A stretch of 64,000 nucleotides of DNA from positions 1,994,001 to 2,058,000 of the forward strand of contig NZ_JAUTBJ010000002.1 in assembly GCF_030819175.1 (NCBI RefSeq). The letters are read 5' to 3'. The number at the start of each line of letters is the position of its first letter. Within the stretch, counting starts at the first letter, position 1. Position numbers and translations under genes: made by a program. This stretch comes from Sphingomonas sp. SORGH_AS_0879 (GTDB taxonomy: Bacteria; Pseudomonadota; Alphaproteobacteria; Sphingomonadales; Sphingomonadaceae). The notes below the pieces were generated by a model that was not told the DNA's origin, ran no database searches, and was given only the letters and a program-made list of their open reading frames with translations. This document shows, piece by piece, positions 1 to 64,000 of this stretch.

Positions 1-24
1 GCCCGGCAACACCGGCCGGGCTTT
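1..24 (+). terminator. Hairpin at the left edge, terminator-like
   Basis: GCCCGGC (1-7) pairs with GCCGGGC (15-21) around a 7-base loop and is followed by TTT. It probably ends a gene lying to the left of the window. The T run is short and the stem may extend beyond the window edge. Confidence 0.45.
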
Positions 25-53
25 CACGGGTCCATTATAAGGTTTAGCGTTTC

Positions 54-188
54 ATGTCCCGTATGGTCGTTTCGCTCATCGTCCTCCTCGTCGTGATCGT
101 CGGGGGGCTGTTCCTGCTCTCGGGCCGGGCGACCGAACGGCCGACGACTCAGGTCGAGAAGGCGGTCTCGCTTGGCAACCTGCAATAA
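54..188 (+). CDS. Small single-pass membrane peptide (44 aa)
   Basis: An ATG at 54 opens a 44-residue frame ending TAA at 186-188. Residues about 4-24 are a continuous hydrophobic stretch (MVVSLIVLLVVIVGGLFLL), followed by a short polar tail with a Lys-Glu pair, so it looks like a single-pass or signal-anchored peptide. It overlaps the start of the next gene by 17 bases, which suggests translational coupling. The gene is too short for most ORF filters. Similar short membrane peptides occur upstream of xerD in sphingomonads as far as I recall, but I cannot assign a function. No good Shine-Dalgarno is visible. Confidence 0.5.
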   Translation: MSRMVVSLIVLLVVIVGGLFLLSGRATERPTTQVEKAVSLGNLQ

Positions 189-2013
189 GCGGAAGGCCGT
201 TTTCCGCCATCTGCCCCGCGCCGTCGCGTTTCTGATGGTCGGGGCCGCCGCACTGGCGGCGGCGCAGGATCGGCCCGAATCGCTGCTTCCCCCGGGCTTC
301 GGCCAGCCGAGCGCGCCGCCCAGTCCCCGGCCGACGCCGCGCGGCACGGCGACCCCGCGCGTGGCGCCGGGAACCGCGCCGACGCCGGTGGCCGTACCGA
401 CGCCCGCGCGGACCCCGGCCGATCCGGTCGGCGCGCTGATCGAATCGCTATCCACCCCGACGCCCACGCCGACCCCGTCGCCCAGCGCGACGATCGATCC
501 GCATACGCTGGCGGAGTATGAACTCCCCGCCTCGGCACGGCGGTCGCTGGCGCTGGTCGGTCCTGCCGGTCCGCGCGAGGGCGCATTGGACCAGCGGGTG
601 TTCGCGGGCGCGGACGGACGGGTCGCCGAGGCATTGATGCGGCGTTTGTCGGCCCCGCTGCCGTCGCGCTGGACCTCGATCCTGCTGCGCCGGACGCTGG
701 CCGCGCAGATGATCACGCCGCGTGGCGTCAACGGCGCGGACTTCGCCGCCGAGCGCGCATGGCTGTTGCTCCGCATGGGCGAGGCGCAGGTGGCGCGCGC
801 GGTCGTCCAGTCGGTCGATGTGGGCAACTACACCCCCAAACTCTATCAGGTCGGGATGAACGCGCTGCTCGCGTCGAGCGATCCGGCGGGGCTCTGCCCG
901 CTCGCCGATGGCGGCGCCGCCGCCACCGGGCTGGGCGGCTACCGGGTGGCGCAGGGCATGTGCGCGGCGCTGTCGGGCGAGGCGGCGCGGGGCAGCGCCA
1001 TCGTGCGGCAGGTCCGGCGTCAGCGTATCGCGGACGATTTCGACCTGAAGCTCGCCGAAAAGCTGATGGGGTCGAGCGCTGGGGGGCGTCGGGCGGTGTC
1101 GCTCGACTGGACCGGCGCGGATCGCCTGACGGTCTGGCGCTTCGGCCTCGCGACCGCGACCGGGCTGGGCGTGCCGCCCGAATATCTGTCCTATGCGGGC
1201 CCGCAGGTGCGCGGCTGGCTGGCGACCTCGCCCGCCGTTGCCGCCAGCGACCGGGCGAGCGTGATCGATCAGGCGGCAAGCATGGGCGTGCTGTCCAACG
1301 CCGCGTTGGTCGATTTCTATTCGGCGCTGGCGGACGACGACCAGGCCAGCCGGGCGTCGGGCGCGATCGGCAATGACCTGCGCAACGCCTATGCCGCCAA
1401 TGACGAGGGGCAGCGGCTGTCCGCAATCCGTTCGCTCTGGGGCGATGGCGATCGCACGCCCTATGGCCGGTTGATCCTGACGGCGCGCGCGGTGGCGCGG
1501 CTGCCCGTGGTGTCGTCCGACGGCGATTCGGACCGGCTGGTCGCCTCGATGCTGTCCGCCGGGCTGGACCGGAGCGCGGCTCGCTGGCGCGGTGCCGTCA
1601 AGCAGGGCAGCGACGCCTGGGCGATGATCGAACTCAGCGACCCGGACCGGCAGGGGCAGGTCGGCTATAGCCAGGTCACGGCCTATGGCGGCAATGGCGA
1701 CGCGCTGAAGCAGCGCCTGTTCTTCGCCGGCATGGCGGGGCTGGGCCGCTTGTCGCAGGGCGATACCGAACGCGGTGCCGAGGCGCTGGACGTGCGGATC
1801 GGGCAGCGCAACGCCTGGACCCAGGCGCTCGACCAGGCGGTGGCCGATGAGCAGACCGGCATGGTCGTGCTGCTCTGTGCGATCGGGATGCAGACCAACG
1901 ACTGGCGTGGGGTGCCGCCCCAGGCGCTGTACCGGATCGTCCAGGCGCTGCGCTCGGTCGGGCTCGACACCGATGCGCGGATGATCGCGGCGGAGGCGAT
2001 CGCGCGGGCATGA
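172..2013 (+). CDS. Large exported hypothetical protein with Pro/Thr-rich linker
   Basis: A 613-residue protein of unknown function. A TTG start at 172 gives a good signal peptide: basic KRK, a hydrophobic core (AVAFLMVGAAALAAA) and a probable cleavage site near residue 32. GAGAAGG lies 11-17 bases upstream of the TTG. An internal ATG at 235 would lose the basic N-region, so I prefer the TTG. Residues about 40-115 are a low-complexity linker with repeated TP and PTP units. The remaining ~480 residues are Ala/Leu-rich and probably helical, perhaps TPR/SEL1-like, but no repeat consensus is clear. Its stop overlaps the xerD start (ATGA), so it is probably cotranscribed with xerD. Confidence 0.75.
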   Translation: MATCNKRKAVFRHLPRAVAFLMVGAAALAAAQDRPESLLPPGFGQPSAPPSPRPTPRGTATPRVAPGTAPTPVAVPTPARTPADPVGALIESLSTPTPTPTPSPSATIDPHTLAEYELPASARRSLALVGPAGPREGALDQRVFAGADGRVAEALMRRLSAPLPSRWTSILLRRTLAAQMITPRGVNGADFAAERAWLLLRMGEAQVARAVVQSVDVGNYTPKLYQVGMNALLASSDPAGLCPLADGGAAATGLGGYRVAQGMCAALSGEAARGSAIVRQVRRQRIADDFDLKLAEKLMGSSAGGRRAVSLDWTGADRLTVWRFGLATATGLGVPPEYLSYAGPQVRGWLATSPAVAASDRASVIDQAASMGVLSNAALVDFYSALADDDQASRASGAIGNDLRNAYAANDEGQRLSAIRSLWGDGDRTPYGRLILTARAVARLPVVSSDGDSDRLVASMLSAGLDRSAARWRGAVKQGSDAWAMIELSDPDRQGQVGYSQVTAYGGNGDALKQRLFFAGMAGLGRLSQGDTERGAEALDVRIGQRNAWTQALDQAVADEQTGMVVLLCAIGMQTNDWRGVPPQALYRIVQALRSVGLDTDARMIAAEAIARA

Positions 2014-2909
2014 TGTCTCGCGACGCCGCGCTCCTCGACCGGTTTCTGGAAATGATGGCGGCGGAGGCGGGCGCGGCGGGCAACACGCTGGCCGCCTATC
2101 GCTCGGACCTGCGGCTGGCGGGCGAGGCGATGGGCGGGCTGGCCGATGCGGACGAAGGCGCGCTTCAGGCGCTGGCCGATGGCTGGGCGCGGCTCGCCAA
2201 TGCGACCGTCGCGCGCAAGGCGGCGGCGCTGCGCCGCTTCTATGCCTTTCTGCATGAGGAGGGGCTGCGCCAGGACGATCCCTCGACCGCCTTGCCGCGC
2301 CCCGGCCAGCGCCGGAGGCTGCCCAAGGTGCTGAGCCATGCCGATATCGACCGGCTGTTCGCCGCCATTGCCGAGCGGACCTCCATGCCGCATCCCTTGC
2401 CCAATGATCTGCGACTCGGGGCGCTGATCGAACTGCTTTACGGGTCGGGACTGCGCGCGAGCGAACTGGTCGCGCTGCCGCGCAACGCGGTCCATCCCGA
2501 CCGGCCTTTCCTGATCCTGAAGGGCAAGGGCGGGGCGGAGCGGATGGTGCCGATCTCCGACCGCGCGCGCGCGGCGGTCGCCGCGTGGCGGAACCATGTA
2601 CCCGCCGACACGCCATGGCTGTTTCCCGGCGGCAAGAAGCATCTGACCCGCATCCGCCTCTATCAATTGGTCAAGGCGCTGGCGGTGGAGGCCGGGATTC
2701 CGCCCGACCGGGTCAGCCCGCACGTGCTGCGCCACGCCTTTGCCACGCATCTGCTGGGCGGGGGGGCGGATTTGCGCGCGGTACAGGCGATGCTGGGCCA
2801 TGCCGATATCGCCACCACCGAAATCTACACCCATGTCGAGGCGGCGCGATTGGTCGAACTGGTCAACGCACGCCACCCGCTCGTTGATTTTCGGAACAAG
2901 CGCCCTTAG
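2010..2909 (+). CDS. xerD: Site-specific tyrosine recombinase XerD
   Basis: Tyrosine recombinase of 299 residues, the usual XerC/XerD length. It would act with its partner at dif to resolve chromosome dimers. The N-terminal SAM-like core-binding domain spans about 1-95 and the catalytic domain about 105-299. All catalytic residues can be placed: R149 (GSGLRASEL), K173 (LKGKG), H238 and R241 (HVLRH), H264 (LGH) and the nucleophile Y273 (TEIYTHV). The start overlaps the upstream stop by 4 bases; a second ATG follows at 2013. Its place just ahead of accA is the usual alphaproteobacterial setting for xerD rather than xerC, which is the main reason for the D assignment. Confidence 0.87.
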   Translation: MMSRDAALLDRFLEMMAAEAGAAGNTLAAYRSDLRLAGEAMGGLADADEGALQALADGWARLANATVARKAAALRRFYAFLHEEGLRQDDPSTALPRPGQRRRLPKVLSHADIDRLFAAIAERTSMPHPLPNDLRLGALIELLYGSGLRASELVALPRNAVHPDRPFLILKGKGGAERMVPISDRARAAVAAWRNHVPADTPWLFPGGKKHLTRIRLYQLVKALAVEAGIPPDRVSPHVLRHAFATHLLGGGADLRAVQAMLGHADIATTEIYTHVEAARLVELVNARHPLVDFRNKRP

Positions 2910-2920
2910 GCGCTAGGCCC

Positions 2921-3871
2921 ATGTCAACGACCTTCCTCGATTTCGAGAAACCGATCGCCGAGCTTCAGAGCCGGATCGACGAACTGCGCGACACGACCGC
3001 CGAAGGGACGGTCGATATCGGCGCGGAGATCGCCAAGCTTCAGGCCAAGTCGGACAAGCTGCTGCGCGACACTTTCGCCAGGCTGACCCCCTGGCAGAAG
3101 ACTCAGGTAGCGCGCCACCCGCAGCGCCCGCACTTCAAGCATTATGTCGCCGGGCTGTTCGACGAATTCGTGCCGCTGGCAGGGGACCGCGCGTTCGGCG
3201 ACGATCAGGCGATCATGGGCGGTTTCGCCCAGTTCCGCGGCCAGCGCGTGATGGTGCTGGGCCATGAAAAGGGCGAGGATACCGCCAGCCGCCTCCGTCA
3301 CAATTTCGGCATGGGCAAGCCCGAGGGCTATCGCAAGGCGATCCGCCTGGTCGAGCTGGCCGACCGATTCGGCCTGCCCATCGTGACGCTGGTCGACACG
3401 TCCGGTGCGTTCCCCGGCATCCAGGCCGAAGAGCGTGGCCAGGCGGAGGCCATTGCGCGTTCGACCGAAGCCTGTCTGGCGGCGGGCGTGCCGGTCGTCT
3501 CGGCGATCGTCGGCGAGGGTGGCTCGGGCGGTGCGGTGGCGCTGGCGGCGGGCAACCGGGTGCTGATGTTCGAGCACGCCGTCTATTCGGTGATCTCGCC
3601 GGAGGGCTGCGCCTCGATCCTGTGGCGCACGGCGGACAAGGCGGCGGAAGCGGCCGAGGCGATGCGCGTCACGGCGCAGGATCTGAAGAGCTTCGGCGTC
3701 ATCGACACCATCGTGCCCGAGCCGGTGGGCGGCGCCCATCGCGACCCGGCGGGCGCGATCACCAATCTCGGCGATGCGATCCAGAAGGCGCTGGGTGATC
3801 TGGGCGGCGTCGGTCGCGATGAGCTGAAGCGCGGTCGGGCCGCGAAGTTCCTGGCGATGGGTCGTCTTTAA
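2921..3871 (+). CDS. accA: Acetyl-CoA carboxylase carboxyltransferase subunit alpha
   Basis: AccA, 316 residues, the alpha half of the carboxyltransferase that moves the carboxyl group from biotin to acetyl-CoA to give malonyl-CoA for fatty acid synthesis. The N-terminal helical segment (FEKPIAELQSRIDEL) is typical. The crotonase-like fold carries the conserved YRKAIRL region, a VDTSGAFPG motif and the oxyanion-hole motif GEGGSGGAVAL at about 198-208. It starts 11 bases after xerD, so the two are probably cotranscribed. Full length with no anomalies. Confidence 0.97.
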   Translation: MSTTFLDFEKPIAELQSRIDELRDTTAEGTVDIGAEIAKLQAKSDKLLRDTFARLTPWQKTQVARHPQRPHFKHYVAGLFDEFVPLAGDRAFGDDQAIMGGFAQFRGQRVMVLGHEKGEDTASRLRHNFGMGKPEGYRKAIRLVELADRFGLPIVTLVDTSGAFPGIQAEERGQAEAIARSTEACLAAGVPVVSAIVGEGGSGGAVALAAGNRVLMFEHAVYSVISPEGCASILWRTADKAAEAAEAMRVTAQDLKSFGVIDTIVPEPVGGAHRDPAGAITNLGDAIQKALGDLGGVGRDELKRGRAAKFLAMGRL

Positions 3872-4167
3872 GCGGATCGGGGACGGATGACGCCGCGCGC
3901 GTCATCCCGGACCTTGCCGGGGCGGCGCCGTAACGCGCGAACATTTCGACAGGCCCCAGACAAAACTTCGGTCGCTGGTGACGATCGCATCACCGCGATC
4001 GGTCGGGCGGGGGATATCTCGACCCGTTGCTCTGTCTTAAAAAACACTTCGGCCGGATTGCGTGCTGTCCGTAAAGGCGCAATCCGACCGAAGGGAATTT
4101 CCGCAATGTGGCGGACCCGGGCTGAACCGATGGCGACGACGTCAAGCCATGCGGTCAGCCCACCGGA
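3872..4167. other. Intergenic region between accA and the pilin gene
   Basis: About 296 bases with no credible gene. A perfect 8-bp inverted repeat (GATGACGC / GCGTCATC, 3886-3893 and 3899-3906) lies 15 bases after accA and could form an RNA hairpin, but it has no T run. The larger hairpin at 4047-4093 is listed separately as the terminator of the convergent pilin gene. Confidence 0.6.
4037..4093 (-). terminator. Rho-independent terminator downstream of the Flp pilin gene
   Basis: Read on the minus strand, the arms at 4078-4093 and 4047-4062 form a 16-base stem with one mismatch, around a 15-base loop. A TTTTTT run follows (complement of AAAAAA near 4040). It lies about 75 bases beyond the stop of the pilin gene at 4168. 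Confidence 0.75.
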
Positions 4168-4341
4168 TCAGCCCGTCGGATTCGCCAGCTTGCCGCTGAT
4201 GTTGTTGAACGAGGTGTTCAGCTGGGTACCGAGACCCTTCATGGCGCCGATGGCGGCGACGGCGATCAGGGCTGCGATCAGGCCATATTCGATGGCCGTC
4301 GCACCCTTGTTGTTCTTCAACATCTTGCGGATCGTCTTCAT
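4168..4341 (-). CDS. Flp-type type IVb pilin
   Basis: A 57-residue Flp/Fap pilin precursor, the major subunit of Tad-type adhesion pili. A short basic leader (MKTIRKMLKNNKG) ends in the prepilin-peptidase site G-ATAIEYGLI, with Glu5 and Tyr6 of the mature protein intact, followed by the hydrophobic helix GLIAALIAVAAIGAM. The ATG at 4341 is chosen over an upstream in-frame ATG because GGAG lies at the right distance and the leader then has the normal length. A second pilin gene lies 126 bases upstream on the same strand. No tad/cpa assembly genes are in the window. Confidence 0.9.
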   Translation of the reverse strand: MKTIRKMLKNNKGATAIEYGLIAALIAVAAIGAMKGLGTQLNTSFNNISGKLANPTG

Positions 4342-4467
4342 TCCGGTCTCCGTTGTCTCTAGTGCTTTGTCGATCACCCGGCTGAGCCGGAGAGCCGGAT
4401 CAGCTTCGGGCCATTTAAGCGCTAAGTGGTTGACGAAGGCTTAAGTTTGCAGCCTTCGTCATGAAAT

Positions 4468-4659
4468 CTAACCGGTGGCGTTCTGGAGGTGATCGGTCAG
4501 CGTCTGCATGACGCCTTGCAGGCTTATCCCCAGTTGAGACAGGCCCACGATCAGGACCAGCATGATGCTGGCGATGATGAGGCCATATTCCACAGCGGTC
4601 GCGCCGCGCGTATCGGCGCAAACACGTCGCATGGTGCGGAGGATCGTGAACGCTTTCAT
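4468..4659 (-). CDS. Second Flp-type pilin
   Basis: A 63-residue protein with the same organisation as its neighbour: a basic leader (MKAFTILRTMRR), the processing motif G-ATAVEYGLI, then a long hydrophobic helix (IIASIMLVLIVGL). The tail differs clearly from the other pilin and ends HLQNATG. It may be a minor or alternative pilin. The start at 4659 lacks a strong Shine-Dalgarno but is the only one giving a normal leader. It is divergent from mutT, leaving only 33 bases for two promoters. Confidence 0.87.
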   Translation of the reverse strand: MKAFTILRTMRRVCADTRGATAVEYGLIIASIMLVLIVGLSQLGISLQGVMQTLTDHLQNATG

Positions 4660-4692
4660 GGTGTCACCGGCATAAGGGGGAAGAGTTAAGAA

Positions 4693-5172
4693 ATGGTCGA
4701 TAGAGCCGAAGCGGAGCCGATCGCGGCCACGCCTCTGTTTCCCGTCGTGGCCGCGGCCCTGGTCGATGAAGCAGGACGGGTCCTGCTGCAACAGCGTCCG
4801 GCGGGAAAGAGTTTGGCCGGGCTGTGGGAGTTTCCGGGGGGCAAGATCGAGTCGGGGGAAAGTCCGGAGGCGGCGCTGATCCGCGAACTTCACGAGGAAC
4901 TGGCGATCACGGTCGAGCCCGTCGCCTTGGAGCCCGCCGGGTTCGCGACCGAGCCGCTGCCCGGTCGCCATCTCCTGCTGCTTCTCTATGTCATACGACG
5001 CTGGTCGGACACGCCGGTCGCGCTGGAGGCGGACGGCCTGATCTGGTGCGAGCCGGCGGCGATGGACGCATGGCCCATGCCGCCCGCCGATGTACCGCTG
5101 GTCCGCCAGCTTAGCGCCTACCTTGCCGACAGCACCAGTTGCGTCGGCGACGTGGACAGCGGAACGCTGTAA
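4693..5172 (+). CDS. mutT: Nudix hydrolase, MutT-type 8-oxo-dGTP diphosphatase
   Basis: A 159-residue MutT-like enzyme that would hydrolyse 8-oxo-dGTP and so prevent A:T to C:G transversions. The Nudix box lies at about 49-71: GKIESGE-x7-REL-x-EEL with all the metal-binding Glu residues; the usual final Gly is Ala (EELAI). The upstream VLLQQRPAGKSLAGLWEFPGG is typical of MutT. The last ~18 residues overlap the convergent gene ending at 5118, so the C-terminus extends beyond the family core (which ends near SAYLA). Assignment to MutT rather than another Nudix enzyme rests on the WEFPGGK context. Confidence 0.88.
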   Translation: MVDRAEAEPIAATPLFPVVAAALVDEAGRVLLQQRPAGKSLAGLWEFPGGKIESGESPEAALIRELHEELAITVEPVALEPAGFATEPLPGRHLLLLLYVIRRWSDTPVALEADGLIWCEPAAMDAWPMPPADVPLVRQLSAYLADSTSCVGDVDSGTL

Positions 5173-7865
5173 CCGCCGCGCTCCATCATGCCGCGATCGG
5201 GGCGATAGGTCCGGCCACCGGGCGTCGTCGTCTCGACGAACAGCCGCGCTGTCGGTGTCGCGGGATCGGCGGGGTCCAGGGTCAGGCGAACCGTCCGCGT
5301 CGCCGGATCATAATCGACCGCCGCGATCTTGCCCGCTTCCAGCGTCAGCCAGAGTCCGGCGGGCGCGACGAAGAAGCGGCTGCGCGCTCCGTCGCGTGGC
5401 TCGACATGGATCGTACCGCCGCTCTGCGACAGATTGCCGCCATAGCTCAGCCAGCCGAGCGCGGGGTCGTCGACCAGATAGGTCGCCGCCGCATAGGCAT
5501 GGCCGAAAAAGCCCATGCCGTAGTCGCCGCTATACGGGTCCCACTCCATCCGGTCGGGCCAGCTATGGAAGGCCGCCGAAGAGGCGCCCTGCTGATCGAT
5601 ATTGGTAATCCCGCCGAGCAGCCCGCCATAGGCGACGCGCAGCAAATGCGTGTCGCGCGGATCGCGGCGGAAGGAATCGAACAGCGGAATGGCGTTCAGC
5701 GTCGATCCGTAATGATGGATCTGCCGCTCCAGCCGGGGATATTTGCCGCCGTAGAGAAAGTCCCAATAGCGGCGCGCATTGCCGTTATAGCCCCAATGCG
5801 GGATCGACGGGTCATAGCCCAGTATCACCTCGCGCGTGACGTCCGCCTGCGGTCCGTATCCGAAATAGCGCATCCAGGCATAGACTTCCGCCTGGCCGGT
5901 CGAGTCCCAGGCCATCTCGCTACCGAACGGATATTTCAGGGTGCGCCAATGGTCCGCGCGCCCCTTCATCAGCCGCTCGACCCCGTCCGCCTTGGTCGTC
6001 CAGCCTTCGCGTTTCAGGTCGGTCAGGATGTCGACGAAGACATCGCCCTCCATCAACCCGAACTGCGCATAATGCGGCGCGTCGCGCATCATCGCGACGA
6101 TGGTTTGATAGGCATGGTCGAGATACCAGTCCCAGCCATGCACCTTGGTCATGCCGGGATGGTTGCGGGCGATGCGGTACAGCACCCAATGCCCCGCCGC
6201 GACATGGGGGTAGTTATAGGCGCGACCCAGATCGTCGGCCTGATCCTTCTTCCATGAGGTCCAGCTCTGCCAGTCCTTGGCGGGCTGATAGCGATCGGGG
6301 AAGGCGGCGGGGTCGTAATAGAACAGGCTCTTCTTCACCCCGCCCGCATGGGGGCCGTCGGCGACCTGGAGGCGGCCGACCACCGTCTTGTCGACCAGCT
6401 GCTCGATCCGCGCGATCTCGGCGGCATCGGGATTGTCGAGCTGCTTCATCACCGCCGCGACCCAGCTTCCCGCGCCGCCCTCGTCGCTCATTCCCGAAAT
6501 CCAGACGCGGGGATCGTCGGTGACGATCCGGTTCGCCTCGCGGTCATAGGTCAGGATGGCGGGGGAGCGGCCAAAGGGGTCGCCCTTGCCCTCGAACCAC
6601 TGTCGCGTGGTCGAGAAGCGGCCCAGATCGGCCATGGTCCGCTCGAGCGGCTTGGTGACGAAATACTGCACCGTCTGGACGCTGCCATCGGCATAGTTGA
6701 GGGTCAGGCGCGCGCGGCCCCATCGCCGTCCGCGCACCGACAGCCTGGTCCAGCCGGGCTTGCCGGTCTGGCGCGTCACCTCCAACGCACCCGCCGGATA
6801 GCTGGCGATGTTGGTGATGGCGGAGGCTGCGCGGACGAACAGCGTGGCGTCGAGGTCGGTCGGTACGACATAGCCGGGCACGCCGACCACCACCGGGCGC
6901 GCCTGCGCCGTCAGCGTTTGCTCTATCCCGCGAATGCTGGGCGAGGCGGCGAAGCGCAGGCCGATCTGGCGGCTCTCGCCCGGCGCCAGGCGGAAGCTGG
7001 TCGCCTCGTTCCAGGGTTGCCCCGCCTTGGCCCAGTCGGTCCGGGCATAGGCCGCGCTGGCGACCGTCCAGTCGTAAAATCCTTCCGAGGTCTGCGCACG
7101 CGGGCTCGCCTCCACGATCACCGCCTTGCCGCCTGTCTCCCGCATCGTCGGGACGGGGACATAGGCCTCTAGCGGAGTGTTCCGCTCGGGCAGGACCAGC
7201 AGCGCGGGGCCCGCGCCGTTCAGGCGAGTGACCTGAACATAGCCCGCATCCTGCCCGATATAGGGATCGGCGAAGCTCGCCTGGGCATGGGCCTGTTCCA
7301 GCGTGCGATCGGAGATGATGTTGTCGAACACCATCGGCATACCCAGTCCGCCGACCTCCACCGGATCGCGCGATGCGTTGGTCAGGATGAAGCGCAGGGC
7401 GGGCACGCCCCCTTCATTCACCCATTCGCGGGTGATGCGCAGCGGCAGGCCGGTGCCCATCGTCGCGGTGATGTCCGCCGCCGCCAGCACCTTGCCGCGC
7501 GCCGGGAGAGGCCGCACCGGCTTGCGGTCGCGAGAGGAGGAATAATCCTGCCACGGTCCCGCGCGGGTGCGGAGCCGCAGATGGATATCGCCCAAGTGAT
7601 TATAGCCATTGCCCGCCCGCTCCTTCGACCGGCCGACCGGGAGGAAATCGAAGCCCGGCGTGCCGATGGGCGACAGGCTGCGCGCCGTCTGGCTGGCCGG
7701 GTCGAGCCGCAGGCGGAACGCGCCGACACGTAAGGTGGATGTGGCGGAACGCGTCGGAACCGCGCGGCGCTTGGGCGTTTCCGCCGACCCCGCGCCCTGC
7801 CAGGCCGCCGCCATCGACAGGGTCGCCAACGTGACCGGCAGGATCCGCAAGATCTTGTGACGCAT
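5118..7865 (-). CDS. Large exported protein, DUF5695-like, probably carbohydrate-active
   Basis: A 915-residue protein with a clear signal peptide (MRHKILRILPVTLATLSMAAA, cleavage near 28). The start at 7865 is chosen over a far-upstream frame opening because only it gives a leader. The N-terminal part is beta-rich, with the segment GFDFLPVG and NGYNHLGDIHLRLR; the C-terminal half is rich in Trp, Tyr and His, as in alpha/alpha-toroid carbohydrate enzymes. I believe it belongs to the DUF5695 family but cannot confirm this by search, and no catalytic residues can be named. It is divergent from the GH127 gene across about 100 bases that hold a shared operator, so it probably works on the same glycan outside the cytoplasm. 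Its 3' end overlaps mutT by 55 bases. Confidence 0.75.
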   Translation of the reverse strand: MRHKILRILPVTLATLSMAAAWQGAGSAETPKRRAVPTRSATSTLRVGAFRLRLDPASQTARSLSPIGTPGFDFLPVGRSKERAGNGYNHLGDIHLRLRTRAGPWQDYSSSRDRKPVRPLPARGKVLAAADITATMGTGLPLRITREWVNEGGVPALRFILTNASRDPVEVGGLGMPMVFDNIISDRTLEQAHAQASFADPYIGQDAGYVQVTRLNGAGPALLVLPERNTPLEAYVPVPTMRETGGKAVIVEASPRAQTSEGFYDWTVASAAYARTDWAKAGQPWNEATSFRLAPGESRQIGLRFAASPSIRGIEQTLTAQARPVVVGVPGYVVPTDLDATLFVRAASAITNIASYPAGALEVTRQTGKPGWTRLSVRGRRWGRARLTLNYADGSVQTVQYFVTKPLERTMADLGRFSTTRQWFEGKGDPFGRSPAILTYDREANRIVTDDPRVWISGMSDEGGAGSWVAAVMKQLDNPDAAEIARIEQLVDKTVVGRLQVADGPHAGGVKKSLFYYDPAAFPDRYQPAKDWQSWTSWKKDQADDLGRAYNYPHVAAGHWVLYRIARNHPGMTKVHGWDWYLDHAYQTIVAMMRDAPHYAQFGLMEGDVFVDILTDLKREGWTTKADGVERLMKGRADHWRTLKYPFGSEMAWDSTGQAEVYAWMRYFGYGPQADVTREVILGYDPSIPHWGYNGNARRYWDFLYGGKYPRLERQIHHYGSTLNAIPLFDSFRRDPRDTHLLRVAYGGLLGGITNIDQQGASSAAFHSWPDRMEWDPYSGDYGMGFFGHAYAAATYLVDDPALGWLSYGGNLSQSGGTIHVEPRDGARSRFFVAPAGLWLTLEAGKIAAVDYDPATRTVRLTLDPADPATPTARLFVETTTPGGRTYRPDRGMMERGGYSVPLSTSPTQLVLSAR

Positions 7866-7912
7866 CGAAATTCTCTCCCTATCGGGGTTCGCCGCGCCGC
7901 TATTCGTCACGA

Positions 7913-7950
7913 TTGACCCCCATGTCATCGCCCGATATGGTATACAGTAT
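7913..7950 (+). promoter_or_regulatory. Promoter with GTATAC operator ahead of the GH127 operon
   Basis: A -35 like TTGACC (7913-7918) is separated by 17 bases from TATGGT (7936-7941). The imperfect dyad GATATGGTATACAGTAT (7934-7950) covers the -10. A site of the same type, with the same CGATTGACC at nearly the same distance, precedes the DapA-family gene (13174-13214). FCD-type GntR repressors often bind short palindromes with a TA-rich core, so the regulator at 14154 is the natural candidate. The site could also control the divergent DUF5695-like gene. Confidence 0.55.
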
Positions 7951-7965
7951 AGGCTGGAGAGCAAG

Positions 7966-10341
7966 ATGCTGCGGACAAATAGACGCGATTGGATGCGGGG
8001 AGCGGCGACGGCCGCATTACTGGGTGCGGCACCCCGTGCGGTGGCGGCGGGCGCCTCGATATTGCCGTCCAAGGCGGAGCCTCTGCCGCTGACGGCGGTA
8101 CGGCTGCGCCCCTCGGTCTATGCGACCGCGGTGGAGACCAACCGCCGCTATCTCTATCGCCTGAGCCCCGACCGGCTGCTCCACAATTTCCGCGTCTATG
8201 CGGGGCTGGAGGCCAAGGCGCCCATCTATGGCGGGTGGGAAAGCGACACGATCGCGGGCCATACGCTGGGCCATTACATGTCGGCGCTGGTGCTGACCTG
8301 GCAGCAGACGGGCGATCCCGAGATGCGCCGCCGCGCCGATTACATCGTGACCGAACTGGCCGAGGCGCAGGACAAGCGCGGCAATGGCTATGTCGGCGCG
8401 CTGGGGCGCAAGCGGCCCGACGGCAAGGTCGTCGATGGCGAGGAAATCTTCCCCGAGATCATGGCAGGCAAAATCAAGTCGGGCGGCTTCGACCTGAACG
8501 GAAGCTGGTCACCGCTCTACACGGTGCACAAGCTGTTCGCGGGGCTGCTCGACATTCATGGCGGCTGGGGCAACGCCCAGGCGCTGGACGTCGCGGTCAA
8601 GCTGGGCGGCTATTTCGCGCGGGTCTTCGCCGCGCTGGACGATGCCCGGCTGCAAGAGGTGCTGGGTTGCGAATATGGCGGGCTGAACGAGAGTTTCGCC
8701 GAACTCTATCAGCGGACGAACGACCGCCAGTGGCTGGTGCTGGCCGAGCGCATCTATGACCGCAAAGTGCTCGACCCGCTGGTGGCGGGGGAGGACAAGC
8801 TCGCCAATTTCCACGCCAATACGCAGGTGCCCAAGCTGATCGGGCTGGCGCGTATCCATGAGATCACCGGCAAGGCCGAACCGGCCAAGGGCGCCAGCTT
8901 CTTCTGGGAAAGGGTGACCGGGCATCACAGCTATGTCATCGGCGGGAACGCCGACCGGGAATATTTCTCCGCTCCCGACACGATTGCGCGCCACATCACC
9001 GACCAGACGTGCGAGCATTGCAACACCTATAACATGATGAAGCTGACCCGGCATCTGTACGGGTGGAAGCCGGATGGGCGGCTGTTCGACTATTATGAAC
9101 GCGCGCATCTGAACCATGTCATGGCGGCGCAACATCCGGAGAATGGCGGCTTCACCTATATGACGCCGCTGATGTCGGGGGCGGCGCGCAGCTTCTCCTC
9201 GACCGCCGACGATGCCTTCTGGTGCTGTGTCGGCTCGGGGATGGAGGCGCATGCCAAGCATGGCGAGTCCATCTTCTGGCAGGGCGGAGAGACGCTGTTC
9301 GTCAATCTCTACATCCCCTCGGAAGCGCGTTGGGAAAAGCGGGGGGCGCTGGTGACGCTCGACACCGCCTATCCGATGGAGGGGAGCAGCGTCGTGACCT
9401 TCACCCATCTGGCGCGGCCGGGGCGTTTCCCGCTGGCGCTGCGCGTGCCGGGCTGGACGAACGGACAGGCGGAGATTTCGGTCAACGGCCAGCCGGTCAC
9501 GCCGGTGATGGAGCGCGGCTATGCCGTGGTCGATCGCCGTTGGAAGGCGGGGGACAAGGTGGAAATCCGCCTGCCGCTCGAATTGCGGCTGGAGACCACG
9601 CCGGGCGATGATACGGTCGTCGCGGTGGTGCGTGGGCCGATGGTGATGGCCGCCGACCTCAGCCCTTCGGAAACGCCGTGGGATGCGCCCGACCCGGCGA
9701 TGGTCGGGGCCAATCCGCTGGCGTCCTTCACCGCCGCCGATGCGGCCAAGCCGCGCTATGCGGTGGGCGATGCGTTCCGCCCTAGGGGGCTGACCTTCGT
9801 TCCCTTCTACAGCCAGTATGACCGACGCAGCGCCGTCTATTTCAAACGCTTCACAGAAAGCGGCTGGAAGGCGGAGGAGGCCAATTACCTCGCCGAACAG
9901 GCGGCGGCGCGCGATGTCGCGGCCCGCTCGGTCGACGTCATGTATCTGGGCGAGATGCAGCCCGAGCGTGACCATGGGCTGACCTCGGATATTTCCTATC
10001 CGGTCTCCTATCTCGGCAAGCAGGGGCGCGATGCCCGCTCGGGCGGCTATTTCGAGTTCACCATGGCGGTGCGGCCAGGCCCGCTGATCCTACAGGCGAC
10101 CTATTGGGGCGAGGAGCGCGCGCGCGACTTCGACATATTGGTCGACAATGTGAAGATCGCGACCCAGCATCTGGAGAATGACAAGCCGGGCAAGTTCTTC
10201 AACGTCGACTATCCGCTGGCCGAAGCCCTGACCAAGGGGAAGAAGAACGTCCGCATCCGCGTGGTGCCGCACGACCGCAGCACTGCCGGACCGATCTTCG
10301 GCATGCGCCTGTTCACCGCGAAGAAGGCGACGACCGCGTGA
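7966..10341 (+). CDS. Tat-exported beta-L-arabinofuranosidase, GH127/GH146 type
   Basis: A 791-residue glycoside hydrolase of the former DUF1680 group, whose characterised members remove beta-L-arabinofuranose from plant glycans. The N-terminus has a twin-arginine signal (RRDWMRGAATAALLGAA, cleavage near residue 27). The (alpha/alpha)6 barrel contains GWESDTIAGHTLGHY. The zinc and thiol site of the family is intact: E350 and C352 (CEHCNTYNM) plus C420-C421 (FWCCVGSGME), matching E338, C340, C417 and C418 of Bifidobacterium HypBA1, where Cys417 is the nucleophile. A C-terminal beta domain (about 660-790) resembles the DUF6805 module. GGAGAG lies 8 bases before the ATG. Its stop overlaps the next gene (GTGA). 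Linkage specificity is inferred from the family. Confidence 0.9.
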   Translation: MLRTNRRDWMRGAATAALLGAAPRAVAAGASILPSKAEPLPLTAVRLRPSVYATAVETNRRYLYRLSPDRLLHNFRVYAGLEAKAPIYGGWESDTIAGHTLGHYMSALVLTWQQTGDPEMRRRADYIVTELAEAQDKRGNGYVGALGRKRPDGKVVDGEEIFPEIMAGKIKSGGFDLNGSWSPLYTVHKLFAGLLDIHGGWGNAQALDVAVKLGGYFARVFAALDDARLQEVLGCEYGGLNESFAELYQRTNDRQWLVLAERIYDRKVLDPLVAGEDKLANFHANTQVPKLIGLARIHEITGKAEPAKGASFFWERVTGHHSYVIGGNADREYFSAPDTIARHITDQTCEHCNTYNMMKLTRHLYGWKPDGRLFDYYERAHLNHVMAAQHPENGGFTYMTPLMSGAARSFSSTADDAFWCCVGSGMEAHAKHGESIFWQGGETLFVNLYIPSEARWEKRGALVTLDTAYPMEGSSVVTFTHLARPGRFPLALRVPGWTNGQAEISVNGQPVTPVMERGYAVVDRRWKAGDKVEIRLPLELRLETTPGDDTVVAVVRGPMVMAADLSPSETPWDAPDPAMVGANPLASFTAADAAKPRYAVGDAFRPRGLTFVPFYSQYDRRSAVYFKRFTESGWKAEEANYLAEQAAARDVAARSVDVMYLGEMQPERDHGLTSDISYPVSYLGKQGRDARSGGYFEFTMAVRPGPLILQATYWGEERARDFDILVDNVKIATQHLENDKPGKFFNVDYPLAEALTKGKKNVRIRVVPHDRSTAGPIFGMRLFTAKKATTA

Positions 10342-11348
10342 CCGGTATCCGCATGACGCTGGACGAATTGCGGACGCTCGCCCGTGCCAAGCTGCTGGGC
10401 GCGGGGCTTGCCCCCGCTCATGCCGAGGCGGTGGCGGAGACGATGGTGGCGGGCGAGCGGGACGGTTGCGCCTCGCACGGGATCTACCGCCTGCTGGTCG
10501 CGGTTTCCAGCATCGACAAGGGCGTCGTCGTGCCCGATGCCGAACCGGTCCTGTCCGAACCGGCGCGTGCGCTGGTGCGGGTCGATGGCGGCGGCGGCTT
10601 CGCGCAACTCGCCTTCCAGACCGGCAAGTCGATGCTGGTCGAAAAGGCCAAGGCGAATGGTATCGCGGCGCTGGCGCTCAACAATGTCGTCCATTTCGCC
10701 GCGCTCTGGCCCGAGGTTGAGGAACTGGCCGAGGCGGGGTTGGTCGCCTTGGCCTTCACCCCCAGCCATGCCTGGGTCGCGCCGTCGGGCGGGGCGGAGC
10801 CGGTGTTCGGCACCAACCCGATCGCCTTTGGCTGGCCACGCCCCGATGGCCCGCCCTTCGTCTTCGACTTCGCGACGAGCATGGTCGCGCGGGGTGAGAT
10901 CGAGCTTCACCGGCGCGCGGGCAAGTCGGTTCCCGACGACTGGGGCGTGGATGCGGACGGCCATGCGACGACCGATCCGGCTGCGATCCTGTCGGGCGCG
11001 ATGCGGACCTTTGGCGGGCATAAGGGATCGGCGCTGGCGGCGATGGTCGAGCTGCTCGCCGGGCCGCTGATCGGCGACATGACCAGCCGCGAGTCGATCG
11101 AATGGGACGCGGGTCGGGGCGGTTCGCCCTTGGGTGGCGAGCTGATCATCGCCATCGATCCCAAGGGCTTTCTGGGCGATCTTCTGCCGGAGCATCAGGC
11201 GCGGGCGGAGGCGATGTTCGGGGCGATCACGGAGCAGGGGGCGCGTCTGCCCTCGGCGCGCCGCTATGCCGCGCGGGCGGTGTCACTGGTCGAGGGGGTG
11301 GAGATTTCCCCCGACCTGCACCGCGACGTGAGGGCGCTGAACGGTTGA
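10338..11348 (+). CDS. Ldh-family NAD(P)-dependent oxidoreductase
   Basis: A 336-residue member of the malate/L-lactate dehydrogenase-like (Ldh_2) family. This family also includes the delta1-piperidine-2-carboxylate / delta1-pyrroline-2-carboxylate reductases. The N-terminal motif with RDGCASHGIYRL carries the catalytic His, and FGTNPIAFG and FDFATSMVARGE are typical nucleotide- and substrate-site segments. The GTG at 10338 overlaps the upstream stop; an ATG at 10353 is an alternative start. Beside a DapA-family enzyme and an amino-acid permease, a cyclic imine reductase in proline or hydroxyproline metabolism is a reasonable guess, but sugar-acid dehydrogenases share the fold. It has no leader, so it is cytoplasmic. 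Confidence 0.85.
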   Translation: MTGIRMTLDELRTLARAKLLGAGLAPAHAEAVAETMVAGERDGCASHGIYRLLVAVSSIDKGVVVPDAEPVLSEPARALVRVDGGGGFAQLAFQTGKSMLVEKAKANGIAALALNNVVHFAALWPEVEELAEAGLVALAFTPSHAWVAPSGGAEPVFGTNPIAFGWPRPDGPPFVFDFATSMVARGEIELHRRAGKSVPDDWGVDADGHATTDPAAILSGAMRTFGGHKGSALAAMVELLAGPLIGDMTSRESIEWDAGRGGSPLGGELIIAIDPKGFLGDLLPEHQARAEAMFGAITEQGARLPSARRYAARAVSLVEGVEISPDLHRDVRALNG

Positions 11349-11364
11349 AAAAGGGAAATCGAGC

Positions 11365-13170
11365 ATGACGAACCGGACCATGATGCTGCTGACCGGTGTG
11401 GCGCTGGCGATCCTGCCGGTCGGGATCGCCGATGCGAAGGTCGCGGCTCCGGCGCGGTCGGGCAAGACGGTGGCGAAGGCGGGAGAGACGGCGGCGGACG
11501 CCCGCTTCCGCACGCTGGCGGAGGCGGAGTATAAATGGCGGATCAGCCAGAGCGCCGCCGATGATGACAGCGGCAGCGCCGGTTCGCGCAAGCTCCCCGA
11601 TGTCGGCCCCGCCGCCCAGGCCGCGCGGCTGGCGCGGTGGGAGGCGACGGCCAAGGCGCTGGAGGCGATCGATCCCGCCGGCCTCTCGCCCGATATCCGC
11701 ACCGATTACATGGTCTATCGCGGTCAGATCGACGCGCTGCTCGCCGCCCAGCGGTTCCGCGAATATGAAAAGCCGTTGAACGCCGACACCAGCTTCTGGG
11801 GCAATCTGGCGAGCTGGGCGCGGGGCAGCTTCACCAAGGAAAGCCAGTATCGCGACTATATCGCCATGCTGCACCAGATGCCGCGCTATTTCGATCAGCA
11901 GATCGCGAATATGCGCGCCGGGCTCGACCGGGGCTTCACCGTGCCGCGCGTCACATTGAAGGGGCGGGACATCGGCGTTGCGCAGGTGATCGATGCGGGA
12001 GCGGGCGAGGGCCAGCCCTTCTACGAACCGTTCAAGACGATGCCCGCCAATATGGCCCCCGCGACGGCGGCGGCGCTGAGGGCCGAGGCGAAGGCGGCGA
12101 TCCGCGACGATGTGCTGCCCGCGCATCAGCGGCTGCTGACCTTCCTGCGCAACGACTATATGCCGCGCGCGCAGGTCAGCACGGCGGCCTATGACCTGCC
12201 CGATGGCAAGGCCTATTACCGGTCCAAGATTCGTGAATATGTGACCGCCGACATGACGCCCGAACAGGTCCACGCCATCGGCCTGTCGGAGATGCAGCGC
12301 ATCCGCGCGCGGATGGACGGCGTAATGAAGGAAGTGAAGTTCAAGGGTGACTTCCCCGCCTTCCTGACCTTCCTGCGGACCGACCCGCAATTCTACGCCA
12401 AGACGCCGCAGGACCTGCTCGACCGGGCGGCCTGGCTCGCCAAGAGTTTCGACGGGATCGCGTCGGACTGGTTCGGACGCCTGCCGCGCAGCCGATTCGC
12501 GATCAAGCCGGTGCCCGCCGACCTCGCGCCCTTCTACACCGCCGGGCGTGGCGGGACGGGCATCTATCTGGTCAACACCTATGACCTGCCGTCGCGCTCG
12601 CTCTATGCGCTGCCCGCGCTGACCCTGCACGAAAGCGCGCCGGGTCATGCGTTCCAGATGCCGCTCGCCGCCGAGAACAAGGACCTGCCCGCCTTCCGCC
12701 GCGACAGCTATCTGTCAGCCTATGGCGAGGGCTGGGCGCTCTATTGCGAGGCGTTGGGCGAGGATATGGGTTTCTACAAGACGCCCTATGACCGGTTCGG
12801 CATGCTGTCCTATCAGGCGTGGCGCGCCGCGCGGCTGGTCGTCGATACCGGCATCCACGCCATGGGCTGGAGCCGGGAAAAGGCGCAGGCCTATCTCCAC
12901 GACAATACCGCGCTGTCGGATCATGAGATCGAAACCGAGGTCGATCGCTATATCGCCTGGCCGGGACAGGCGCTGTCCTATTATATGGGGCAGCTCGCCT
13001 TTCAGCGGGCGCGGGCCAAGTCGGAAAAGGCCTTGGGGGCGAAGTTCAATATTCGCGCCTGGCACGATGCGATGCTGCAACTGGGATATGTGCCGCTCGG
13101 CGTGATCGACCAGCGGAACGACCGCTTCATCGCAGAGGGCGGCAAGGGGCCTTATCCCGATGAGGAATGA
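11365..13170 (+). CDS. Exported DUF885-family metallopeptidase
   Basis: A 601-residue protein of the DUF885 family. The signal peptide (TMMLLTGVALAILPVGIADA) is cut near residue 24. The family zinc motif HExxPGH is present as LHESAPGHAFQ, and YGEGWALYCEALGEDMG further on probably supplies another metal ligand (Glu). DUF885 proteins are predicted zinc peptidases or carboxypeptidases; the substrate is unknown. An AAAGGGA ribosome-binding site lies 8 bases before the ATG. It begins 16 bases after the Ldh-family gene, as the third gene of the arabinosidase operon, so a role in trimming peptides freed from a glycoprotein fits the context. The protein is full length. Confidence 0.88.
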   Translation: MTNRTMMLLTGVALAILPVGIADAKVAAPARSGKTVAKAGETAADARFRTLAEAEYKWRISQSAADDDSGSAGSRKLPDVGPAAQAARLARWEATAKALEAIDPAGLSPDIRTDYMVYRGQIDALLAAQRFREYEKPLNADTSFWGNLASWARGSFTKESQYRDYIAMLHQMPRYFDQQIANMRAGLDRGFTVPRVTLKGRDIGVAQVIDAGAGEGQPFYEPFKTMPANMAPATAAALRAEAKAAIRDDVLPAHQRLLTFLRNDYMPRAQVSTAAYDLPDGKAYYRSKIREYVTADMTPEQVHAIGLSEMQRIRARMDGVMKEVKFKGDFPAFLTFLRTDPQFYAKTPQDLLDRAAWLAKSFDGIASDWFGRLPRSRFAIKPVPADLAPFYTAGRGGTGIYLVNTYDLPSRSLYALPALTLHESAPGHAFQMPLAAENKDLPAFRRDSYLSAYGEGWALYCEALGEDMGFYKTPYDRFGMLSYQAWRAARLVVDTGIHAMGWSREKAQAYLHDNTALSDHEIETEVDRYIAWPGQALSYYMGQLAFQRARAKSEKALGAKFNIRAWHDAMLQLGYVPLGVIDQRNDRFIAEGGKGPYPDEE

Positions 13171-13173
13171 CGA

Positions 13174-13214
13174 TTGACCTGAGGCAAGCGCCGCGCTAAA
13201 CAGTATACGATATC
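13174..13214 (+). promoter_or_regulatory. Promoter with GTATAC operator ahead of the DapA-family gene
   Basis: TTGACC (13174-13179), 17 bases, then TAAACA (13197-13202). The sequence AACAGTATACGATATC (13199-13214) overlaps the -10; its reverse complement reads GATATCGTATACTGTT and matches the site at 7934-7950 at most positions. The GTG start is 26 bases downstream of the dyad. Placement over the -10 suggests repression. Confidence 0.55.
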
Positions 13215-13239
13215 TAAAACAATAGCAGGAAGACAGATT

Positions 13240-14154
13240 GTGAGCATCGGCTGGCGCGGCGTATTCCCCGCAGTGACGACCCAAATCCGGGAAGATCTGT
13301 CGATCGACCTCGCCGATACGCAGCGCGTCGTCGACGACCTGATCCGCGACGGCGTGACCGGCGTGATCGCGCTGGGCACGGTCGGCGAGAACAACTCGCT
13401 CGACTATGATGAGAAGGTCATGGTGCTGACCGGGATCGTCGAGGCGGTGGCGGGCCGCGTGCCGGTCATCACCGGCGTGTCCGAGTACGACACCCGCCGC
13501 GCGGTCCGTTACGCGCAGGCCGCCGAAAAGGCCGGTGCCGACGGCCTGATGCTGCTGCCGCCGATGGTCTATGTGCCCAAGGCGCATGAGCTGGTGAACC
13601 ACTTCAAGGGCGTGGCGGACCAGACCGGCCTGCCGATCATGCTCTATAACAACCCGCCCGCCTATCGCACGGTCATCGACCAGACGGTGCTGGAAGCGCT
13701 GGTCGATGTGAAGAACATCGTCGCGGTCAAGGAATCGGCCCCCGACACGCGCCGCTTCACCGATTTCCGCAACGCGTTCGGCGATCGCTACACCCTGTTC
13801 GCCGGGTTGGACGATGTGGCGCTGGAGGGGCTGTACCTCGGCGCTCAGGGTTGGGTCTCGGGCCTGACCAACGCCTTTCCGAAGGAGTCGGTCGAACTGG
13901 TCGCGGCGTTCGATCGCGGCGATCATGCCAAGGCGATGGAAATCTATCGCTGGTTCATGCCGCTCCTCCACCTCGATGCCGAGCATGATCTGGTCCAGTC
14001 GATCAAGCTGGCCGAGCAGGTCATGGGGCGCGGTTCGGAGCGCGTGCTGCCGCCGCGCTACGTGCTGGAAGGCGAGCGCCGCGCCGAGGTGATCGCGATG
14101 GTCGAAAAGGCCGCCGCGACCCGTCCGACGCTGGGCCAGGCCAAGGCCGCCTGA
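13240..14154 (+). CDS. DapA-family aldolase/dehydratase/deaminase of the accessory locus
   Basis: A 304-residue TIM-barrel Schiff-base enzyme of the dihydrodipicolinate synthase superfamily. The Schiff-base lysine is K164 (VAVKESAPD) and the catalytic tyrosine Y136 (MLYNNPPAYRT). The GTTGE motif is changed to GTVGEN, so it is not true DapA; that gene is at 41372. Superfamily members in similar settings include delta1-pyrroline-4-hydroxy-2-carboxylate deaminase (hydroxyproline catabolism) and 2-keto-3-deoxy-L-arabinonate dehydratase. The neighbouring amino-acid permease favours the first, and arabinosidase would also allow the second. GTG start with AGGAAG upstream. The stop overlaps the GntR start by one base (TGATG). 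Confidence 0.85.
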   Translation: MSIGWRGVFPAVTTQIREDLSIDLADTQRVVDDLIRDGVTGVIALGTVGENNSLDYDEKVMVLTGIVEAVAGRVPVITGVSEYDTRRAVRYAQAAEKAGADGLMLLPPMVYVPKAHELVNHFKGVADQTGLPIMLYNNPPAYRTVIDQTVLEALVDVKNIVAVKESAPDTRRFTDFRNAFGDRYTLFAGLDDVALEGLYLGAQGWVSGLTNAFPKESVELVAAFDRGDHAKAMEIYRWFMPLLHLDAEHDLVQSIKLAEQVMGRGSERVLPPRYVLEGERRAEVIAMVEKAAATRPTLGQAKAA

Positions 14155-14864
14155 TGGCGACGATGCCCTCGCCCCTGGACAATGCGCTCGATGACGGGCG
14201 TCATCGGGGCGAGGGCGTCATCGTCGTCCAGACGCTGGCGGACCGTATCTTCGCCATCGTCCGGGAACGGATCATCGCGGGGGCGATCCCGCCGGACCGT
14301 CCGATCCGTCAGGACGCGCTGGCCGCCGAACTGGGGGTCAGCAAGATTCCGCTGCGCGAGGCGATGGCCCGGCTGGAGCAGGAAGGGCTGCTCCACGGTG
14401 TCGCCAATCGCGGCTATATGATCGGCGCGCTGTCCGTCGAGCAGGCCGAGGATATCTACGGCCTTCGCCTGAAGATCGAGCCGATGGCGGCGGCGCAAGC
14501 CTCACTGATCGCCGATGACGAGGATCGCGCCAAGCTGGTCGCAGCCTTCGAGGCGTTGGACCAGGCCGCGACCAGCGACCTCGCGCGCGTCGCCATCTGC
14601 AACCGCCAGTTCCACATGGCCATGGTCCGCCCGGTGCGGCGGCCCCTGACCATCCAGCTCGTGCGCCAGCTCGCGGTCCTGGCCGAGCGTTACGTCGTCG
14701 CCCATCTGCAACCCGCAGGGCGCGATGCGCGGGCACATCTTGAACATCGCGAACAACTTGACGCCTTCATGGCGCGCGATGCGGAACGGCTTCAGGGATT
14801 GCTTGATGCCCATATCCGGTCCACGCTGATCGACTTGAAAGGCGGGTTCGCACCCGTCGTCTGA
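14154..14864 (+). CDS. GntR-family regulator with FCD domain
   Basis: A 236-residue transcriptional regulator. The winged helix-turn-helix occupies about residues 25-90 (IRQDALAAELGVSKIPLREAM is the recognition region) and the FCD ligand-binding domain about 95-230, with the His/Asp metal residues expected (AICNRQFHMAM and EHREQLDAF). It is cotranscribed with the DapA-family gene and followed by the permease, so it probably controls the whole locus through the GTATAC sites at 7934 and 13199. FCD regulators commonly respond to small carboxylic acids, which fits a keto-acid or imino-acid intermediate. It is clearly paralogous to the regulator at 22307-22951. Confidence 0.9.
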   Translation: MATMPSPLDNALDDGRHRGEGVIVVQTLADRIFAIVRERIIAGAIPPDRPIRQDALAAELGVSKIPLREAMARLEQEGLLHGVANRGYMIGALSVEQAEDIYGLRLKIEPMAAAQASLIADDEDRAKLVAAFEALDQAATSDLARVAICNRQFHMAMVRPVRRPLTIQLVRQLAVLAERYVVAHLQPAGRDARAHLEHREQLDAFMARDAERLQGLLDAHIRSTLIDLKGGFAPVV

Positions 14865-14915
14865 CAATCATAAGCCCATGGGACATGGAGCCTTGGGGCG
14901 GGGGGATTTCCAACG

Positions 14916-16319
14916 ATGTTCGGACCGTTGAAACCGCTGGGCAGCGCGACCCAGCATGGCGAGGGGCAGGCGCTGGCCAAGACGCTCAGCTGGCCGCACC
15001 TGATCGCCTTGGGGGTCGGCGCGATCGTCGGCACCGGCATTTACACGCTGACCGGCGTCGGCGCGGAACGGGCGGGGCCCGCCGTCATCCTGGCCTTCGC
15101 GATCGCGGGTGCGGTGTGCGCCTGTGCCGCGCTCGCCTATGCCGAACTGGCCACGCTGATCCCGGCGGCGGGCAGCGCCTATACCTTCAGCTACACCGCG
15201 CTGGGCGAGACGCTCGCCTGGATCGTCGGGTGGAGCCTGATCCTCGAATATTCGCTGGCCTGTTCGACCGTGGCGGTCGGCTGGTCGGGCTATCTGGTCG
15301 GCTGGATACAGGCGGCGGGGGTCCATCTGCCGCCCGAACTCCTGTCAGGGCCGCATGGCGGCGGCATCATCAACCTGCCCGCCGTGCTGGTCGCGCTGTC
15401 GGTCATGGGGATGCTGGTCGCGGGGACGCGGGAGAGTGCGACGCTCAACATCATCCTGGTCATCGTGAAGCTGGTCGCGCTGGGCGTGTTCATCGCCTTC
15501 GCCATGCCCGCGTTCAACGCCGACAACCTTCATCCCTTCATGCCCTATGGCTTCGCCGCGCATGAGGTGGACGGAGCCAAGCGCGGTGTGATGGCGGCGG
15601 CGGCGATCGTCTTCTTCGCCTTTTACGGGTTCGACGCGGTGGCGACCTCGGCCGAGGAAGCCAAGAATCCCGGCCGCGACCTGACCATCGGCATCGTCGG
15701 TTCGATGCTGGTCTGCACCCTGATCTACATGGCGGTCGCGGTCGCCGCGATCGGATCGCTGCCCTTCCAGCAACTCGCCAATTCGCCCGAACCGCTGGCG
15801 CTCGTCCTGCGCTCGCTGGGCCAGCCGACGGCGGCGCATCTGATCGCGCTCGCCGCCGTCATCGCGCTGCCCTCGGTCATCCTGGTCATGATGTACGGGC
15901 AGAGCCGCATCTTCTTCACCATGGCGCGCGACGGGTTGCTGCCCCAGTCGCTGGCGGTGGTCAGCAAGCGGAGCGGCGCGCCGACCCGCATCACGCTGGT
16001 CACGGGCGTGTCGATCGCGCTGGTCGCGGGCATCTTCCGTCTGGACGAGATCGCCGAGTTGGCCAATGCGGGCACGCTATTGGCGTTCATTTCGGTGGGC
16101 GCCTGCCTGATGGTGCTGCGGCGCAAGGCGCCCGAGGCCAAGCGGCTGTTCCGTTGCCCGCAACCCTATCTGGTCGGCACGCTGGCGATCCTGGGCTGCC
16201 TCTATCTGCTGTTCAGCCTGCCCAGCTCGACCATCGTCCGTTTCGCGATCTGGAACGCGGCGGGGCTGGCCTTCTATTTCGCCTATGGGCGGCGGCGCAG
16301 CGCCCTGGCGCGCGGCTGA
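14916..16319 (+). CDS. APC-family amino-acid permease (cationic amino acid transporter type)
   Basis: A 467-residue inner-membrane transporter of the amino acid-polyamine-organocation superfamily. The first helix carries the substrate-binding signature GVGAIVGTGIYTLTG. About 12 hydrophobic segments follow, with the conserved loop FYGFDAVATSAEEAKNPGRD typical of the CAT/YhdG branch. It begins 51 bases after the GntR gene and is the last gene of that operon, so it would bring in the substrate or a released amino acid. Specificity cannot be read from sequence. The tail ends in a basic cytoplasmic stretch. Confidence 0.9.
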   Translation: MFGPLKPLGSATQHGEGQALAKTLSWPHLIALGVGAIVGTGIYTLTGVGAERAGPAVILAFAIAGAVCACAALAYAELATLIPAAGSAYTFSYTALGETLAWIVGWSLILEYSLACSTVAVGWSGYLVGWIQAAGVHLPPELLSGPHGGGIINLPAVLVALSVMGMLVAGTRESATLNIILVIVKLVALGVFIAFAMPAFNADNLHPFMPYGFAAHEVDGAKRGVMAAAAIVFFAFYGFDAVATSAEEAKNPGRDLTIGIVGSMLVCTLIYMAVAVAAIGSLPFQQLANSPEPLALVLRSLGQPTAAHLIALAAVIALPSVILVMMYGQSRIFFTMARDGLLPQSLAVVSKRSGAPTRITLVTGVSIALVAGIFRLDEIAELANAGTLLAFISVGACLMVLRRKAPEAKRLFRCPQPYLVGTLAILGCLYLLFSLPSSTIVRFAIWNAAGLAFYFAYGRRRSALARG

Positions 16320-16363
16320 TCCCGATCGGGACGATCACCGGCGGGCCAGTCGCTCGCCGGGGC

Positions 16364-16401
16364 TTTCCAAACCGCTCGGATAATTCTATACCGAGTGTTA
16401 T
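16364..16401 (+). promoter_or_regulatory. tetR promoter and operator overlapping the start codon
   Basis: TTTCCA (16364-16369), 17 bases, TATACC (16387-16392). The expected transcription start falls at about 16399-16400, which is the ATG itself, so the mRNA is probably leaderless. ATACCGAGTGTTAT (16388-16401) is the reverse complement, with one mismatch, of the operator at 17055-17068 and covers the -10 and the start codon, which implies autoregulation. Confidence 0.55.
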
Positions 16402-17008
16402 GAAAAACCTATTGCCCGTATGCAAGGGGCGGCCACGCGAATTCTGCACCGACAAGGCCCTGGCGGCCGCGCTCCGGGTGTTCTGGAGCAAGGGCTATGA
16501 AGGCGCGTCGATGGCCGACCTGACCGAGGCGATGGGGATCACCAAACCCAGCCTATACGCCGCGTTCGGCAACAAGGAAGCCTTGTTCCACAAGGCGCTG
16601 GACCTCTACGAAGCCGAAAAGCTCGCTTATATCCGCGAGGCGCTGGAACAGCCGACCGCGCGGACGGTGGCCGAGAATCTCTTACGCGGCGCGCTGGAGG
16701 CGATGACGAGCAGTAGCGAACCGCAAGGGTGCCTGGGTGTGATTCATTCGGTCGCGTGCGGGACGGAGGCCGAATCGATCAAGGCCGAGGTCGTGGCGCG
16801 CCGGGCATCGGCACAGGCTGCGCTTCTCGCGCGGTTCCAGCGGGCCAGGGACGATGGCGACCTGCGTGACGGCGTCGATCCCGAGGGGCTGACCCAATAT
16901 CTCTACGCACTGTTTCAGGGGATGGCGGTGCAGGCCGGTTCCGGCGCGACGCGCGCGGAGCTGGAAACGCTGATCGAAACCGGCATGGCGCTCTGGCCGT
17001 CGCGTTAA
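16400..17008 (+). CDS. TetR/AcrR-family transcriptional regulator
   Basis: A 202-residue repressor. The N-terminal domain (GRPREF, then ALRVFWSKGYEGASMADLTEAMGITKPSLYAAFGNKEALF) is a canonical TetR helix-turn-helix with the recognition helix at about residues 42-55. The C-terminal domain is of the type found with 'CLGVIHSVACG' regulators and should bind a small ligand. The start is placed at 16400 because family members begin just ahead of GRPREF; no Shine-Dalgarno precedes it, consistent with a leaderless transcript. Matching palindromes sit at its own start and twice before the next gene (17010-17068). Confidence 0.9.
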   Translation: MKNLLPVCKGRPREFCTDKALAAALRVFWSKGYEGASMADLTEAMGITKPSLYAAFGNKEALFHKALDLYEAEKLAYIREALEQPTARTVAENLLRGALEAMTSSSEPQGCLGVIHSVACGTEAESIKAEVVARRASAQAALLARFQRARDDGDLRDGVDPEGLTQYLYALFQGMAVQAGSGATRAELETLIETGMALWPSR

Positions 17009-17009
17009 G

Positions 17010-17068
17010 TACCATCCGGTATGAAAGTGCTTGACGGGCTTTCGATCCGTTAATATACCACTCGGTAT
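17010..17068 (+). promoter_or_regulatory. Promoter bracketed by two TetR-type operators
   Basis: TTGACG (17031-17036), 17 bases, TATACC (17054-17059). One perfect dyad, TACC-N4-GGTA, lies just upstream of the -35 (17010-17021). A second, ATACC-ACTC-GGTAT, covers the -10 (17055-17068). Their centres are 46 bases apart. Both match the site at the tetR start, so the TetR at 16400 very likely controls this promoter. Confidence 0.65.
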
Positions 17069-17194
17069 GGAAGGCGCTTCGGGTCTTCCGGTTCGATAAC
17101 AGGCGAGACAGCACGGCGGCGGACGAAGGACTGCCGATCGCGGCGGGCACATGGCCCGGCGTGCGGGATGTCGCGCGACGCAAGGGGAAGTCTC

Positions 17195-17614
17195 ATGGCC
17201 TATGTCGCTTTTCAGGAAATCGGTGCAGCCCGCGTCGCGGTCGATGTCGCGATCGCGCAGCGGGGCGCATCCGCGATCCGCCCCGATGCCCGCCTCTCCG
17301 CGCTGGAGTGGCAGGTCGTGGCGCTGGCCCGGCGCGACCGCATCTCCAGCCTGCGCGCGCCGTCCAAGCTGGGCCGCGCGCTGGGCAGTATCTTCGGCGA
17401 CACGCGCAACCCGCGCCTGGCCGATCCCTCGCTGGAGGCGCTGCGCCGCATGGCGGTACTGAGTTGGCATCACGGCTATAGCGTTCCCTCGCACGAGGTT
17501 CGGGCGTTTCTGGCGGCGGGCTATACTCCCGATCAATATGAGTTGATGGTCGACAGCATCGCCACCGCGCTGAGCAGCGCACGGCGTCCGGCGCGGCTCG
17601 CCACGTCGGAATGA
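17195..17614 (+). CDS. Hypothetical protein, probable TetR target (139 aa)
   Basis: A 139-residue soluble protein with no signal peptide or membrane segment. The ATG at 17195 follows AAGGGGAAG at good spacing; an upstream in-frame ATG at 17168 lacks one. Visible features are a helical N-terminal half (LSALEWQVVALARRDRISSL), a Gly-rich turn with NPRLADPSLEALRRMAVL, and SVPSHEVRAFLAAGYTPDQYELMVDSI. I recall similar proteins in sphingomonads but know of no function. The promoter with two TetR operators implies a ligand- or stress-induced gene, transcribed with a leader of about 130 bases. Confidence 0.72.
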   Translation: MAYVAFQEIGAARVAVDVAIAQRGASAIRPDARLSALEWQVVALARRDRISSLRAPSKLGRALGSIFGDTRNPRLADPSLEALRRMAVLSWHHGYSVPSHEVRAFLAAGYTPDQYELMVDSIATALSSARRPARLATSE

Positions 17615-17690
17615 CCCTGGGATAAGGCGACGCCCTCTTGCCCTTCGTGGCGAGAGGCGTAGCTTAGGGGGCCCATCGACGGAGCAGACC

Positions 17691-18284
17691 ATGACGGCCG
17701 TACTGCGTCTGAACGACCCCTTTTCGATCATCACCCTGCCGATGGCGGGGCCCGTGGCGGCTGCCGAGCGGGCCATGCCCTGGGAAAACCTGTTCGCCTG
17801 GCCGCGACAGGGCGATGTCCAGCTTCACTTCGATGATTCGTCACGAGAGGCGCGGGATATCTGGGCGACTCGGCTCGATCATGCGGTGGCGCAGGCCGAC
17901 AAGGCGGTGCTGCTGGTCGCGGAAGGGGCGGCGTGCCTCGCCAGCATCTGGTGGGCGCGATTGTCGCCCAGCCATTACGTTTCCAAGGTTGCGGGAGCCT
18001 TGTTCTTCCAGCCTCCGGAGACGGCGGCGCTGGATCGCACCGGCGGGCATTTGTTCGCATCGCCCGAGGCGGCACTGCCCTTTCCCTCGCTGGTCGTCGA
18101 TGGCGCGGACCATGGTTCCGCGCTGGCGACCATGTGCGGCGGGCGGTTGCTTCAGGCGCCCGCCACGGCCCCGCCGCCGACCGGCATGTGGCGTCAGGCC
18201 CAGCGTCTGATCGAGCGCTTCTCAGCGGGGGTCGTCGAGCAGGACCTTCGTGTCTTGCGTACCCTGGGTCATCCGGAACGCTGA
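17691..18284 (+). CDS. RBBP9/YdeN-like alpha/beta-hydrolase without the usual nucleophile motif
   Basis: A 197-residue protein. The pattern (PWENLFAWPRQGDVQLHF, then a helix, VLLVAEGAACLASIWWA, then LPFPSLVVDGADHGSALATMCGGRLL) resembles the RBBP9/YdeN family of serine hydrolases. Where that family has a GHSLG-type nucleophile elbow this protein has AEGAAC, so the serine is missing. The final His residue expected near the C-terminus is uncertain. It may be a degenerate or non-catalytic member. CGGAG lies 9 bases before the ATG. It ends just before a hairpin that terminates the convergent lipoprotein gene. The family call is tentative. Confidence 0.55.
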   Translation: MTAVLRLNDPFSIITLPMAGPVAAAERAMPWENLFAWPRQGDVQLHFDDSSREARDIWATRLDHAVAQADKAVLLVAEGAACLASIWWARLSPSHYVSKVAGALFFQPPETAALDRTGGHLFASPEAALPFPSLVVDGADHGSALATMCGGRLLQAPATAPPPTGMWRQAQRLIERFSAGVVEQDLRVLRTLGHPER

Positions 18285-18318
18285 CAAAAAAAGGCCCGGC
18301 GGGTTCATCCGCCGGGCC
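18285..18318 (-). terminator. Strong Rho-independent terminator of the lipoprotein gene
   Basis: A 10-bp perfect stem, GGCCCGGCGG (18293-18302) with CCGCCGGGCC (18309-18318), around a 6-base loop. On the minus strand it is followed by a run of T (complement of AAAAAAA at 18286-18292). It serves the gene at 18396-18623. Confidence 0.85.
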
Positions 18319-18395
18319 AGTCGATCGCCGCTGGGAGCTTCCTTTGGCGAGCAGGAGCAGTGTGAGGCCCGGTCAGGGCCCGCCACCGAGGCAAA

Positions 18396-18623
18396 TCAGT
18401 TGGCGTTGAGGGCGTCGGCCTCTACGGCATTGTCGCCCGCCACGTTGCCCAGCGCATCACTGTCGAGCAGGGCACCCTCGTCATTCGCCAGAACCTCATT
18501 GGTCAGCGCCGCCGACGACTCATTGTCGGTTGCCGTGATGTTCCCGGACCCGGAGGGGGAGCAGCCTGCCACGCCGACGGTGGCGGCGAGAAGGATCAAC
18601 GGAAAGGCATGGCGTCGCAACAT
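18396..18623 (-). CDS. Small Asn/Asp/Ala-rich lipoprotein (75 aa)
   Basis: The leader MLRRHAFPLILLAATVGVAGC ends in a lipobox (VAGC) with the lipidated Cys at 21, leaving a short, acidic, Ala/Asn-rich mature peptide (about 55 residues) with no recognisable domain. The ATG at 18623 is chosen over an upstream frame start because it begins a normal lipoprotein leader. It is divergent from the protease gene and has its own strong terminator, so it is monocistronic. It resembles in style, though not obviously in sequence, the lipoprotein at 32335. Function unknown. Confidence 0.8.
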   Translation of the reverse strand: MLRRHAFPLILLAATVGVAGCSPSGSGNITATDNESSAALTNEVLANDEGALLDSDALGNVAGDNAVEADALNAN

Positions 18624-18693
18624 CGTATCGGTCCCCTGTGTTATCCGTGTATCGCCGCTTTCCGGCTTCCACTGAGTAATACATATCAAATCG

Positions 18694-19941
18694 ATGGGAT
18701 ATAACCAACGCTATTCTTTTCGTGCCGATAGCTGGGCTTTGCCGTGGCTGATCGTGATGGTGGCCGTCGCGCTGGTTTGGGCAGGGCGGGCATCGGCGCA
18801 AGAGCCGGCGTCGGCTCCCCTGGGCAGTGCCGCCTCGCTGGCGCTAGACGCGGCGCAATATGGTTCGGTGTCCGGCCTGTCCGCCACGCAAGGCTTGCAG
18901 GAACTGGCGGTGCAGGAGGCGTCGGTGCCGGTGACCGATGCCTTGGCGGTCGAGTTCGCCGATCGGCTCGCGGGCCTGTCGGTGGGACACACGCCGTTTC
19001 GGATCGATGTTCTCCTGACCGGCGATGCACCGGTGGCGGACCGCATCGTGCCCTTGGCTGGCCAGCCGGTCGCCATCCGGTTCCGTACCGGCGCCTATGC
19101 GACGCATCACCAACTGGTGGTCGCGCTGGCGCTGCACCAGACCGAAATCCGCGCCAGCCTGACCCAGCCGCCGGGGATCGGTGTCGATCCGCGCATCGGG
19201 GCACTCGTCGTCATGGTCGGCCAGGCGGACCTGCTGGCCGAGCCGGTCGAGGCCATGCGCGACCGGATCGCGCGGATCGCGGGCGTGCCGGTCAAGATCG
19301 CCACGCTGGAGACGCCCGATATCGATCTCGCCGATCTTCAGGGCGGCATGCGGCTGGTCGGCGTCGATCCGGCCGATGGGCGACGCTATGCCTGTACCAG
19401 CGGCTTCGTCGTGCGGCGCGGTGTGGAGAGTGCGATCGTCACCGCCGCGCATTGTCCCGATGACCTGTCCTGGATCGACGCGGCGGGGGCCGCGCATCCG
19501 CTGCGCTATGCCGGGCAATGGGGCTGGGGCTATCAGGACGTGCAGGTGAATGTCGCCGACCATGGGCTGCCGCCCGCCTTCTGGAGCGATACGGCCAAGA
19601 CGATCAGCCGGACAGTCACCGGCTCGCGGCCCCGCACCTCGACGCGCGCGGGCGATGTCGTCTGCCATCGGGGCGAGCGGACGGGCTATAGTTGTGCCGA
19701 GGTCTGGATGCCCGACTTCGCGCCCGCGGGCGATTTGTGCGGCGGTGGCTGTACCCCGACATGGGTCGCGGTGCGCGGTCCCACCTGTCGTAGCGGGGAT
19801 AGCGGCGGCCCGGTCTTCCTGGGCGGCACCGCATTCGGAATCGTGAAGGGAGGCAGTTATCGCGGCGACGGCGGCTGCGCCTTTTATTATTATATGTCAG
19901 TCGATTTCCTGCCCAATGGGTGGGTGCTGGCGACCGGTTGA
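18694..19941 (+). CDS. Exported chymotrypsin-fold serine protease with propeptide
   Basis: A 415-residue precursor. The signal peptide has a core LPWLIVMVAVALVWAGRASA, cut near residue 35. A propeptide-like region of about 190 residues follows. The protease domain (about 225-415) carries the catalytic triad H253 (TAAHC), probable D282 (GYQDVQV) and S370 (SGDSGGPV). Cys pairs near H253 and around CGGGC suggest disulfides. The layout of propeptide plus compact S1 domain is like streptogrisin/alpha-lytic proteases. It is transcribed away from the lipoprotein gene with 70 bases between. The start at 18694 is the one giving the leader. A role in extracellular protein degradation is likely. Confidence 0.85.
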   Translation: MGYNQRYSFRADSWALPWLIVMVAVALVWAGRASAQEPASAPLGSAASLALDAAQYGSVSGLSATQGLQELAVQEASVPVTDALAVEFADRLAGLSVGHTPFRIDVLLTGDAPVADRIVPLAGQPVAIRFRTGAYATHHQLVVALALHQTEIRASLTQPPGIGVDPRIGALVVMVGQADLLAEPVEAMRDRIARIAGVPVKIATLETPDIDLADLQGGMRLVGVDPADGRRYACTSGFVVRRGVESAIVTAAHCPDDLSWIDAAGAAHPLRYAGQWGWGYQDVQVNVADHGLPPAFWSDTAKTISRTVTGSRPRTSTRAGDVVCHRGERTGYSCAEVWMPDFAPAGDLCGGGCTPTWVAVRGPTCRSGDSGGPVFLGGTAFGIVKGGSYRGDGGCAFYYYMSVDFLPNGWVLATG

Positions 19942-20005
19942 GGGATCGCATCGCGCCGCGCCCGCGTTTTTGCGCCATCCATATGACAGTGATGAAGGCG
20001 ATGGC

Positions 20006-21010
20006 ATGAAAGCGATGATCCTCGACGCGCCCGGCGGGCTGGACCGGTTGCGGATGGTCGAGCGGCCCGATCCCGGCGCGCCGGGGCCCGGCATGATCCG
20101 CGTTCGCCTGCACGCCACCTCGCTCAACTATCACGACTATGGCGTCGTCGCGGGCAAGATGCCGACCGAGGATGGCCGCATCCCGATGGCCGACGGCGCG
20201 GGCGTCGTCGAGGCGGTCGGGGAGGGCGTGGCCGACTTCGCCTCGGGCGACGCGGTGGTTTCGTGCTTTTTCCCCGATTGGCAGGAGGGCCCGCCGCGCG
20301 TCGGCGACTTTTCGCGCGTGCCGGGGGACGGGATCGACGGCTATGCCTGTGAGTTGGTGGTCGCCCCCGCTACGGCCTTCACCCGCGCGCCCAGGGGCTA
20401 TGACCATGCCGAAGCGGCGACGATCACCACCGCCGGGCTAACCGCCTGGCGCAGCCTGGTGGTCGATGGCGGGCTCAAGGCCGGGGATACGGTGCTGGTC
20501 CTCGGTACCGGTGGCGTGTCGATTTGGGCGCTTCAGATCGCGCGGATGATGGGCGCTCGGGTGGTCGTGACCTCCTCGTCGGACAAAAAGCTGGCGCGCG
20601 CCCGCGAACTCGGCGCGGCGCATGTCATAAACTACCGGACCCATGAGAATTGGGGGCAGCACGTCCATGACTGGGCGGGCGAGGGCGTCGACCATGTCAT
20701 CGAGGTCGGCGGTCCGGCGACGCTCACCCAGTCGATCGACGCGGTTCGGATCGGTGGCCATATCGGGCTGATCGGCGTGCTGACCGGGATCGCCGGGGAC
20801 GTGCCGACCGCCACGCTGATGCGCAAGCAGGCGCGGTTGCAGGGCTTGATCGTCGGCAGCCGACGGATGCAACTGGAGTTCGTCCGGGCGCTGGACGATG
20901 CCGCCCTTCGCCCCGTGGTCGATCGCCGCTTCGACCTTGCCGACCTGAGCGAGGCGTTCCGCCTGCAGGAGCGTGGCGGCCATTTCGGCAAGATCGCGGC
21001 GACATGGTGA
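20006..21010 (+). CDS. MDR-family alcohol dehydrogenase / quinone oxidoreductase
   Basis: A 334-residue medium-chain dehydrogenase/reductase. The GroES-like domain (1-120) contains LNYHDYGVVAGKMP, and the Rossmann domain has VLVLGTGGVSIWALQIA, a GTGGVS nucleotide motif. The four-Cys structural zinc loop of classical alcohol dehydrogenases is absent, as in the quinone oxidoreductase-like branch. The start at 20006 follows GAAGG; an upstream frame extension overlaps the protease gene and has no family counterpart. The next gene follows after 10 bases, so they are probably cotranscribed. Substrate unknown. Confidence 0.87.
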   Translation: MKAMILDAPGGLDRLRMVERPDPGAPGPGMIRVRLHATSLNYHDYGVVAGKMPTEDGRIPMADGAGVVEAVGEGVADFASGDAVVSCFFPDWQEGPPRVGDFSRVPGDGIDGYACELVVAPATAFTRAPRGYDHAEAATITTAGLTAWRSLVVDGGLKAGDTVLVLGTGGVSIWALQIARMMGARVVVTSSSDKKLARARELGAAHVINYRTHENWGQHVHDWAGEGVDHVIEVGGPATLTQSIDAVRIGGHIGLIGVLTGIAGDVPTATLMRKQARLQGLIVGSRRMQLEFVRALDDAALRPVVDRRFDLADLSEAFRLQERGGHFGKIAATW

Positions 21011-21020
21011 GGGGAAGGGG

Positions 21021-22301
21021 ATGAGCACCGCGACCGTCGATCCGAACTGGCCGCATGTCGTCATCGTCGGGGCGGGCTTTGGCGGGCTCGCCGTCGCGCA
21101 GGGACTGGCGAACGCCCCCGTCCGCGTGACGGTGATCGATCGCAACAATTATCATCTCTTCGTGCCGCTCCTCTATCAGGTGGCGACCGCCGCCCTGTCT
21201 CCGGCGGACGTGGCCGAGCCGATCCGCCATGTGCTGGGCCGCTATCCCAATATCCGCGTCGTGCTGGGCGAGGTGGCGCAGGTCGATACGGACCGGCGCG
21301 AGGTGGCGCTCGCGACCGGCGAGACGCAGACTTATGATCGGCTGGTCGTCGCGACGGGATCGACCAGCAGCTATTTCGGCCATGACGAATGGCGGCCCTT
21401 CGCCCCCGCCTGCAAGTCGATCGAGGAGGCGCGGGTCATCCGGTCGCGCGTGCTGGGCGCATTCGAGGAAGCCGAGCGCGACGGCACGGCGGATCGTCAG
21501 GCGCTGATGACCTTCGTCATCGTCGGCGGCGGCCCGACCGGTGTCGAGCTGGCGGGATCGGTGGCGGAACTGGCCCGCTATGCCCTGGCCTCCGATTTCC
21601 GCCGTATTCGCCCCGAAACGGCGAAGATCATCCTGGTCGAGGGCGGTCCGCGCATCCTGTCCGCCTTTCCCGAATCGCTCGCCCGCTATGCCGAGCGTGC
21701 GTTGGGGCAGTTGGGCGTGCAGGTGATGACCGATACGCCGGTCGAAGCGATCACGGCCGAGGGCTTGAGGGCTGGCGGACACTTCATCCCCGCGCGGACC
21801 GTCCTGTGGGGAGCGGGGGTGGCGCCGACCGGGGCCGCCAGGCTGCTGGGTATCGCGCCGGGGCCGGGCGGGCGGGTCCCGGTCGGCCCCGACCTGAAGG
21901 TCGAGGGGACGGACGGCGTCTATTCGCTGGGCGATGTCGCGGCCTGCCCGGACGAGGATGGCAAGCCGCTGCCCGGACTGGCGCAGGTCGCGCAGCAGCA
22001 AGGGCAGTATCTGGGCAAGGCGCTCCGCGATGAACTGACCGGGGGGCGGCCGGCCAAGCCCTTCCGCTTCCACAATCGCGGCAATGCGGCGATCATCGGC
22101 CGACACGCGGCCATTTTCGATTTCGGTCGATATCGGATGAAGGGCTATCCAGCCTGGATGCTCTGGGCGATCGTCCATGTCGTGCTGCTGGTCAGTTTCG
22201 CGCAGCGCATCCGGGTCGGCCTGCAATGGCTATGGCGTTACCTGACCTATCGCCGGGGTGCGCGGATCATCACCACGCCGTTCGTCCGTCCCCCCGGCTG
22301 A
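21021..22301 (+). CDS. ndh: Type II NADH dehydrogenase-like FAD/NAD(P) oxidoreductase
   Basis: A 426-residue non-proton-pumping NADH:quinone oxidoreductase. The FAD-binding fold begins VVIVGAGFGGLAVAQGL, followed by the family segment NYHLFVPLLYQVATAALSP. The NADH site is FVIVGGGPTGVELAG (about residues 165-180). The third FAD motif is GVYSLGDVAA. The C-terminal amphipathic stretch (AWMLWAIVHVVLLVSF) gives membrane attachment. GGGGAAGGGG directly precedes the ATG. It would feed electrons from NADH to quinone without proton translocation. It ends 6 bases from the convergent GntR gene. Confidence 0.9.
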   Translation: MSTATVDPNWPHVVIVGAGFGGLAVAQGLANAPVRVTVIDRNNYHLFVPLLYQVATAALSPADVAEPIRHVLGRYPNIRVVLGEVAQVDTDRREVALATGETQTYDRLVVATGSTSSYFGHDEWRPFAPACKSIEEARVIRSRVLGAFEEAERDGTADRQALMTFVIVGGGPTGVELAGSVAELARYALASDFRRIRPETAKIILVEGGPRILSAFPESLARYAERALGQLGVQVMTDTPVEAITAEGLRAGGHFIPARTVLWGAGVAPTGAARLLGIAPGPGGRVPVGPDLKVEGTDGVYSLGDVAACPDEDGKPLPGLAQVAQQQGQYLGKALRDELTGGRPAKPFRFHNRGNAAIIGRHAAIFDFGRYRMKGYPAWMLWAIVHVVLLVSFAQRIRVGLQWLWRYLTYRRGARIITTPFVRPPG

Positions 22302-22306
22302 GCGGA

Positions 22307-22951
22307 TCAGCGGCCCAGTTGCGCGCGCAGATCGACCAGCGTCGCGCCGATATGCTCGGTCAGGAAACCGGCGACCCGCGCCTCGTCGCGCGCCAGCCAG
22401 GCGTCGAGCAATTCCTGATGTTCCTTGTGCGCGCGGGTCTCGCGCCCGGCTGGCTTGAGATGCTGGACGACATAGCGCTCGGCCAGCACCTGCAACCGCT
22501 CGATCAACTGAAAGGTCAGCGCGGCCCCCAGCGGGCGGACCAGCGCCAGATGGAAGGCCCGGTTGCGCAGGGCGACCTCATGCAACGCCTCATGCGCCGC
22601 AACGTCCAGCGCAGCCAGCGCGTCCCTCGCGACCTGATGATCGGCGGCGGTGGCGACCCGGCTGGCGCGCGCGGCGGCATCGGGTTCGAGCGCCAGGCGG
22701 AGCTCATAGATTTCCTCCGCCTCGCTGGCCCCCAGCGAACGGACGAAGAAGCCGCGATTGGCCTGGCTGGTCAGCAGCCCTTCCTGCTCCAGGCGGGCCA
22801 GCGCCTCGCGCAGCGGGATCTTGCTGACGCCCAGTTCGTTGGCGAGCGCATCCTGGCGGATCGGCTGATCTTCGGTCAGGTCGCCGCTGATGATCCGTTC
22901 GCGAATGATCGTGAAGATCTGTTCGGACAGGGTGCGAACGACAAGGCTCAT
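22307..22951 (-). CDS. GntR-family regulator with FCD domain (second copy)
   Basis: A 214-residue regulator with the same architecture as the gene at 14154-14864 and extended similarity to it: both share IRQDALA-ELGVSKIPLREA-ARLEQEGLL, and the FCD domains align throughout (LAERYVV-HL-PAGR-RAH-EH). A paralogous pair is therefore likely. GAGAGA lies 7 bases before the ATG. No GTATAC palindrome is seen in its 100-base upstream region, though ATTCTGGAAT at about 22990 is a short dyad. The target is unknown; the adjacent genes (ndh, nadE) are not obvious partners. Confidence 0.88.
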   Translation of the reverse strand: MSLVVRTLSEQIFTIIRERIISGDLTEDQPIRQDALANELGVSKIPLREALARLEQEGLLTSQANRGFFVRSLGASEAEEIYELRLALEPDAAARASRVATAADHQVARDALAALDVAAHEALHEVALRNRAFHLALVRPLGAALTFQLIERLQVLAERYVVQHLKPAGRETRAHKEHQELLDAWLARDEARVAGFLTEHIGATLVDLRAQLGR

Positions 22952-23056
22952 GATCTCTCTCGTGCCGACAGGCCAGGAGGAGCCTGTAATTCTGGAATAA
23001 ATGTGACGAACAAGACAGCATAGACCTGTTCTAGGCCCACTGCCAAGTGTGTGATG

Positions 23057-25111
23057 TCAGTGGGGCGGCAGCGCGTCGCTCAACTCCGCCAGCCAGACCG
23101 ATGCGCGACCGTCCGACGGCGCCCGCCAGTCGCCGCGCGGCGACAGTGCGCCGCCGGGCGAAACCTTCGGCCCGTTGGGCAGGGCGGAGCGCTTGAACTG
23201 GCTGGTCTGGAAGAAGCGGGTCAGGAACCGCTCCAGCCAATGCCGGATCGTCGGCAGGTCATAGGCGACCCGCGCGTCCGCCGGCAGATCCTCCGGCCAG
23301 CCGCCCGCCTCGACATCGCGCCACGCATGCCAGGCGAGGAAGGCGATCTTGGACGGCTTGAGGCCATAGCGGATGACATAATGCGCGAAGAAGTCGTTGA
23401 GCGCATAGGGGCCGATCATTGCCTCGGTCGACTGCATCGCGCCGCTGGCATCGGCGGGAACCAACTCGGGCGAGATTTCCTGCGCCAGGATCGCGGCGAG
23501 TACCGTGTTGGTCGCCACGTCATATTGCCCGGTTCGGATGCACCAGCGGATCAGGAACTGGATCAGGGTCTTGGGCACGCCCGCATTGACGGCATAATGG
23601 CTCATCTGGTCGCCCACGCCATAGGTGCACCAGCCCAGCGCCAGCTCGGACAGGTCGCCGGTGCCCAGCACGATCCCGCCCCGCTGATTGGCCAGCCGGA
23701 ACAGATAATCGGTGCGAAGGCCCGCCTGGACGTTCTCGAAGGTGACGTCGTGGACCGGCTCGCCTTGCGCAAAGGGGTGGCCCATGTCCGCCAGCATCCG
23801 CTGTGCGGCGGGGCGGATGTCGATCTCCTCCGCGCTGACGCCCAGCGCGCGCATCAGCGACCAGGCATGGGCCTTGGTCCCTTCGCCCGTCGCGAAGCCC
23901 GGCATGGTGAAGGCCAGGATACGCTCGCGCCCCCAGCCCAGCCGGTCGGTCGCCTTGGCCGCGACGATCAGCGCATGGGTGGAATCGAGCCCGCCCGACA
24001 CGCCGATGACCAGCGTCTTCGCACCGCTGGCATCGAGGCGCTTCGCCAGCGCCTCGACCTGGATATTATAGGCTTCGTAGCAATCCGCATCGCGCCGCGC
24101 GGGGTCGTCGGGCACGAAGGGGAAACGATGCACCGCCCGGCGCAGGCCTTGATCGGCGGGCTCGGCACCATGGACGAAGCCGATCCGGCGGAAGCGCTGC
24201 TCGGGATGGCCCGCAAAGGCGGCGGCATCGTTGAACGTCCCAAAGCGCAACCGCTCCTGCACGATCCGCTCGACATCGACATCGGCGATGGTCAGCGCAG
24301 GCTCGCGCAGGAAGCGTTCGGACTCGGCCAGCGCCTCGCCCAGTTCGTGGACCAGACCCTGTCCGTCCCAGGACAGGTCGGTAGTGCTCTCCCCGATCCC
24401 GGCGGCGGAATAGACATAGGCGCAGGCGGCGCGCGCCGACTGGGCGGCGGCCAGCATCGCCCGGTCCCGCGCCTTGCCGATGACGATATTGGACGCCGAC
24501 AGGTTGCAACAGATGGTCGCCCCCGCCAGCGCGCCCGCGGTCGAGGGCGGGGTGGGGGCCCAGTAATCCTCGCAAATTTCGGCATGGATGACGAAGCCCG
24601 GCACGTCCTCCGCCGCGAAGATCAGGTCGGTACCGAAGGGCACGCTCTGCCCGTCCAGTTCGATGGTCAGGCCGGTCAGCCCGGCACCGCTGGCGAACCA
24701 GCGCTTCTCATAATATTCGCGGTAATTGGGCAGGAAGGTCTTCGGCACAACGCCCAGGATGCGCCCGCGCGCGATGACGACGGCGCAATTGTAGAGCCGC
24801 CCGTTGCGCGGCAGCGCCGCCCCGACCAGCATGACCGGCGACAGCGCCGCGCTGGCATCCACCATCTCGCCCAGCGCCTCCAGCGTCGCGGCGTGCATCG
24901 CACCCTGAAGATGCAGGTCGTCGATCGCATAGGAGGTCAGCGACAATTCGGGAAAGACGATCAGGTCGACCCCGTCCTCATCCGCGACCCGCGCCAGATC
25001 GAGCATCGCCGCCGCATTGGCATGCGCATCGCCGACCGAGGCGGCGGGCGTGGCGGCGGCCACGCGGATCAGACCGTGGGTGTGAAGCGCGTAGAAGGGA
25101 TGGTCCTGCAT
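23057..25111 (-). CDS. nadE: Glutamine-dependent NAD+ synthetase
   Basis: A 684-residue two-domain NadE that amidates deamido-NAD with ATP, taking ammonia from glutamine. The N-terminal nitrilase-like glutaminase has the Glu-Lys-Cys triad at E55 (FPELSLTSY), K124 (VPKTFLPNY) and C180 (HAEICEDYW). The synthetase domain carries the PP-loop motif [12 protein letters not shown] and the segment [17 protein letters not shown]. The length matches the long glutamine-using form. The start at 25111 ([13 protein letters not shown]) is preferred over an upstream in-frame start since family members begin there. A palindromic repeat pair follows upstream of its start (25196-25278). Confidence 0.96.
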
Positions 25112-25195
25112 GCGGACGGGATAGCCGGATGGGGGAGGGGGCGCCACCCCATGCGGCTTGCCACGGGTTAGGATGGCGTGGGGAGGTTCGCCCTT

Positions 25196-25278
25196 GGCCT
25201 TCGACTTCGCTCAGGCTGAACGGAGCGAGGGAGATGGACCATCCCACCAGCCGTTCAGCCTGAGCGAAGTCGAAGGCC
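25196..25278. repeat. REP-like inverted repeat pair, family A
   Basis: Two perfect 28-base arms in opposite orientation, 25196-25223 and 25251-25278, separated by 27 bases. The core is TTCGACTTCGCTCAGG with GGCC at one end and AACGG at the other. Identical arms occur at 30889-30916, 30971-30998 and 58223-58250, and diverged copies at 58320 and 58380. Lies upstream of nadE in a gene-free stretch. Confidence 0.9.
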
Positions 25279-25352
25279 ACGCCCCACCCGATGCTGCTTT
25301 TTCCAGACACCCCGATTATGGACCGCGCATCCATATCATCCCGAGGCGCCTC

Positions 25353-25463
25353 ATGACCGTCCAACTCTACGGCATCCCCAACTGCGAGCAATCTGCCATG
25401 GTTGTATGCAAAGGCGAATGTCGCACTTGCCTGCGATGCGGATGGATTGTCGCAATCTGCTGA
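25353..25463 (+). pseudogene. 5' remnant of the Spx/ArsC-like gene
   Basis: An ATG at 25353 begins MTVQLYGIPNCE, the normal N-terminus of the thioredoxin-fold Spx/ArsC-like family, in high-GC codons typical of the host. After AACTGCGA (25380-25387) the similarity stops and the frame runs into unrelated lower-GC sequence, ending after 36 codons. The rest of the gene lies at 26002-26311, joined to a new 5' end. GAGGCGCC precedes the ATG, so a short peptide could still be made. I interpret this as the original start region displaced by an insertion. Confidence 0.7.
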
Positions 25464-26001
25464 AGCTGCCAACATACCTTTATGCCCCGATACGAACCGA
25501 TCGAGACTGGCGTTCGAATCAACGCCATTGCCAGCGACCTGCTGTCCTTCCGTTGGCAAACAAACGGGGTATCGGCAGATTTCATCCTCCCAGGGGATGA
25601 CGAGCATCTTCTTCGCGTGTCGTTCGATGGCCCCTGCATCGTTCGCTTGTTGGATGAAATGGCGTTGTCTACAGAGGCGGACGACACACCAGATAGTGGT
25701 CTCATCCCCAATCATTTTGCCTATCGACTGGGAGATGCACGGTTCGCTCGGTCTCAATCCGAGACATGGCGCGAAGTGAGCGCGCCTGTGGGCCAATCGG
25801 TCGCCCATTATCGCTTCGTCACTGGCTGGGCCTGTATGGACGTCTTATGCGGCGCAGCGCCCGTTTTCTCACTGGTCGACAAGACTGCTAGAATGGACGC
25901 GGATCGGTAGCGACGCAGCTGTTTTACGTACTCGCGCTGCCTCTGTCTTTGAGCAATGGGGTCATAATGACAACTACGGTATATGGGATTGTTAACTGCG
26001 A
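25380..26001. mobile_element. 614-bp lower-GC insert bounded by 8-bp direct repeats
   Basis: AACTGCGA occurs at 25380-25387 and at 25994-26001, in both cases encoding the Asn-Cys-Asp/Glu of the Spx/ArsC-like active-site region. The 614 bases from 25388 to 26001 are visibly poorer in G+C than the flanks, carry one 142-codon ORF, and at the right end supply a replacement ribosome-binding site, ATG and first ten codons in atypical codons (ATG ACA ACT ACG GTA). The inserted DNA therefore restores the gene it interrupts. No recombinase is encoded. Confidence 0.55.
25482..25910 (+). CDS. Unrecognised 142-aa protein inside the insert
   Basis: An ATG at 25482 opens a 142-codon frame ending TAG. The protein is soluble, acidic, without signal peptide, and looks like a folded small domain: alternating beta-like stretches (LLSFRWQTNGVSADFIL, LLRVSFDGPCIVRLLDE) and a C-terminal VAHYRFVTGWACMDVLC. 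Base composition is lower in GC than the neighbours, which suggests transfer. It lies wholly inside the insert in the Spx/ArsC-like gene and has the same orientation. I do not recognise the family; a small immunity- or antitoxin-like protein is conceivable but unsupported. No clear Shine-Dalgarno is visible. Confidence 0.6.
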   Translation: MPRYEPIETGVRINAIASDLLSFRWQTNGVSADFILPGDDEHLLRVSFDGPCIVRLLDEMALSTEADDTPDSGLIPNHFAYRLGDARFARSQSETWREVSAPVGQSVAHYRFVTGWACMDVLCGAAPVFSLVDKTARMDADR

Positions 26002-26311
26002 CACGATGAAGAAGGCCCGTACTTGGCTGGACCAGCACGGCGTCGCCTATCGCTTCCACAACTACAAGACCGATGGCATCGACGAGGCCACCCTGCGTCG
26101 TTGGGTCGATCGGGTCGGGTGGGAAGTGCTGCTCAACCGCGCCGGCACCACCTTCCGCAAATTGGACGAAGCGGACCGGCAGGACATCGACGCAGGCAAG
26201 GCGATCCGGCTGATGCAGGCGCAGCCTTCGCTCATCAAGCGCCCCGTTCTCGACCGCGACGGCACGCTGACCGTCGGGTTCAAGCCGGAACGCTACGCCG
26301 AAATCTTCTGA
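25967..26311 (+). CDS. Spx/ArsC-like thioredoxin-fold protein
   Basis: A 114-residue protein of the Spx/arsenate reductase-related family. The start MTTTVYGIVNCDTMKKARTW holds the single conserved Cys (C11) of the family; CxxC is not present, so disulfide reduction would need a partner thiol. Arg of the family substrate motif lies in SLIKRPVLDRDG. GGGGT lies 6 bases before the ATG. The first ten codons are AT-richer than the rest and come from the insert described at 25388-26001, while the body is normal host composition. A second, truncated copy of the original 5' end remains at 25353. Confidence 0.87.
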   Translation: MTTTVYGIVNCDTMKKARTWLDQHGVAYRFHNYKTDGIDEATLRRWVDRVGWEVLLNRAGTTFRKLDEADRQDIDAGKAIRLMQAQPSLIKRPVLDRDGTLTVGFKPERYAEIF

Positions 26312-26362
26312 GCGGAGCCAAGGGGGTGGAGCCGTTTGCGCGGGGGGAGTAAGGCCCGGTCC

Positions 26363-27229
26363 ATGTCCACGACCTACACGCTCGACACCGCGACGAGTCG
26401 CGCCACGCCTACGCCCGCCCCGATGAAGCGGCTGACCGTCCCGGCCATCCGGCGCGCCAAGGGGGCGACGCCGCTGGTCATGCTGACCGCCTATACGGTG
26501 CGGTCGGCGCAACTGCTCGATCCGCATTGCGACATGCTGCTGGTCGGCGACAGCCTGGGGCAGGTGATCTATGGCCTGCCCTCGACCGTGCCGGTCACGC
26601 TCCAGATGATGGCGGCGCACGGTGCGGCGGTGGTGCGGGGCAGCTATCATGCGGTCGTGGTCATCGACCTGCCCTTCGGCAGCTATGAGGCGAGCCCCGA
26701 AAAGGCGTTCGAGAATGCCGCCTGGCTGCTCAAGGAAACCGGCGCGGCGGCGGTCAAGCTGGAGGGCGGCGTGGCGATGGCGCCGACCGTGCGCTTCCTG
26801 GTCGAACGCGGCATCCCGGTGATGGGCCATGTCGGCCTGACGCCGCAGGCGGTAAACGTGCTGGGCGGCTATGGCGCGCGCGGTCGTACGCCCGAGGAAG
26901 CGGAAAAGATCGTCGCCGACGCCGTCGCCATCGCCGACGCGGGGGCTTTTTCCGTGGTGATCGAAGGCGTGGTCGAGCCGATCGCGATCGAGATTACCGA
27001 CCGCATCGCCTGTCCGACGATCGGCATCGGCGCATCGGCGCAGTGCGACGGGCAGGTTCTGGTCGGCGAGGATATGCTGGGCCTGTTCGATCGCACCGCG
27101 CGCTTCGTCCGCCGGTACGAGACGATGGGCGACCGGATCGGCGAGGCCGCGCGCGCCTATGCCGAGGATGTCCGTACCCGCCGTTTCCCCGGACCGGAGC
27201 AGATCTATGCCCCGCGTGACGGTGGATAA
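26363..27229 (+). CDS. panB: 3-methyl-2-oxobutanoate hydroxymethyltransferase
   Basis: A 288-residue ketopantoate hydroxymethyltransferase, first step of the pantothenate pathway, using 5,10-methylene-THF and alpha-ketoisovalerate. The TIM barrel carries [14 protein letters not shown] (Mg-binding Asp), [11 protein letters not shown] (second Asp), [19 protein letters not shown], and the catalytic Glu in FSVVIEGV, followed by CPTIGIGAS. The start at 26363 is preferred to an upstream frame opening, giving a slightly long polar N-terminus before [13 protein letters not shown]. It lies 51 bases after the Spx-like gene. Ketoisovalerate also comes from the IlvD pathway, which is broken at 49 kb. Confidence 0.96.
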
Positions 27230-27312
27230 ACCAAGGCCGCTTCCCACCGGGCCCGCTCCTCGCTAAAGGTCGCGGCTTCCAATTGCCTTGATCCAGAATA
27301 GCGGAGCCCGTC

Positions 27313-28014
27313 TTGGCCCTAACGCCCCAATCCAGCCAGGCCTTTATGAGCGAGGTCGACGACGAACTGCGTCGCGATCGGCTGACCCGTTTCTGGACCC
27401 GCTGGGGCCTTATCGTCGGTGCGCTGGTCGTCATCGTGCTCGCGGCATTCGGCGGCTATCTCTATTGGCAGCATCACCGGACCCAGGCGGCGGCGGCCGA
27501 TGGCGAGCAGTTGCAGTCGGCCTACGACGCGCTGGCGGAGAACGACACCAAGACGGCCGACGCCAAGCTGAAGACGCTGGCCGCCTCGAACGTCGATGCG
27601 TACCGCGCGCTGGCGCAGTTCACCCAGGCGGACATTCTTCTCCAGAAGGACGACCTGAAGGGGGCTGCCGCGCGCTTCGCGACGATCGCCAACGACGCCT
27701 CGCTCGCCAAACCGTTCCGCGACCTGGCGCTGGTCCGCCAGACCATGGCCGAATATGACACCCTGAAGCCCGAGTCCGTGATCGCGCGCCTTGGCGGCAT
27801 GGCGGTGCCCGGCAACGCCTGGTTCGGCAGCGCGGGCGAGATGGTCGCCATCGCCTATCTCCGCCAGAACAAGCGTGCCCAGGCCGGTCGCCTGTTCGGG
27901 CAGATTGCCAGCGAGAAGGATGTGCCCGATACGTTGCGGCAACGTGCGGTTCAGATGGCCGGCGTATTGGGGGTCGATGCCGTCGGCCAGAGTGAGGACA
28001 CCAAGACCCAATGA
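27313..28014 (+). CDS. Membrane-anchored TPR protein, YfgM-like
   Basis: A 233-residue protein: a short cytoplasmic N-terminus (SEVDDELRRDRLTRFWTRWG), one transmembrane helix at about 32-52 (LIVGALVVIVLAAFGGYLYW), then a helical periplasmic domain of the YfgM/TPR_21 type. YfgM-like proteins sit next to bamB in many proteobacteria and associate with the Sec translocon. TTG at 27313 follows GCGGAG; an ATG at 27346 is an alternative start. The stop overlaps the bamB ATG by 4 bases, so the two are coupled. Confidence 0.85.
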   Translation: MALTPQSSQAFMSEVDDELRRDRLTRFWTRWGLIVGALVVIVLAAFGGYLYWQHHRTQAAAADGEQLQSAYDALAENDTKTADAKLKTLAASNVDAYRALAQFTQADILLQKDDLKGAAARFATIANDASLAKPFRDLALVRQTMAEYDTLKPESVIARLGGMAVPGNAWFGSAGEMVAIAYLRQNKRAQAGRLFGQIASEKDVPDTLRQRAVQMAGVLGVDAVGQSEDTKTQ

Positions 28015-29333
28015 CGAAGCATTTCCGCACCTCGGCCGCGCTCGCCGCGTTGATCGCGCTCGGCGCCTGTGGGGTGTTCAAGAGCGCGCCGAAAAAGACC
28101 CCGACCGTGGGCAACCGGGTGCCGATCCTGGTGTCCGAAACCGGGGTCGAGGCGGACAAGACGATCGCCGATGTGCAGGTCCTGCTACCCGCGCCCGAAA
28201 CGAACCCCGAATGGGCGCAGCCCGGTGGCAATGCCGCCAAGTCGATGGGCCAACTGGCGCTCGGCGAGCAGCCGCAGCGTCTGTGGGAAGCGACGATCAA
28301 CGGCGGTTCGGCGCGCGACCCGCTGGGGGCCGCGCCCGTCGTCGCCGAGAACAAGCTGTTCGTCGTCGATGTCGAGGGCAATCTCCAGGCGCTGAACGCC
28401 GAGACCGGTGCGAAGCTGTGGTCGGCGGGGATTACCGAGGGCGACCAGAACCGGCTCGCGCGCTTCGGCGGCGGTGCCAGCTATGACAGCGGCACGGTCT
28501 ATGCCACCGATGGCCTGGGCGACGTGATCGCGGCCAATGCCGCCGATGGCAAGGTGCTGTGGCGCGCCAAGCCGGGTGGTCCGCTGCGCGGATCGCCGAC
28601 CATCGCCAATGGCAATGTCTATGTCCTGACCCAGGACAATCAGCTCTACGCGATCAACCAGGCGGATGGTAAGATCGTCTGGGCCGGGCAGGGAACGCTG
28701 GAAACGCAGGGCGTGTTCGGCGTCGCGGCCCCCGCCGCCAGCCAGGGCACGGTCGTCGCCGGATTCTCCAGCGGCGAACTGAACGCCTATCGCTACGAGA
28801 ATGGCCGCATGTTGTGGCAGGACGCGCTGTCGCGGACCAGCATTTCGACCTCGGTGTCGACCTTGTCGGACATCGACGCCGCACCGGTGATCGATCAGGG
28901 CCGCGTCTATGCGCTGGGCCAGGGCGGCCGCATGGTCGCGCTGGAACTGTCGACCGGCCAGCGTCTGTGGGAACAGAATTTCGCCGGCATCTCGACGCCC
29001 TGGATCGCGGGCGAGTGGATCTTCCTCGTCACCGACGACGCCCGTCTGGTGGCGCTGGCCCGGTCGAGCGGCAAGGCGCGCTGGATTTCGCAGCTTCAGC
29101 GTTTCCATAACGAGAAGAAGAGGAACGGCGCCATCACCTGGTTCGGCCCGGTGCTGGCGGGCAATCGCCTGATCCTGACCAATTCGGAAGGGCAGATCGT
29201 CTATGCCAATCCGGGCGACGGATCGGTGCAGGCGACGGTCGAGGCCAAGACGCCCTTCGCCCTGCCGCCGATCGTGGCGAACGGCGTGCTGTACGTCCTG
29301 GATCAGAAGGGGCGGATCGCCGCCTATAAGTGA
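28011..29333 (+). CDS. bamB: Outer membrane assembly lipoprotein BamB
   Basis: A 440-residue lipoprotein with a PQQ-like eight-bladed propeller, part of the BAM complex that inserts outer-membrane beta-barrels. The leader MTKHFRTSAALAALIALGAC ends with a lipobox (LGAC, Cys20). Repeated blade motifs are easy to see: LFVVDVEGNLQALNAETGAKLW, VYATDGLGDVIAANAADGKVLW, VYVLTQDNQLYAINQADGKIVW and VYALGQGGRMVALELSTGQRLW, cited here as blade positions about 120, 160, 205 and 305. The order YfgM-like, bamB, der is common in proteobacteria. Confidence 0.93.
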   Translation: MTKHFRTSAALAALIALGACGVFKSAPKKTPTVGNRVPILVSETGVEADKTIADVQVLLPAPETNPEWAQPGGNAAKSMGQLALGEQPQRLWEATINGGSARDPLGAAPVVAENKLFVVDVEGNLQALNAETGAKLWSAGITEGDQNRLARFGGGASYDSGTVYATDGLGDVIAANAADGKVLWRAKPGGPLRGSPTIANGNVYVLTQDNQLYAINQADGKIVWAGQGTLETQGVFGVAAPAASQGTVVAGFSSGELNAYRYENGRMLWQDALSRTSISTSVSTLSDIDAAPVIDQGRVYALGQGGRMVALELSTGQRLWEQNFAGISTPWIAGEWIFLVTDDARLVALARSSGKARWISQLQRFHNEKKRNGAITWFGPVLAGNRLILTNSEGQIVYANPGDGSVQATVEAKTPFALPPIVANGVLYVLDQKGRIAAYK

Positions 29334-29341
29334 TGGACGGC

Positions 29342-29377
29342 CGTCCCTCCGTCGCGCTGGGGGGACGGTATGTTTTG
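29342..29377 (+). terminator. Possible terminator between bamB and der
   Basis: CCGTCCC (29342-29348) pairs with GGGACGG (29363-29369), followed by TATGTTTT. The loop is long (14 bases) and GC-rich. It may be a weak terminator or attenuating hairpin in the 83-base gap before der. Confidence 0.4.
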
Positions 29378-29416
29378 TACCGTGACGAAAGGCTCGCCTT
29401 TCGCTAACGGACGGCG

Positions 29417-30787
29417 ATGGCAAAACTCCCTATCGTCGCGATCGTCGGCCGTCCCAATGTCGGCAAGTCGACGCTGTTCAATCGTCTGGTCGGAAAGAAG
29501 CTGGCGCTGGTCGATGACCGGCCCGGCGTGACGCGCGACCGGCGTGAAGGCGACGCGCATCTGCTGGGTCTCGATTTCCGTGTGATCGACACGGCGGGCT
29601 ATGAAGACGAAGACCCCGATACGCTCCCCGGCCGCATGCGCCGCCAGACCGAGGCGGCGGTGGGCGAGGCCGATGTCGCCTTGTTCCTGGTCGATGCCCG
29701 CGCCGGGATCATGCCGCTGGACGAGGAAATCGCGCGCTGGCTGCGCAGTTCGGACACGCCGATCGTCCTCGCCGCGAATAAGGCCGAGGGGCGTGCGGCG
29801 GAACAGGGCATTCTCGAGGCGCTGGCGCTCGGCTTCGGCGATCCGGTCCAGCTTTCCGCCGAACATGGCGAGGGCGTGGGCGATCTGTTCGAGGCACTGC
29901 TGCCCTTCATCGATGTCGAGATCGAGGAAGAAGAGGAAGTCGACCTCGAAAACCCCTTCGCGCCGCTGAAGCTGGCGATCGTCGGGCGGCCCAATGCGGG
30001 CAAGTCGACCCTCATCAACCGTTTCCTCGGGCAGGATCGCCTGATCACCGGGCCGGAGGCGGGGATCACCCGCGATTCGATCGCGATCGACTGGGAATGG
30101 CGCGACCGCGACGGCGAGGTGCGGCAGGTTCGCCTGATCGACACGGCGGGGATGCGCAAGAAGGCCAAGGTTCAGGACAAGCTGGAAAAGCTGTCCGTCG
30201 CCGACGCCCTGCGCGCGGTGGACTTTGCCGAGGTCGTGGTGCTGCTGCTCGACGCGACCCTGGGGCTGGAGTCGCAGGACCTGCGCATCGCCGACCGCGT
30301 GCTGGAAGAGGGGCGGGCGCTGCTCATCGCGCTCAACAAATGGGATGTGGCGGAGAATCCGTCCTCGCTGTTCAACGGTGTTCGCAAGGCGCTGGAGGAT
30401 GGGCTTAGCCAGGTGAAGGGCGTGCCGTTGCTCGCGGTGTCGGCGGCGACCGGCAAGGGGCTGGACACGCTGATCGAGGCGGCGTTCGAGACGCGCGCGG
30501 CCTGGTCGAAGCGCGTGCCGACCGGGGAGCTCAACCGCTGGTTCGAAAAGGCGGTCGACGCCAACCCGCCGCCCGCGCCCGGCGGCAAGCGGATCAAGCT
30601 GCGCTACGTCACCCAGATCAAGTCGCGTCCGCCGAGTTTCGTGATCTTCGGGACACGGGTGGACCAGTTGCCCGCGAGCTATGAGCGTTATCTGGTCAAT
30701 TCGATGCGGCGGGAACTGGGCTTCGGCGCGGTGCCGGTGCGCCTGACGCTGCGGGCACCGAAGAACCCGTTCGCGAACAAGGACTGA
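29417..30787 (+). CDS. der: Ribosome-assembly GTPase Der (EngA)
   Basis: A 456-residue GTPase with two tandem G domains and a C-terminal KH-like domain, needed for maturation of the 50S subunit. The G1 loops are GRPNVGKST (about residue 9) and GRPNAGKST (about residue 191). The G3 motifs are DTAGYE and DTAGMR, the G4 motifs NKAE and NKWD. An acidic linker (VEIEEEEEVDLENP) separates the domains. The KH-like domain ends with LRAPKNPF. Length and order are normal. Confidence 0.97.
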   Translation: MAKLPIVAIVGRPNVGKSTLFNRLVGKKLALVDDRPGVTRDRREGDAHLLGLDFRVIDTAGYEDEDPDTLPGRMRRQTEAAVGEADVALFLVDARAGIMPLDEEIARWLRSSDTPIVLAANKAEGRAAEQGILEALALGFGDPVQLSAEHGEGVGDLFEALLPFIDVEIEEEEEVDLENPFAPLKLAIVGRPNAGKSTLINRFLGQDRLITGPEAGITRDSIAIDWEWRDRDGEVRQVRLIDTAGMRKKAKVQDKLEKLSVADALRAVDFAEVVVLLLDATLGLESQDLRIADRVLEEGRALLIALNKWDVAENPSSLFNGVRKALEDGLSQVKGVPLLAVSAATGKGLDTLIEAAFETRAAWSKRVPTGELNRWFEKAVDANPPPAPGGKRIKLRYVTQIKSRPPSFVIFGTRVDQLPASYERYLVNSMRRELGFGAVPVRLTLRAPKNPFANKD

Positions 30788-31080
30788 GGGCAGGGGCGCA
30801 AGCCCCGCCTGATGCTCATTCCACCCTTGGGCTAGTCCGCACTTCCGCTCCGCTCCATACCCACCTCTGTTCCGTTCCAGCCCCACCTCCGTTCAGCCTG
30901 AGCGAAGTCGAAGGCCATGGGATGGCCTCGGCCAAGCTTGGAAGGGGCTTTATGGCGAAGGGTTTTCCGTGGCCTTCGACTTCGCTCAGGCTGAACGGGG
31001 GTGAGGGGATATGTGGGTTGGACGGGGAGGGAGTCCGAAAGCCGGAAGGGGGCGGGCTATCAAACCCGCCCCAGCCGCCA
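30788..31080. other. Gap between der and bfr with REP-like repeats
   Basis: About 293 bases with no credible gene. A short hairpin (GGGGC GCAA GCCCC, 30793-30806) follows der. The rest is GC-rich, with the family A repeat arms at 30889-30998. Confidence 0.6.
30889..30998. repeat. REP-like inverted repeat pair, family A
   Basis: Arms at 30889-30916 and 30971-30998 are identical in sequence to those at 25196-25278 but arranged the other way round (CCGTTCAG... first, then ...CTGAACGG), with a 54-base spacer. They lie between der and bfr, two convergent genes. Confidence 0.9.
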
Positions 31081-31602
31081 TTACCCCTGCAGGTGCGGCG
31101 CTGCGCCCGACTTCGGGGCGTCGTTTTCCGCCATGGCGTTCAACTGGACATAGTTCTGGATGCCCATGCGCTCGATCATCTCGAACTGGCGTTCCAGGGT
31201 GTCGACATGCTCTTCCTCGCTGGCGAGGATGCGCTGGAACAGGTCGCGGCTGACATAGTCGCGGACTTCCTCGCAATAGGCGATCGCTCCCTTGAGCTGC
31301 GCCACCGCCTCGATCTCGATGGCGAGATCGCCCTTGAGCACCTCTTCCACCGTCTCGCCGATGCGCAGGCGACCGAGCAGCTGAAAATTGGGCAGGCCGT
31401 CCAGATACAGGATACGCTCGGCCAGCCAATCGGCGTGGCGCATCTCGTCGATCGACTCCTTATACTCGAACTGGGCGAGCTTGTAGACGCCCCAATGGTC
31501 GAGCAGACGGTAGTGCAGGAAATATTGATTGATCGCGGTCAGCTCGTTCTTGAGCGCCTCGTTCAGAAACTCGATGACCTTGGGGTCGCCCTTGACTGCC
31601 AT
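31081..31602 (-). CDS. bfr: Bacterioferritin
   Basis: A 173-residue haem-binding ferritin that stores iron as a 24-mer. Ferroxidase ligands are all in place: E20, E53, H56, E96, E129 and H132; the haem-binding Met is M54 (DEMRHAD). The start at 31602 (MAVKGDPKVIEFL) is preferred to the ATG at 31611 because AAGGA then lies 8 bases upstream, whereas the first ATG has none at a usable distance. Two dyads upstream (31639-31656 and 31687-31701) could be iron-dependent regulatory sites. Confidence 0.95.
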   Translation of the reverse strand: MAVKGDPKVIEFLNEALKNELTAINQYFLHYRLLDHWGVYKLAQFEYKESIDEMRHADWLAERILYLDGLPNFQLLGRLRIGETVEEVLKGDLAIEIEAVAQLKGAIAYCEEVRDYVSRDLFQRILASEEEHVDTLERQFEMIERMGIQNYVQLNAMAENDAPKSGAAPHLQG

Positions 31603-31638
31603 TGCCTTCATCCTTCGTAAATCGGCTCGCTCGCCACA

Positions 31639-31701
31639 TTACGGGAATATCCGTAAGGACGGCAAGGGGATTTTCACAAGTAAAACTGAGAACCATTTTC
31701 A
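31639..31701 (-). promoter_or_regulatory. Two dyads upstream of bfr
   Basis: TTACGG-GAATAT-CCGTAA (31639-31656) is a perfect 6-bp inverted repeat centred about 45 bases upstream of the bfr start. TGAGAACCATTTTCA (31687-31701) fits the Fur consensus TGATAATNATTATCA at 11 of 14 fixed positions. Both are candidate operators; binding is not shown. Confidence 0.4.
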
Positions 31702-32082
31702 GGCAATAAAAGTTGTGAGATTTGCGATTGAAGTTGAAAGGCGTTCGCAGCTTCCGGTGAGTGGCGGACCGGAGAAATTGAGTGGATTGCCGGAGATATT
31801 TCTCGAGGGGCTCATGATCGTTGATCGGAACGATCGGGGTTCTTCAGCCTGCCAATATCTCCCGACCGTGCGCGGTAGCTCGGCAAACACTATGTCTGCG
31901 GCGTTATCTCTGAACGGGGATTCCATTGGTTTGCGGCTGGCCAGAGCGTCGCGGAGATCGAATATGTATTGCGCGGGCCTATCGCGACGCCGAACGGTCG
32001 CCGGTGGCGGCCTATCGTGGGAGACCTCGGAAGTGCCGGTCGAGCAGGACAACGCGCAGGACGTCATTGGCCCAGGATGCAC
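31699..32082 (-). CDS. Doubtful ORF, 127 aa
   Basis: Possible minus-strand gene in the low-GC stretch. The first ~25 residues look non-coding. The middle (YIFDLRDALASRKPMESPF, then IVFAELPRTVGRYW) has a protein-like look. No domain, leader or good ribosome-binding site is visible. It may be a remnant or not a gene at all. Confidence 0.2.
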   Translation of the reverse strand: MHPGPMTSCALSCSTGTSEVSHDRPPPATVRRRDRPAQYIFDLRDALASRKPMESPFRDNAADIVFAELPRTVGRYWQAEEPRSFRSTIMSPSRNISGNPLNFSGPPLTGSCERLSTSIANLTTFIA

Positions 32083-32114
32083 GTGGCCAGTGCGGATGAT
32101 GCGCGAATGTGGAT

Positions 32115-32190
32115 TGGTGGGCCCGGCAGGACTCGAACCCGCAACCTAGCCGTTATGAGCGGCCAGCTCTAACCATTGAGCTACAGGCCC
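32115..32190 (-). tRNA. tRNA with CAU anticodon, probably tRNA-Ile2
   Basis: Read on the minus strand, the 76-base cloverleaf folds completely: acceptor GGGCCTG with CGGGCCC, D arm GCTC/GAGC, anticodon stem GGCCG/CGGCT with loop CTCATAA (anticodon CAT), T arm GCGGG-TTCGAGT-CCTGC, discriminator A, encoded CCA. A CAT anticodon fits elongator Met or the lysidine-modified Ile2 tRNA; the GGGCC..TAGCTCA start resembles alphaproteobacterial tRNA-Ile2, so AUA decoding is more likely. Confidence 0.9.
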
Positions 32191-32255
32191 CACCGAAAAT
32201 GTCCGTAGCGTGACGGCGTGCGCGTTCGCAACGGGGGATTGGCGATCCCATAAAA

Positions 32256-32290
32256 GAAAAAGGGCACCTTCGCGAGGAAGGTGCCCTTTT
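32256..32290 (-). terminator. Terminator of the lipoprotein gene at 32335
   Basis: A 10-bp stem GGGCACCTTC (32262-32271) with GAAGGTGCCC (32277-32286) and a 5-base loop. On the minus strand a T-rich run follows (complement of AAAAGAAAAA). The plus strand also has TTTT after the stem, so it may work both ways. Confidence 0.85.
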
Positions 32291-32334
32291 CCGACAAGCA
32301 GTCGGCGCTTCGGACCCGAAGGTCCGAGGCGACA

Positions 32335-32601
32335 TTACTGCATGTTGTCCGCCTTGGCGTCGGCAGCGTCACGGACGTTGTCGGCAGCGGCGTTCATGTT
32401 GTCGGCAGCGTTCTCGAGGGTCGCAGCGGCAGCACCGTTCGAGGTGTTGTCGGCAACCGCTTCGAGGTTGTCGGCCTGCATTTCCATGTTGTCAGCCAGC
32501 ATGTCCGCGTTGTTTTCAACAGCGGCCGCCTCAGGCGACTTCGTGCAGGCGGCCACGGACATCAGGCCGGCGGCAGCGAGAACAAAGGCAATCTTCTTCA
32601 T
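32335..32601 (-). CDS. Small Ala/Asp/Asn-rich lipoprotein (88 aa)
   Basis: The leader MKKIAFVLAAAGLMSVAAC carries a lipobox (VAAC, Cys19). The mature ~70 residues are almost entirely A, D, N, M, E and L, with recurring ADNM/ADNL/ADNV units spaced about 7-11 residues apart, suggesting a long amphipathic helix or coiled coil, perhaps a periplasmic lipoprotein in the style of Lpp. The start at 32601 is chosen for the leader. It has its own terminator at 32256-32290. Codons are strongly biased, suggesting high expression. Function unknown. Confidence 0.82.
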   Translation of the reverse strand: MKKIAFVLAAAGLMSVAACTKSPEAAAVENNADMLADNMEMQADNLEAVADNTSNGAAAATLENAADNMNAAADNVRDAADAKADNMQ

Positions 32602-32804
32602 TCGAATGCTCCCAAGCATAAGCAATCATCGCGGCCGACCCGAATGCCGTCGCGAAGCGGCTCAAATAACGCGCGGTTCATCGCGGTCAATCCGCAAAAT
32701 TCACATGACCGCAAGGTTCGCGACGAACCGATGGCACGGATCGGGCTTTTTCAAGGCGTTGGCGTTACCAAAACGTTACCGGCACAGAGCGATGCCAGCG
32801 GCCA

Positions 32805-34202
32805 TCAGCGCGGCGTAACCGGGCCGATCGCCTCGGGCGCGTTGGCGACGACCGCCAGCATCGCGGTCCACGCCGCCACATTCTGCCGCAATGCCGCCGG
32901 ATCGACCCGGTCCAGCACGTCGTCAGGCGTGTGATGGGTGTCGAAATAATCCCATCCCGACTGGTTCAGGTCGATCGCACCGGTGCCCAGCTTCAGCGTC
33001 GGGCCGATATCGGTGCCGTCGCCGCCCAGGCCGCTGCCCCGCGTGATGCCAAGCGGCGCAAGCGCGGTCTGGAGCCGGTCCGCAACGGGCTGTGCGGCGG
33101 CGGGCAGGTTGACCTCGAACCGCCAGACCCGGTCCGCGCCGAAGTCGCTCTCCGACGCCGTGGCGTGACGCTCATCGGCGTGCGCCTTGGCATAGGCCGC
33201 GCCCCCCATGCCGCCGACCTCTTCCGCGCCGAACCAGACGACGCGGATCGTGCGGCGCGGCGTGCCCGCGTCCATGATCCGCTTGGCGGCCGCTGCGGTG
33301 ATCGCCACGCCGCTGGCATCGTCGATCGCGCCGGTGCCCAGGTCCCAGCTGTCGAGATGGCCGCCGACCAGCACGATGCCCGCCGACGGATCGCTGCCCG
33401 GCACCTCGGCGATGACGTTGCCCGATTCGCGCGTGCCCACCATGCGGGGGGTGAGGACCAGCTTCATGCGCACCGGCTGCCCCCGGCTGGCGATTCGCTC
33501 CAACTGCTCGGCATCGGGGACGGACAGCGCCGCCGCCGGGATCGGCTTCACGCCCTCGGGAAAATTGGTGGTGCCGGTGTGCGGGAAGCGGTGATGATCG
33601 GTGCCGATCGAGCGGATGACGATCGCCACCGCACCGCGCTGGGCCGCCAGCGCCGGGCCGGTGAAGCGCGCAGTGCCATAGGCGCCGTAGCCTGCGCCGT
33701 CCTGCGTCCGGGGCATGGCGTTGCCGATATAGACGATTCGCCCCTTGATCGCGCTGTCCGGCGCGGCCTGGAACGCGGCCATGCCGGGGAAGACGGCGAC
33801 TTCGGCGGTCAACCCTGCCGCCGGGGTCGCCCCCGAATTGCCGAGCGCGGCGAGCGTCAGCTTCTGCGGGAAGGGGGCGAGGATCTCGGCGCTTTCCGCC
33901 CCGCGTTCCCAGACCGGCATTCGATAGGGTTCGATCCGCACATTCTTGAAGCCCAGCGCGGTCAGCCGCGCGACGGCCCATTGCCGGGCGCGCGCCTCCG
34001 CCTCGGTGCCCGCGAGACGCTGGCCGACCTCGGTGGTCAGCCCCTCGACAATGTCCCAGGCGACCGTGTCGGTCAGCGCGGCGTCGCGCAACCGCTCGAC
34101 CTCCGGCGCGACCGTGGCGGGCATCGGCGGGGGCGTCCGCTGTGCCAGAACGGGAGAGGTCAGGGCGGAGGCGGCAAGGGCCGCAAGGAGAAAGCGCTTC
34201 AT
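32805..34202 (-). CDS. Exported M28-family zinc aminopeptidase with PA domain
   Basis: A 465-residue peptidase. The signal peptide MKRFLLAALAASALTSPVLAQ is cut near residue 20. A PA insert (about 120-250) precedes the M28 catalytic core. Zinc ligands and catalytic residues are visible: VGGHLDSW (His, Asp), GAIDDASG (bridging Asp), WFGAEEVGG (catalytic Glu and ligand Glu) and FDTHHTPDD (final His). Such enzymes release N-terminal amino acids or dipeptides outside the cytoplasm. It is divergent from ettA with about 105 bases between. Confidence 0.92.
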   Translation of the reverse strand: MKRFLLAALAASALTSPVLAQRTPPPMPATVAPEVERLRDAALTDTVAWDIVEGLTTEVGQRLAGTEAEARARQWAVARLTALGFKNVRIEPYRMPVWERGAESAEILAPFPQKLTLAALGNSGATPAAGLTAEVAVFPGMAAFQAAPDSAIKGRIVYIGNAMPRTQDGAGYGAYGTARFTGPALAAQRGAVAIVIRSIGTDHHRFPHTGTTNFPEGVKPIPAAALSVPDAEQLERIASRGQPVRMKLVLTPRMVGTRESGNVIAEVPGSDPSAGIVLVGGHLDSWDLGTGAIDDASGVAITAAAAKRIMDAGTPRRTIRVVWFGAEEVGGMGGAAYAKAHADERHATASESDFGADRVWRFEVNLPAAAQPVADRLQTALAPLGITRGSGLGGDGTDIGPTLKLGTGAIDLNQSGWDYFDTHHTPDDVLDRVDPAALRQNVAAWTAMLAVVANAPEAIGPVTPR

Positions 34203-34307
34203 GATCCCGACTGTTGCCCAGCCAGTCCCGTTTGCCAACCGCCCGCCCACCGACTACATGGGCGCTAAACCATCCTACAGTCGAAAAGCACGGAGCCCCG
34301 CGCCGCC

Positions 34308-35987
<1,680 letters not shown>

Positions 35988-36013
35988 TCGGGCGACAGGC
36001 TTTGCCGCGCCGT

Positions 36014-36045
36014 GATGCCCTTCCCGGGCGATCGGGGAGGGCATC
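36014..36045. terminator. Strong hairpin downstream of ettA
   Basis: GATGCCCTTCCC (36014-36025) pairs with GGGGAGGGCATC (36034-36045), a 12-bp stem with one G-T pair and an 8-base loop. No T run follows on either strand, so it may act as an mRNA 3' stabiliser or a weak terminator. Confidence 0.45.
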
Positions 36046-36166
36046 ATGCTATGGGCGATCGGGATTGCCGATGGCTCCGGAAGGGATTTTGATCGGGTTT
36101 AAAACGGTTAAGCGAATACCTACTCTCGGGCCGTGCGCAAAGGGGCGATAAGGGATTCGATGGCGA

Positions 36167-37351
36167 ATGGCGGTGGTGGAACAGGCGCAGGGCGAGGATT
36201 CGGAAGTCGACCGCGCGGGACAGTTGCATTACCGGCTTCGCCAGCAATCGGTCCTCGCCGCTTTCGGTATCGAGGCGTTGCGTGCGCGGGATCTGGACCC
36301 GATGCTGCAACGCGCGACCGAATTATGTGCCGAGGGCATGCGTTCGCGTTTCTGCAAGTTTCTGGAATATCGGCCCGACCGCGACACGTTGCTGGTCCGC
36401 ACCGGCGTCGGCTGGGGCGAGGGCGTGATCGGATCGACCGAGATGCGCACCGATCTGGGCTCTCCGGCCGGTTTCGCGCTCCAGACGGGGCTGGGGGTCA
36501 TTTCCAACCATCTCGACCGGGAAGAGCGGTTTCGCACCCCGCAATTCATGGCCGACCACGGGATTCGGCGCGCGATCAATGTGATTGTCGAGGCATCGGG
36601 CCAGCGTTACGGCGTGCTGGAAGTCGACAGTACGGACGAAGGGCGGTTCGAGGAGGCCGATCTGGCCTTCATGCAGGGTTTCGCCAACCTGATCGGCGTC
36701 GCGATCGAGCGGCAAGAGGCCGAGCGTCGTCTGGCCGAGGCGGTTGAGCATCAGCAACTGCTGACCCGCGAGGCCAGCCATCGGGTGAAGAACAGCCTGG
36801 CGCTGGTCTCCGCGATGCTGAACCTGCAAAAGCAGGAGGATGACGACCCCCGCGTGTTGCGGATGCTGAACGATGCGCAGGCGCGAATCACCGCGATCGC
36901 GCAGACCCACGACCAGCTCTGGCGCGGCGAGCGGGTGGGGATCGTGTGCCTCGACGATCTGGCCTGCGGCATCGCCGAACAACTGGCGCAGCAGGCGCAG
37001 AACCATCAGGTTCACTGCGATATCGCGGCGATCGAAATGAACGCCGATACCGCCATCCCGATCGGGCTGATGCTGACCGAATTGCTGACCAATGCGATCA
37101 AATACGCCTATGACGAAGGCGGCGGCGCGATCGACGTGCGGCTCCACGCGCGGGACGGGCAGATCATCCTGTCGGTCCGCGACCGGGGCAGGGGCCTGCC
37201 CGAAGATTTCGACATGAAGGCGGCGTCGCGACATAGCCTGGGCATGCGGATGATCGCCAGCCTGGCGCGCCAGTTGCGCGGCGAGGTGCGGTTCGAGGAT
37301 GCGGGGCCGGGCACTTGCGCGACGCTGACCATGCCCGATCCCAGGGACTAA
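36167..37351 (+). CDS. GAF-domain sensor histidine kinase, HisKA_2/HWE type
   Basis: A 394-residue soluble kinase. A GAF domain lies at about 40-180 (FCKFLEYRPDRDTLLVRTGVG, then YGVLEVDSTDEGRFEEADLAF). The phosphoacceptor is H205 in EASHRVKNSLALVSAML, the signature of the HisKA_2 group common in alphaproteobacterial light and general stress signalling. The ATPase domain has MLTELLTNAIKYAY (N box) and VRDRGRGLPEDFD. It has no membrane segment, so it senses a cytoplasmic ligand. No cognate response regulator is adjacent. The stop codon abuts a palindromic element at 37351. Confidence 0.9.
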   Translation: MAVVEQAQGEDSEVDRAGQLHYRLRQQSVLAAFGIEALRARDLDPMLQRATELCAEGMRSRFCKFLEYRPDRDTLLVRTGVGWGEGVIGSTEMRTDLGSPAGFALQTGLGVISNHLDREERFRTPQFMADHGIRRAINVIVEASGQRYGVLEVDSTDEGRFEEADLAFMQGFANLIGVAIERQEAERRLAEAVEHQQLLTREASHRVKNSLALVSAMLNLQKQEDDDPRVLRMLNDAQARITAIAQTHDQLWRGERVGIVCLDDLACGIAEQLAQQAQNHQVHCDIAAIEMNADTAIPIGLMLTELLTNAIKYAYDEGGGAIDVRLHARDGQIILSVRDRGRGLPEDFDMKAASRHSLGMRMIASLARQLRGEVRFEDAGPGTCATLTMPDPRD

Positions 37352-37457
37352 AATCCTCCCCTGTAAGGGGAGGGGGCAGGCTGAAGGCCGGACGGAGGGG
37401 GGCTTTCAAACAGGTTGCCCTTCGCGGCGCTCCCCATCCCCGTATCTGGGAGGATTT
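37351..37457. repeat. Palindromic intergenic element, family B (107 bp)
   Basis: Bounded by perfect 10-bp terminal inverted repeats, AAATCCTCCC (37351-37360) and GGGAGGATTT (37448-37457). Inside the left end is a second perfect hairpin, CCTCCCCT-GTA-AGGGGAGG (37355-37373). The outer ends overlap the stop codons of both convergent neighbours. A related copy starts at 48834. Confidence 0.8.
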
Positions 37458-38241
37458 AACGCATCCGCTTGACGAAGGTGCGCCCGTCCTCGCGCCGCTC
37501 GGTCTGGAAATTGGGGACCGCCTCGATCAGGTCGGACAGCCGCTTGAAGCCGTAATTGCGCGTATCGAAGCTGGAGCGATTGCCGGCAAGCTGCCCCATG
37601 GTGGACAGGCTGGCGAAACCCCGTTCGTCGCGCTTCACGTTGTTATAGGCGTCGACCAGCAGCTTGAGCAGTTCCTCGTCGATGGGGCGCGGCGTACCGG
37701 CGGTCCGCTTGGACGCCTCGATCGAAGGGGGCAGCGAATCGGCCAGGGGCACGTCGGCGGCCGTCGGCTTCGTCGCGGAGACGGCGGCGGAACGAGACGC
37801 TTCGCCGATCAGCGCGCCGACATCGATGAAGCGGCTGCACGCCTGCTGGAACGCCTCGGGCGTGCGGCTGTTGCCGAAGCCATAGACGGGGAAGCCGTCC
37901 TGCCGGATGCGGGTGGCCAGCGGCATGAAGTCGCTGTCGGACGACATGATCCCGAACCCGTCGATCCGCCCCCGAAACAGCAGGTCCATCGCATCGATGG
38001 TCATCTTCATGTCGGTGGCGTTCTTGCCCTTGGTCAGATCGAACTGCTGCTGCGGCTCGATACCATGTTTGACCATGACGTCGCGCCAGCCCTTCAGACC
38101 AGGCTTGGACCAGTTGCCATAGGCACGGCGGACATTGACCGTGCCCAACTCCGCCAGGACGGTGAGTACGGGGTCGATGGCCGCCGACTGGGCATTGTCG
38201 GCATCGATGAGCAGCGCGATATTGCGGGTCAGTGCGTTCAT
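37456..38241 (-). CDS. NYN-domain protein with C-terminal LOTUS-like domain
   Basis: A 261-residue protein of the LabA/DUF88 group. The N-terminal NYN (PIN-like) domain shows the acidic nuclease residues: LLIDADNAQ, KNATDMKMTIDAMDLL and IMSSDSDFMPLA, which resemble metal-binding sites of PIN RNases. The C-terminal segment (about 185-261, ELLKLLVDAYNN...FDTRNYGFKRLSDLIEAV) fits the OST-HTH/LOTUS RNA-binding fold. This pairing suggests an RNA-processing or RNA-decay role. The target is unknown. Its TAA shares bases with the family B repeat. Confidence 0.88.
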   Translation of the reverse strand: MNALTRNIALLIDADNAQSAAIDPVLTVLAELGTVNVRRAYGNWSKPGLKGWRDVMVKHGIEPQQQFDLTKGKNATDMKMTIDAMDLLFRGRIDGFGIMSSDSDFMPLATRIRQDGFPVYGFGNSRTPEAFQQACSRFIDVGALIGEASRSAAVSATKPTAADVPLADSLPPSIEASKRTAGTPRPIDEELLKLLVDAYNNVKRDERGFASLSTMGQLAGNRSSFDTRNYGFKRLSDLIEAVPNFQTERREDGRTFVKRMR

Positions 38242-38266
38242 GCGCCCTGACTATCAGAGCGCCGCG

Positions 38267-38647
38267 TCAGCTTCCACGCCGCATTGCATCGACCCCGATC
38301 GATCCGCCGCCCGCCGCCGCGAGGTACAGGAAAGCGAAGCAATAGAGGATGGCCGCCTCACCGCCATTGGCGAGTGGCAGGAACCCTTGCGGCGCGTGCG
38401 CCATGAAATAGGCGACCGCCATCTGGCCCGACAGGATGAACGCCACCGGACGGGTGAACAACCCGATCAGCAGCAGCGCCCCGCCGACCAGTTCCAGCAC
38501 GCCCGCCGCCGTCAGCAATGGGTTGAGCGGCATGGGGAAGGGCGGGAGCGCGAAGAATTTCGATACGCCGTGCGACAGGAAGACCAGCCCAAATACGGCC
38601 CGGAACACCGACAGCAGGGGGGCGGACCAGCGGGCGGGAATGGGCAT
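38267..38647 (-). CDS. DoxX-family membrane protein
   Basis: A 126-residue protein with four hydrophobic helices: LLSVFRAVFGLVFLSHGVSKF, LTAAGVLELVGGALLLIGLF, FILSGQMAVAYFMAH and EAAILYCFAFLYLAAAG. The pattern matches DoxX/DoxD-like proteins of uncertain function, sometimes linked to thiosulfate:quinone or redox chemistry. The start at 38647 is preferred since an upstream frame extension is polar and lacks family similarity. Upstream is greB, on the same strand. Confidence 0.88.
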   Translation of the reverse strand: MPIPARWSAPLLSVFRAVFGLVFLSHGVSKFFALPPFPMPLNPLLTAAGVLELVGGALLLIGLFTRPVAFILSGQMAVAYFMAHAPQGFLPLANGGEAAILYCFAFLYLAAAGGGSIGVDAMRRGS

Positions 38648-38760
38648 GATCGATGACTTTCGCAAGCAGCCGCGCCGATCGCGGCCGCATGGCTCCATCA
38701 TGGCCCATCCTTGATCCAAGGCAAGTATCGGTTGCGAAACGATTCGTTGCCTTACTGGGT

Positions 38761-39246
38761 TCAAGGGTCGGGATAGGTGATTGCGATCACCTCATATTCC
38801 CGCTCGCCCGCCGGCAATACGACCCGGCGGAGGTCGCCGACGCCTGCGCCCCGCAGCGCGCGGACGAGCGGCGCGTTCCAGCCGACCCGGCCCTGGCCCG
38901 CATCCGCCTCGTCGTTGCCGACCAGGGTCAGCACCCGTTCGTTGTCATCCTCATCGGCGATGGTGACGGTCGCGCCGAACCACACCTTGCTGCGGTCCTC
39001 CTGGCGCGCGGGGTCGATGACCTTGGCGGCCTTCATCCGCTTGGACAACCAGCCCAGCCGCCGGTCGATCTCGCGCAGCCGCTTGCGACCATAGATATAG
39101 TCGCCATTCTCCGACCGGTCGCCATTGCCCGCCGCCCAGGCGATGGTGTCGACCAGCTTGGGCCGCTCGACCGCGAACAGCGCCTCATATTCCTGGCGCA
39201 GCGCGGAATAGCCCGCAGGGGTGATATAGTTGGGACGGTCCATCAT
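38761..39246 (-). CDS. greB: Transcription elongation factor GreB
   Basis: A 161-residue Gre factor that rescues backtracked RNA polymerase by stimulating transcript cleavage. The N-terminal coiled coil contains YITPAGYSALRQEYEAL and the acidic tip in NGDRSENGDYIYGRKRLREIDRRLG, the GreB form (GREADGE in GreA is absent). The C-terminal FKBP-like domain has VWFGATVTIADED. Length matches GreB. It lies 27 bases beyond the lytic transglycosylase gene, same strand. Confidence 0.92.
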   Translation of the reverse strand: MMDRPNYITPAGYSALRQEYEALFAVERPKLVDTIAWAAGNGDRSENGDYIYGRKRLREIDRRLGWLSKRMKAAKVIDPARQEDRSKVWFGATVTIADEDDNERVLTLVGNDEADAGQGRVGWNAPLVRALRGAGVGDLRRVVLPAGEREYEVIAITYPDP

Positions 39247-39273
39247 CCCGCTCTATCGCCTGGACGCCCCCGA

Positions 39274-41280
39274 TCAACCCGGACGCGACTTGCCGAGATA
39301 CCAGCTGAGCGGCGTCGTCCCCCGGCTGGTGGCGCGGCTGGGATTCATCAGGTCATAGACGACGGCATTCTCCAGCACGCGCTGCACATAGTTGCGCGTC
39401 TCGGAATAGGGAATCGCCTCGATCCAGTCGACAATATCGACCGCGCCGGTCCGGGGATCGCCGTTGAGCCGCAGCCATTTGTTCACATTGCCGCCGCCCG
39501 CATTATACGCGGCGATGGCGAGCGGATAGCTGCCGTAATTGTTGCGGATCCGCTCGAAATAGCTGGCGCCGAGCTGGATCGACAGGTTCGGATCGGTGGT
39601 CAGCGAGGCGGGAGAATAGGCGAGCCCGATCTTGCCCGACTGCTCGGCGGCGGTGGCGGGCATCAATTGCATCAGGCCGCGCGCACCCGCATGGCTGACG
39701 GCGGCGCGGTCGAACTGGCTTTCCTGCCGTGCGATGGCATGGATGATCGTCCAGCTCGATTCATAGCCCGACGGGACCGGCACGATGGGGAACCCCGCCG
39801 CCGAATAGTCGGTCAGCCCGTTCTGCATCGCGCTGCGCCCCACCATCACCGCCAGATCGGGGCGGTTGATCGTGCGCGACAGGTCGGCGGCGAGCAGGTG
39901 ATCGCTCTCGCTCTCCGCATCGGCGGCGATCTGGCGGACAAAGGCGCTCTGGTCCTGCCACTGGCCGATATTGCCCAGGAACCTGACGGCGCGCACCGTC
40001 TCGCGCGCGTCGAAGGCGGCGCGGGTCGCGGGCGGCACGTTGGTCGCCGCGATGGCGGGCGGGGCGACCAGCGGGCGGCCGGTCCGCTCCAGCGCCAGTT
40101 GTCCGTAGAACTGATCGCGATACTGCGCCGCGCGATTATAGAATCCCGCCGCTTCGGTCGAGCGCCCCGCCGCCTCCGCCGCGCGCCCCGCCCAGTAAAA
40201 GCCCTTGGCCCGCGTCTGTGGCGACTGGCTGCCCCGGCCATAACGGTCGAACAGCGTCATCGCATCGGCGGGCCGCGCCAGCTTCATCGCGCTCTGCCCG
40301 GCCAGCCAGACCAGGCTGGTATAATCGTCCCGCTCGCCATAGGGCTTGGTCGAGACGTCGGTCCCGACGGGATAGGCGTCGTCCACCTGCCGCGCGATGT
40401 CATAGGCGGTCTGAAGCTGATTGTCGGACGCCGCCGCGCGGGCGTTGAGCAGCAGCGTTTCGTAGAATTTCTCGACATTGCCGGGGCGGATGCTCAGATT
40501 CCGCGACCGTGCGAGCCAGGAGCGCGCGGTCAGGCTGTCGCCGGTATCGCGCAGCCACATGGCCCGGTCCGCGACATAGCCCGCGTCGTTCGCATAAAGC
40601 TCGGCGGTCGAGGCCGACAGGCTGGCCGCCTCCGCCGACTTGGTGCGGAAGGCGAGGCGGGCGGCGAAGACCGGGCGTCGCGCCGAACTGGTATAGCCGA
40701 GCTGCCGGGCGGCGGCGCTGGTCTGTCCGCTCCACAGCAGCGAGTCCATCCGCGCGTCATGATCCTCGGGCGTCAGCGAGGCGGCGAAGGTCGACATGAC
40801 CAGCGCTTCGTCGGTTGGCGACAGCGTCCCCCGCCGCCACGCGGTCCGCGCCGCCTGTGCCGCTTGGCCCGGTGCGCCGGTCGCCAGCAACGCGCGGGCA
40901 TAGGCGACGCCGCCCGCCGCCGACAATGGCGGGAAGCGGCGGAAATAGGCGACCATGCTGGACGGCGCGGCGGTGAAGTTCGCCGCCTGCCGCTCCGCCG
41001 CGCGTCGGAAGCCTGCCTCGCCCGGCCAGCCGGGATGCGCCATCAGGAACCCGGCATAGCTGTCGAAGGGCAGCGAGTCGGTCTGTTGCAGTGCTCGCCA
41101 CTGCGCCAGAGCCGCCGCGATGGCGCCGTCGGCGGGGCTGGGCATTCCTGCCGCGCTCTGGTTGGGGCTCATATTCGCCATCTGGGTGCGATAGCGGTCG
41201 AGCTGGTCCTGCCCGCCCGGTGCGACCATCGATCCCGCCAATGTCGCGAGGAGCGCCCCCGCCTTCGTCAATGCCATCAT
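39274..41280 (-). CDS. Soluble lytic murein transglycosylase, Slt70 type
   Basis: A 668-residue exported enzyme cutting peptidoglycan beta-1,4 bonds with formation of 1,6-anhydro ends. The leader is MMALTKAGALLATLAGSMVAP. A long superhelical U/L domain (about 60-500) made of helical repeats precedes the catalytic C-terminal SLT domain, with the catalytic Glu in AIARQESQFD, then the SLT motifs GLMQLMPATA and AIAAYNAGGGNV. It ends with YVQRVLENAVVYDLM. Two adjacent ATGs (41280 and 41277) are possible starts. It is divergent from dapA. Confidence 0.93.
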   Translation of the reverse strand: MMALTKAGALLATLAGSMVAPGGQDQLDRYRTQMANMSPNQSAAGMPSPADGAIAAALAQWRALQQTDSLPFDSYAGFLMAHPGWPGEAGFRRAAERQAANFTAAPSSMVAYFRRFPPLSAAGGVAYARALLATGAPGQAAQAARTAWRRGTLSPTDEALVMSTFAASLTPEDHDARMDSLLWSGQTSAAARQLGYTSSARRPVFAARLAFRTKSAEAASLSASTAELYANDAGYVADRAMWLRDTGDSLTARSWLARSRNLSIRPGNVEKFYETLLLNARAAASDNQLQTAYDIARQVDDAYPVGTDVSTKPYGERDDYTSLVWLAGQSAMKLARPADAMTLFDRYGRGSQSPQTRAKGFYWAGRAAEAAGRSTEAAGFYNRAAQYRDQFYGQLALERTGRPLVAPPAIAATNVPPATRAAFDARETVRAVRFLGNIGQWQDQSAFVRQIAADAESESDHLLAADLSRTINRPDLAVMVGRSAMQNGLTDYSAAGFPIVPVPSGYESSWTIIHAIARQESQFDRAAVSHAGARGLMQLMPATAAEQSGKIGLAYSPASLTTDPNLSIQLGASYFERIRNNYGSYPLAIAAYNAGGGNVNKWLRLNGDPRTGAVDIVDWIEAIPYSETRNYVQRVLENAVVYDLMNPSRATSRGTTPLSWYLGKSRPG

Positions 41281-41371
41281 AGTGGACAGAATAGGGACTC
41301 TACCCGTACATGTCCTGAACAAATTCCCTCATCCGGCCTAATTTCGGCGCAGCAGGAGCGCGTTTCCTCTC

Positions 41372-42271
41372 ATGTTTTCAGGGTCCATCCCGGCGCTTGT
41401 GACGCCGTTCGACGATCGGGGCGATCATGTCGGCGGAGCATTCGACGAAGCGAAATTCCGGGATTTCGTCGAATGGCAGATTGCGGAGGGATCGTCGGCG
41501 CTGGTCGCATGCGGCACCACGGGCGAGGCGGCGACCATGCCCAAGGACGAGCATTTCCATGTCGTCCGGGTCTGCGTCGACCAGGCGCGCGGGCGGGTGC
41601 CGGTGATCGCCGGGGCGGGCTCCAACGATACGATCGTGGCGATCGAGAATCTGAAAGCCGCGCAGCAAGCGGGCGCCGATGCCGCGCTGATGGTGCCGCC
41701 CTATTACAACCGCCCCAGCCAGGAGGGGATCGCCCGCCACTTCGCCGAGCTGGCCAAGTCCGCCCCGCTGCCGATCGTGCTCTATAACGTGCCGGGGCGC
41801 ACGGTGACGGATATCCAGCCCGCGACGCTGATCCGCATCGTCCAGGCCGCGCCGGAGGTGTTCGTCGGCGTCAAGGATGCCAGCGGCGCGCTGGCCCGGG
41901 TGTCGCATCATCGCGGTGCGCTCGGCGGCGATTTCTGCCAGCTTTCGGGCAATGACGATCTGGCCCTGGCGTTCAACGCGATAGGCGGGGTGGGCTGTAT
42001 CTCGGTCACCGCCAATGTCGCGCCGCGCCTGTGCGCGCAGTTTCAGGCGGCGTGCGCGGCGGGGGATATGGCGCGCGCGCTGGAACTGCACGACCGGCTG
42101 TTCCCGCTGCACGAGGCGATGTTCGGCGATGCCTCGCCGGGGCCCGTCAAATATGCGCTCAGCCGGATCATCGGGCATTTCCCCACCGGCGTCCGCCTGC
42201 CCATGACCTGGCCGTCCGAAGCGGCACGTGCGCAGGTCGATGCCGCCTTGGCACATGCCGGACTGATCTGA
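41372..42271 (+). CDS. dapA: 4-hydroxy-tetrahydrodipicolinate synthase
   Basis: A 299-residue DapA for lysine and diaminopimelate synthesis, condensing pyruvate with aspartate semialdehyde. Motifs: GTTGEAATM, VPPYYNRPSQEG, the catalytic Tyr in IVLYNVPGRT, and the Schiff-base Lys in VGVKDASG. These differ from the DapA-family paralogue at 13240, which has altered GTVGEN and YNNPPAYRT. Length and N-terminus (MFSGSIPALVTPF) are standard. Next to slt and smpB. Confidence 0.95.
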   Translation: MFSGSIPALVTPFDDRGDHVGGAFDEAKFRDFVEWQIAEGSSALVACGTTGEAATMPKDEHFHVVRVCVDQARGRVPVIAGAGSNDTIVAIENLKAAQQAGADAALMVPPYYNRPSQEGIARHFAELAKSAPLPIVLYNVPGRTVTDIQPATLIRIVQAAPEVFVGVKDASGALARVSHHRGALGGDFCQLSGNDDLALAFNAIGGVGCISVTANVAPRLCAQFQAACAAGDMARALELHDRLFPLHEAMFGDASPGPVKYALSRIIGHFPTGVRLPMTWPSEAARAQVDAALAHAGLI

Positions 42272-42344
42272 CCCGGCCTTTCTCGCGCCGCAATCCCCGA
42301 TGAACCTCGGCGTCGCCGATTGGCGGCGTTGGGAGAGTCGGGCG

Positions 42345-42671
42345 ATGTGGACGCTGGTGATGATCGCACTTCAGTCCGGCGCGGTGGCGGGGCCGGTGCT
42401 TCCGGCGCCTCGGCGGCCGCAGACGGCGAGGCGTTGTCCACCCAGCGATGCGGGTGACGATGTGGTCGTGTGCGGTCGGTCGTCCGACGCCTACCGGATC
42501 GGCACGCTTCCCGACTATTCTTCGCCGACGAGGCTTCCCGACGCGCGCACCAAAATTCCCGGTTTGGGCACCCTTTCCGCCGAGACCGAGCAAGCCGGGG
42601 TCGGCGGCTTTCCCAGTAACCGGGCGATGATCCGGCTGAAGATTCCGCTGGGCGGTCGTCGCAAGCCCTGA
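42345..42671 (+). CDS. Small exported hypothetical protein (108 aa)
   Basis: A short leader (MWTLVMIALQSGAVAGPVL) and a mature polar domain of about 90 residues. It includes DDVVVCGRSSDAYRIGTLP, a motif I recall in small exported sphingomonad proteins, and a C-terminal AMIRLKIPLGG. GGGAG lies 9 bases before the ATG at 42345, which is why I chose it over an earlier start at 42300. Function unknown. It lies between dapA and smpB on the same strand. Confidence 0.7.
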   Translation: MWTLVMIALQSGAVAGPVLPAPRRPQTARRCPPSDAGDDVVVCGRSSDAYRIGTLPDYSSPTRLPDARTKIPGLGTLSAETEQAGVGGFPSNRAMIRLKIPLGGRRKP

Positions 42672-42749
42672 CCGTTCCATTCCGGAAACGAGACAAAGGC
42701 CGAACAGCGGCTTTTCATGTTCGGTTCGAGCGCCTACATCGGCCCATCC

Positions 42750-43229
42750 ATGCGCCCGAAACCCCAGACATTCGACAAGAAGAAGATCGTCGCCGAGAAC
42801 CGGCGCGCCCGCTTCGATTATGCCATCGAGACGACCTATGAGGCCGGTATCGCCCTGACCGGGACCGAGGTGAAGTCGCTCCGCTTCGGCGAGGGCTCGA
42901 TCGCCGAATCCTATGCCGAGGTGCGCGGCGAGGAGGTGTGGCTGGTCAATTCCAACGTGCCCGAATTCAGCCATGGCAACCGCTTCAACCACGAAGCGAA
43001 GCGCCCGCGTAAATTGCTCCTTCATGAGCGCGAAATAAACAAGCTGCACGGTGCGGTGGCGCGCGAGGGCATGACCCTGGTGCCACTGATGATCTATTTT
43101 AACTCGCGCGGTCGCGCGAAGGTGGAGCTGGCGTTGGCGAAGGGCAAGAAGGCGCACGACAAGCGCGACTCGATCAAGGAACGCGATTGGAAGCGTGAGC
43201 AGGGCCGGATCCTGCGCGATCGCGGCTGA
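42750..43229 (+). CDS. smpB: SsrA (tmRNA)-binding protein
   Basis: A 159-residue SmpB, which brings tmRNA to stalled ribosomes. Start at 42750 ([24 protein letters not shown]), since family members begin just before [10 protein letters not shown]; an upstream in-frame ATG at 42717 would add an unlikely tail. Core motifs [23 protein letters not shown] and the C-terminal basic tail [20 protein letters not shown] are intact. The stop overlaps the next start (TGATGG). No tmRNA gene was found in this window. Confidence 0.96.
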
Positions 43230-43804
43230 TGGCCTCGGCCGTGCCCACCCTGTGGGGCCGATCCATGGCCTGGGTCCGGCGCAACATGCCGACCCGCGAT
43301 TCGATGGAGAAGAACCGGCTGCTCCGGCCGGTCGCGCACCGCGTGCTCGCGCCCGAGCTGTGGCGCTTCACCCGGCGGTCGGTGCCGCGCGGCGTGGCGC
43401 TGGGCGTCGTGGCGGGCTTCCTGTTTCCGGTGGCGCAGATCGCCATCGCCGCCGTCTTCGCGCTGCCGTTCCGCGCCAATGTGCCGGTCGCGGCGCTGAC
43501 CACCTTCATCACCAATCCGCTGACCACGCCGATCCTGTGGTTGATCGCCTATCGCATCGGCACCTTCCTGCTCCGCAGCGAGACGCCGCTCAACACCCAG
43601 CCCGTGGCCGAGGCGGCGACCGGCTGGCTGCAATGGGCGTTCAGCGCCTTTCACTGGTTGTGGGAGCAGGGCCCGGCCTTCGGCCTGGGCCTCTGCGTCC
43701 TGACCGGCGGATGCGCGGTGGTCGGCTATGCGGCCTCGGCGCTCGGCTGGCGGCTGTGGATCGGGCGCAAGTGGCGTAACCGCCCGAGATCGCCTGCGAT
43801 TTGA
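43229..43804 (+). CDS. DUF2062 membrane protein
   Basis: A 191-residue protein of the DUF2062 family: a basic N-terminus (RNMPTRDSMEKNRLLRPVAHRV), then RSVPRGVALGVVAGFLFP, a hydrophobic pair with ITNPLTTPILW, and a C-terminal helix. Members are inner-membrane proteins of unknown function and often lie beside smpB or glycosyltransferases. It overlaps smpB by one base and is probably cotranscribed with it. Confidence 0.88.
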   Translation: MASAVPTLWGRSMAWVRRNMPTRDSMEKNRLLRPVAHRVLAPELWRFTRRSVPRGVALGVVAGFLFPVAQIAIAAVFALPFRANVPVAALTTFITNPLTTPILWLIAYRIGTFLLRSETPLNTQPVAEAATGWLQWAFSAFHWLWEQGPAFGLGLCVLTGGCAVVGYAASALGWRLWIGRKWRNRPRSPAI

Positions 43805-43899
43805 TAGCGGTATCGCGCTTCGACGCGTGTTTCTAACGGTTTGACTGGGCGTATCGGCTCGCTACAACAGCGTCATCCATCTCCTTTTCGGGAATTCCG

Positions 43900-45957
43900 A
43901 TGCGCTCTCTGCTGATCGCCGCACTCCTCACGACCGCCATTTCCCCCGCCATCGCCCAAACGAAGAACCCGGTCGACAAGGCCGCCGTCGGTCCGGTCAA
44001 GCCCAATGCCAAGAACGGCCCGGAGATCGGGGACTTCGGCTTCGACATGGCCGGTCGCGATACCGCGGTGAAGCCGGGCGACGACTTTTTCGATTATTCC
44101 AACGGCACCTGGTACAGGGCGACGACGATCCCCGCCGACCGCTCATCCTATGGCATGTTCCACGTCCTTCAGGACCGCTCGCTGGAGCAGACCCGCACCA
44201 TCCTGGATGACGCGGCAAAGCAGCCGGGGAACAAGGCCGGCGACTTCTATGCCAGCTTCATGGACGAGGCGGCGGTCAATGCGAAGGGTGTGACCCCGGT
44301 CAAGCCCTGGCTCGACCAGCTTCGCGCGACCAGGGATCGCGACGCGCTGGCGATCGAAATCGCCAAGCTTCAGCGGCAGGGCGTCGGTTCGCCCTTCGGT
44401 GTCTATATCGGCCAGGACGACAAGGCGCCCGACACCTATATTCCCAATTTCGGCCAGAGCGGCCTGGGCCTGCCTGATCGCGACTATTATCTGAAGGACG
44501 ACGCCAAGCTGGCGACGATCCGCACCGCCTATCAGGCCTATCTCGCCCGGATGCTGACGCTGGCGGGCGAACAGAATGCCGAGGCGCGCGCCGCCGCCGT
44601 GTTCAACTTCGAAAAGGCGCTGGCGAATGTCCACTGGACCCGGATCGAAAGCCGCGACGCGGACAAGACCTATAACAAGTGGCTGGCGGCGGACTTCACC
44701 GCCAAGGCGCCGGGCTTTCCCTGGGCGCGATATATGGAGACGCTGGGCGTCGCGGGCCGTCCGGCCTATCTGGTGTCGCAGCCCAGCGCGATCACCGGCG
44801 AGGCCAAGATTTACAGCGAAACGCCGCTGAACGTCCTTCAGGATTATGCGATGCTCAAGGTGCTGCGCAGCTATGCCAGCTATCTGTCGAGCGATTTCGA
44901 CAAGACCAACTTCGCCTTTTACGGCACCACCCTGTCGGGCACGCCGCAGCAGCAGGCCCGGTGGAAGCGCGGCGTGGGCCTGGTTTCCGAAGGGCTGGGC
45001 GAGGAAGTCGGCAAGCAATATGTCGCCAAATATTTCCCGCCGGAATCGAAGGCCGCCGCCGACGCGCTGGTCAAGAACCTGATCGCGGCGATGGGCGACC
45101 GGCTGCGCAATCTGGAATGGATGGCGCCCGAGACCAAGCAGAAGGCGCTGGCGAAGCTCGCCGCCTTCACCCCCAAGATCGGCTATCCCGACAAGTGGAA
45201 GGATTATTCCGCGCTGACCATCCAGCGCGGCGATCTGGTCGGCAATGTCGCCCGCGCCAATGCCTTCGAGTTCCAGCGTGACCTGAACAAGCTGGGCCAG
45301 CCGATCGATCGCGGCGAATGGTTCATGACGCCGATGACGATCAACGCCTATGCCAACCCGCCGATGAACGAGATCGTGTTCCCGGCGGCGATCCTCCAGC
45401 CGCCCTTCTTCGACCCGAAGGCCGATCCGGCGGTGAACTATGGCGGTATCGGCGCGGTGATCGGGCATGAGATCAGCCATCACTTCGACGATCAGGGCCG
45501 CAAATATGATGCGACCGGCAAGCTGACCGACTGGTGGACCGAGCAGGACGTGGCGCGGTTCAAGACCTTTACCGATGCGCTGGTGAAGCAATATGACGCG
45601 TACGAGCCGCTGCCCGGCCAGCATGTCCAGGGCGGCCTGACGCTGGGCGAGAATATCGCCGATCTGGCGGGGCTGACGGTGGCGCTCGATGCCTATCACA
45701 AGTCGCTGGGCGGCAAGCCCGCACCGGTGATCGACGGCACGACCGGCGACCAGCGCTTCTATTATGGCTGGGCGCAGGTGTGGCGGACCAAGTGGCGCGA
45801 ACCCGCGCTGCAACAGGCTCTGCTGTCCGATCCGCACTCGCCGGGGCATCAGCGGGTGCTGACGGTCCGCAACCTCGATCCCTGGTATGCCGCCTTCAAG
45901 GTCCAGCCGACCGACAAGATGGCGCTGACCCCCGAGCAACGCGTGCGGATCTGGTAA
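43900..45957 (+). CDS. Exported M13-family metalloendopeptidase (neprilysin-like)
   Basis: A 685-residue peptidase with a signal peptide (MRSLLIAALLTTAISPAIAQ). Zinc-site motifs are IGHEISHHFDDQG (HExxH) and LGENIADLAGL (third ligand Glu in ENIAD). The tail HSPGHQRVLTVRNLDPWYAAFKV is typical of the family, with the NPxF/Arg substrate residue region. It would cleave small peptides in the periplasm or outside. GGGAATTCCG lies before the ATG. Full length; a monocistronic gene ahead of cckA. Confidence 0.94.
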   Translation: MRSLLIAALLTTAISPAIAQTKNPVDKAAVGPVKPNAKNGPEIGDFGFDMAGRDTAVKPGDDFFDYSNGTWYRATTIPADRSSYGMFHVLQDRSLEQTRTILDDAAKQPGNKAGDFYASFMDEAAVNAKGVTPVKPWLDQLRATRDRDALAIEIAKLQRQGVGSPFGVYIGQDDKAPDTYIPNFGQSGLGLPDRDYYLKDDAKLATIRTAYQAYLARMLTLAGEQNAEARAAAVFNFEKALANVHWTRIESRDADKTYNKWLAADFTAKAPGFPWARYMETLGVAGRPAYLVSQPSAITGEAKIYSETPLNVLQDYAMLKVLRSYASYLSSDFDKTNFAFYGTTLSGTPQQQARWKRGVGLVSEGLGEEVGKQYVAKYFPPESKAAADALVKNLIAAMGDRLRNLEWMAPETKQKALAKLAAFTPKIGYPDKWKDYSALTIQRGDLVGNVARANAFEFQRDLNKLGQPIDRGEWFMTPMTINAYANPPMNEIVFPAAILQPPFFDPKADPAVNYGGIGAVIGHEISHHFDDQGRKYDATGKLTDWWTEQDVARFKTFTDALVKQYDAYEPLPGQHVQGGLTLGENIADLAGLTVALDAYHKSLGGKPAPVIDGTTGDQRFYYGWAQVWRTKWREPALQQALLSDPHSPGHQRVLTVRNLDPWYAAFKVQPTDKMALTPEQRVRIW

Positions 45958-46002
45958 AGTCCTGTCGGGAGACGCGTTCGGGCGCAGGATCGCGCTTGAC
46001 CC

Positions 46003-48438
46003 ATGCCGGGTCGCCGGATGAAGAGTTTCATCATGGCGATCGCGTCTCCCGAAAGATTTACCCCGGTCCGTATCGCGGGCCTCGTCTCGTTGGTGAGCGG
46101 GGTGGGGGCGGCGTCGCTGCTGTTCCTGGCGATCGGCAACTGGATCGTCGCGGCGGGATTTCTGGCCGCCGCGCTGCTCGCCTTCGGGCTGATCCTCGTC
46201 TGGCGCATCCTGACCCCCAGGGTCGAGCAGACGCGGCGGAGCGTCGACTGGGATTTCGCGCGGGTCGTTGCCGATGCCAGCCATGATGCGATCGCGGTGA
46301 CCGACCGGGCCGGGCGGCTGGTCTGCGCCAACGACGCCTATGCCTCGCTCTTCCCGATGATGCCGACGCCGCCCGGCGTGCCGCTGGATGCGCCCTCGGT
46401 CGAGGCGCTGGCCCAGGCGGGGCGGGCGGCGTGGCGCGACGGGCTGGGCCGGGCGGACCGGATCGCGGTGATGGGGACCGAATTGTCGGTGCTGGTGACG
46501 CGCGCGGGCGACGAGGCCGACTTGCTCGTCTGGCGTTTCGCGGTCGCGCAGGAACAGGATCTGGCCGAAACGGTCGAGCGGCTGATCGGCGGTATCCAGG
46601 GCGACCGGCTGGGCGCGGCGGGGATCATGGCGGCGCTGATCGCCCCCGATGGCCGGGTGCGTGCCGCCAACCGCGTGCTGTGCGCCCGCGCCATGGGCGG
46701 CGAGATGATGTCGATCGTCGGCCGCGACTTCGCGACCTTCCTGATGCACGATCCCGGCGGTCAGGTCCGCTTCGCTGCCGAACTCGGCAAGGGCGATGGG
46801 CGTCGCTTGCGCATCCTGCAAATCCCCTTCGTCGAGGGGGAGGGCGCGCCGATGCTGGTCGTGCTGCTCGACGAGGAGGAGCAGCTCGTGGCTCCCGCCG
46901 GGGCCAGTGCGGGCAGCCATGTGCGGGGGCTCGTCTCGCTGATGCCCTTCGGCATCGCCCTGGTCGATCGGGACGGGCGCTTCATCCAGATGAACTCCGC
47001 CTTCATGCGCGCCGCCGGGGTGAAGGGAACGACCCCGCCGCTCTATCCCGGCGATCTGGTGGTGCGCGAGGACAAGGCGGCGGTCGCCGATGCGATCCGG
47101 CGCTTCGCCGGGGGCGCGACCCACAGCGCCGACATGGCCGTCCGCCTGAAGGACCATCCCGAGGAGCCGGTGGCGCTGACCATCGCGGGCGCGCGGGGGC
47201 TGGGCGATGCGGCGGTGTTGCTGAGCCTCAAGGACAATTCGGAGGAGAGCCGCCTGAAGCGCGAAGTGGCGCAGGCGACCAAGATGCAGGCGGTCGGCCA
47301 GCTCGCGGGGGGCGTCGCGCACGACTTCAACAATATCCTGACCGCGATCATCGGGCATTGCGACCTGATGCTGATGCGCCATGCGCCCGGCGACAGCGAC
47401 TATGACGATATCCAGCAGATCCGCACCAATTCAAACCGTGCGGCCAGCCTGACGCGGCAGTTGCTGGCCTTCTCACGGCAACAGACGCTGCGCCCCCAGA
47501 TCCTGCAACTGCCCGATGTCGTCTCCGAGGTATCGAACCTGCTCAAGCGACTGCTTGGCGAGCGGGTGCGGCTGGATGTCACCCATGGCCGCAATCTGGG
47601 GCCGGTGCGCGCCGATCCGGGGCAGCTGGAGCAGGTCGTCGTCAATCTGGCGGTCAATGCGCGCGACGCGATCCTGGAGAACGAGCCGGCGGGCGGTGGC
47701 ATCCTGACCATCCAGACGCGGGCGGTGTCGATGGCGGATGCGCGCGCGCTGAACAACGACATCCTGCCCGCCGCCGATTACACCGCACTGATCATCAGCG
47801 ACAACGGGACGGGCATTCCGCCTGAAATCCTGCCCAAGATTTTCGAGCCCTTCTTCACCACGAAGGAACTGGGCAAGGGCACCGGGCTGGGCCTGTCGAC
47901 CGTCTATGGCATCATCAAACAGTCGGGCGGCTATATCTTCGCCGACTCGCCGCCGGGTGGGGGTGCGAAATTCTCGATATACCTGCCCGTCCATGCCGCG
48001 CCCGCCATGCCGACCGCCAAGGCGATCCCGGAAAAACCGGCGGCGCGCGCGACCACGCCATGGGGGTCGGGCACCATATTGCTGGTCGAGGATGAGGATA
48101 TGGTCCGCGCCGTCGCCGAGCGGGCCTTGTCGCGCCAGGGTTATACGGTGATCGCGGCGGAAAATGGCGAAGCGGCGCTGGAGATGCTCGACAAGCATGG
48201 CAAGCCCGACCTGCTGATCTCCGACGTGGTGATGCCGACGATGGACGGCCCGACCATGGTCGGCCTCGTCCGCAAACGCTATCCCGACCTCGCCGTGCTG
48301 TTCATGTCGGGCTATGCCGAGGAGCAGCTTCGCAAGTCGATCACGCTGCCCAATGTCGGCTTCCTGCCCAAGCCCTTCTCGGTCCAGCAACTGGCCGAGG
48401 CGACGCAGGCCGCGCTCTCGCGGGACGGCGGATCGTAA
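46003..48438 (+). CDS. cckA: Cell cycle hybrid histidine kinase CckA
   Basis: A hybrid kinase of 811 residues (ATGs at 46003, 46018 and 46033 are all possible; none has a strong ribosome site). Two membrane helices at about 24-68, PAS-like domains about 80-370, then the kinase core with the phosphorylated H440 (GGVAHDFNNILTAI), an N box (VVNLAVNARDAI) and G boxes (SDNGTGIPPE, GKGTGLGLSTV). A C-terminal receiver carries D741 (LISDVVMPTMDG). This matches CckA, which through ChpT controls CtrA in alphaproteobacteria. The full architecture fits, but ChpT and CtrA are not in the window. A receiver gene follows within 31 bases. Confidence 0.9.
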   Translation: MPGRRMKSFIMAIASPERFTPVRIAGLVSLVSGVGAASLLFLAIGNWIVAAGFLAAALLAFGLILVWRILTPRVEQTRRSVDWDFARVVADASHDAIAVTDRAGRLVCANDAYASLFPMMPTPPGVPLDAPSVEALAQAGRAAWRDGLGRADRIAVMGTELSVLVTRAGDEADLLVWRFAVAQEQDLAETVERLIGGIQGDRLGAAGIMAALIAPDGRVRAANRVLCARAMGGEMMSIVGRDFATFLMHDPGGQVRFAAELGKGDGRRLRILQIPFVEGEGAPMLVVLLDEEEQLVAPAGASAGSHVRGLVSLMPFGIALVDRDGRFIQMNSAFMRAAGVKGTTPPLYPGDLVVREDKAAVADAIRRFAGGATHSADMAVRLKDHPEEPVALTIAGARGLGDAAVLLSLKDNSEESRLKREVAQATKMQAVGQLAGGVAHDFNNILTAIIGHCDLMLMRHAPGDSDYDDIQQIRTNSNRAASLTRQLLAFSRQQTLRPQILQLPDVVSEVSNLLKRLLGERVRLDVTHGRNLGPVRADPGQLEQVVVNLAVNARDAILENEPAGGGILTIQTRAVSMADARALNNDILPAADYTALIISDNGTGIPPEILPKIFEPFFTTKELGKGTGLGLSTVYGIIKQSGGYIFADSPPGGGAKFSIYLPVHAAPAMPTAKAIPEKPAARATTPWGSGTILLVEDEDMVRAVAERALSRQGYTVIAAENGEAALEMLDKHGKPDLLISDVVMPTMDGPTMVGLVRKRYPDLAVLFMSGYAEEQLRKSITLPNVGFLPKPFSVQQLAEATQAALSRDGGS

Positions 48439-48469
48439 CAAGCGGCTGGCGGATGGCGCAAAGCATGAT

Positions 48470-48832
48470 ATGGCGGTGCCGATGACAGAGCCCGTGCAGA
48501 TCCTCATCGTCGAGGACGAACCCCTTATCGCCATGATGCTCGAGGATTTCCTGGACGTCCTCGACAAACAGGTCGCGGGCACCGTCGACAGCGTCGATGA
48601 CGCGCTGGCCCGGGTGGCTCAGGGCGGTATCGACGCGGCCATCCTCGACGTCAACCTGCGCGGCGGCCAGAAGAGCACCCCGGTCGCCGAAGCGTTGGCG
48701 GAACGCGGCGTACCCTTCGTCTTCGCCACCGGCGGATCGGATGAATCGGTCGACGAACGCTTTCGTGACCGCCCGCGCCTGCAAAAGCCGTTCACCATGG
48801 ACGGCGTGGCCAAGGCGCTGGGTTCCCTCTAA
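48470..48832 (+). CDS. Single-domain response regulator
   Basis: A stand-alone receiver domain of 120 residues (116 if the ATG at 48482 is used). It has the acidic pair near ILIVEDEPLIAMML, the phosphorylated D60 (AAILDVNLRGG), the conserved Thr region (FVFATGGSDES) and Lys (LQKPF). The DVNLRGG form is common among alphaproteobacterial single-domain regulators paired with HWE/HisKA_2 kinases. It lies 31 bases after cckA. An output partner is not visible. It ends directly before a family B palindrome. Confidence 0.88.
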   Translation: MAVPMTEPVQILIVEDEPLIAMMLEDFLDVLDKQVAGTVDSVDDALARVAQGGIDAAILDVNLRGGQKSTPVAEALAERGVPFVFATGGSDESVDERFRDRPRLQKPFTMDGVAKALGSL

Positions 48833-48833
48833 A

Positions 48834-48966
48834 AAATCCTCCCCATCATCGATGGGGAGGGGGACCGCCGCGAAGCGGTGGTGGAGGGGCGTCGCCACAA
48901 AGGGCTCCGCTGAGGAAGCCCCCTTTGCCAAACCTTCGGTCCGTTACCCCCTTGCCGGGGAGGACC
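48834..48966. repeat. Palindromic intergenic element, family B (second copy)
   Basis: Starts AAATCCTCCCC as at 37351, with the hairpin CCTCCCCATC-ATC-GATGGGGAGG (48838-48860), a CCGC/GCGG hairpin (about 48865-48880), and a long inverted repeat AAAGGG... / ...CCCTTT (48899-48927). It ends GGGGAGGA near 48957-48964. The left end sits against the response-regulator stop codon. Confidence 0.65.
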
Positions 48967-49031
48967 GCCGAAGCCCGTCACGATGAAATTTGCTTGCGTC
49001 AAAGGCCCGTCTCGCGACATAGGCCTGCGTC

Positions 49032-50757
49032 ATGACACGCCAATTCGACAAGTCCCGCCTGCCGTCCCGCCACGTTTCCGTGGGCCCGGAGCGTGCGCCG
49101 CACCGCAGCTATTATTATGCCATGGGTATCCAGGAAGAGGATATCGCCAAGCCCTTCGTCGCGCTGGCGAGTGCGGGCAACAATTCCGCGCCCTGCAACA
49201 CGACGCTGGATGCGCAGGCCGATGCCGCGCAGGGCGGGGTGATCCGGGGCGGCGGCATGCCGCGCCGCTTCAACACCATCACCGTGACCGACGGCATCGC
49301 CATGGGCCATCAGGGCATGAAGTCCTCGCTGGTCAGCCGCGAGGTCATCGCCGATTCGGTCGAACTGTCGGTGCGCGGCCATTGCTATGACGCGCTGGTC
49401 GGCTTTGCGGGGTGCGACAAGTCGCTGCCCGGCATGATGATGGCGATGCTGCGCCTGAACGTGCCGTCGATCTTCGTCTATGGCGGCTCGATCCTGCCCG
49501 GTCGGCATCAGGACCGACCGCGACGTTACCGTGGTCGACGTGTTCGAGGCGGTGGGCCAGCATGCGGCGGGCAATTGTCCGCTCCACGACCTGATCGCGC
49601 TGGAAAAGGTCGCCTGCCCCGGTCACGGCGCGTGCGGGGGCCAGTTCACCGCCAACACCATGGCGTGCGTCGGCGAGGCGATCGGCCTGTCGCTGCCCAA
49701 CAGCAACATGATGCCCGCGCCTTTCCTCGATCGCCACGGCATCGCCGAGGCGGCGGGCGAGCAGGTGATGGAGCTGGTCGCGCGCAACCTGCGCCCGCGT
49801 GACATCTGCACTCGCCAAGCCTTTGAAAACGCAGCGCGTGTCGTGGCGGCGACGGGGGGCTCGACCAATGCGGGGCTTCACCTGCCCGCGATGGCGAACG
49901 AGGCGGGAATCGACTTCGACCTGTTCGACGTGGCCGAGATCTTCAAGACCACCCCCTATATCGCCGACCTGAAGCCCGGTGGCCGCTATGTCGCCAAGGA
50001 CATGTACGAGGCGGGCGGCGTCTATATGCTGATGAAGACGCTGTTGGCAGGCGGCTTCCTGCACGGCGACTGCATGACTGTCACCGGCAAGACGCTGGCC
50101 GAGAATATCGACGAGATCACCTGGAACCCCGACCAGAAGGTCATCTATGACGTGAAGACGCCGCTGTCGCCGACCGGCGGCGTGGTGGGTCTTCGCGGCA
50201 GCCTCGCGCCCGAGGGGGCGATCGTGAAGGTGGCGGGCATGAAGCGCCTCCAGTTCGAGGGCGTCGCCCGCGTCTTCGATTGCGAGGAAGAGGCCTTCGC
50301 CGCCGTCGAGGCGCGCGACATCGCCGAGGGTTCGGTCATCATCATCCGCTATGAAGGGCCCAAGGGCGGCCCCGGCATGCGCGAGATGCTGTCGACCACC
50401 GCCGCGCTTTATGGACAGGGGCTGGGCGAGAAGGTCGCGCTCATCACCGATGGCCGTTTCTCGGGTGCCACGCGCGGCTTCTGCATCGGCCATGTCGGCC
50501 CCGAGGCGGCGGATTGCGGCCCGATCGCGCTGGTCGAGAATGGCGATCTCATCCGCATCGATGCCGAAGCCGGGACGATCGACCTGGAAGTCGAACCCTC
50601 GGTGCTGGACGAGCGCCGCGCCCGCTGGACCCCGCGCGTGAACGATTACCAGTCGGGCGTGTTGTGGCGCTATGCCCAGAATGTCGGCCCCGCGCATCAG
50701 GGCGCGGTTACCCATCCCGGCGCCAAGTGCGAGCGCCATGTCTATGCGGATATCTGA
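49032..50757 (+). pseudogene. ilvD: Dihydroxy-acid dehydratase interrupted by a 4-bp duplication
   Basis: IlvD makes alpha-keto acids for valine, leucine, isoleucine and pantothenate synthesis. The N-terminal part (49032 onward) runs normally to [11 protein letters not shown], then GACC is duplicated in tandem (49512-49515 and 49516-49519), shifting the frame; that frame ends at 49802 with nonsense. The correct reading continues in another frame ([19 protein letters not shown]) to the stop at 50757. Removing one GACC restores a 573-residue protein of normal length. The iron-sulfur Cys residues are C55 (NSAPCNTT), C128 (FAGCDKSLPGM) and the later HGACGG. This is a disabling mutation or a sequence error. 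No second copy is seen here. Confidence 0.9.
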
Positions 50758-51121
50758 TCCCCGCTGGCTGGCCGGTGCCCTGACGCTGGCCGGCTGTTCG
50801 GGTGGGCAGGGGGCGGAGCAGTCCGACACCCCTGCCGCTGCCGAAAAACCCGGCCTGCCGATCGATTGCGCGCTGGCGGGGGCTCAGGCCTTTCGCCGCG
50901 ACTGCACGGTCGAGCAGTCCGCGGCGGGGGCGGGCGTGATCCTGACGCTGCGCCATGCCGATGGCGGCTTCCGGCGGCTGCGGGTGACGCAGGACGGGCA
51001 CGGCGTCGCCAGTGCCGACGGCGCACTGCCCGCCCAGGTCGCCCTTGCGGGCGGCGATCAGATCGAGGTTCGGGTCGGCGACGACCGATACCGCCTGCCC
51101 GCGACGGTCGGCACACGATGA
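50744..51121 (+). CDS. Small lipoprotein (125 aa)
   Basis: A leader from ATG 50744 with lipobox LAGC ([18 protein letters not shown], Cys18). A short mature domain of about 105 residues follows, with [13 protein letters not shown] (likely disulfide) and [14 protein letters not shown], a beta-like small domain. It overlaps the ilvD 3' end by 14 bases and the next start by 4, so it is in one transcript with both. No function known. An upstream in-frame ATG at 50672 would fall inside ilvD and is less likely. Confidence 0.72.
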
Positions 51122-52500
51122 TCCCGATCGATGGCGCGCCTGTCCTGACCGCTGCACAGATGCGCGCGGCGGAAGGCCAGGCCATGGCCGGGGGCGTATC
51201 CGAGGCGGAACTGATGCAGCGCGCCGCGGAAGGAATCGCCCGCGCGGTCGCGCTGCTGGCGGCGGGGCGTGAGACGCTGATCTTGTGCGGTCTCGGAAAT
51301 AATGGCGGCGACGGCTATATCGCGGCGGCGGCGTTGCGGCGGCAAGGCTTGAGTGTCCGTATCGCAGCGCCAGGCGAGCCGCGCAGCGACGGCGCGCGTC
51401 GTGCCAGGGCGGCCTGGAACGGTACCGTCGAAGCCATGGCCGATGCCGAACCCGCGCCCGTGCTGGTGGACGCGGTGTTCGGGACCGGCCTTTCGCGCGC
51501 TCCCGATGCGGCGGTTCAGGCGGCCTTGCGCCGATTGGCGTCGGCGGCGTGGCTGCGCATCGCGGTCGATCTGCCGAGCGGGATAGCCAGCGACGATGGC
51601 ACGCCGTTGGGCAATGTGCCGGGCTTCGACGTGACGCTGGCGCTGGGCGCGGTCAAACCCTCTCATCTGCTCCAACCCGCCGCCGCGCTGATGGGGCAGG
51701 TCCGGTTGATCGAGATCGGCGTCGCGGCAGATACGAAAATCCGCGTGATGAAGCGGCCCGATCTGCCTCAGCCCGACGCCACGTCGCATAAATATAGTCG
51801 CGGGATGGTCGCGATCGTGGGGGGCAGCATGTCGGGCGCATCCGAGCTGGCGGCGATGGCGGCATTGCGCGCCGGGGCGGGCTATGTCCTGCATCTGTCG
51901 TCCGATCCGCCGAGTGGCTCGGCGCGTCCGCATGCCGTCGTCCGCCGGGCCTATGCCCCCGATGCGCTGGGCGAGGATCGGATCGGTGCGGTGGTGATCG
52001 GCCCCGGGCTGGGCCGGGATGAGGGTGCACGGGATCGGCTGGAAACTGCGCTGGCGAGCGGACGGCCTCTGGTGATCGACGGCGATGCGCTGCGGCTGGT
52101 CGATATCGAGACGCTGCACCGGCATGACGGCCCCAAAATCCTTACCCCCCATGGCGGTGAGTTCGCGCATCTGTTCGGCGAGATGCCCGAGGGCAAGCTG
52201 GCTGCCACCCTGCGCGCCGCCGAGCGCAGCGGGGCGGTCGTCGTCCATAAGGGCGCCGATACCGTCATCGCCGCCCCCGATGGTCGCGCGATCCTCTGCC
52301 CCGAGGCGAGCCCCTGGCTATCGACCGCCGGGACCGGCGATGTGCTGGCCGGGGCGGTCGGCGCGATGCTGGCGGCGGGGATGGAGCCGTTCGCGGCGGC
52401 GGAGGCGGGGGTGTGGCTCCATGCGCAGGCGGCGCGGGCCTGCGGTGCCGCTTTCATCGCGGACGACTTGGCAGAAGCGCTTTCCGCCGTCAGAGGCTGA
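51118..52500 (+). CDS. nnr: Bifunctional NAD(P)HX epimerase / ADP-dependent dehydratase
   Basis: A 460-residue metabolite-repair enzyme restoring hydrated NAD(P)H. The N-terminal epimerase domain (about 1-210) includes MQRAAEGIA, ILCGLGNNGGDGYIAA and VDLPSGI. The C-terminal dehydratase domain has KYSRGMVAIVGG, VIGPGLGRDEGAR, TPHGGEFAHLFG and the ATP-binding motif STAGTGDVLAGAVG. The fused form is standard in bacteria. The start at 51118 overlaps the lipoprotein stop (ATGA). The next gene follows after 4 bases. Confidence 0.93.
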   Translation: MIPIDGAPVLTAAQMRAAEGQAMAGGVSEAELMQRAAEGIARAVALLAAGRETLILCGLGNNGGDGYIAAAALRRQGLSVRIAAPGEPRSDGARRARAAWNGTVEAMADAEPAPVLVDAVFGTGLSRAPDAAVQAALRRLASAAWLRIAVDLPSGIASDDGTPLGNVPGFDVTLALGAVKPSHLLQPAAALMGQVRLIEIGVAADTKIRVMKRPDLPQPDATSHKYSRGMVAIVGGSMSGASELAAMAALRAGAGYVLHLSSDPPSGSARPHAVVRRAYAPDALGEDRIGAVVIGPGLGRDEGARDRLETALASGRPLVIDGDALRLVDIETLHRHDGPKILTPHGGEFAHLFGEMPEGKLAATLRAAERSGAVVVHKGADTVIAAPDGRAILCPEASPWLSTAGTGDVLAGAVGAMLAAGMEPFAAAEAGVWLHAQAARACGAAFIADDLAEALSAVRG

Positions 52501-52504
52501 TCGC

Positions 52505-53701
52505 ATGAACGATATCATCATCCGCGTCGCCGCCCGAGGCGACGGCGTGACCGAAAATGGGCGACATGCCGCTTTTGCCGCGCCCGGCGATACCCTGTCG
52601 GCGGACGGCGCGGTCATTCCCGGCCCGCATCACCAGACGCCGCCTTGCAGCCATTTCCCCCGCTGCGGCGGATGTCAGCTTCAGCATCTGGACGACGAAA
52701 GCTATGCGGGCTTCGTCACCGACCGCATCGCTGCCGCGCTGGACGCGCAAGGGTTGACCGCGCCGCTTCGCCCCGCGCATCTCTCCCCGCCGCGCAGTCG
52801 CAGGCGCGCGACGCTGCATGCCGAGGCCAAGGGGGGGCGCGTGCTGATTGGCTTTTCCGAGGAGAAGAGCCACGCGATCGTCGATATCGCCGAATGCCAT
52901 ATTCTCGATCCCCAACTGTTCGCGCTGGTCGCACCCTTGCGGGGGTTGTTGCAGCGTCTGGGGTTCAAGCGGCGGGGTGATGTTCATCTGGCGCTGGCGG
53001 ATCAGGGCGCGGACGTGCTCGTCACCAATTTCTCGCCCGATGGGCTGGAAGCGGCGGAGACGATCATCGGCTTTTGCGAGCGGCACGGCGTCGCGCGCTT
53101 CTCGGTCGATGACGGGCTGGGTGCGGAGACGCGGTGGGAGCCGGAGCCGGTGACCATCACCCTGGGCGGAGTCGCCGTTCCCCTTCCGCCCGGTGCGTTC
53201 CTTCAGGCGACGCCGGATGGCGAGGCGGCCTTGGTCGCCGCCGTGCGCGAAGCGGTGGGCCAGCCACGCACCACCGCCGATCTGTTCGCGGGGCTGGGCA
53301 CATTCGCGCTCGCGCTGCCGGGCAAGGTCTATGCGGCGGAGGGCGCGCGCGACGCGATCCTGTCGCTGAAGGGGGCGGCCAATGCGCAGCACCGCCCGGT
53401 CTTCGCCGAGCATCGCGACCTGTATCGTCGCCCGCTCACCAAGGCGGAGTTGGACCGGTTCGACGCGATCGTCCTCGACCCGCCGCGTGCGGGGGCGCGG
53501 GATCAGGTGGATGCGCTGGCCAGCGCCGATGTCCGCGCTGTCGCCTATGTCTCGTGCAACCCGGCGAGCTTCGCCCGCGATGCCAAGGCGATGGTCGATC
53601 AGGGCTGGCAACTGCAATGGGTGCAGCCGGTGGGGCAGTTCCGCTGGTCGACCCATGTCGAACTGGCGGCCAGCTTCGTGCGTCAGCCCGCGTCCGGGTA
53701 A
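52505..53701 (+). CDS. Class I SAM-dependent RNA uridine-C5 methyltransferase (RlmD/TrmA type)
   Basis: A 398-residue enzyme of the RumA/TrmA/RlmD family methylating uridine at C5 in rRNA or tRNA. The N-terminal iron-sulfur Cys cluster is [12 protein letters not shown] plus ECHI. The SAM domain begins [15 protein letters not shown]. Catalytic residues are DPPRAG and the nucleophile Cys in [13 protein letters not shown]. The TRAM domain is reduced, with [12 protein letters not shown] at the N-terminus. Its exact rRNA/tRNA target cannot be fixed without comparison. The 3' end overlaps truA by 19 bases, convergently. Confidence 0.9.
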
Positions 53702-54432
53702 TCCGCCGCCACGAAGAACAGCCCGTCGGACGGCGCATTGAGCCCCAGTTGCGCGCGGTCGCGCGCCGCCAGCGCCGCCGCGACATCGTCGGGCGACCAG
53801 CGGCCCATGCCGACCAGCGCGAGGCATCCGACCATCGACCGCACCTGATGATGCAGGAAGGAGCGGGCGGCGGCGCGGATATAAAGGCGCGCGCCGTCCC
53901 GCTCGACCGACAACAGGTCCAGCGTCCGCACCGGGCTGTCCGCCTGGCAATGGACCGAGCGGAAGGTGGTGAAGTCGTGCCGCCCGACCAGATGCGCAGC
54001 GGCCTGAGCCATCGCGGCCTCGTCCAGCGGCTGAGGCACCTGCCATGCCAGCCCCGCCTCGAAGGTCAGCGGCGCGCGGCGGTTGACGATGCGATATTCA
54101 TAGGACCGGCGGATGCACGAGAAGCGCGCGTGCCAGTCGTCCGCGACCTCGACACAATCCAGCACTGCCACCGGCGCAGGCCGGGCGCGGGCGTTGATCG
54201 CCTCCATCAGCCGAAAGGGCGCGATCGGCTTGGCGATATCGACATGCGCGCGCATCGCCAGCCCATGGACCCCCGCATCGGTCCGGCCCGCCGCATGGAC
54301 GGCGGTCCGCTCGCCCGTCACGGCATGGATCGCGTCCTCCAGCGTCTGCTGCACGCTGGGTCCGTGCGACTGGCGTTGCCAGCCCATGAAGGGCCGCCCG
54401 TCATATTCCACCGTCAGGGCGAAGCGCGTCAA
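53683..54432 (-). CDS. truA: tRNA pseudouridine(38-40) synthase
   Basis: A 249-residue TruA, making pseudouridine at positions 38-40 of tRNA anticodon arms. The catalytic Asp lies in [12 protein letters not shown]; other motifs are [20 protein letters not shown] and [12 protein letters not shown]. Its start overlaps the fmt stop by 4 bases, so it is translated with fmt, as in other alphaproteobacteria. Full length and normal. Confidence 0.96.
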
Positions 54433-55334
54433 AGCCGGGTGCCCGCCGGGATCGGAAAGCCGCGCAGCAGATCCTCCGCGCTCGACACGCCGCGCCCGGC
54501 ACGCTGGACGGTGACGGGGCGGATCGCACCGTCGCCACAGGCGATGGCCAACCGGTCGTCCAGCACCTCACCAGCGGGGCCCGCCCCGTCCTCGACCTCG
54601 GCGGACAAGACCTTGATGCGTTCCCCCTGATATTCCAGCCACGCGCCGGGGGCGGGGTGGAAGGCGCGGACCTGTCGCTCCAGTTCGACCGCGCTTCGGG
54701 TAAAGTCGAACCGTGTTTCGGCCTTGTCGATCTTGCTGGCATAGGTGACGCCCTCGACCGGCTGGGGGCGGGGCGGATAGCGTTCCGGATCGGCGAGCAC
54801 ACGGACCATCAGTTCGGCTCCCATGGCGGCGAGTTCTTCGGTCAGTTCACCGGTGGTCTTGCGCCCGATCGGGGTCGATCCCTCCAGCCGCACCGGACCG
54901 GTGTCGAGCCCCGCCTCCATCTGCATGATCCCGACGCCGGTCACCGCATCGCCCGCCAGGATCGCCCGCTGGATCGGCGCCGCGCCACGCCATCGGGGCA
55001 ACAGCGAGCCATGGACGTTCAGGCACCCCAGGCGCGGCGCGGCCAGGATCGGCGGGGGCAGGATCAGGCCATAGGCCGCCACGACCGCGACATCGGCCCC
55101 GAAAGCCGCAAAACGCTCCTGTTCCTCGGATGAGCGCAGGCTGACCGGGGTCAGGACCGGAATGCCCAGCGCCTCCGCCGCCTGCTGCACGGGCGACGCC
55201 ACCAATTGCCGCCCGCGTCGCCCGCCGGGGCGTGGCGGTTGGCTATAGCTGGCGACGATCTCGTGCCCGGCCCGTGCCAGCGCTTCCAGAACCGGGACGG
55301 CGAAGCCCGGCGTACCCATGAAGATGATCCGCAT
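54429..55334 (-). CDS. fmt: Methionyl-tRNA formyltransferase
   Basis: A 301-residue Fmt that formylates initiator Met-tRNA. The start at 55334 ([19 protein letters not shown]) is where family members begin. Catalytic residues are in [19 protein letters not shown] (Asn, His) and [16 protein letters not shown] (Asp). The C-terminal OB-like domain has [11 protein letters not shown]. It lies opposite recR, with def further downstream on the other strand; fmt, def and recR thus cluster as in related genomes. Confidence 0.96.
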
Positions 55335-55388
55335 GGCGCATGTCTCTCTTCGCTGGCGGGATGGCGCGCAACCCCCTATCTGTTCGTC

Positions 55389-55985
55389 ATGGCATCCCCC
55401 GAGATCGAGGCGCTGACCCAGGCGCTGGCGCGTATTCCCGGCCTTGGCCCCCGATCGGCCCGACGCGCGGTTCTGCACCTGCTCAAGAAGCGCGAGGCGG
55501 CGTTGACCCCGTTGCTGACGGCGCTGGCGGCGGTGGAGGAGCGGCTGGAAACCTGTGCCGTATGCGGCAATATCGACACCGCCAATCCTTGCGCCATCTG
55601 TGTCGATCCCCGGCGCGACGCGGGCGCGCTGTGCGTCGTCGAGGAGGTGGCCGACCTGTGGGCGCTGGAGCGGTCGCGGCTGTTTCCGGGGCGCTTCCAT
55701 GTGCTGGGCGGACGGTTGTCGGCTCTCGAGGGCATCCGGCCCGAGGATCTGGCGATCGACGCGCTGGTCCGCCGGATCGAGGAGGGCGGGATCGACGAGG
55801 TCGTGCTCGCCATGAACGCCACGCTGGAGGGGCAGACCACCGCGCATTACATCGCCGAGCGGATCGAGCGTTTTCCGGTCCGGGTGACCCAGCTGGCGCA
55901 TGGCCTGCCGGTCGGGGGCGAACTCGACTATCTGGACGAGGGGACGCTGGCACAGGCGCTGCGGGCGCGGCGTCCGGTGGTCTGA
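55389..55985 (+). CDS. recR: Recombination mediator RecR
   Basis: A 198-residue RecR of the RecFOR pathway that loads RecA onto gapped DNA. The N-terminal HhH ([17 protein letters not shown]), a zinc finger of four Cys ([16 protein letters not shown]) and the Toprim domain ([26 protein letters not shown]) are all present. The start at 55389 (MASPEIEAL) fits the family; a longer upstream frame overlaps fmt and is not expected. def follows after 45 bases. Confidence 0.95.
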
Positions 55986-56030
55986 TGCGCCGTCTTGACG
56001 GTCCACGGCCCGCACCGTAGCGAAACCGTC

Positions 56031-56552
56031 ATGGCCATTCTTCCGATCGTCGAAGTTCCCGACCCCCGCCTGCGTCTCGTCTCCAAGCCCGTGGAGGCGG
56101 TCGATGACTCGATCCGTCAGCTCGTCACCGACATGATCGACACCATGTACGACGCGCACGGCATCGGGCTGGCCGCGATCCAGGTGGGCGTCGACAAGCG
56201 CGTGCTGGTCATCGATCTTCAGGAGGAAGAGGATGAGGAGGGCAAACCGGTCAAGAACCCGCGCGCCTATATCAACCCCGAAATCCTGTCGGTCAGCGAA
56301 GAGCTATCAACCTATAACGAGGGCTGCCTGTCGATCCCCGAGCAATATGCCGAGGTGAAGCGCCCGGCCAAGTGCCAGGTCAAGTGGCTGGACGAAAAGG
56401 GCGAGGCGCATGAGGCCGAGCTGGACGGCCTGCTCGCCACCTGTATGCAGCATGAGATCGACCATCTGAACGGCGTGCTGTTCATCGATCATGTCAGCCG
56501 GTTGAAGCGCGACATGCTGATGCGCAAGCTGACCAAGCTGCGCAAGGGCTGA
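56031..56552 (+). CDS. def: Peptide deformylase
   Basis: A 173-residue zinc/iron deformylase removing the formyl group from nascent proteins. All three motifs are intact: [19 protein letters not shown] and [11 protein letters not shown]. The start at 56031 ([15 protein letters not shown]) is the standard one. An acidic insert, [10 protein letters not shown], in the CD-loop region is a little longer than in E. coli. It lies after recR on the same strand. Confidence 0.97.
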
Positions 56553-56648
56553 TCCCGGCCCGCATAAATCGGGCGGGGTCGATTGACCCTGTTCGATGCC
56601 CATCGTTCGTTCTATGTTCCGACCTGTCCTTGGTTCTGACAGGTTTAC

Positions 56649-58118
56649 ATGATGCCCGAATTGATCGTCGTCGCGCTTCTGGCGCTCCTGGTCGGGGGGC
56701 TGGCCGGTTGGCTGGCTGCAAAGCGTGCCGCCGATAGCCTCGCCGCCGAACTGGCCACTGCAAAGGCTCGCGCGGCGGAGGTCGATCCGCTGCGAGCCGC
56801 CCGCGATGTCGCCGAACGCGACAAGAGCGAGGCGCTACAGGCACTGGCCGAACTACGCGGTCGCGCCGCCGATCTGGACGTGATCCGGGCGGCGCGCGAC
56901 GCGGTGGAGGCGGAGCGCAACGCCGCACTGCGTGAGCTGGCGGAATTGCAGGCGCGCGCGCAGGAACGCGAGGCGGCGCATGCCCTGACGCTGGAGGCGC
57001 TGGGCAAGGCGCGCGAACAGATCAACACGCAATTCGGCGAAGCGGCGGCGCGCGCACTGGAAGTCGCGCAGCGCCAGTTCCTCGAACGTGCCGAGGCGCG
57101 GTTCCGCCAGTCGGAGGAGGCGTCGGGGCAGTCGCTCAAGGCACTGCTCGACCCGGTCCACCAGCGGCTGCAACGCTATGAGGAGGGTGTGCGCAAGGTC
57201 GAGGACGAACGCCGCGACGCCTTTGGGGAGTTGAAGGGCCAGATCGAGGCGATGCGGATCGGGCAGGAGCGCGTCTCGGGCGAGGCGGCCAAACTGGTCA
57301 ACGCACTGCGCAACGCCCCCAAGGCGCGAGGACGCTGGGGCGAACAGCAGCTTCGCAACGTGCTGGAAAGCTGCGGCCTGTCCGAACATGCCGATTTCCA
57401 GACCGAGGTCAGCGTGGCGGATGGCGAGGGCGGGCGGCTCCGCCCCGATGCGATCGTGCGCGTGCCGGGCGGCAAGGCGCTGGTTATCGATGCCAAGGTG
57501 TCGCTCAACGATTATCAGGACGCCTTCGGCGCGGTCGATGAGGTCGAACGGCTGGCGGGTCTGTCACGCCACGCCGCCGCGATGCGCGCGCATGTCAACG
57601 GCCTGGGCAACAAGAGCTATTGGAATCAGTTCGACGACGCGCCCGACTATGTCATCATGTTCGTGCCGGGCGAGCATTTCCTGTCGGCGGCGCTGGAGCA
57701 TGATCCGACCCTGTGGGACTTCGCGTTCGACAAGCGGGTGCTGCTGGCGACCCCGACCAACCTGATCGCCATCGCCCGCACGGTCGCGGCGGTGTGGCGG
57801 CAGGAAAAGCTGGCGCAGGAAGCCCGGCAGATCGGTGCGCTTGGCAAGGAGCTTTACGCACGGCTCGCGGTGATGGGCGGCCATGTGTCGAAACTGGGCA
57901 AGAATCTCGACACCGCGATGACGGCCTACAACGCCTTTGTCGGCAGTCTGGAGAGCCAGGTGCTCACCAGCGCGCGGCGGTTCGAGGCCCTGAACATCGA
58001 CACCGGCGGCAAGAGCATCGAACAGCCCCCTATCGGCGAACAGGCGACACGCCCGCTGACCAAGCTGATGCCGGTCGCGGAATTGACGGACGGCGGCGAG
58101 GGGGCGGACGTTTCCTGA
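56649..58118 (+). CDS. rmuC: DNA recombination protein RmuC
   Basis: A 489-residue RmuC. The N-terminal hydrophobic anchor (LIVVALLALLVGGLAGWLAA) is followed by a long Ala/Glu/Arg-rich coiled coil (about 30-190). The C-terminal nuclease-like domain contains RGRWGEQQLRNVLESCGL, DAIVRVPGGKALVIDAKVSL (PD-(D/E)XK-like, with Asp and AK) and FVPGEHFLSAAL. It limits inversions between repeats. Ends with a variable tail. The following 305 bases hold only repeats. Confidence 0.92.
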   Translation: MMPELIVVALLALLVGGLAGWLAAKRAADSLAAELATAKARAAEVDPLRAARDVAERDKSEALQALAELRGRAADLDVIRAARDAVEAERNAALRELAELQARAQEREAAHALTLEALGKAREQINTQFGEAAARALEVAQRQFLERAEARFRQSEEASGQSLKALLDPVHQRLQRYEEGVRKVEDERRDAFGELKGQIEAMRIGQERVSGEAAKLVNALRNAPKARGRWGEQQLRNVLESCGLSEHADFQTEVSVADGEGGRLRPDAIVRVPGGKALVIDAKVSLNDYQDAFGAVDEVERLAGLSRHAAAMRAHVNGLGNKSYWNQFDDAPDYVIMFVPGEHFLSAALEHDPTLWDFAFDKRVLLATPTNLIAIARTVAAVWRQEKLAQEARQIGALGKELYARLAVMGGHVSKLGKNLDTAMTAYNAFVGSLESQVLTSARRFEALNIDTGGKSIEQPPIGEQATRPLTKLMPVAELTDGGEGADVS

Positions 58119-58170
58119 CCTTCGTCAATGGTTCGGGGGGCTCGGGCTCGCGATGGCGACCGCCGATCGC

Positions 58171-58407
58171 AACGAGCAAAGTCGAAGGGCATGAGATTGC
58201 GCTCGCGGTTAGGGCGCGGCGTGGCCTTCGACTTCGCTCAGGCTGAACGGGGGGATGGTTTCAGGCGCCTTTGCGTCGCTTGATCGCCACATTCAGAGTG
58301 CCCCCGCACTCCCGAACCTCCGTTCGCACTGAGCGAAGTCGAAGTGCACGGAGTCGCGCTCGCAACTAAGGCGTGGCGCGGCCTTCGGCTTCGCTCAGAC
58401 CGAACGG
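58171..58407. repeat. Cluster of family A REP-like arms
   Basis: One perfect arm (58223-58250), two diverged arms in opposite orientation (58320-58347 and 58380-58407), and a partial one near 58171-58190. All share the TTCGCTCAG core. They fill the 305-base gap between rmuC and the SpoU methyltransferase gene. I see no gene in that gap. Confidence 0.8.
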
Positions 58408-58423
58408 AAGCCCAAAACGGCGG

Positions 58424-59236
58424 TCACCCCGCCTTTGCGCCACCTTGCTGGGCCAGCACTTCATAGGCCATCACCGCCGTCGCGACCGCAGCGTTCAGGC
58501 TGTCCGCCTTGCCGAGCATCGGAATCTTGACCAGCGTATCGCAGGCGGCGGCATAGTCGTCCGGCATCCCTTGCGCCTCGTTACCGGTCAGCAGGAAGGT
58601 CGGAGCCGAATAACGCGCCGTGCGGTAATCCGAATCGGTGTCGAGGCTCAGGCCGACCAATTGCCCCGGCCCCTGGCGCAGCCAGTCGAGGAAAGCCTGC
58701 CATTCACAACGCACGATCGGCACGGTGAACAGCGCCCCCATGCTGGCGCGCACCGCCTCGACCGAGAAGGGGTCGACGCATTCGCCGATCAGGATCAGGC
58801 CGCCCGCGCCGACCGCATCCCCGGTGCGCAATATGGTCCCCAGATTGCCCGGATCGCGTAAGCGTTCGGCCACCAGCCAGATGCCCGAGGACGACCGGTC
58901 GAGCGCGTCGAGCGTGACCGCGAGTTCCTCGAACACCCCGACGACCGCCTGCGGATTGTCCTTGCCGGACAGCTTGGACAGGATGTCGGGCGTCGTCTCG
59001 ATCGCCTCGCCCTCCGACGCTTCGACCGCGTCGATCAGTTCGCGCACTAGCGGATGGCCCGCTGACGGCTTGGCATAGAAGAGCAAGGTGGGCAGACGCC
59101 CCGTCTCACGCGCTTCGGTCAGGATGCGCAGCCCCTCGGCGAGGAACTGGCGCGACTGCTTGCGGTGGCGCTTGTCGCGCAGGTCGCGGGCCCACTTGAT
59201 CAGCGGGTTGGAATAAGCGGTAATCTCGCGGGGCAT
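58424..59236 (-). CDS. TrmH/SpoU-family RNA 2'-O-methyltransferase
   Basis: A 270-residue SpoU-class enzyme. The N-terminal L30e-like substrate-binding domain (about 15-105) contains KQSRQFLAEGLRIL. The SPOUT domain shows the three motifs: RDPGNLGTILRTGDAVGA, FLLTGNEAQGMPDD and IPMLGKADSLNAAVATAVMAYE. The target may be 23S rRNA or tRNA. The start overlaps the HPr stop (ATGA), so it ends the PTS gene run; this link is seen in other sphingomonads as far as I recall. Confidence 0.92.
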   Translation of the reverse strand: MPREITAYSNPLIKWARDLRDKRHRKQSRQFLAEGLRILTEARETGRLPTLLFYAKPSAGHPLVRELIDAVEASEGEAIETTPDILSKLSGKDNPQAVVGVFEELAVTLDALDRSSSGIWLVAERLRDPGNLGTILRTGDAVGAGGLILIGECVDPFSVEAVRASMGALFTVPIVRCEWQAFLDWLRQGPGQLVGLSLDTDSDYRTARYSAPTFLLTGNEAQGMPDDYAAACDTLVKIPMLGKADSLNAAVATAVMAYEVLAQQGGAKAG

Positions 59237-59508
59237 CAGTCTTCGCCGAACTTCGCTTCCACGAGCGCGACCAGCGCCTCGATTGTCTCACCGGCGCCGT
59301 CGCCTTCGGCGCTGATCGTGATGGTGTCGCCCATCGCGGCGCCCAGCATCATCAGGCCCATGATCGAGGTGCCCGTCACCATGCTGCCATCCTTGCCGAC
59401 CCGCACTTCGCAGGGCTGGCTGGAGGCGAGGGTGACGAACTTGGCGCTGGCGCGGGCATGAAGGCCGCGGCGGTTGGTGATGAGGACGGTCCGCGTCTGC
59501 TCCGTCAT
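59236..59508 (-). CDS. ptsH: HPr-like phosphocarrier protein
   Basis: A 90-residue HPr. The phosphorylated H17 lies in RRGLHARASAKF, and the regulatory Ser in MVTGTSIMGLMML at S48, the site used by HprK. With EIIA, HprK and RapZ upstream and no sugar-transporting EII in sight, this is the regulatory alphaproteobacterial PTS (Npr type), not sugar uptake. It overlaps the EIIA stop by 4 bases. Confidence 0.95.
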   Translation of the reverse strand: MTEQTRTVLITNRRGLHARASAKFVTLASSQPCEVRVGKDGSMVTGTSIMGLMMLGAAMGDTITISAEGDGAGETIEALVALVEAKFGED

Positions 59509-59921
59509 GCGGCGGCCTCGCCCAGCACCTCGGAGGCGACCGAGATATATTTGCGCCCCGCCTCGCGCGCGGCGGCGACGGCATCGACCACCTGCATCGA
59601 CTTGCGCGCCGAACCCAGGCGGATCAGCATCGGCAGGTTCATCCCCGCGATCACCTCGACCCGGCCCCGTTCCATCAGCGAGATGGCGAGGTTGGAGGGG
59701 GTGCCGCCGAACAGGTCGGTCAGCACGATCACGCCGCGCCCCGCATCGACCGTGCCGATGGCGGCGGCGATGTCGGCGCGGCGTTCCTCCATATCGTCCT
59801 CGGGCCCGATCGCGATGGTCGCGATCCGTTCCTGTGGGCCGACCACATGAATCATCGCGGTCACGAACTCATCGGCGAGCCGCCCGTGCGTCACCAGAAC
59901 CAGACCGATCATGTCAGACAC
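59505..59921 (-). CDS. PTS EIIA component, mannose-family type
   Basis: A 138-residue EIIA of the mannose (PTS-EIIA-Man) fold, one of the two types used in the alphaproteobacterial regulatory PTS. The active His is H12 (GLVLVTHGRLADEF). The second motif is VIVLTDLFGGTPSNLA. GTG at 59921 is the frame start; the ATG at 59912 is a likely alternative. It lies between rapZ and HPr in one transcript. Confidence 0.93.
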   Translation of the reverse strand: MSDMIGLVLVTHGRLADEFVTAMIHVVGPQERIATIAIGPEDDMEERRADIAAAIGTVDAGRGVIVLTDLFGGTPSNLAISLMERGRVEVIAGMNLPMLIRLGSARKSMQVVDAVAAAREAGRKYISVASEVLGEAAA

Positions 59922-59930
59922 GCATATCCA

Positions 59931-60842
59931 TCATTGCTTGGCCGGCCCGGCTTCCAGTGAGTCTTTCGGCACGGCACTCAAATCACGATGTACCACCGTG
60001 GGGGAAAAACCGTCCCGGCGCAACCGTCCCGCGATCCGTTCGGCGACATGGACGGAGCGGTGTCTCCCTCCGGTACACCCGATCGCGATGGTGATATAGG
60101 ACTTGCCCGAGGCGATGTAGCGGGGGACCAGCGTTTCCAGCAACGTCTCGATCTGGCCGAGCGAAGTCTCATAGGCCGGGTCGTGCCGGATATAGTCGAT
60201 CACGCCTTGGTCCCGCCCGGTGCCGGGGCGCAATTCGGCGGACCAGTGGGGATTGCGCAGGAAGCGCATGTCGAACACCAGATCGGCATTGCGCGGCAGC
60301 CCCTTGGAAAAGCCGAAGGACATGACGGTCAGCACAGGCTCGCTCAGCCCTTCGACCGCGTAGTTGGCGCGGATCCACTGGCCCAGATCGTTGCTGGTCA
60401 TGTTGGTCGTGTCCAGCAGCCGGTCGGCCATGTCGCGCAAGGGAGCGAGCAGGGTGCGCTCATGCGCGATCCCGTCATCGGCGGCGCGGTCCATCGCCAG
60501 CGGATGGCGGTGGCGCGTCTCGGCATAACGGCGCTTCAGTTCCTCACCGCCGCAATTGAGGAACAGCGTCTCGATCGCCAGACTGGGGCTCTCGTTCAGG
60601 CGGCGGATGCTCTGGGCGATGTGCTCGGGCGCGAAGTCGCGAGTGCGCACGCCGATGCTGATCGCAAGCGGGCGGTTCTTGCCCTCCATGCCGCGCGGCG
60701 GTGCGGCTTCCAGCAGACCGTCGAGCAGGAAGAGCGGCAGGTTGTCGACCACCTCCCACCCCAGATCCTCCAGCGTCTTCAGCGTGGTGGAGGTGCCGGC
60801 GCCGGACATGCCGGTGACCAACAATATGCGTTTGCGATCCAT
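59931..60842 (-). CDS. rapZ: RapZ-like nucleotide-binding protein with altered Walker A
   Basis: A 303-residue RapZ/YvcJ-family protein. In enterobacteria it acts as an RNA adaptor in glucosamine-6-phosphate control; in alphaproteobacteria its role is less clear. The P-loop is GMSGAGTST (residues 11-19); T17 replaces the usual Lys of GxxGxGK(S/T), read directly from codon ACC. The rest is intact: LEDLGWEVVDNLP, MSFGFSKGLP, DMRFLRNP, and the C-terminal GCTGGRHRSVHVAE. The TGATG overlap with hprK shows coupling. Confidence 0.92.
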   Translation of the reverse strand: MDRKRILLVTGMSGAGTSTTLKTLEDLGWEVVDNLPLFLLDGLLEAAPPRGMEGKNRPLAISIGVRTRDFAPEHIAQSIRRLNESPSLAIETLFLNCGGEELKRRYAETRHRHPLAMDRAADDGIAHERTLLAPLRDMADRLLDTTNMTSNDLGQWIRANYAVEGLSEPVLTVMSFGFSKGLPRNADLVFDMRFLRNPHWSAELRPGTGRDQGVIDYIRHDPAYETSLGQIETLLETLVPRYIASGKSYITIAIGCTGGRHRSVHVAERIAGRLRRDGFSPTVVHRDLSAVPKDSLEAGPAKQ

Positions 60843-61291
60843 CACGGACGGTCCTTGTGACGCTTGGCCAGTAATTCGACCTTGATCGGGGCCGAAGCGG
60901 GGAAGGGGTTCAGCCTGTAGAGCGGAAGTGTGACGCCCGCGATGACCCTTTCGGCGGGCTCGGGCAAGCGGTCTTCGGCCTCGGCGCTCAGGTCGATCAC
61001 GAAGGATATGGTGGTCGCACGGCGATGCGCCAAGGTGATGATCCCGACGCCGCGAACCTCGATCAGTCCGGCGATCGTATCCGGGACGGTCGCGTGAAGG
61101 CGTCCGTTCAGAGCATCGACCCGGACATAGTCGTCGCCGACCAGGATTGCCCCCCGATCGATGAGACGCAGGGCAAGATCCGACTTGCCCGCGCCCGATC
61201 GTCCGCACAGCAACAGCCCGACATCGCCGATCGCGATGCAGGTCGCGTGGACCAGTTCGCCCGCTCCGGCGGATGGCGCGTCCCCGATCAC
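60842..61291 (-). CDS. hprK: Short HPr kinase/phosphatase
   Basis: A 149-residue HprK, the truncated form of alphaproteobacteria, lacking the N-terminal domain of the Gram-positive enzyme. The Walker A is intact (GRSGAGKSD, residues 30-38), with GAILVGDDYV and RGVGIITL (HPr-binding region) following. It phosphorylates HPr at Ser. Located directly after chvG with a 4-base overlap, the classic chvI-chvG-hprK arrangement. Confidence 0.93.
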   Translation of the reverse strand: MIGDAPSAGAGELVHATCIAIGDVGLLLCGRSGAGKSDLALRLIDRGAILVGDDYVRVDALNGRLHATVPDTIAGLIEVRGVGIITLAHRRATTISFVIDLSAEAEDRLPEPAERVIAGVTLPLYRLNPFPASAPIKVELLAKRHKDRP

Positions 61292-62853
61292 AGGACGGGG
61301 GCGAGCGGCAGGCGGACGACGAAGCGCGCGCCGCTCAACCGGTCTTCGCGCGATTCGACATGAATGCGGCCCTGATGCGCCTCGACGATGGTGCGCGCGA
61401 TGGCCAGGCCCAGCCCCGAATGCTGGCCGAACCCTTCCGAACTGGGGCGGATCGAATGGAAGCGGCGGAAGATCGCTTCACGCGCGTCTTTCGGAACGCC
61501 GGGGCCTTCATCCTCGACCCGGACGACCAGATCGTCCTGTTCGCGAGACAGGCTGATTGCGACGACCGCTTCGTCGGGGGAAAAGGACAGGGCGTTGGAG
61601 ATCAGATTCTCGAACACCCGCTCCAGCCGCGCGCCCTCGCCCGTGATGATCGCTGGGCCGGGTTCGGTGGCGTCGAAGCGCAGGCGGATGCCACGCTCGA
61701 CCCCACGCGCCTCGCGCTGGTCGATCAGCCCGGCGAGCAGGGCGTGGAGATCGACCGGATCGAACTTGGCGCGGCTCAACTGCGCGTCCAGCCGCGAGGC
61801 ATCGGATATGTCGGTGATCAGCCGGTCGAGCCGACGCACATCGTCGCGGACGATCGCCAGCAACTGCGCCTGGAGATCGGGGTCGTGGACCGTCTCCAGC
61901 GTATCGACGGCGGAGCGGAGCGAGGCGAGGGGGTTCTTGAGCTCATGTGTGACGTCGGCGGCGAAGGCCTCGGTCGCGTCGATCCGGGCGCGCAGGGCCA
62001 GGCTCATGTCCGACAGCGCGCGGGCGAGCATCCCCAGTTCGTCGCGACGATCCGGCAGGCGGGGCACCACGACCTCGCGTGCGCGCCCCAGACGAACGCG
62101 GACGGCGGCGCGCGCCAGTCGCCGCAACGGACGGACGATGGTACGCGCGAGGAACAGCGACAACAGCACCGAGATCAGCGCGACCAGCGCGAGGAGGACG
62201 CTCAACCGGAACCGCTCGATCCGCACCGTCTCGGTGATGAAGCGCGCATTCTCGGTCGCCATGATCGCGCCGCCGCTGGGCAGGGGTGCGGCGGCGGTGA
62301 TGACGGGGGTGCGATCGGGCGCGCGCCAGACCGAGGCGGAGATACCCCCTTGGCGGGCCGCGCGGACATCGGGCCATTCCGCGCCTTCGCGCCGCTCGCG
62401 GTAGAGCGGGGGGCGGGCGGCGCCGACCACCGTATCGATCCCGGCGTCGAGGAAGCGCGCGATCGACTGCCCCAGGTCCTGTTTGTCGGGATCGCGCAGC
62501 ACGACGTTGCGGATACCCAGCGCACGGCTGTCCCCGACCAGTCGTCCGGCCGCGTCGAACAGCCGGACCCGCGCGCCCGTATCCCGCGCCAGCCGCGTGA
62601 CCAGCCGGTCGCGCTCCTCGCTCCGCACCGAGGTCAGCGCCTCGCCCATCAGGCGAACCTCACGCAACGACTGGGCGACGCGATTGTCGAGCAGTCTCGC
62701 GCGGTAGGAGTCGAGATAGAAGAAGCCACCGGCGAGCAACAACAGTGCGAAAATGTTGATCGCCAGAATCCGCTGGGTCAGCGAAATCTGGCCCGACCAG
62801 CGCAACGCCAGGTCGGGGGCTTCACTCCTCGGAGAATCGGTAGCCGGCGCCAT
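61288..62853 (-). CDS. chvG: Sensor histidine kinase ChvG
   Basis: A 521-residue membrane kinase. The first helix is [19 protein letters not shown]; a periplasmic domain of about 200 residues follows, then a second helix ([20 protein letters not shown]), HAMP, and HisKA with H303 ([15 protein letters not shown]). The ATPase core has [22 protein letters not shown] and [14 protein letters not shown]. It matches ChvG/ExoS, which senses acid or envelope conditions. The start at 62853 is uncertain; it overlaps chvI by 32 bases. hprK follows. Confidence 0.92.
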
Positions 62854-63529
62854 AGAGCGTCTCGATGGCGTCGAATTCGGGGTCTGCCTGTCGGAACTTG
62901 CGGCGCAGACGCTTGATATGGCTGTCGATCGTGCGGTCGTCGACATAGATGTCGTCCTGATAGGCCGCGTCCATCAACTGGTTGCGGGTGCGCACGATGC
63001 CGGGGCGCTGGGCCAGCGTCTCCAGGATCAGGAATTCGGTGACGGTCAGGGTGACGGGCTCGCCTTTCCACGTCACCCGGTGCCGTGCCGGGTCCATCGC
63101 CAGCGCGCCACGGGTCAGCGGCCCCTGCGCGTCGGCGGCGGGCGTTCCCTGCGGCGTCCCGACATATTCCGACCGGCGCAGGATCGCGCGGATGCGCGCG
63201 ATCAGCAGCCGCTGTGAGAAGGGCTTGGCGATATAATCGTCCGCGCCCATCGCCAGGCCCAGCGCCTCGTCCAGTTCGTCATCCTTGCTGGTCAGGAAAA
63301 TCACCGGAATCTGGCTCTTCTCACGCAGCCGGCGCAGCAGCTCCAGCCCGTCCATGCGCGGCATCTTGATATCGAAGATGGCCAGATCGGGCGGATTGTC
63401 GATCAGCGCCTTCAGCGCCGCTTCGCCATCGGCATAGATTCGCGTGACGAACCCTTCCGCCTGAAGCGCGATCGATACGGATGTCAGGATGTTACGGTCG
63501 TCGTCGACCAGCGCGATCGTCGCCGTCAT
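62822..63529 (-). CDS. chvI: Response regulator ChvI
   Basis: A 235-residue OmpR-family regulator. The receiver carries [11 protein letters not shown] with D53 as phosphoacceptor ([12 protein letters not shown]), T and K in LTSKDDE and AKPF. The C-terminal winged helix has [21 protein letters not shown] and [17 protein letters not shown]. It is divergent from pckA, and the order pckA / chvI-chvG-hprK is conserved in alphaproteobacteria. The start at 63529 is the family start. Confidence 0.95.
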
Positions 63530-63740
63530 GCGATCAACCCCAGACCATTGTCGTGCGAAGGAACCGCCATGCGCCTCGGTTAAGCCAAAGCGGGACACGG
63601 CTCAACCGTCTTTGCACATCCGCCTGTTTGACGTGTTAAACAAACGCGCTATGGATCGTGCAACGCATACGTATTCGCATGCGGTGAGAAACGGTGGCCG
63701 GTCCATCGCGGTCGGCGCCCTGGGGAACGAGGAAGCTCTT
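63530..63740. promoter_or_regulatory. Divergent promoter region of chvI and pckA
   Basis: 211 bases between the two starts. A dyad, TGTTT-N8-AAACA (63625-63642), lies in the middle. Promoter boxes are not clear. It presumably holds both promoters. Confidence 0.45.
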
Positions 63741-64000
63741 ATGAACGAACGGATTCCGGAAATCGGTTTGCAGGCGCAGGGGATCGAGACCCGTGCCACG
63801 CTCCACTGGAACCTGGTCACCGCGCGGCTGATCGAAACCGCCGTGGCGCGTGGTGAGGGCAAGCTGTCGGCGGACGGCCCGCTGGTGGTCGAGACGGGCG
63901 AGCACACCGGGCGTTCGGCGCAGGACAAGTTCATGGTCCGCGACGACGAGACCCGCGACACCGTCTGGTGGGGCAAGACCAACAAGCCGATGAGCCCCGA
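63741..64000 (+). CDS. pckA: Phosphoenolpyruvate carboxykinase (ATP), 5' part
   Basis: Only the first 86 codons are in the window. The N-terminus [16 protein letters not shown] runs into [18 protein letters not shown] and [21 protein letters not shown], the typical start of ATP-dependent PckA, which converts oxaloacetate to phosphoenolpyruvate in gluconeogenesis. GAGG lies 9 bases before the ATG at 63741. It is divergent from chvI, the standard alphaproteobacterial arrangement. Confidence 0.93.

Follow-up and report, generated by a model that had tools for sequence, protein, structure and literature searches.

Does a gene cluster that places a predicted exported arabinofuranosidase beside enzymes of amino-acid breakdown serve a single purpose, the use of plant hydroxyproline-rich glycoproteins? 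Such glycoproteins make up a resistant fraction of the plant wall, and the bacterial systems described in the accessible parts of the literature either take the sugar from them (Xanthomonas, Bifidobacterium) or consume hydroxyproline in its free form. The cluster considered here lies in a 64-kb stretch (the window) of the 4.33-Mb, two-contig genome of Sphingomonas sp. SORGH_AS_0879. A sequence-only reading had proposed that sugars and peptides are removed outside the cell, after which the amino acid is taken in and degraded. We consider it likely that this locus belongs to a regulon scattered over the genome whose genes serve the use of plant hydroxyproline-rich glycoproteins.

Materials and Methods

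As relatives we took the 80 top-scoring loci among 515 confirmed matches to the dapA-family protein (DapA), each with 21 kb around it; chosen in this way, they are close kin. Occurrence was also counted in an even draw of 119 genomes of the family and in 337 genomes of the class. Genes were called by codon usage, with the window as training set.

Palindromes in divergent intergenic regions led to GTATAC-centred repeats, and a 17-column matrix was built from 54 DAO/DapA intergenic regions, all taken from genomes other than that of the window. No training region came from the genome of the window or from its seven nearest relatives, and two of the 54 were duplicates. DapA and DAO constitute the training set, while GH127, DUF5695 and TonB lie outside it. 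The matrix (consensus nnATACCGTATACGATA) was run over 104 loci (2.07 Mb) with a threshold of at least 12 bits, dropping genes that start less than 250 bases from a locus end. The 104 loci include four duplicate pairs and one locus of the window's own genome (L103); a further one (L106, 37% GC) adds bases and no genes.

Results and Discussion

Gene content of the locus

Open reading frames and Pfam profiles place all seven genes of the sequence-only reading where it had put them (Table 1). A start of the DUF5695 gene at 8072 was set aside, 7865 being the most likely start as read from the open reading frame. GH127, Ldh and DUF885 are co-directional, DUF5695 is divergent from GH127, and a second unit comprises the dapA-family gene, GntR and the permease. 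The nearest named relatives of the dapA-family protein are found in Sphingomonas sp. Leaf21, S. yabuuchiae, S. sanguinis and others of that group.

Table 1. Features of the locus and related genes of the same genome (window positions unless a locus is named).
Feature	Position	Strand	Evidence and remarks
DUF5695 protein, 915 aa	5118..7865	-	PF18951, 1254 bits (query 5118-7847); predicted exported carbohydrate-active enzyme
Operator-like 17-bp site, DUF5695/GH127 gap	7936..7952	-	21.2 bits; ATATSGTATAC, no mismatch, 7935-7945
GH127/GH146-group beta-L-arabinofuranosidase-type enzyme, predicted exported (twin-Arg), 791 aa	7966..10341	+	PF07944, PF20736, DUF6805
Ldh_2-family oxidoreductase, probable delta1-pyrroline-2-carboxylate (/piperideine) reductase	10338..11348	+	nearest PDB relative, S. 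meliloti likeness
DUF885 protein, predicted exported, probable peptidase	11365..13170	+	PF05960, 512.6 bits; signal-like N-terminus
Operator-like 17-bp site upstream of dapA-family gene	13196..13212	+	19.9 bits
DHDPS-superfamily enzyme, probable delta1-pyrroline-4-hydroxy-2-carboxylate deaminase	13240..14154	+	PF00701, HypE neighbourhood, active-site alignment
GntR/FCD regulator, candidate HypR-like regulator of the 17-bp site	14154..14864	+	PF00392, PF07729
APC-family amino-acid permease, candidate (hydroxy)proline importer	14916..16319	+	PF13520; in 59/80 relative loci (best 80 of 515 matches)
Second GntR/FCD paralogue	22307-22951		
Other DHDPS of the genome, true-DHDPS-like	about 41375		
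4-Hydroxyproline 2-epimerase	L086 9787-10800		PRK13971, 544 bits (cut-off 376)
DAO-family gene, divergent from epimerase	L086 8476-9753		family level only

Enzymes of hydroxyproline breakdown

Aligned with the genome's other DHDPS, the dapA-family protein retains the Schiff-base Lys and the Tyr, and its loops are altered, with GTVGE in place of GTTGE and no Arg after YN.P; the sequence-only reading had already noted a changed active-site loop. At 180.6 bits it falls below the dapA equivalog cut-off of 206.15; since the genome has another DHDPS as well, a plain dapA identity was rejected. No curated model for the delta1-pyrroline-4-hydroxy-2-carboxylate deaminase passed its cut-off on this protein, and identity to the DHDPS encoded in the hydroxyproline cluster of S. 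meliloti is about 30%. By family, neighbourhood and active-site residues it is a probable deaminase of this kind.

The Ldh protein belongs to the Ldh_2 family. Its nearest solved relative is a piperideine-2-carboxylate reductase (1wtj/2cwf/2cwh, 240.8 bits versus 137.6 for the next), and it shares 55% identity with its counterpart in the hydroxyproline cluster of S. meliloti. It is probably a pyrroline-2-carboxylate reductase; Ldh-superfamily members near proline-racemase genes are reported to reduce proline ketimine (PMC4113996). The three solved relatives of the DUF885 protein are uncharacterized proteins or lipoproteins.

As the sequence-only reading had stated, epimerase, oxidase and semialdehyde dehydrogenase are absent from the window (no tblastn match at 1e-10 with epimerase, DAO and one ALDH type). 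The search elsewhere in the genome that it had called for recovered the epimerase and a candidate DAO-type oxidase, clustered with an M24 peptidase gene about 1 Mb away on contig 2 (~998.5-1002.4 kb). The epimerase gene is the one full-length Pro_racemase of the genome (~999.8 kb), apart from which there are two weak partial matches below the cut-off. It passes the curated cut-off for 4-hydroxyproline 2-epimerase, is divergent from the DAO-family gene and adjoins the gene of the M24 (Xaa-Pro-type) peptidase. It carries the MCGH and DRSPCGTG cysteines, presumably the catalytic pair. With just this one full-length Pro_racemase, the genome lacks a distinct trans-3-hydroxyproline dehydratase, and it is doubtful where the Ldh would obtain its substrate; both points count against the scheme proposed below. 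A search of the genome for the semialdehyde dehydrogenase with one ALDH type, taken from the clusters of some relatives (E ≤ 1e-100, 12 of 19 candidates scored), found none.

Enzymes predicted to act on the sugar

Among 22 aligned sequences, E350, C352, C420 and C421 of the GH127-family protein are invariant, and E350-x-C352 and C420-C421 align with the E-x-C and CC of 5opj. R6 and R7 near the N-terminus are nearly invariant, which fits Tat export. The site residues named in the sequence-only reading thus stand; its family assignment shifts, as the nearest solved relative is 5opj (623.7 bits), which we take to be GH146 BT0349, far ahead of 3wkw (80.8 bits), which we take to be GH127 HypBA1. 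Classical GH127 HypBA1 membership was rejected on this difference, and by sequence and Glu/Cys site the protein groups with GH146. The product is thus predicted to be an exported beta-L-arabinofuranosidase-type enzyme nearest to GH146. Published GH146 enzymes include XeHypBA1 and Bll4HypBA1, which cut Araf-beta-Hyp (PMC10850190, PMC6085000), and others that act on arabinan and arabinogalactan-protein (PMC10850190).

By profile and fold comparison, DUF5695 is a distant relative of the PL27 L-rhamnose-alpha-1,4-D-glucuronate lyases (BACCELL_00875, BT0263). It is related to BACCELL_00875 in fold and sequence and shares with these lyases a beta-sandwich plus (alpha/alpha)6 fold. Profile similarity is weak but significant at about 15% identity, and DUF5695 is longer and has a Pfam family of its own. 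The relation is seen only by profile and fold, as phmmer against the PDB gave nothing meaningful. Because its PL27 relatives act on Rha-GlcA, DUF5695 points to arabinogalactan-protein. At the level of literature listings, no function was found in papers naming DUF5695 or DUF885.

The gene cluster is conserved in relatives

The same arrangement of genes is found in dozens of species, well beyond what chance would give. Within 21 kb, the loci of the best 80 of 515 matches contain GH127 (55 loci), Ldh (57), DUF885 (63), DAO (52), M24 (47), GH43 (29), GH27 (21) and DUF5695 (21), with variations on the order GH127-Ldh-DUF885-[GH43, TonB]-M24-DAO-DapA-HypE-GntR-permease-[GH27]. HypE, the 4-hydroxyproline epimerase, lies directly downstream of DapA in 69 of these 80 loci. 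Two of the 11 without it (L069, L078) stop just behind DapA, and the seven nearest relatives (L003-L009) have no HypE, DAO or M24 within 21 kb, as in the window. Together with the distant epimerase, DAO and M24 genes and the S. meliloti-like Ldh, the DapA-HypE adjacency strongly supports the hydroxyproline half of the original proposal.

DapA occurs in 14 of the 119 family genomes and GH127, at 55% identity or more, in nine. Eight of the nine, the own genome included, are among the 14 (hypergeometric P = 3.3e-8, with an identity cut-off set after the table had been seen and a P-value that ignores shared ancestry); six of the 14 are without GH127 at this identity. With GH127 at E ≤ 1e-80 instead, nine of 12 GH127 genomes carry DapA. 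In seven of the eight genomes with both, GH127 is less than 10 kb from DapA, and in the other it is on a different contig. DUF5695 is present in six of the 119 genomes, in five of them less than 500 bases from GH127. Of the 337 genomes in the class, four contain GH127 (E ≤ 1e-80) and 46 contain DapA (E ≤ 1e-60); apart from the genome of the window, the two occur together in one, G396 of another family, where they lie 10 kb apart.

The ninth GH127 genome (G047) has a GH127-GH43-TonB plug protein-metallopeptidase-like locus with the 17-bp site at both ends and, beside it, a protein sharing 93% identity with the DHDPS from the hydroxyproline cluster of S. meliloti. Since that protein is only about 30% identical to the window's DapA yet has the same place and site, it suggests a swap at the same step. 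That the S. meliloti protein is HypD rests on its cluster context and on the use of this name in PMC6608401. Two further GH127/DUF5695 pairs of this genome are accompanied by genes of arabinofuranosidase type and lack the site at GH127; in another genome (G077) such a pair, also without a site, lies among dehydratase, gluconolactonase-type and sugar-oxidation-type genes. GH127-Ldh-DUF885 together with the site, but with no DapA within 18-26 kb, also occurs on plasmids of S. hankookensis and Sphingomonas R1. In S. parapaucimobilis (NZ_CP155752) sites stand before DAO/HypE and M24, and DapA and GH127 are on another replicon.

A 17-bp operator-like site is shared by sugar and hydroxyproline genes

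In the 104 loci the site stands upstream of the training genes DapA (94/98) and DAO (56/63), and also of GH127 (40/47), DUF5695 (22/26) and two Pfam-checked TonB-receptor families (13/14 and 15/17), against only 24 of 688 other genes. After removal of duplicates and of the own-genome locus, the counts are 38/43 for GH127, 20/23 for DUF5695 and 22/686 for other genes; most GH127 and DUF5695 genes have a single divergent site in common, which is also true of DAO and DapA, so that these counts are not independent. With 25 column-permuted matrices the mean for GH127 was 0.6 and the maximum 5 of 47; DapA once reached 16 of 98.

The site is rare before HypE (0/85), GH43 (0/29), GH27 (1/22) and M24 (3/59) in the loci of relatives, and stands before 6 of 60 Ldh, 8 of 78 DUF885 and 11 of 69 GntR genes in the 104 loci. 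Most of these low-count genes sit behind another cluster gene, and several GntR sites are shared with a divergent DAO gene. Among the other site-bearing genes are GH97, an aldehyde dehydrogenase, a POT peptide transporter and a Pro_racemase whose nearest models are those for trans-3-hydroxyproline dehydratase.

In the 142 kb of the own genome that were examined, six places reach at least 17 bits, compared with 0.017 expected. They are the two sites of the window, those of DAO/HypE and of M24 (both L086), one 27 bases before a GH43 gene on a 113-kb contig (L112) and one upstream of a metallopeptidase-like/GH27 pair (L113); the four stretches outside the window were chosen for homologues of cluster genes, so that this number tests those genes and not the genome as a whole. 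Two places in the window match ATATSGTATAC with at most one mismatch, against an expectation of 0.17, and a single one of 100 shuffles gave as many. One protein of the proposed regulon has no Pfam family and carries a metallopeptidase-like motif. The rhizobial loci L117, L120 and L121 have no site, which is thus not a universal hydroxyproline operator.

Because this common site stands before sugar as well as hydroxyproline genes, sugar removal and hydroxyproline breakdown probably belong to one regulon. The link between the two that the sequence-only reading had drawn is thereby supported, as it is by the published GH146 enzymes cutting Araf-beta-Hyp.

Alternative explanations

Conceivably, though with the odds against it, the sugar part targets arabinogalactan-protein or pectic arabinan side chains, hydroxyproline catabolism being co-regulated for a protein core that is a by-product, and the Hyp-arabinosides of extensin are not the main substrate. 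The likeness of DUF5695 in fold and sequence to PL27, the family of gum-arabic Rha-GlcA lyases (PMC8377490), would agree with this, as would the breakdown of arabinogalactan-protein and arabinan by the GH146 relative Bll3HypBA1 and the place of BT0349 in an RG-I locus (both PMC10850190); on plasmid pR1a, moreover, DUF5695 and GH127 adjoin rhamnogalacturonan lyase and acetylesterase genes. X. euvesicatoria, on the other hand, is reported to use a GH146 enzyme along with GH43 and GH121 to strip Hyp-arabinosides (PMC10850190, PMC6085000), and no beta-galactanase gene was seen in the subset of clusters that was annotated. Furthermore, the GH43 and GH27 units of the own genome bear the site, and GH97 and GH27 share one in one relative. 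GH43, GH27 and GH97 fit the alpha-1,3-Araf and the galactosyl-serine of extensin, the latter being alpha-linked.

It is very improbable that the DHDPS-family protein is instead an L-2-keto-3-deoxyarabinonate dehydratase for the arabinose released by GH127, although that reaction, like the hydroxyproline one, yields alpha-ketoglutarate semialdehyde. A 72% identical DapA homologue in R. etli does lie beside an annotated L-arabinonate dehydratase gene, with no epimerase within 9 kb on either side, but an M24 fragment is kept there, and a 73% homologue in N. galegae, likewise with no epimerase within 9 kb, is accompanied by M24 and DAO-like genes. The adjacency of the epimerase in 69 of the 80 relatives and the replacement by an S. 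meliloti-type DHDPS at the same site in G047 outweigh the R. etli context, and a role in L-arabinose oxidation was set aside. Least credible of all is the view that this is an ordinary hydroxyproline/D-proline catabolic locus, that GH127 and DUF5695 lie beside it by chance, and that the site belongs to promoters in general. The core of the site is indeed A/T-rich and could overlap a promoter element, and collagen and peptide antibiotics are described as further sources of hydroxyproline; against this stand the frequency of the site at GH127 compared with other genes, with or without duplicates, and the recurrence of the DapA-GH127 pairing across genera and in another family. In addition, the genome has another GH127-family gene, 40% identical to the first, and the region around it (L103) is without the site.

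Proposed regulon

From the gene families, their conserved clustering and the shared site we infer a scheme of uptake, enzyme activities, substrates and induction. TonB receptors, site-bearing in relatives, would bring glycopeptides into the periplasm, where the exported GH146-type enzyme would remove beta-L-arabinofuranose with the help of GH43, GH27 and the PL27-like DUF5695. DUF885 and co-regulated peptidases may open the hydroxyproline-rich peptide, the permease may import hydroxyproline or small peptides, and the cytosolic Xaa-Pro-type peptidase (M24) would free hydroxyproline. Epimerase, DAO-type oxidase and DHDPS-family enzyme would convert trans-4-hydroxy-L-proline to alpha-ketoglutarate semialdehyde, and Ldh may reduce pyrroline-2-carboxylate, from D-proline or 3-hydroxyproline, to proline. 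The GntR/FCD regulator of the cluster is a candidate that would switch the units through the GTATAC-centred operator. On balance we favour a single GntR-type switch for sugar removal (GH146, GH43, GH27 and PL27-like DUF5695), peptide cleavage and hydroxyproline catabolism, even across replicons.

The S. meliloti hyp cluster and the S. coelicolor HypR regulon, as far as their accessible descriptions go, share with this proposed regulon the 4-hydroxyproline epimerase and have counterparts of its candidate oxidase, probable DHDPS-type deaminase and GntR-type regulator, and that of S. meliloti also has an Ldh gene, as in the window. In contrast to these clusters, predicted exported glycosidases, a PL27-like protein and DUF885 here share a site with the hydroxyproline genes, the genes are dispersed over the genome, and a candidate APC permease is found where those have an ABC system. 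The 17-bp site also differs from the S. coelicolor HypR motif. With the X. euvesicatoria XeHypBA1/XeHypAA/XeHypBA2 and Bifidobacterium HypBA systems the likeness lies in a GH146-type enzyme and a GH43 for Hyp-linked arabinofuranosides, and Xanthomonas has a prolyl-oligopeptidase-type gene nearby. Those systems, which include GH121, take the sugar, and the accessible text does not describe hydroxyproline catabolism for them (PMC6085000, PMC10850190).

The pathway and the enzyme classes are already known; what appears to be new is that one site connects hydroxyproline catabolism with deglycosylation and the cleavage of peptides. No description of hydroxyproline catabolism combined with these glycosidases was found in the literature searched, most subscription papers lying outside it. 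A regulon that joins both would make feeding of plant-living sphingomonads on extensin or arabinogalactan-protein directly testable. It gives a functional lead for the metallopeptidase-like, Pfam-less protein and the first such lead for DUF5695, which, if the reading is true, would define a new family of enzymes directed at hydroxyproline-rich glycoproteins, and the site itself can be used to find further members.

Candidate regulators and the plasmid-borne loci

The window carries two candidate HypR-like regulators, the GntR/FCD gene of the operon (14154-14864) and a second gene of the same type at 22307-22951, the product of which outscores the operon's regulator against 46 of the 69 related GntR proteins from the fetched loci. 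Elsewhere in the same genome there is a second GH127-family gene, within locus L103 (G000:C2:578001-596000) and 40% identical to the GH127 of the window; no copy of the predicted 17-bp GTATAC-centred shared site scoring at least 8 bits is found in the 18 kb around it. Plasmid loci of Sphingomonas sp. R1 (pR1a) and S. hankookensis carry DUF5695, GH127, Ldh and DUF885 genes with the site, and no dapA-family gene lies within the fetched stretches; on pR1a, rhamnogalacturonan lyase genes adjoin this set.

Features of the window and of the compared loci
Feature	Locus	Position	Strand	Remark
Second GntR/FCD gene	window	22307-22951	-	~58% identical to operon's regulator
HEFSH-motif protein (cluster c17)	L113 (own genome)	10818-11627	-	HExxH-like motif; relatives also in c17
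793-aa protein	L105 (G396, another family of the class)	5882-8263	+	shared site upstream; divergent from GH127
M24 peptidase match, 87 residues	L117 (R. etli p42c)	7956-8216		adjoins 72% dapA homologue
GH97 and GH27 genes, divergent	L079 (Asticcacaulis)	17686-20912		one strong shared site between, 25.4 bits

Additional proteins of the compared loci

Neither the HEFSH-motif protein and its cluster nor the 793-aa protein has a Pfam family. The HEFSH-motif gene forms a pair with a GH27 gene, placed behind the shared site, and its product may represent a novel regulon peptidase. The M24 match on p42c is apparently a remnant. In Asticcacaulis, the GH97/GH27 pair suggests that alpha-galactose removal is perhaps part of the regulon.
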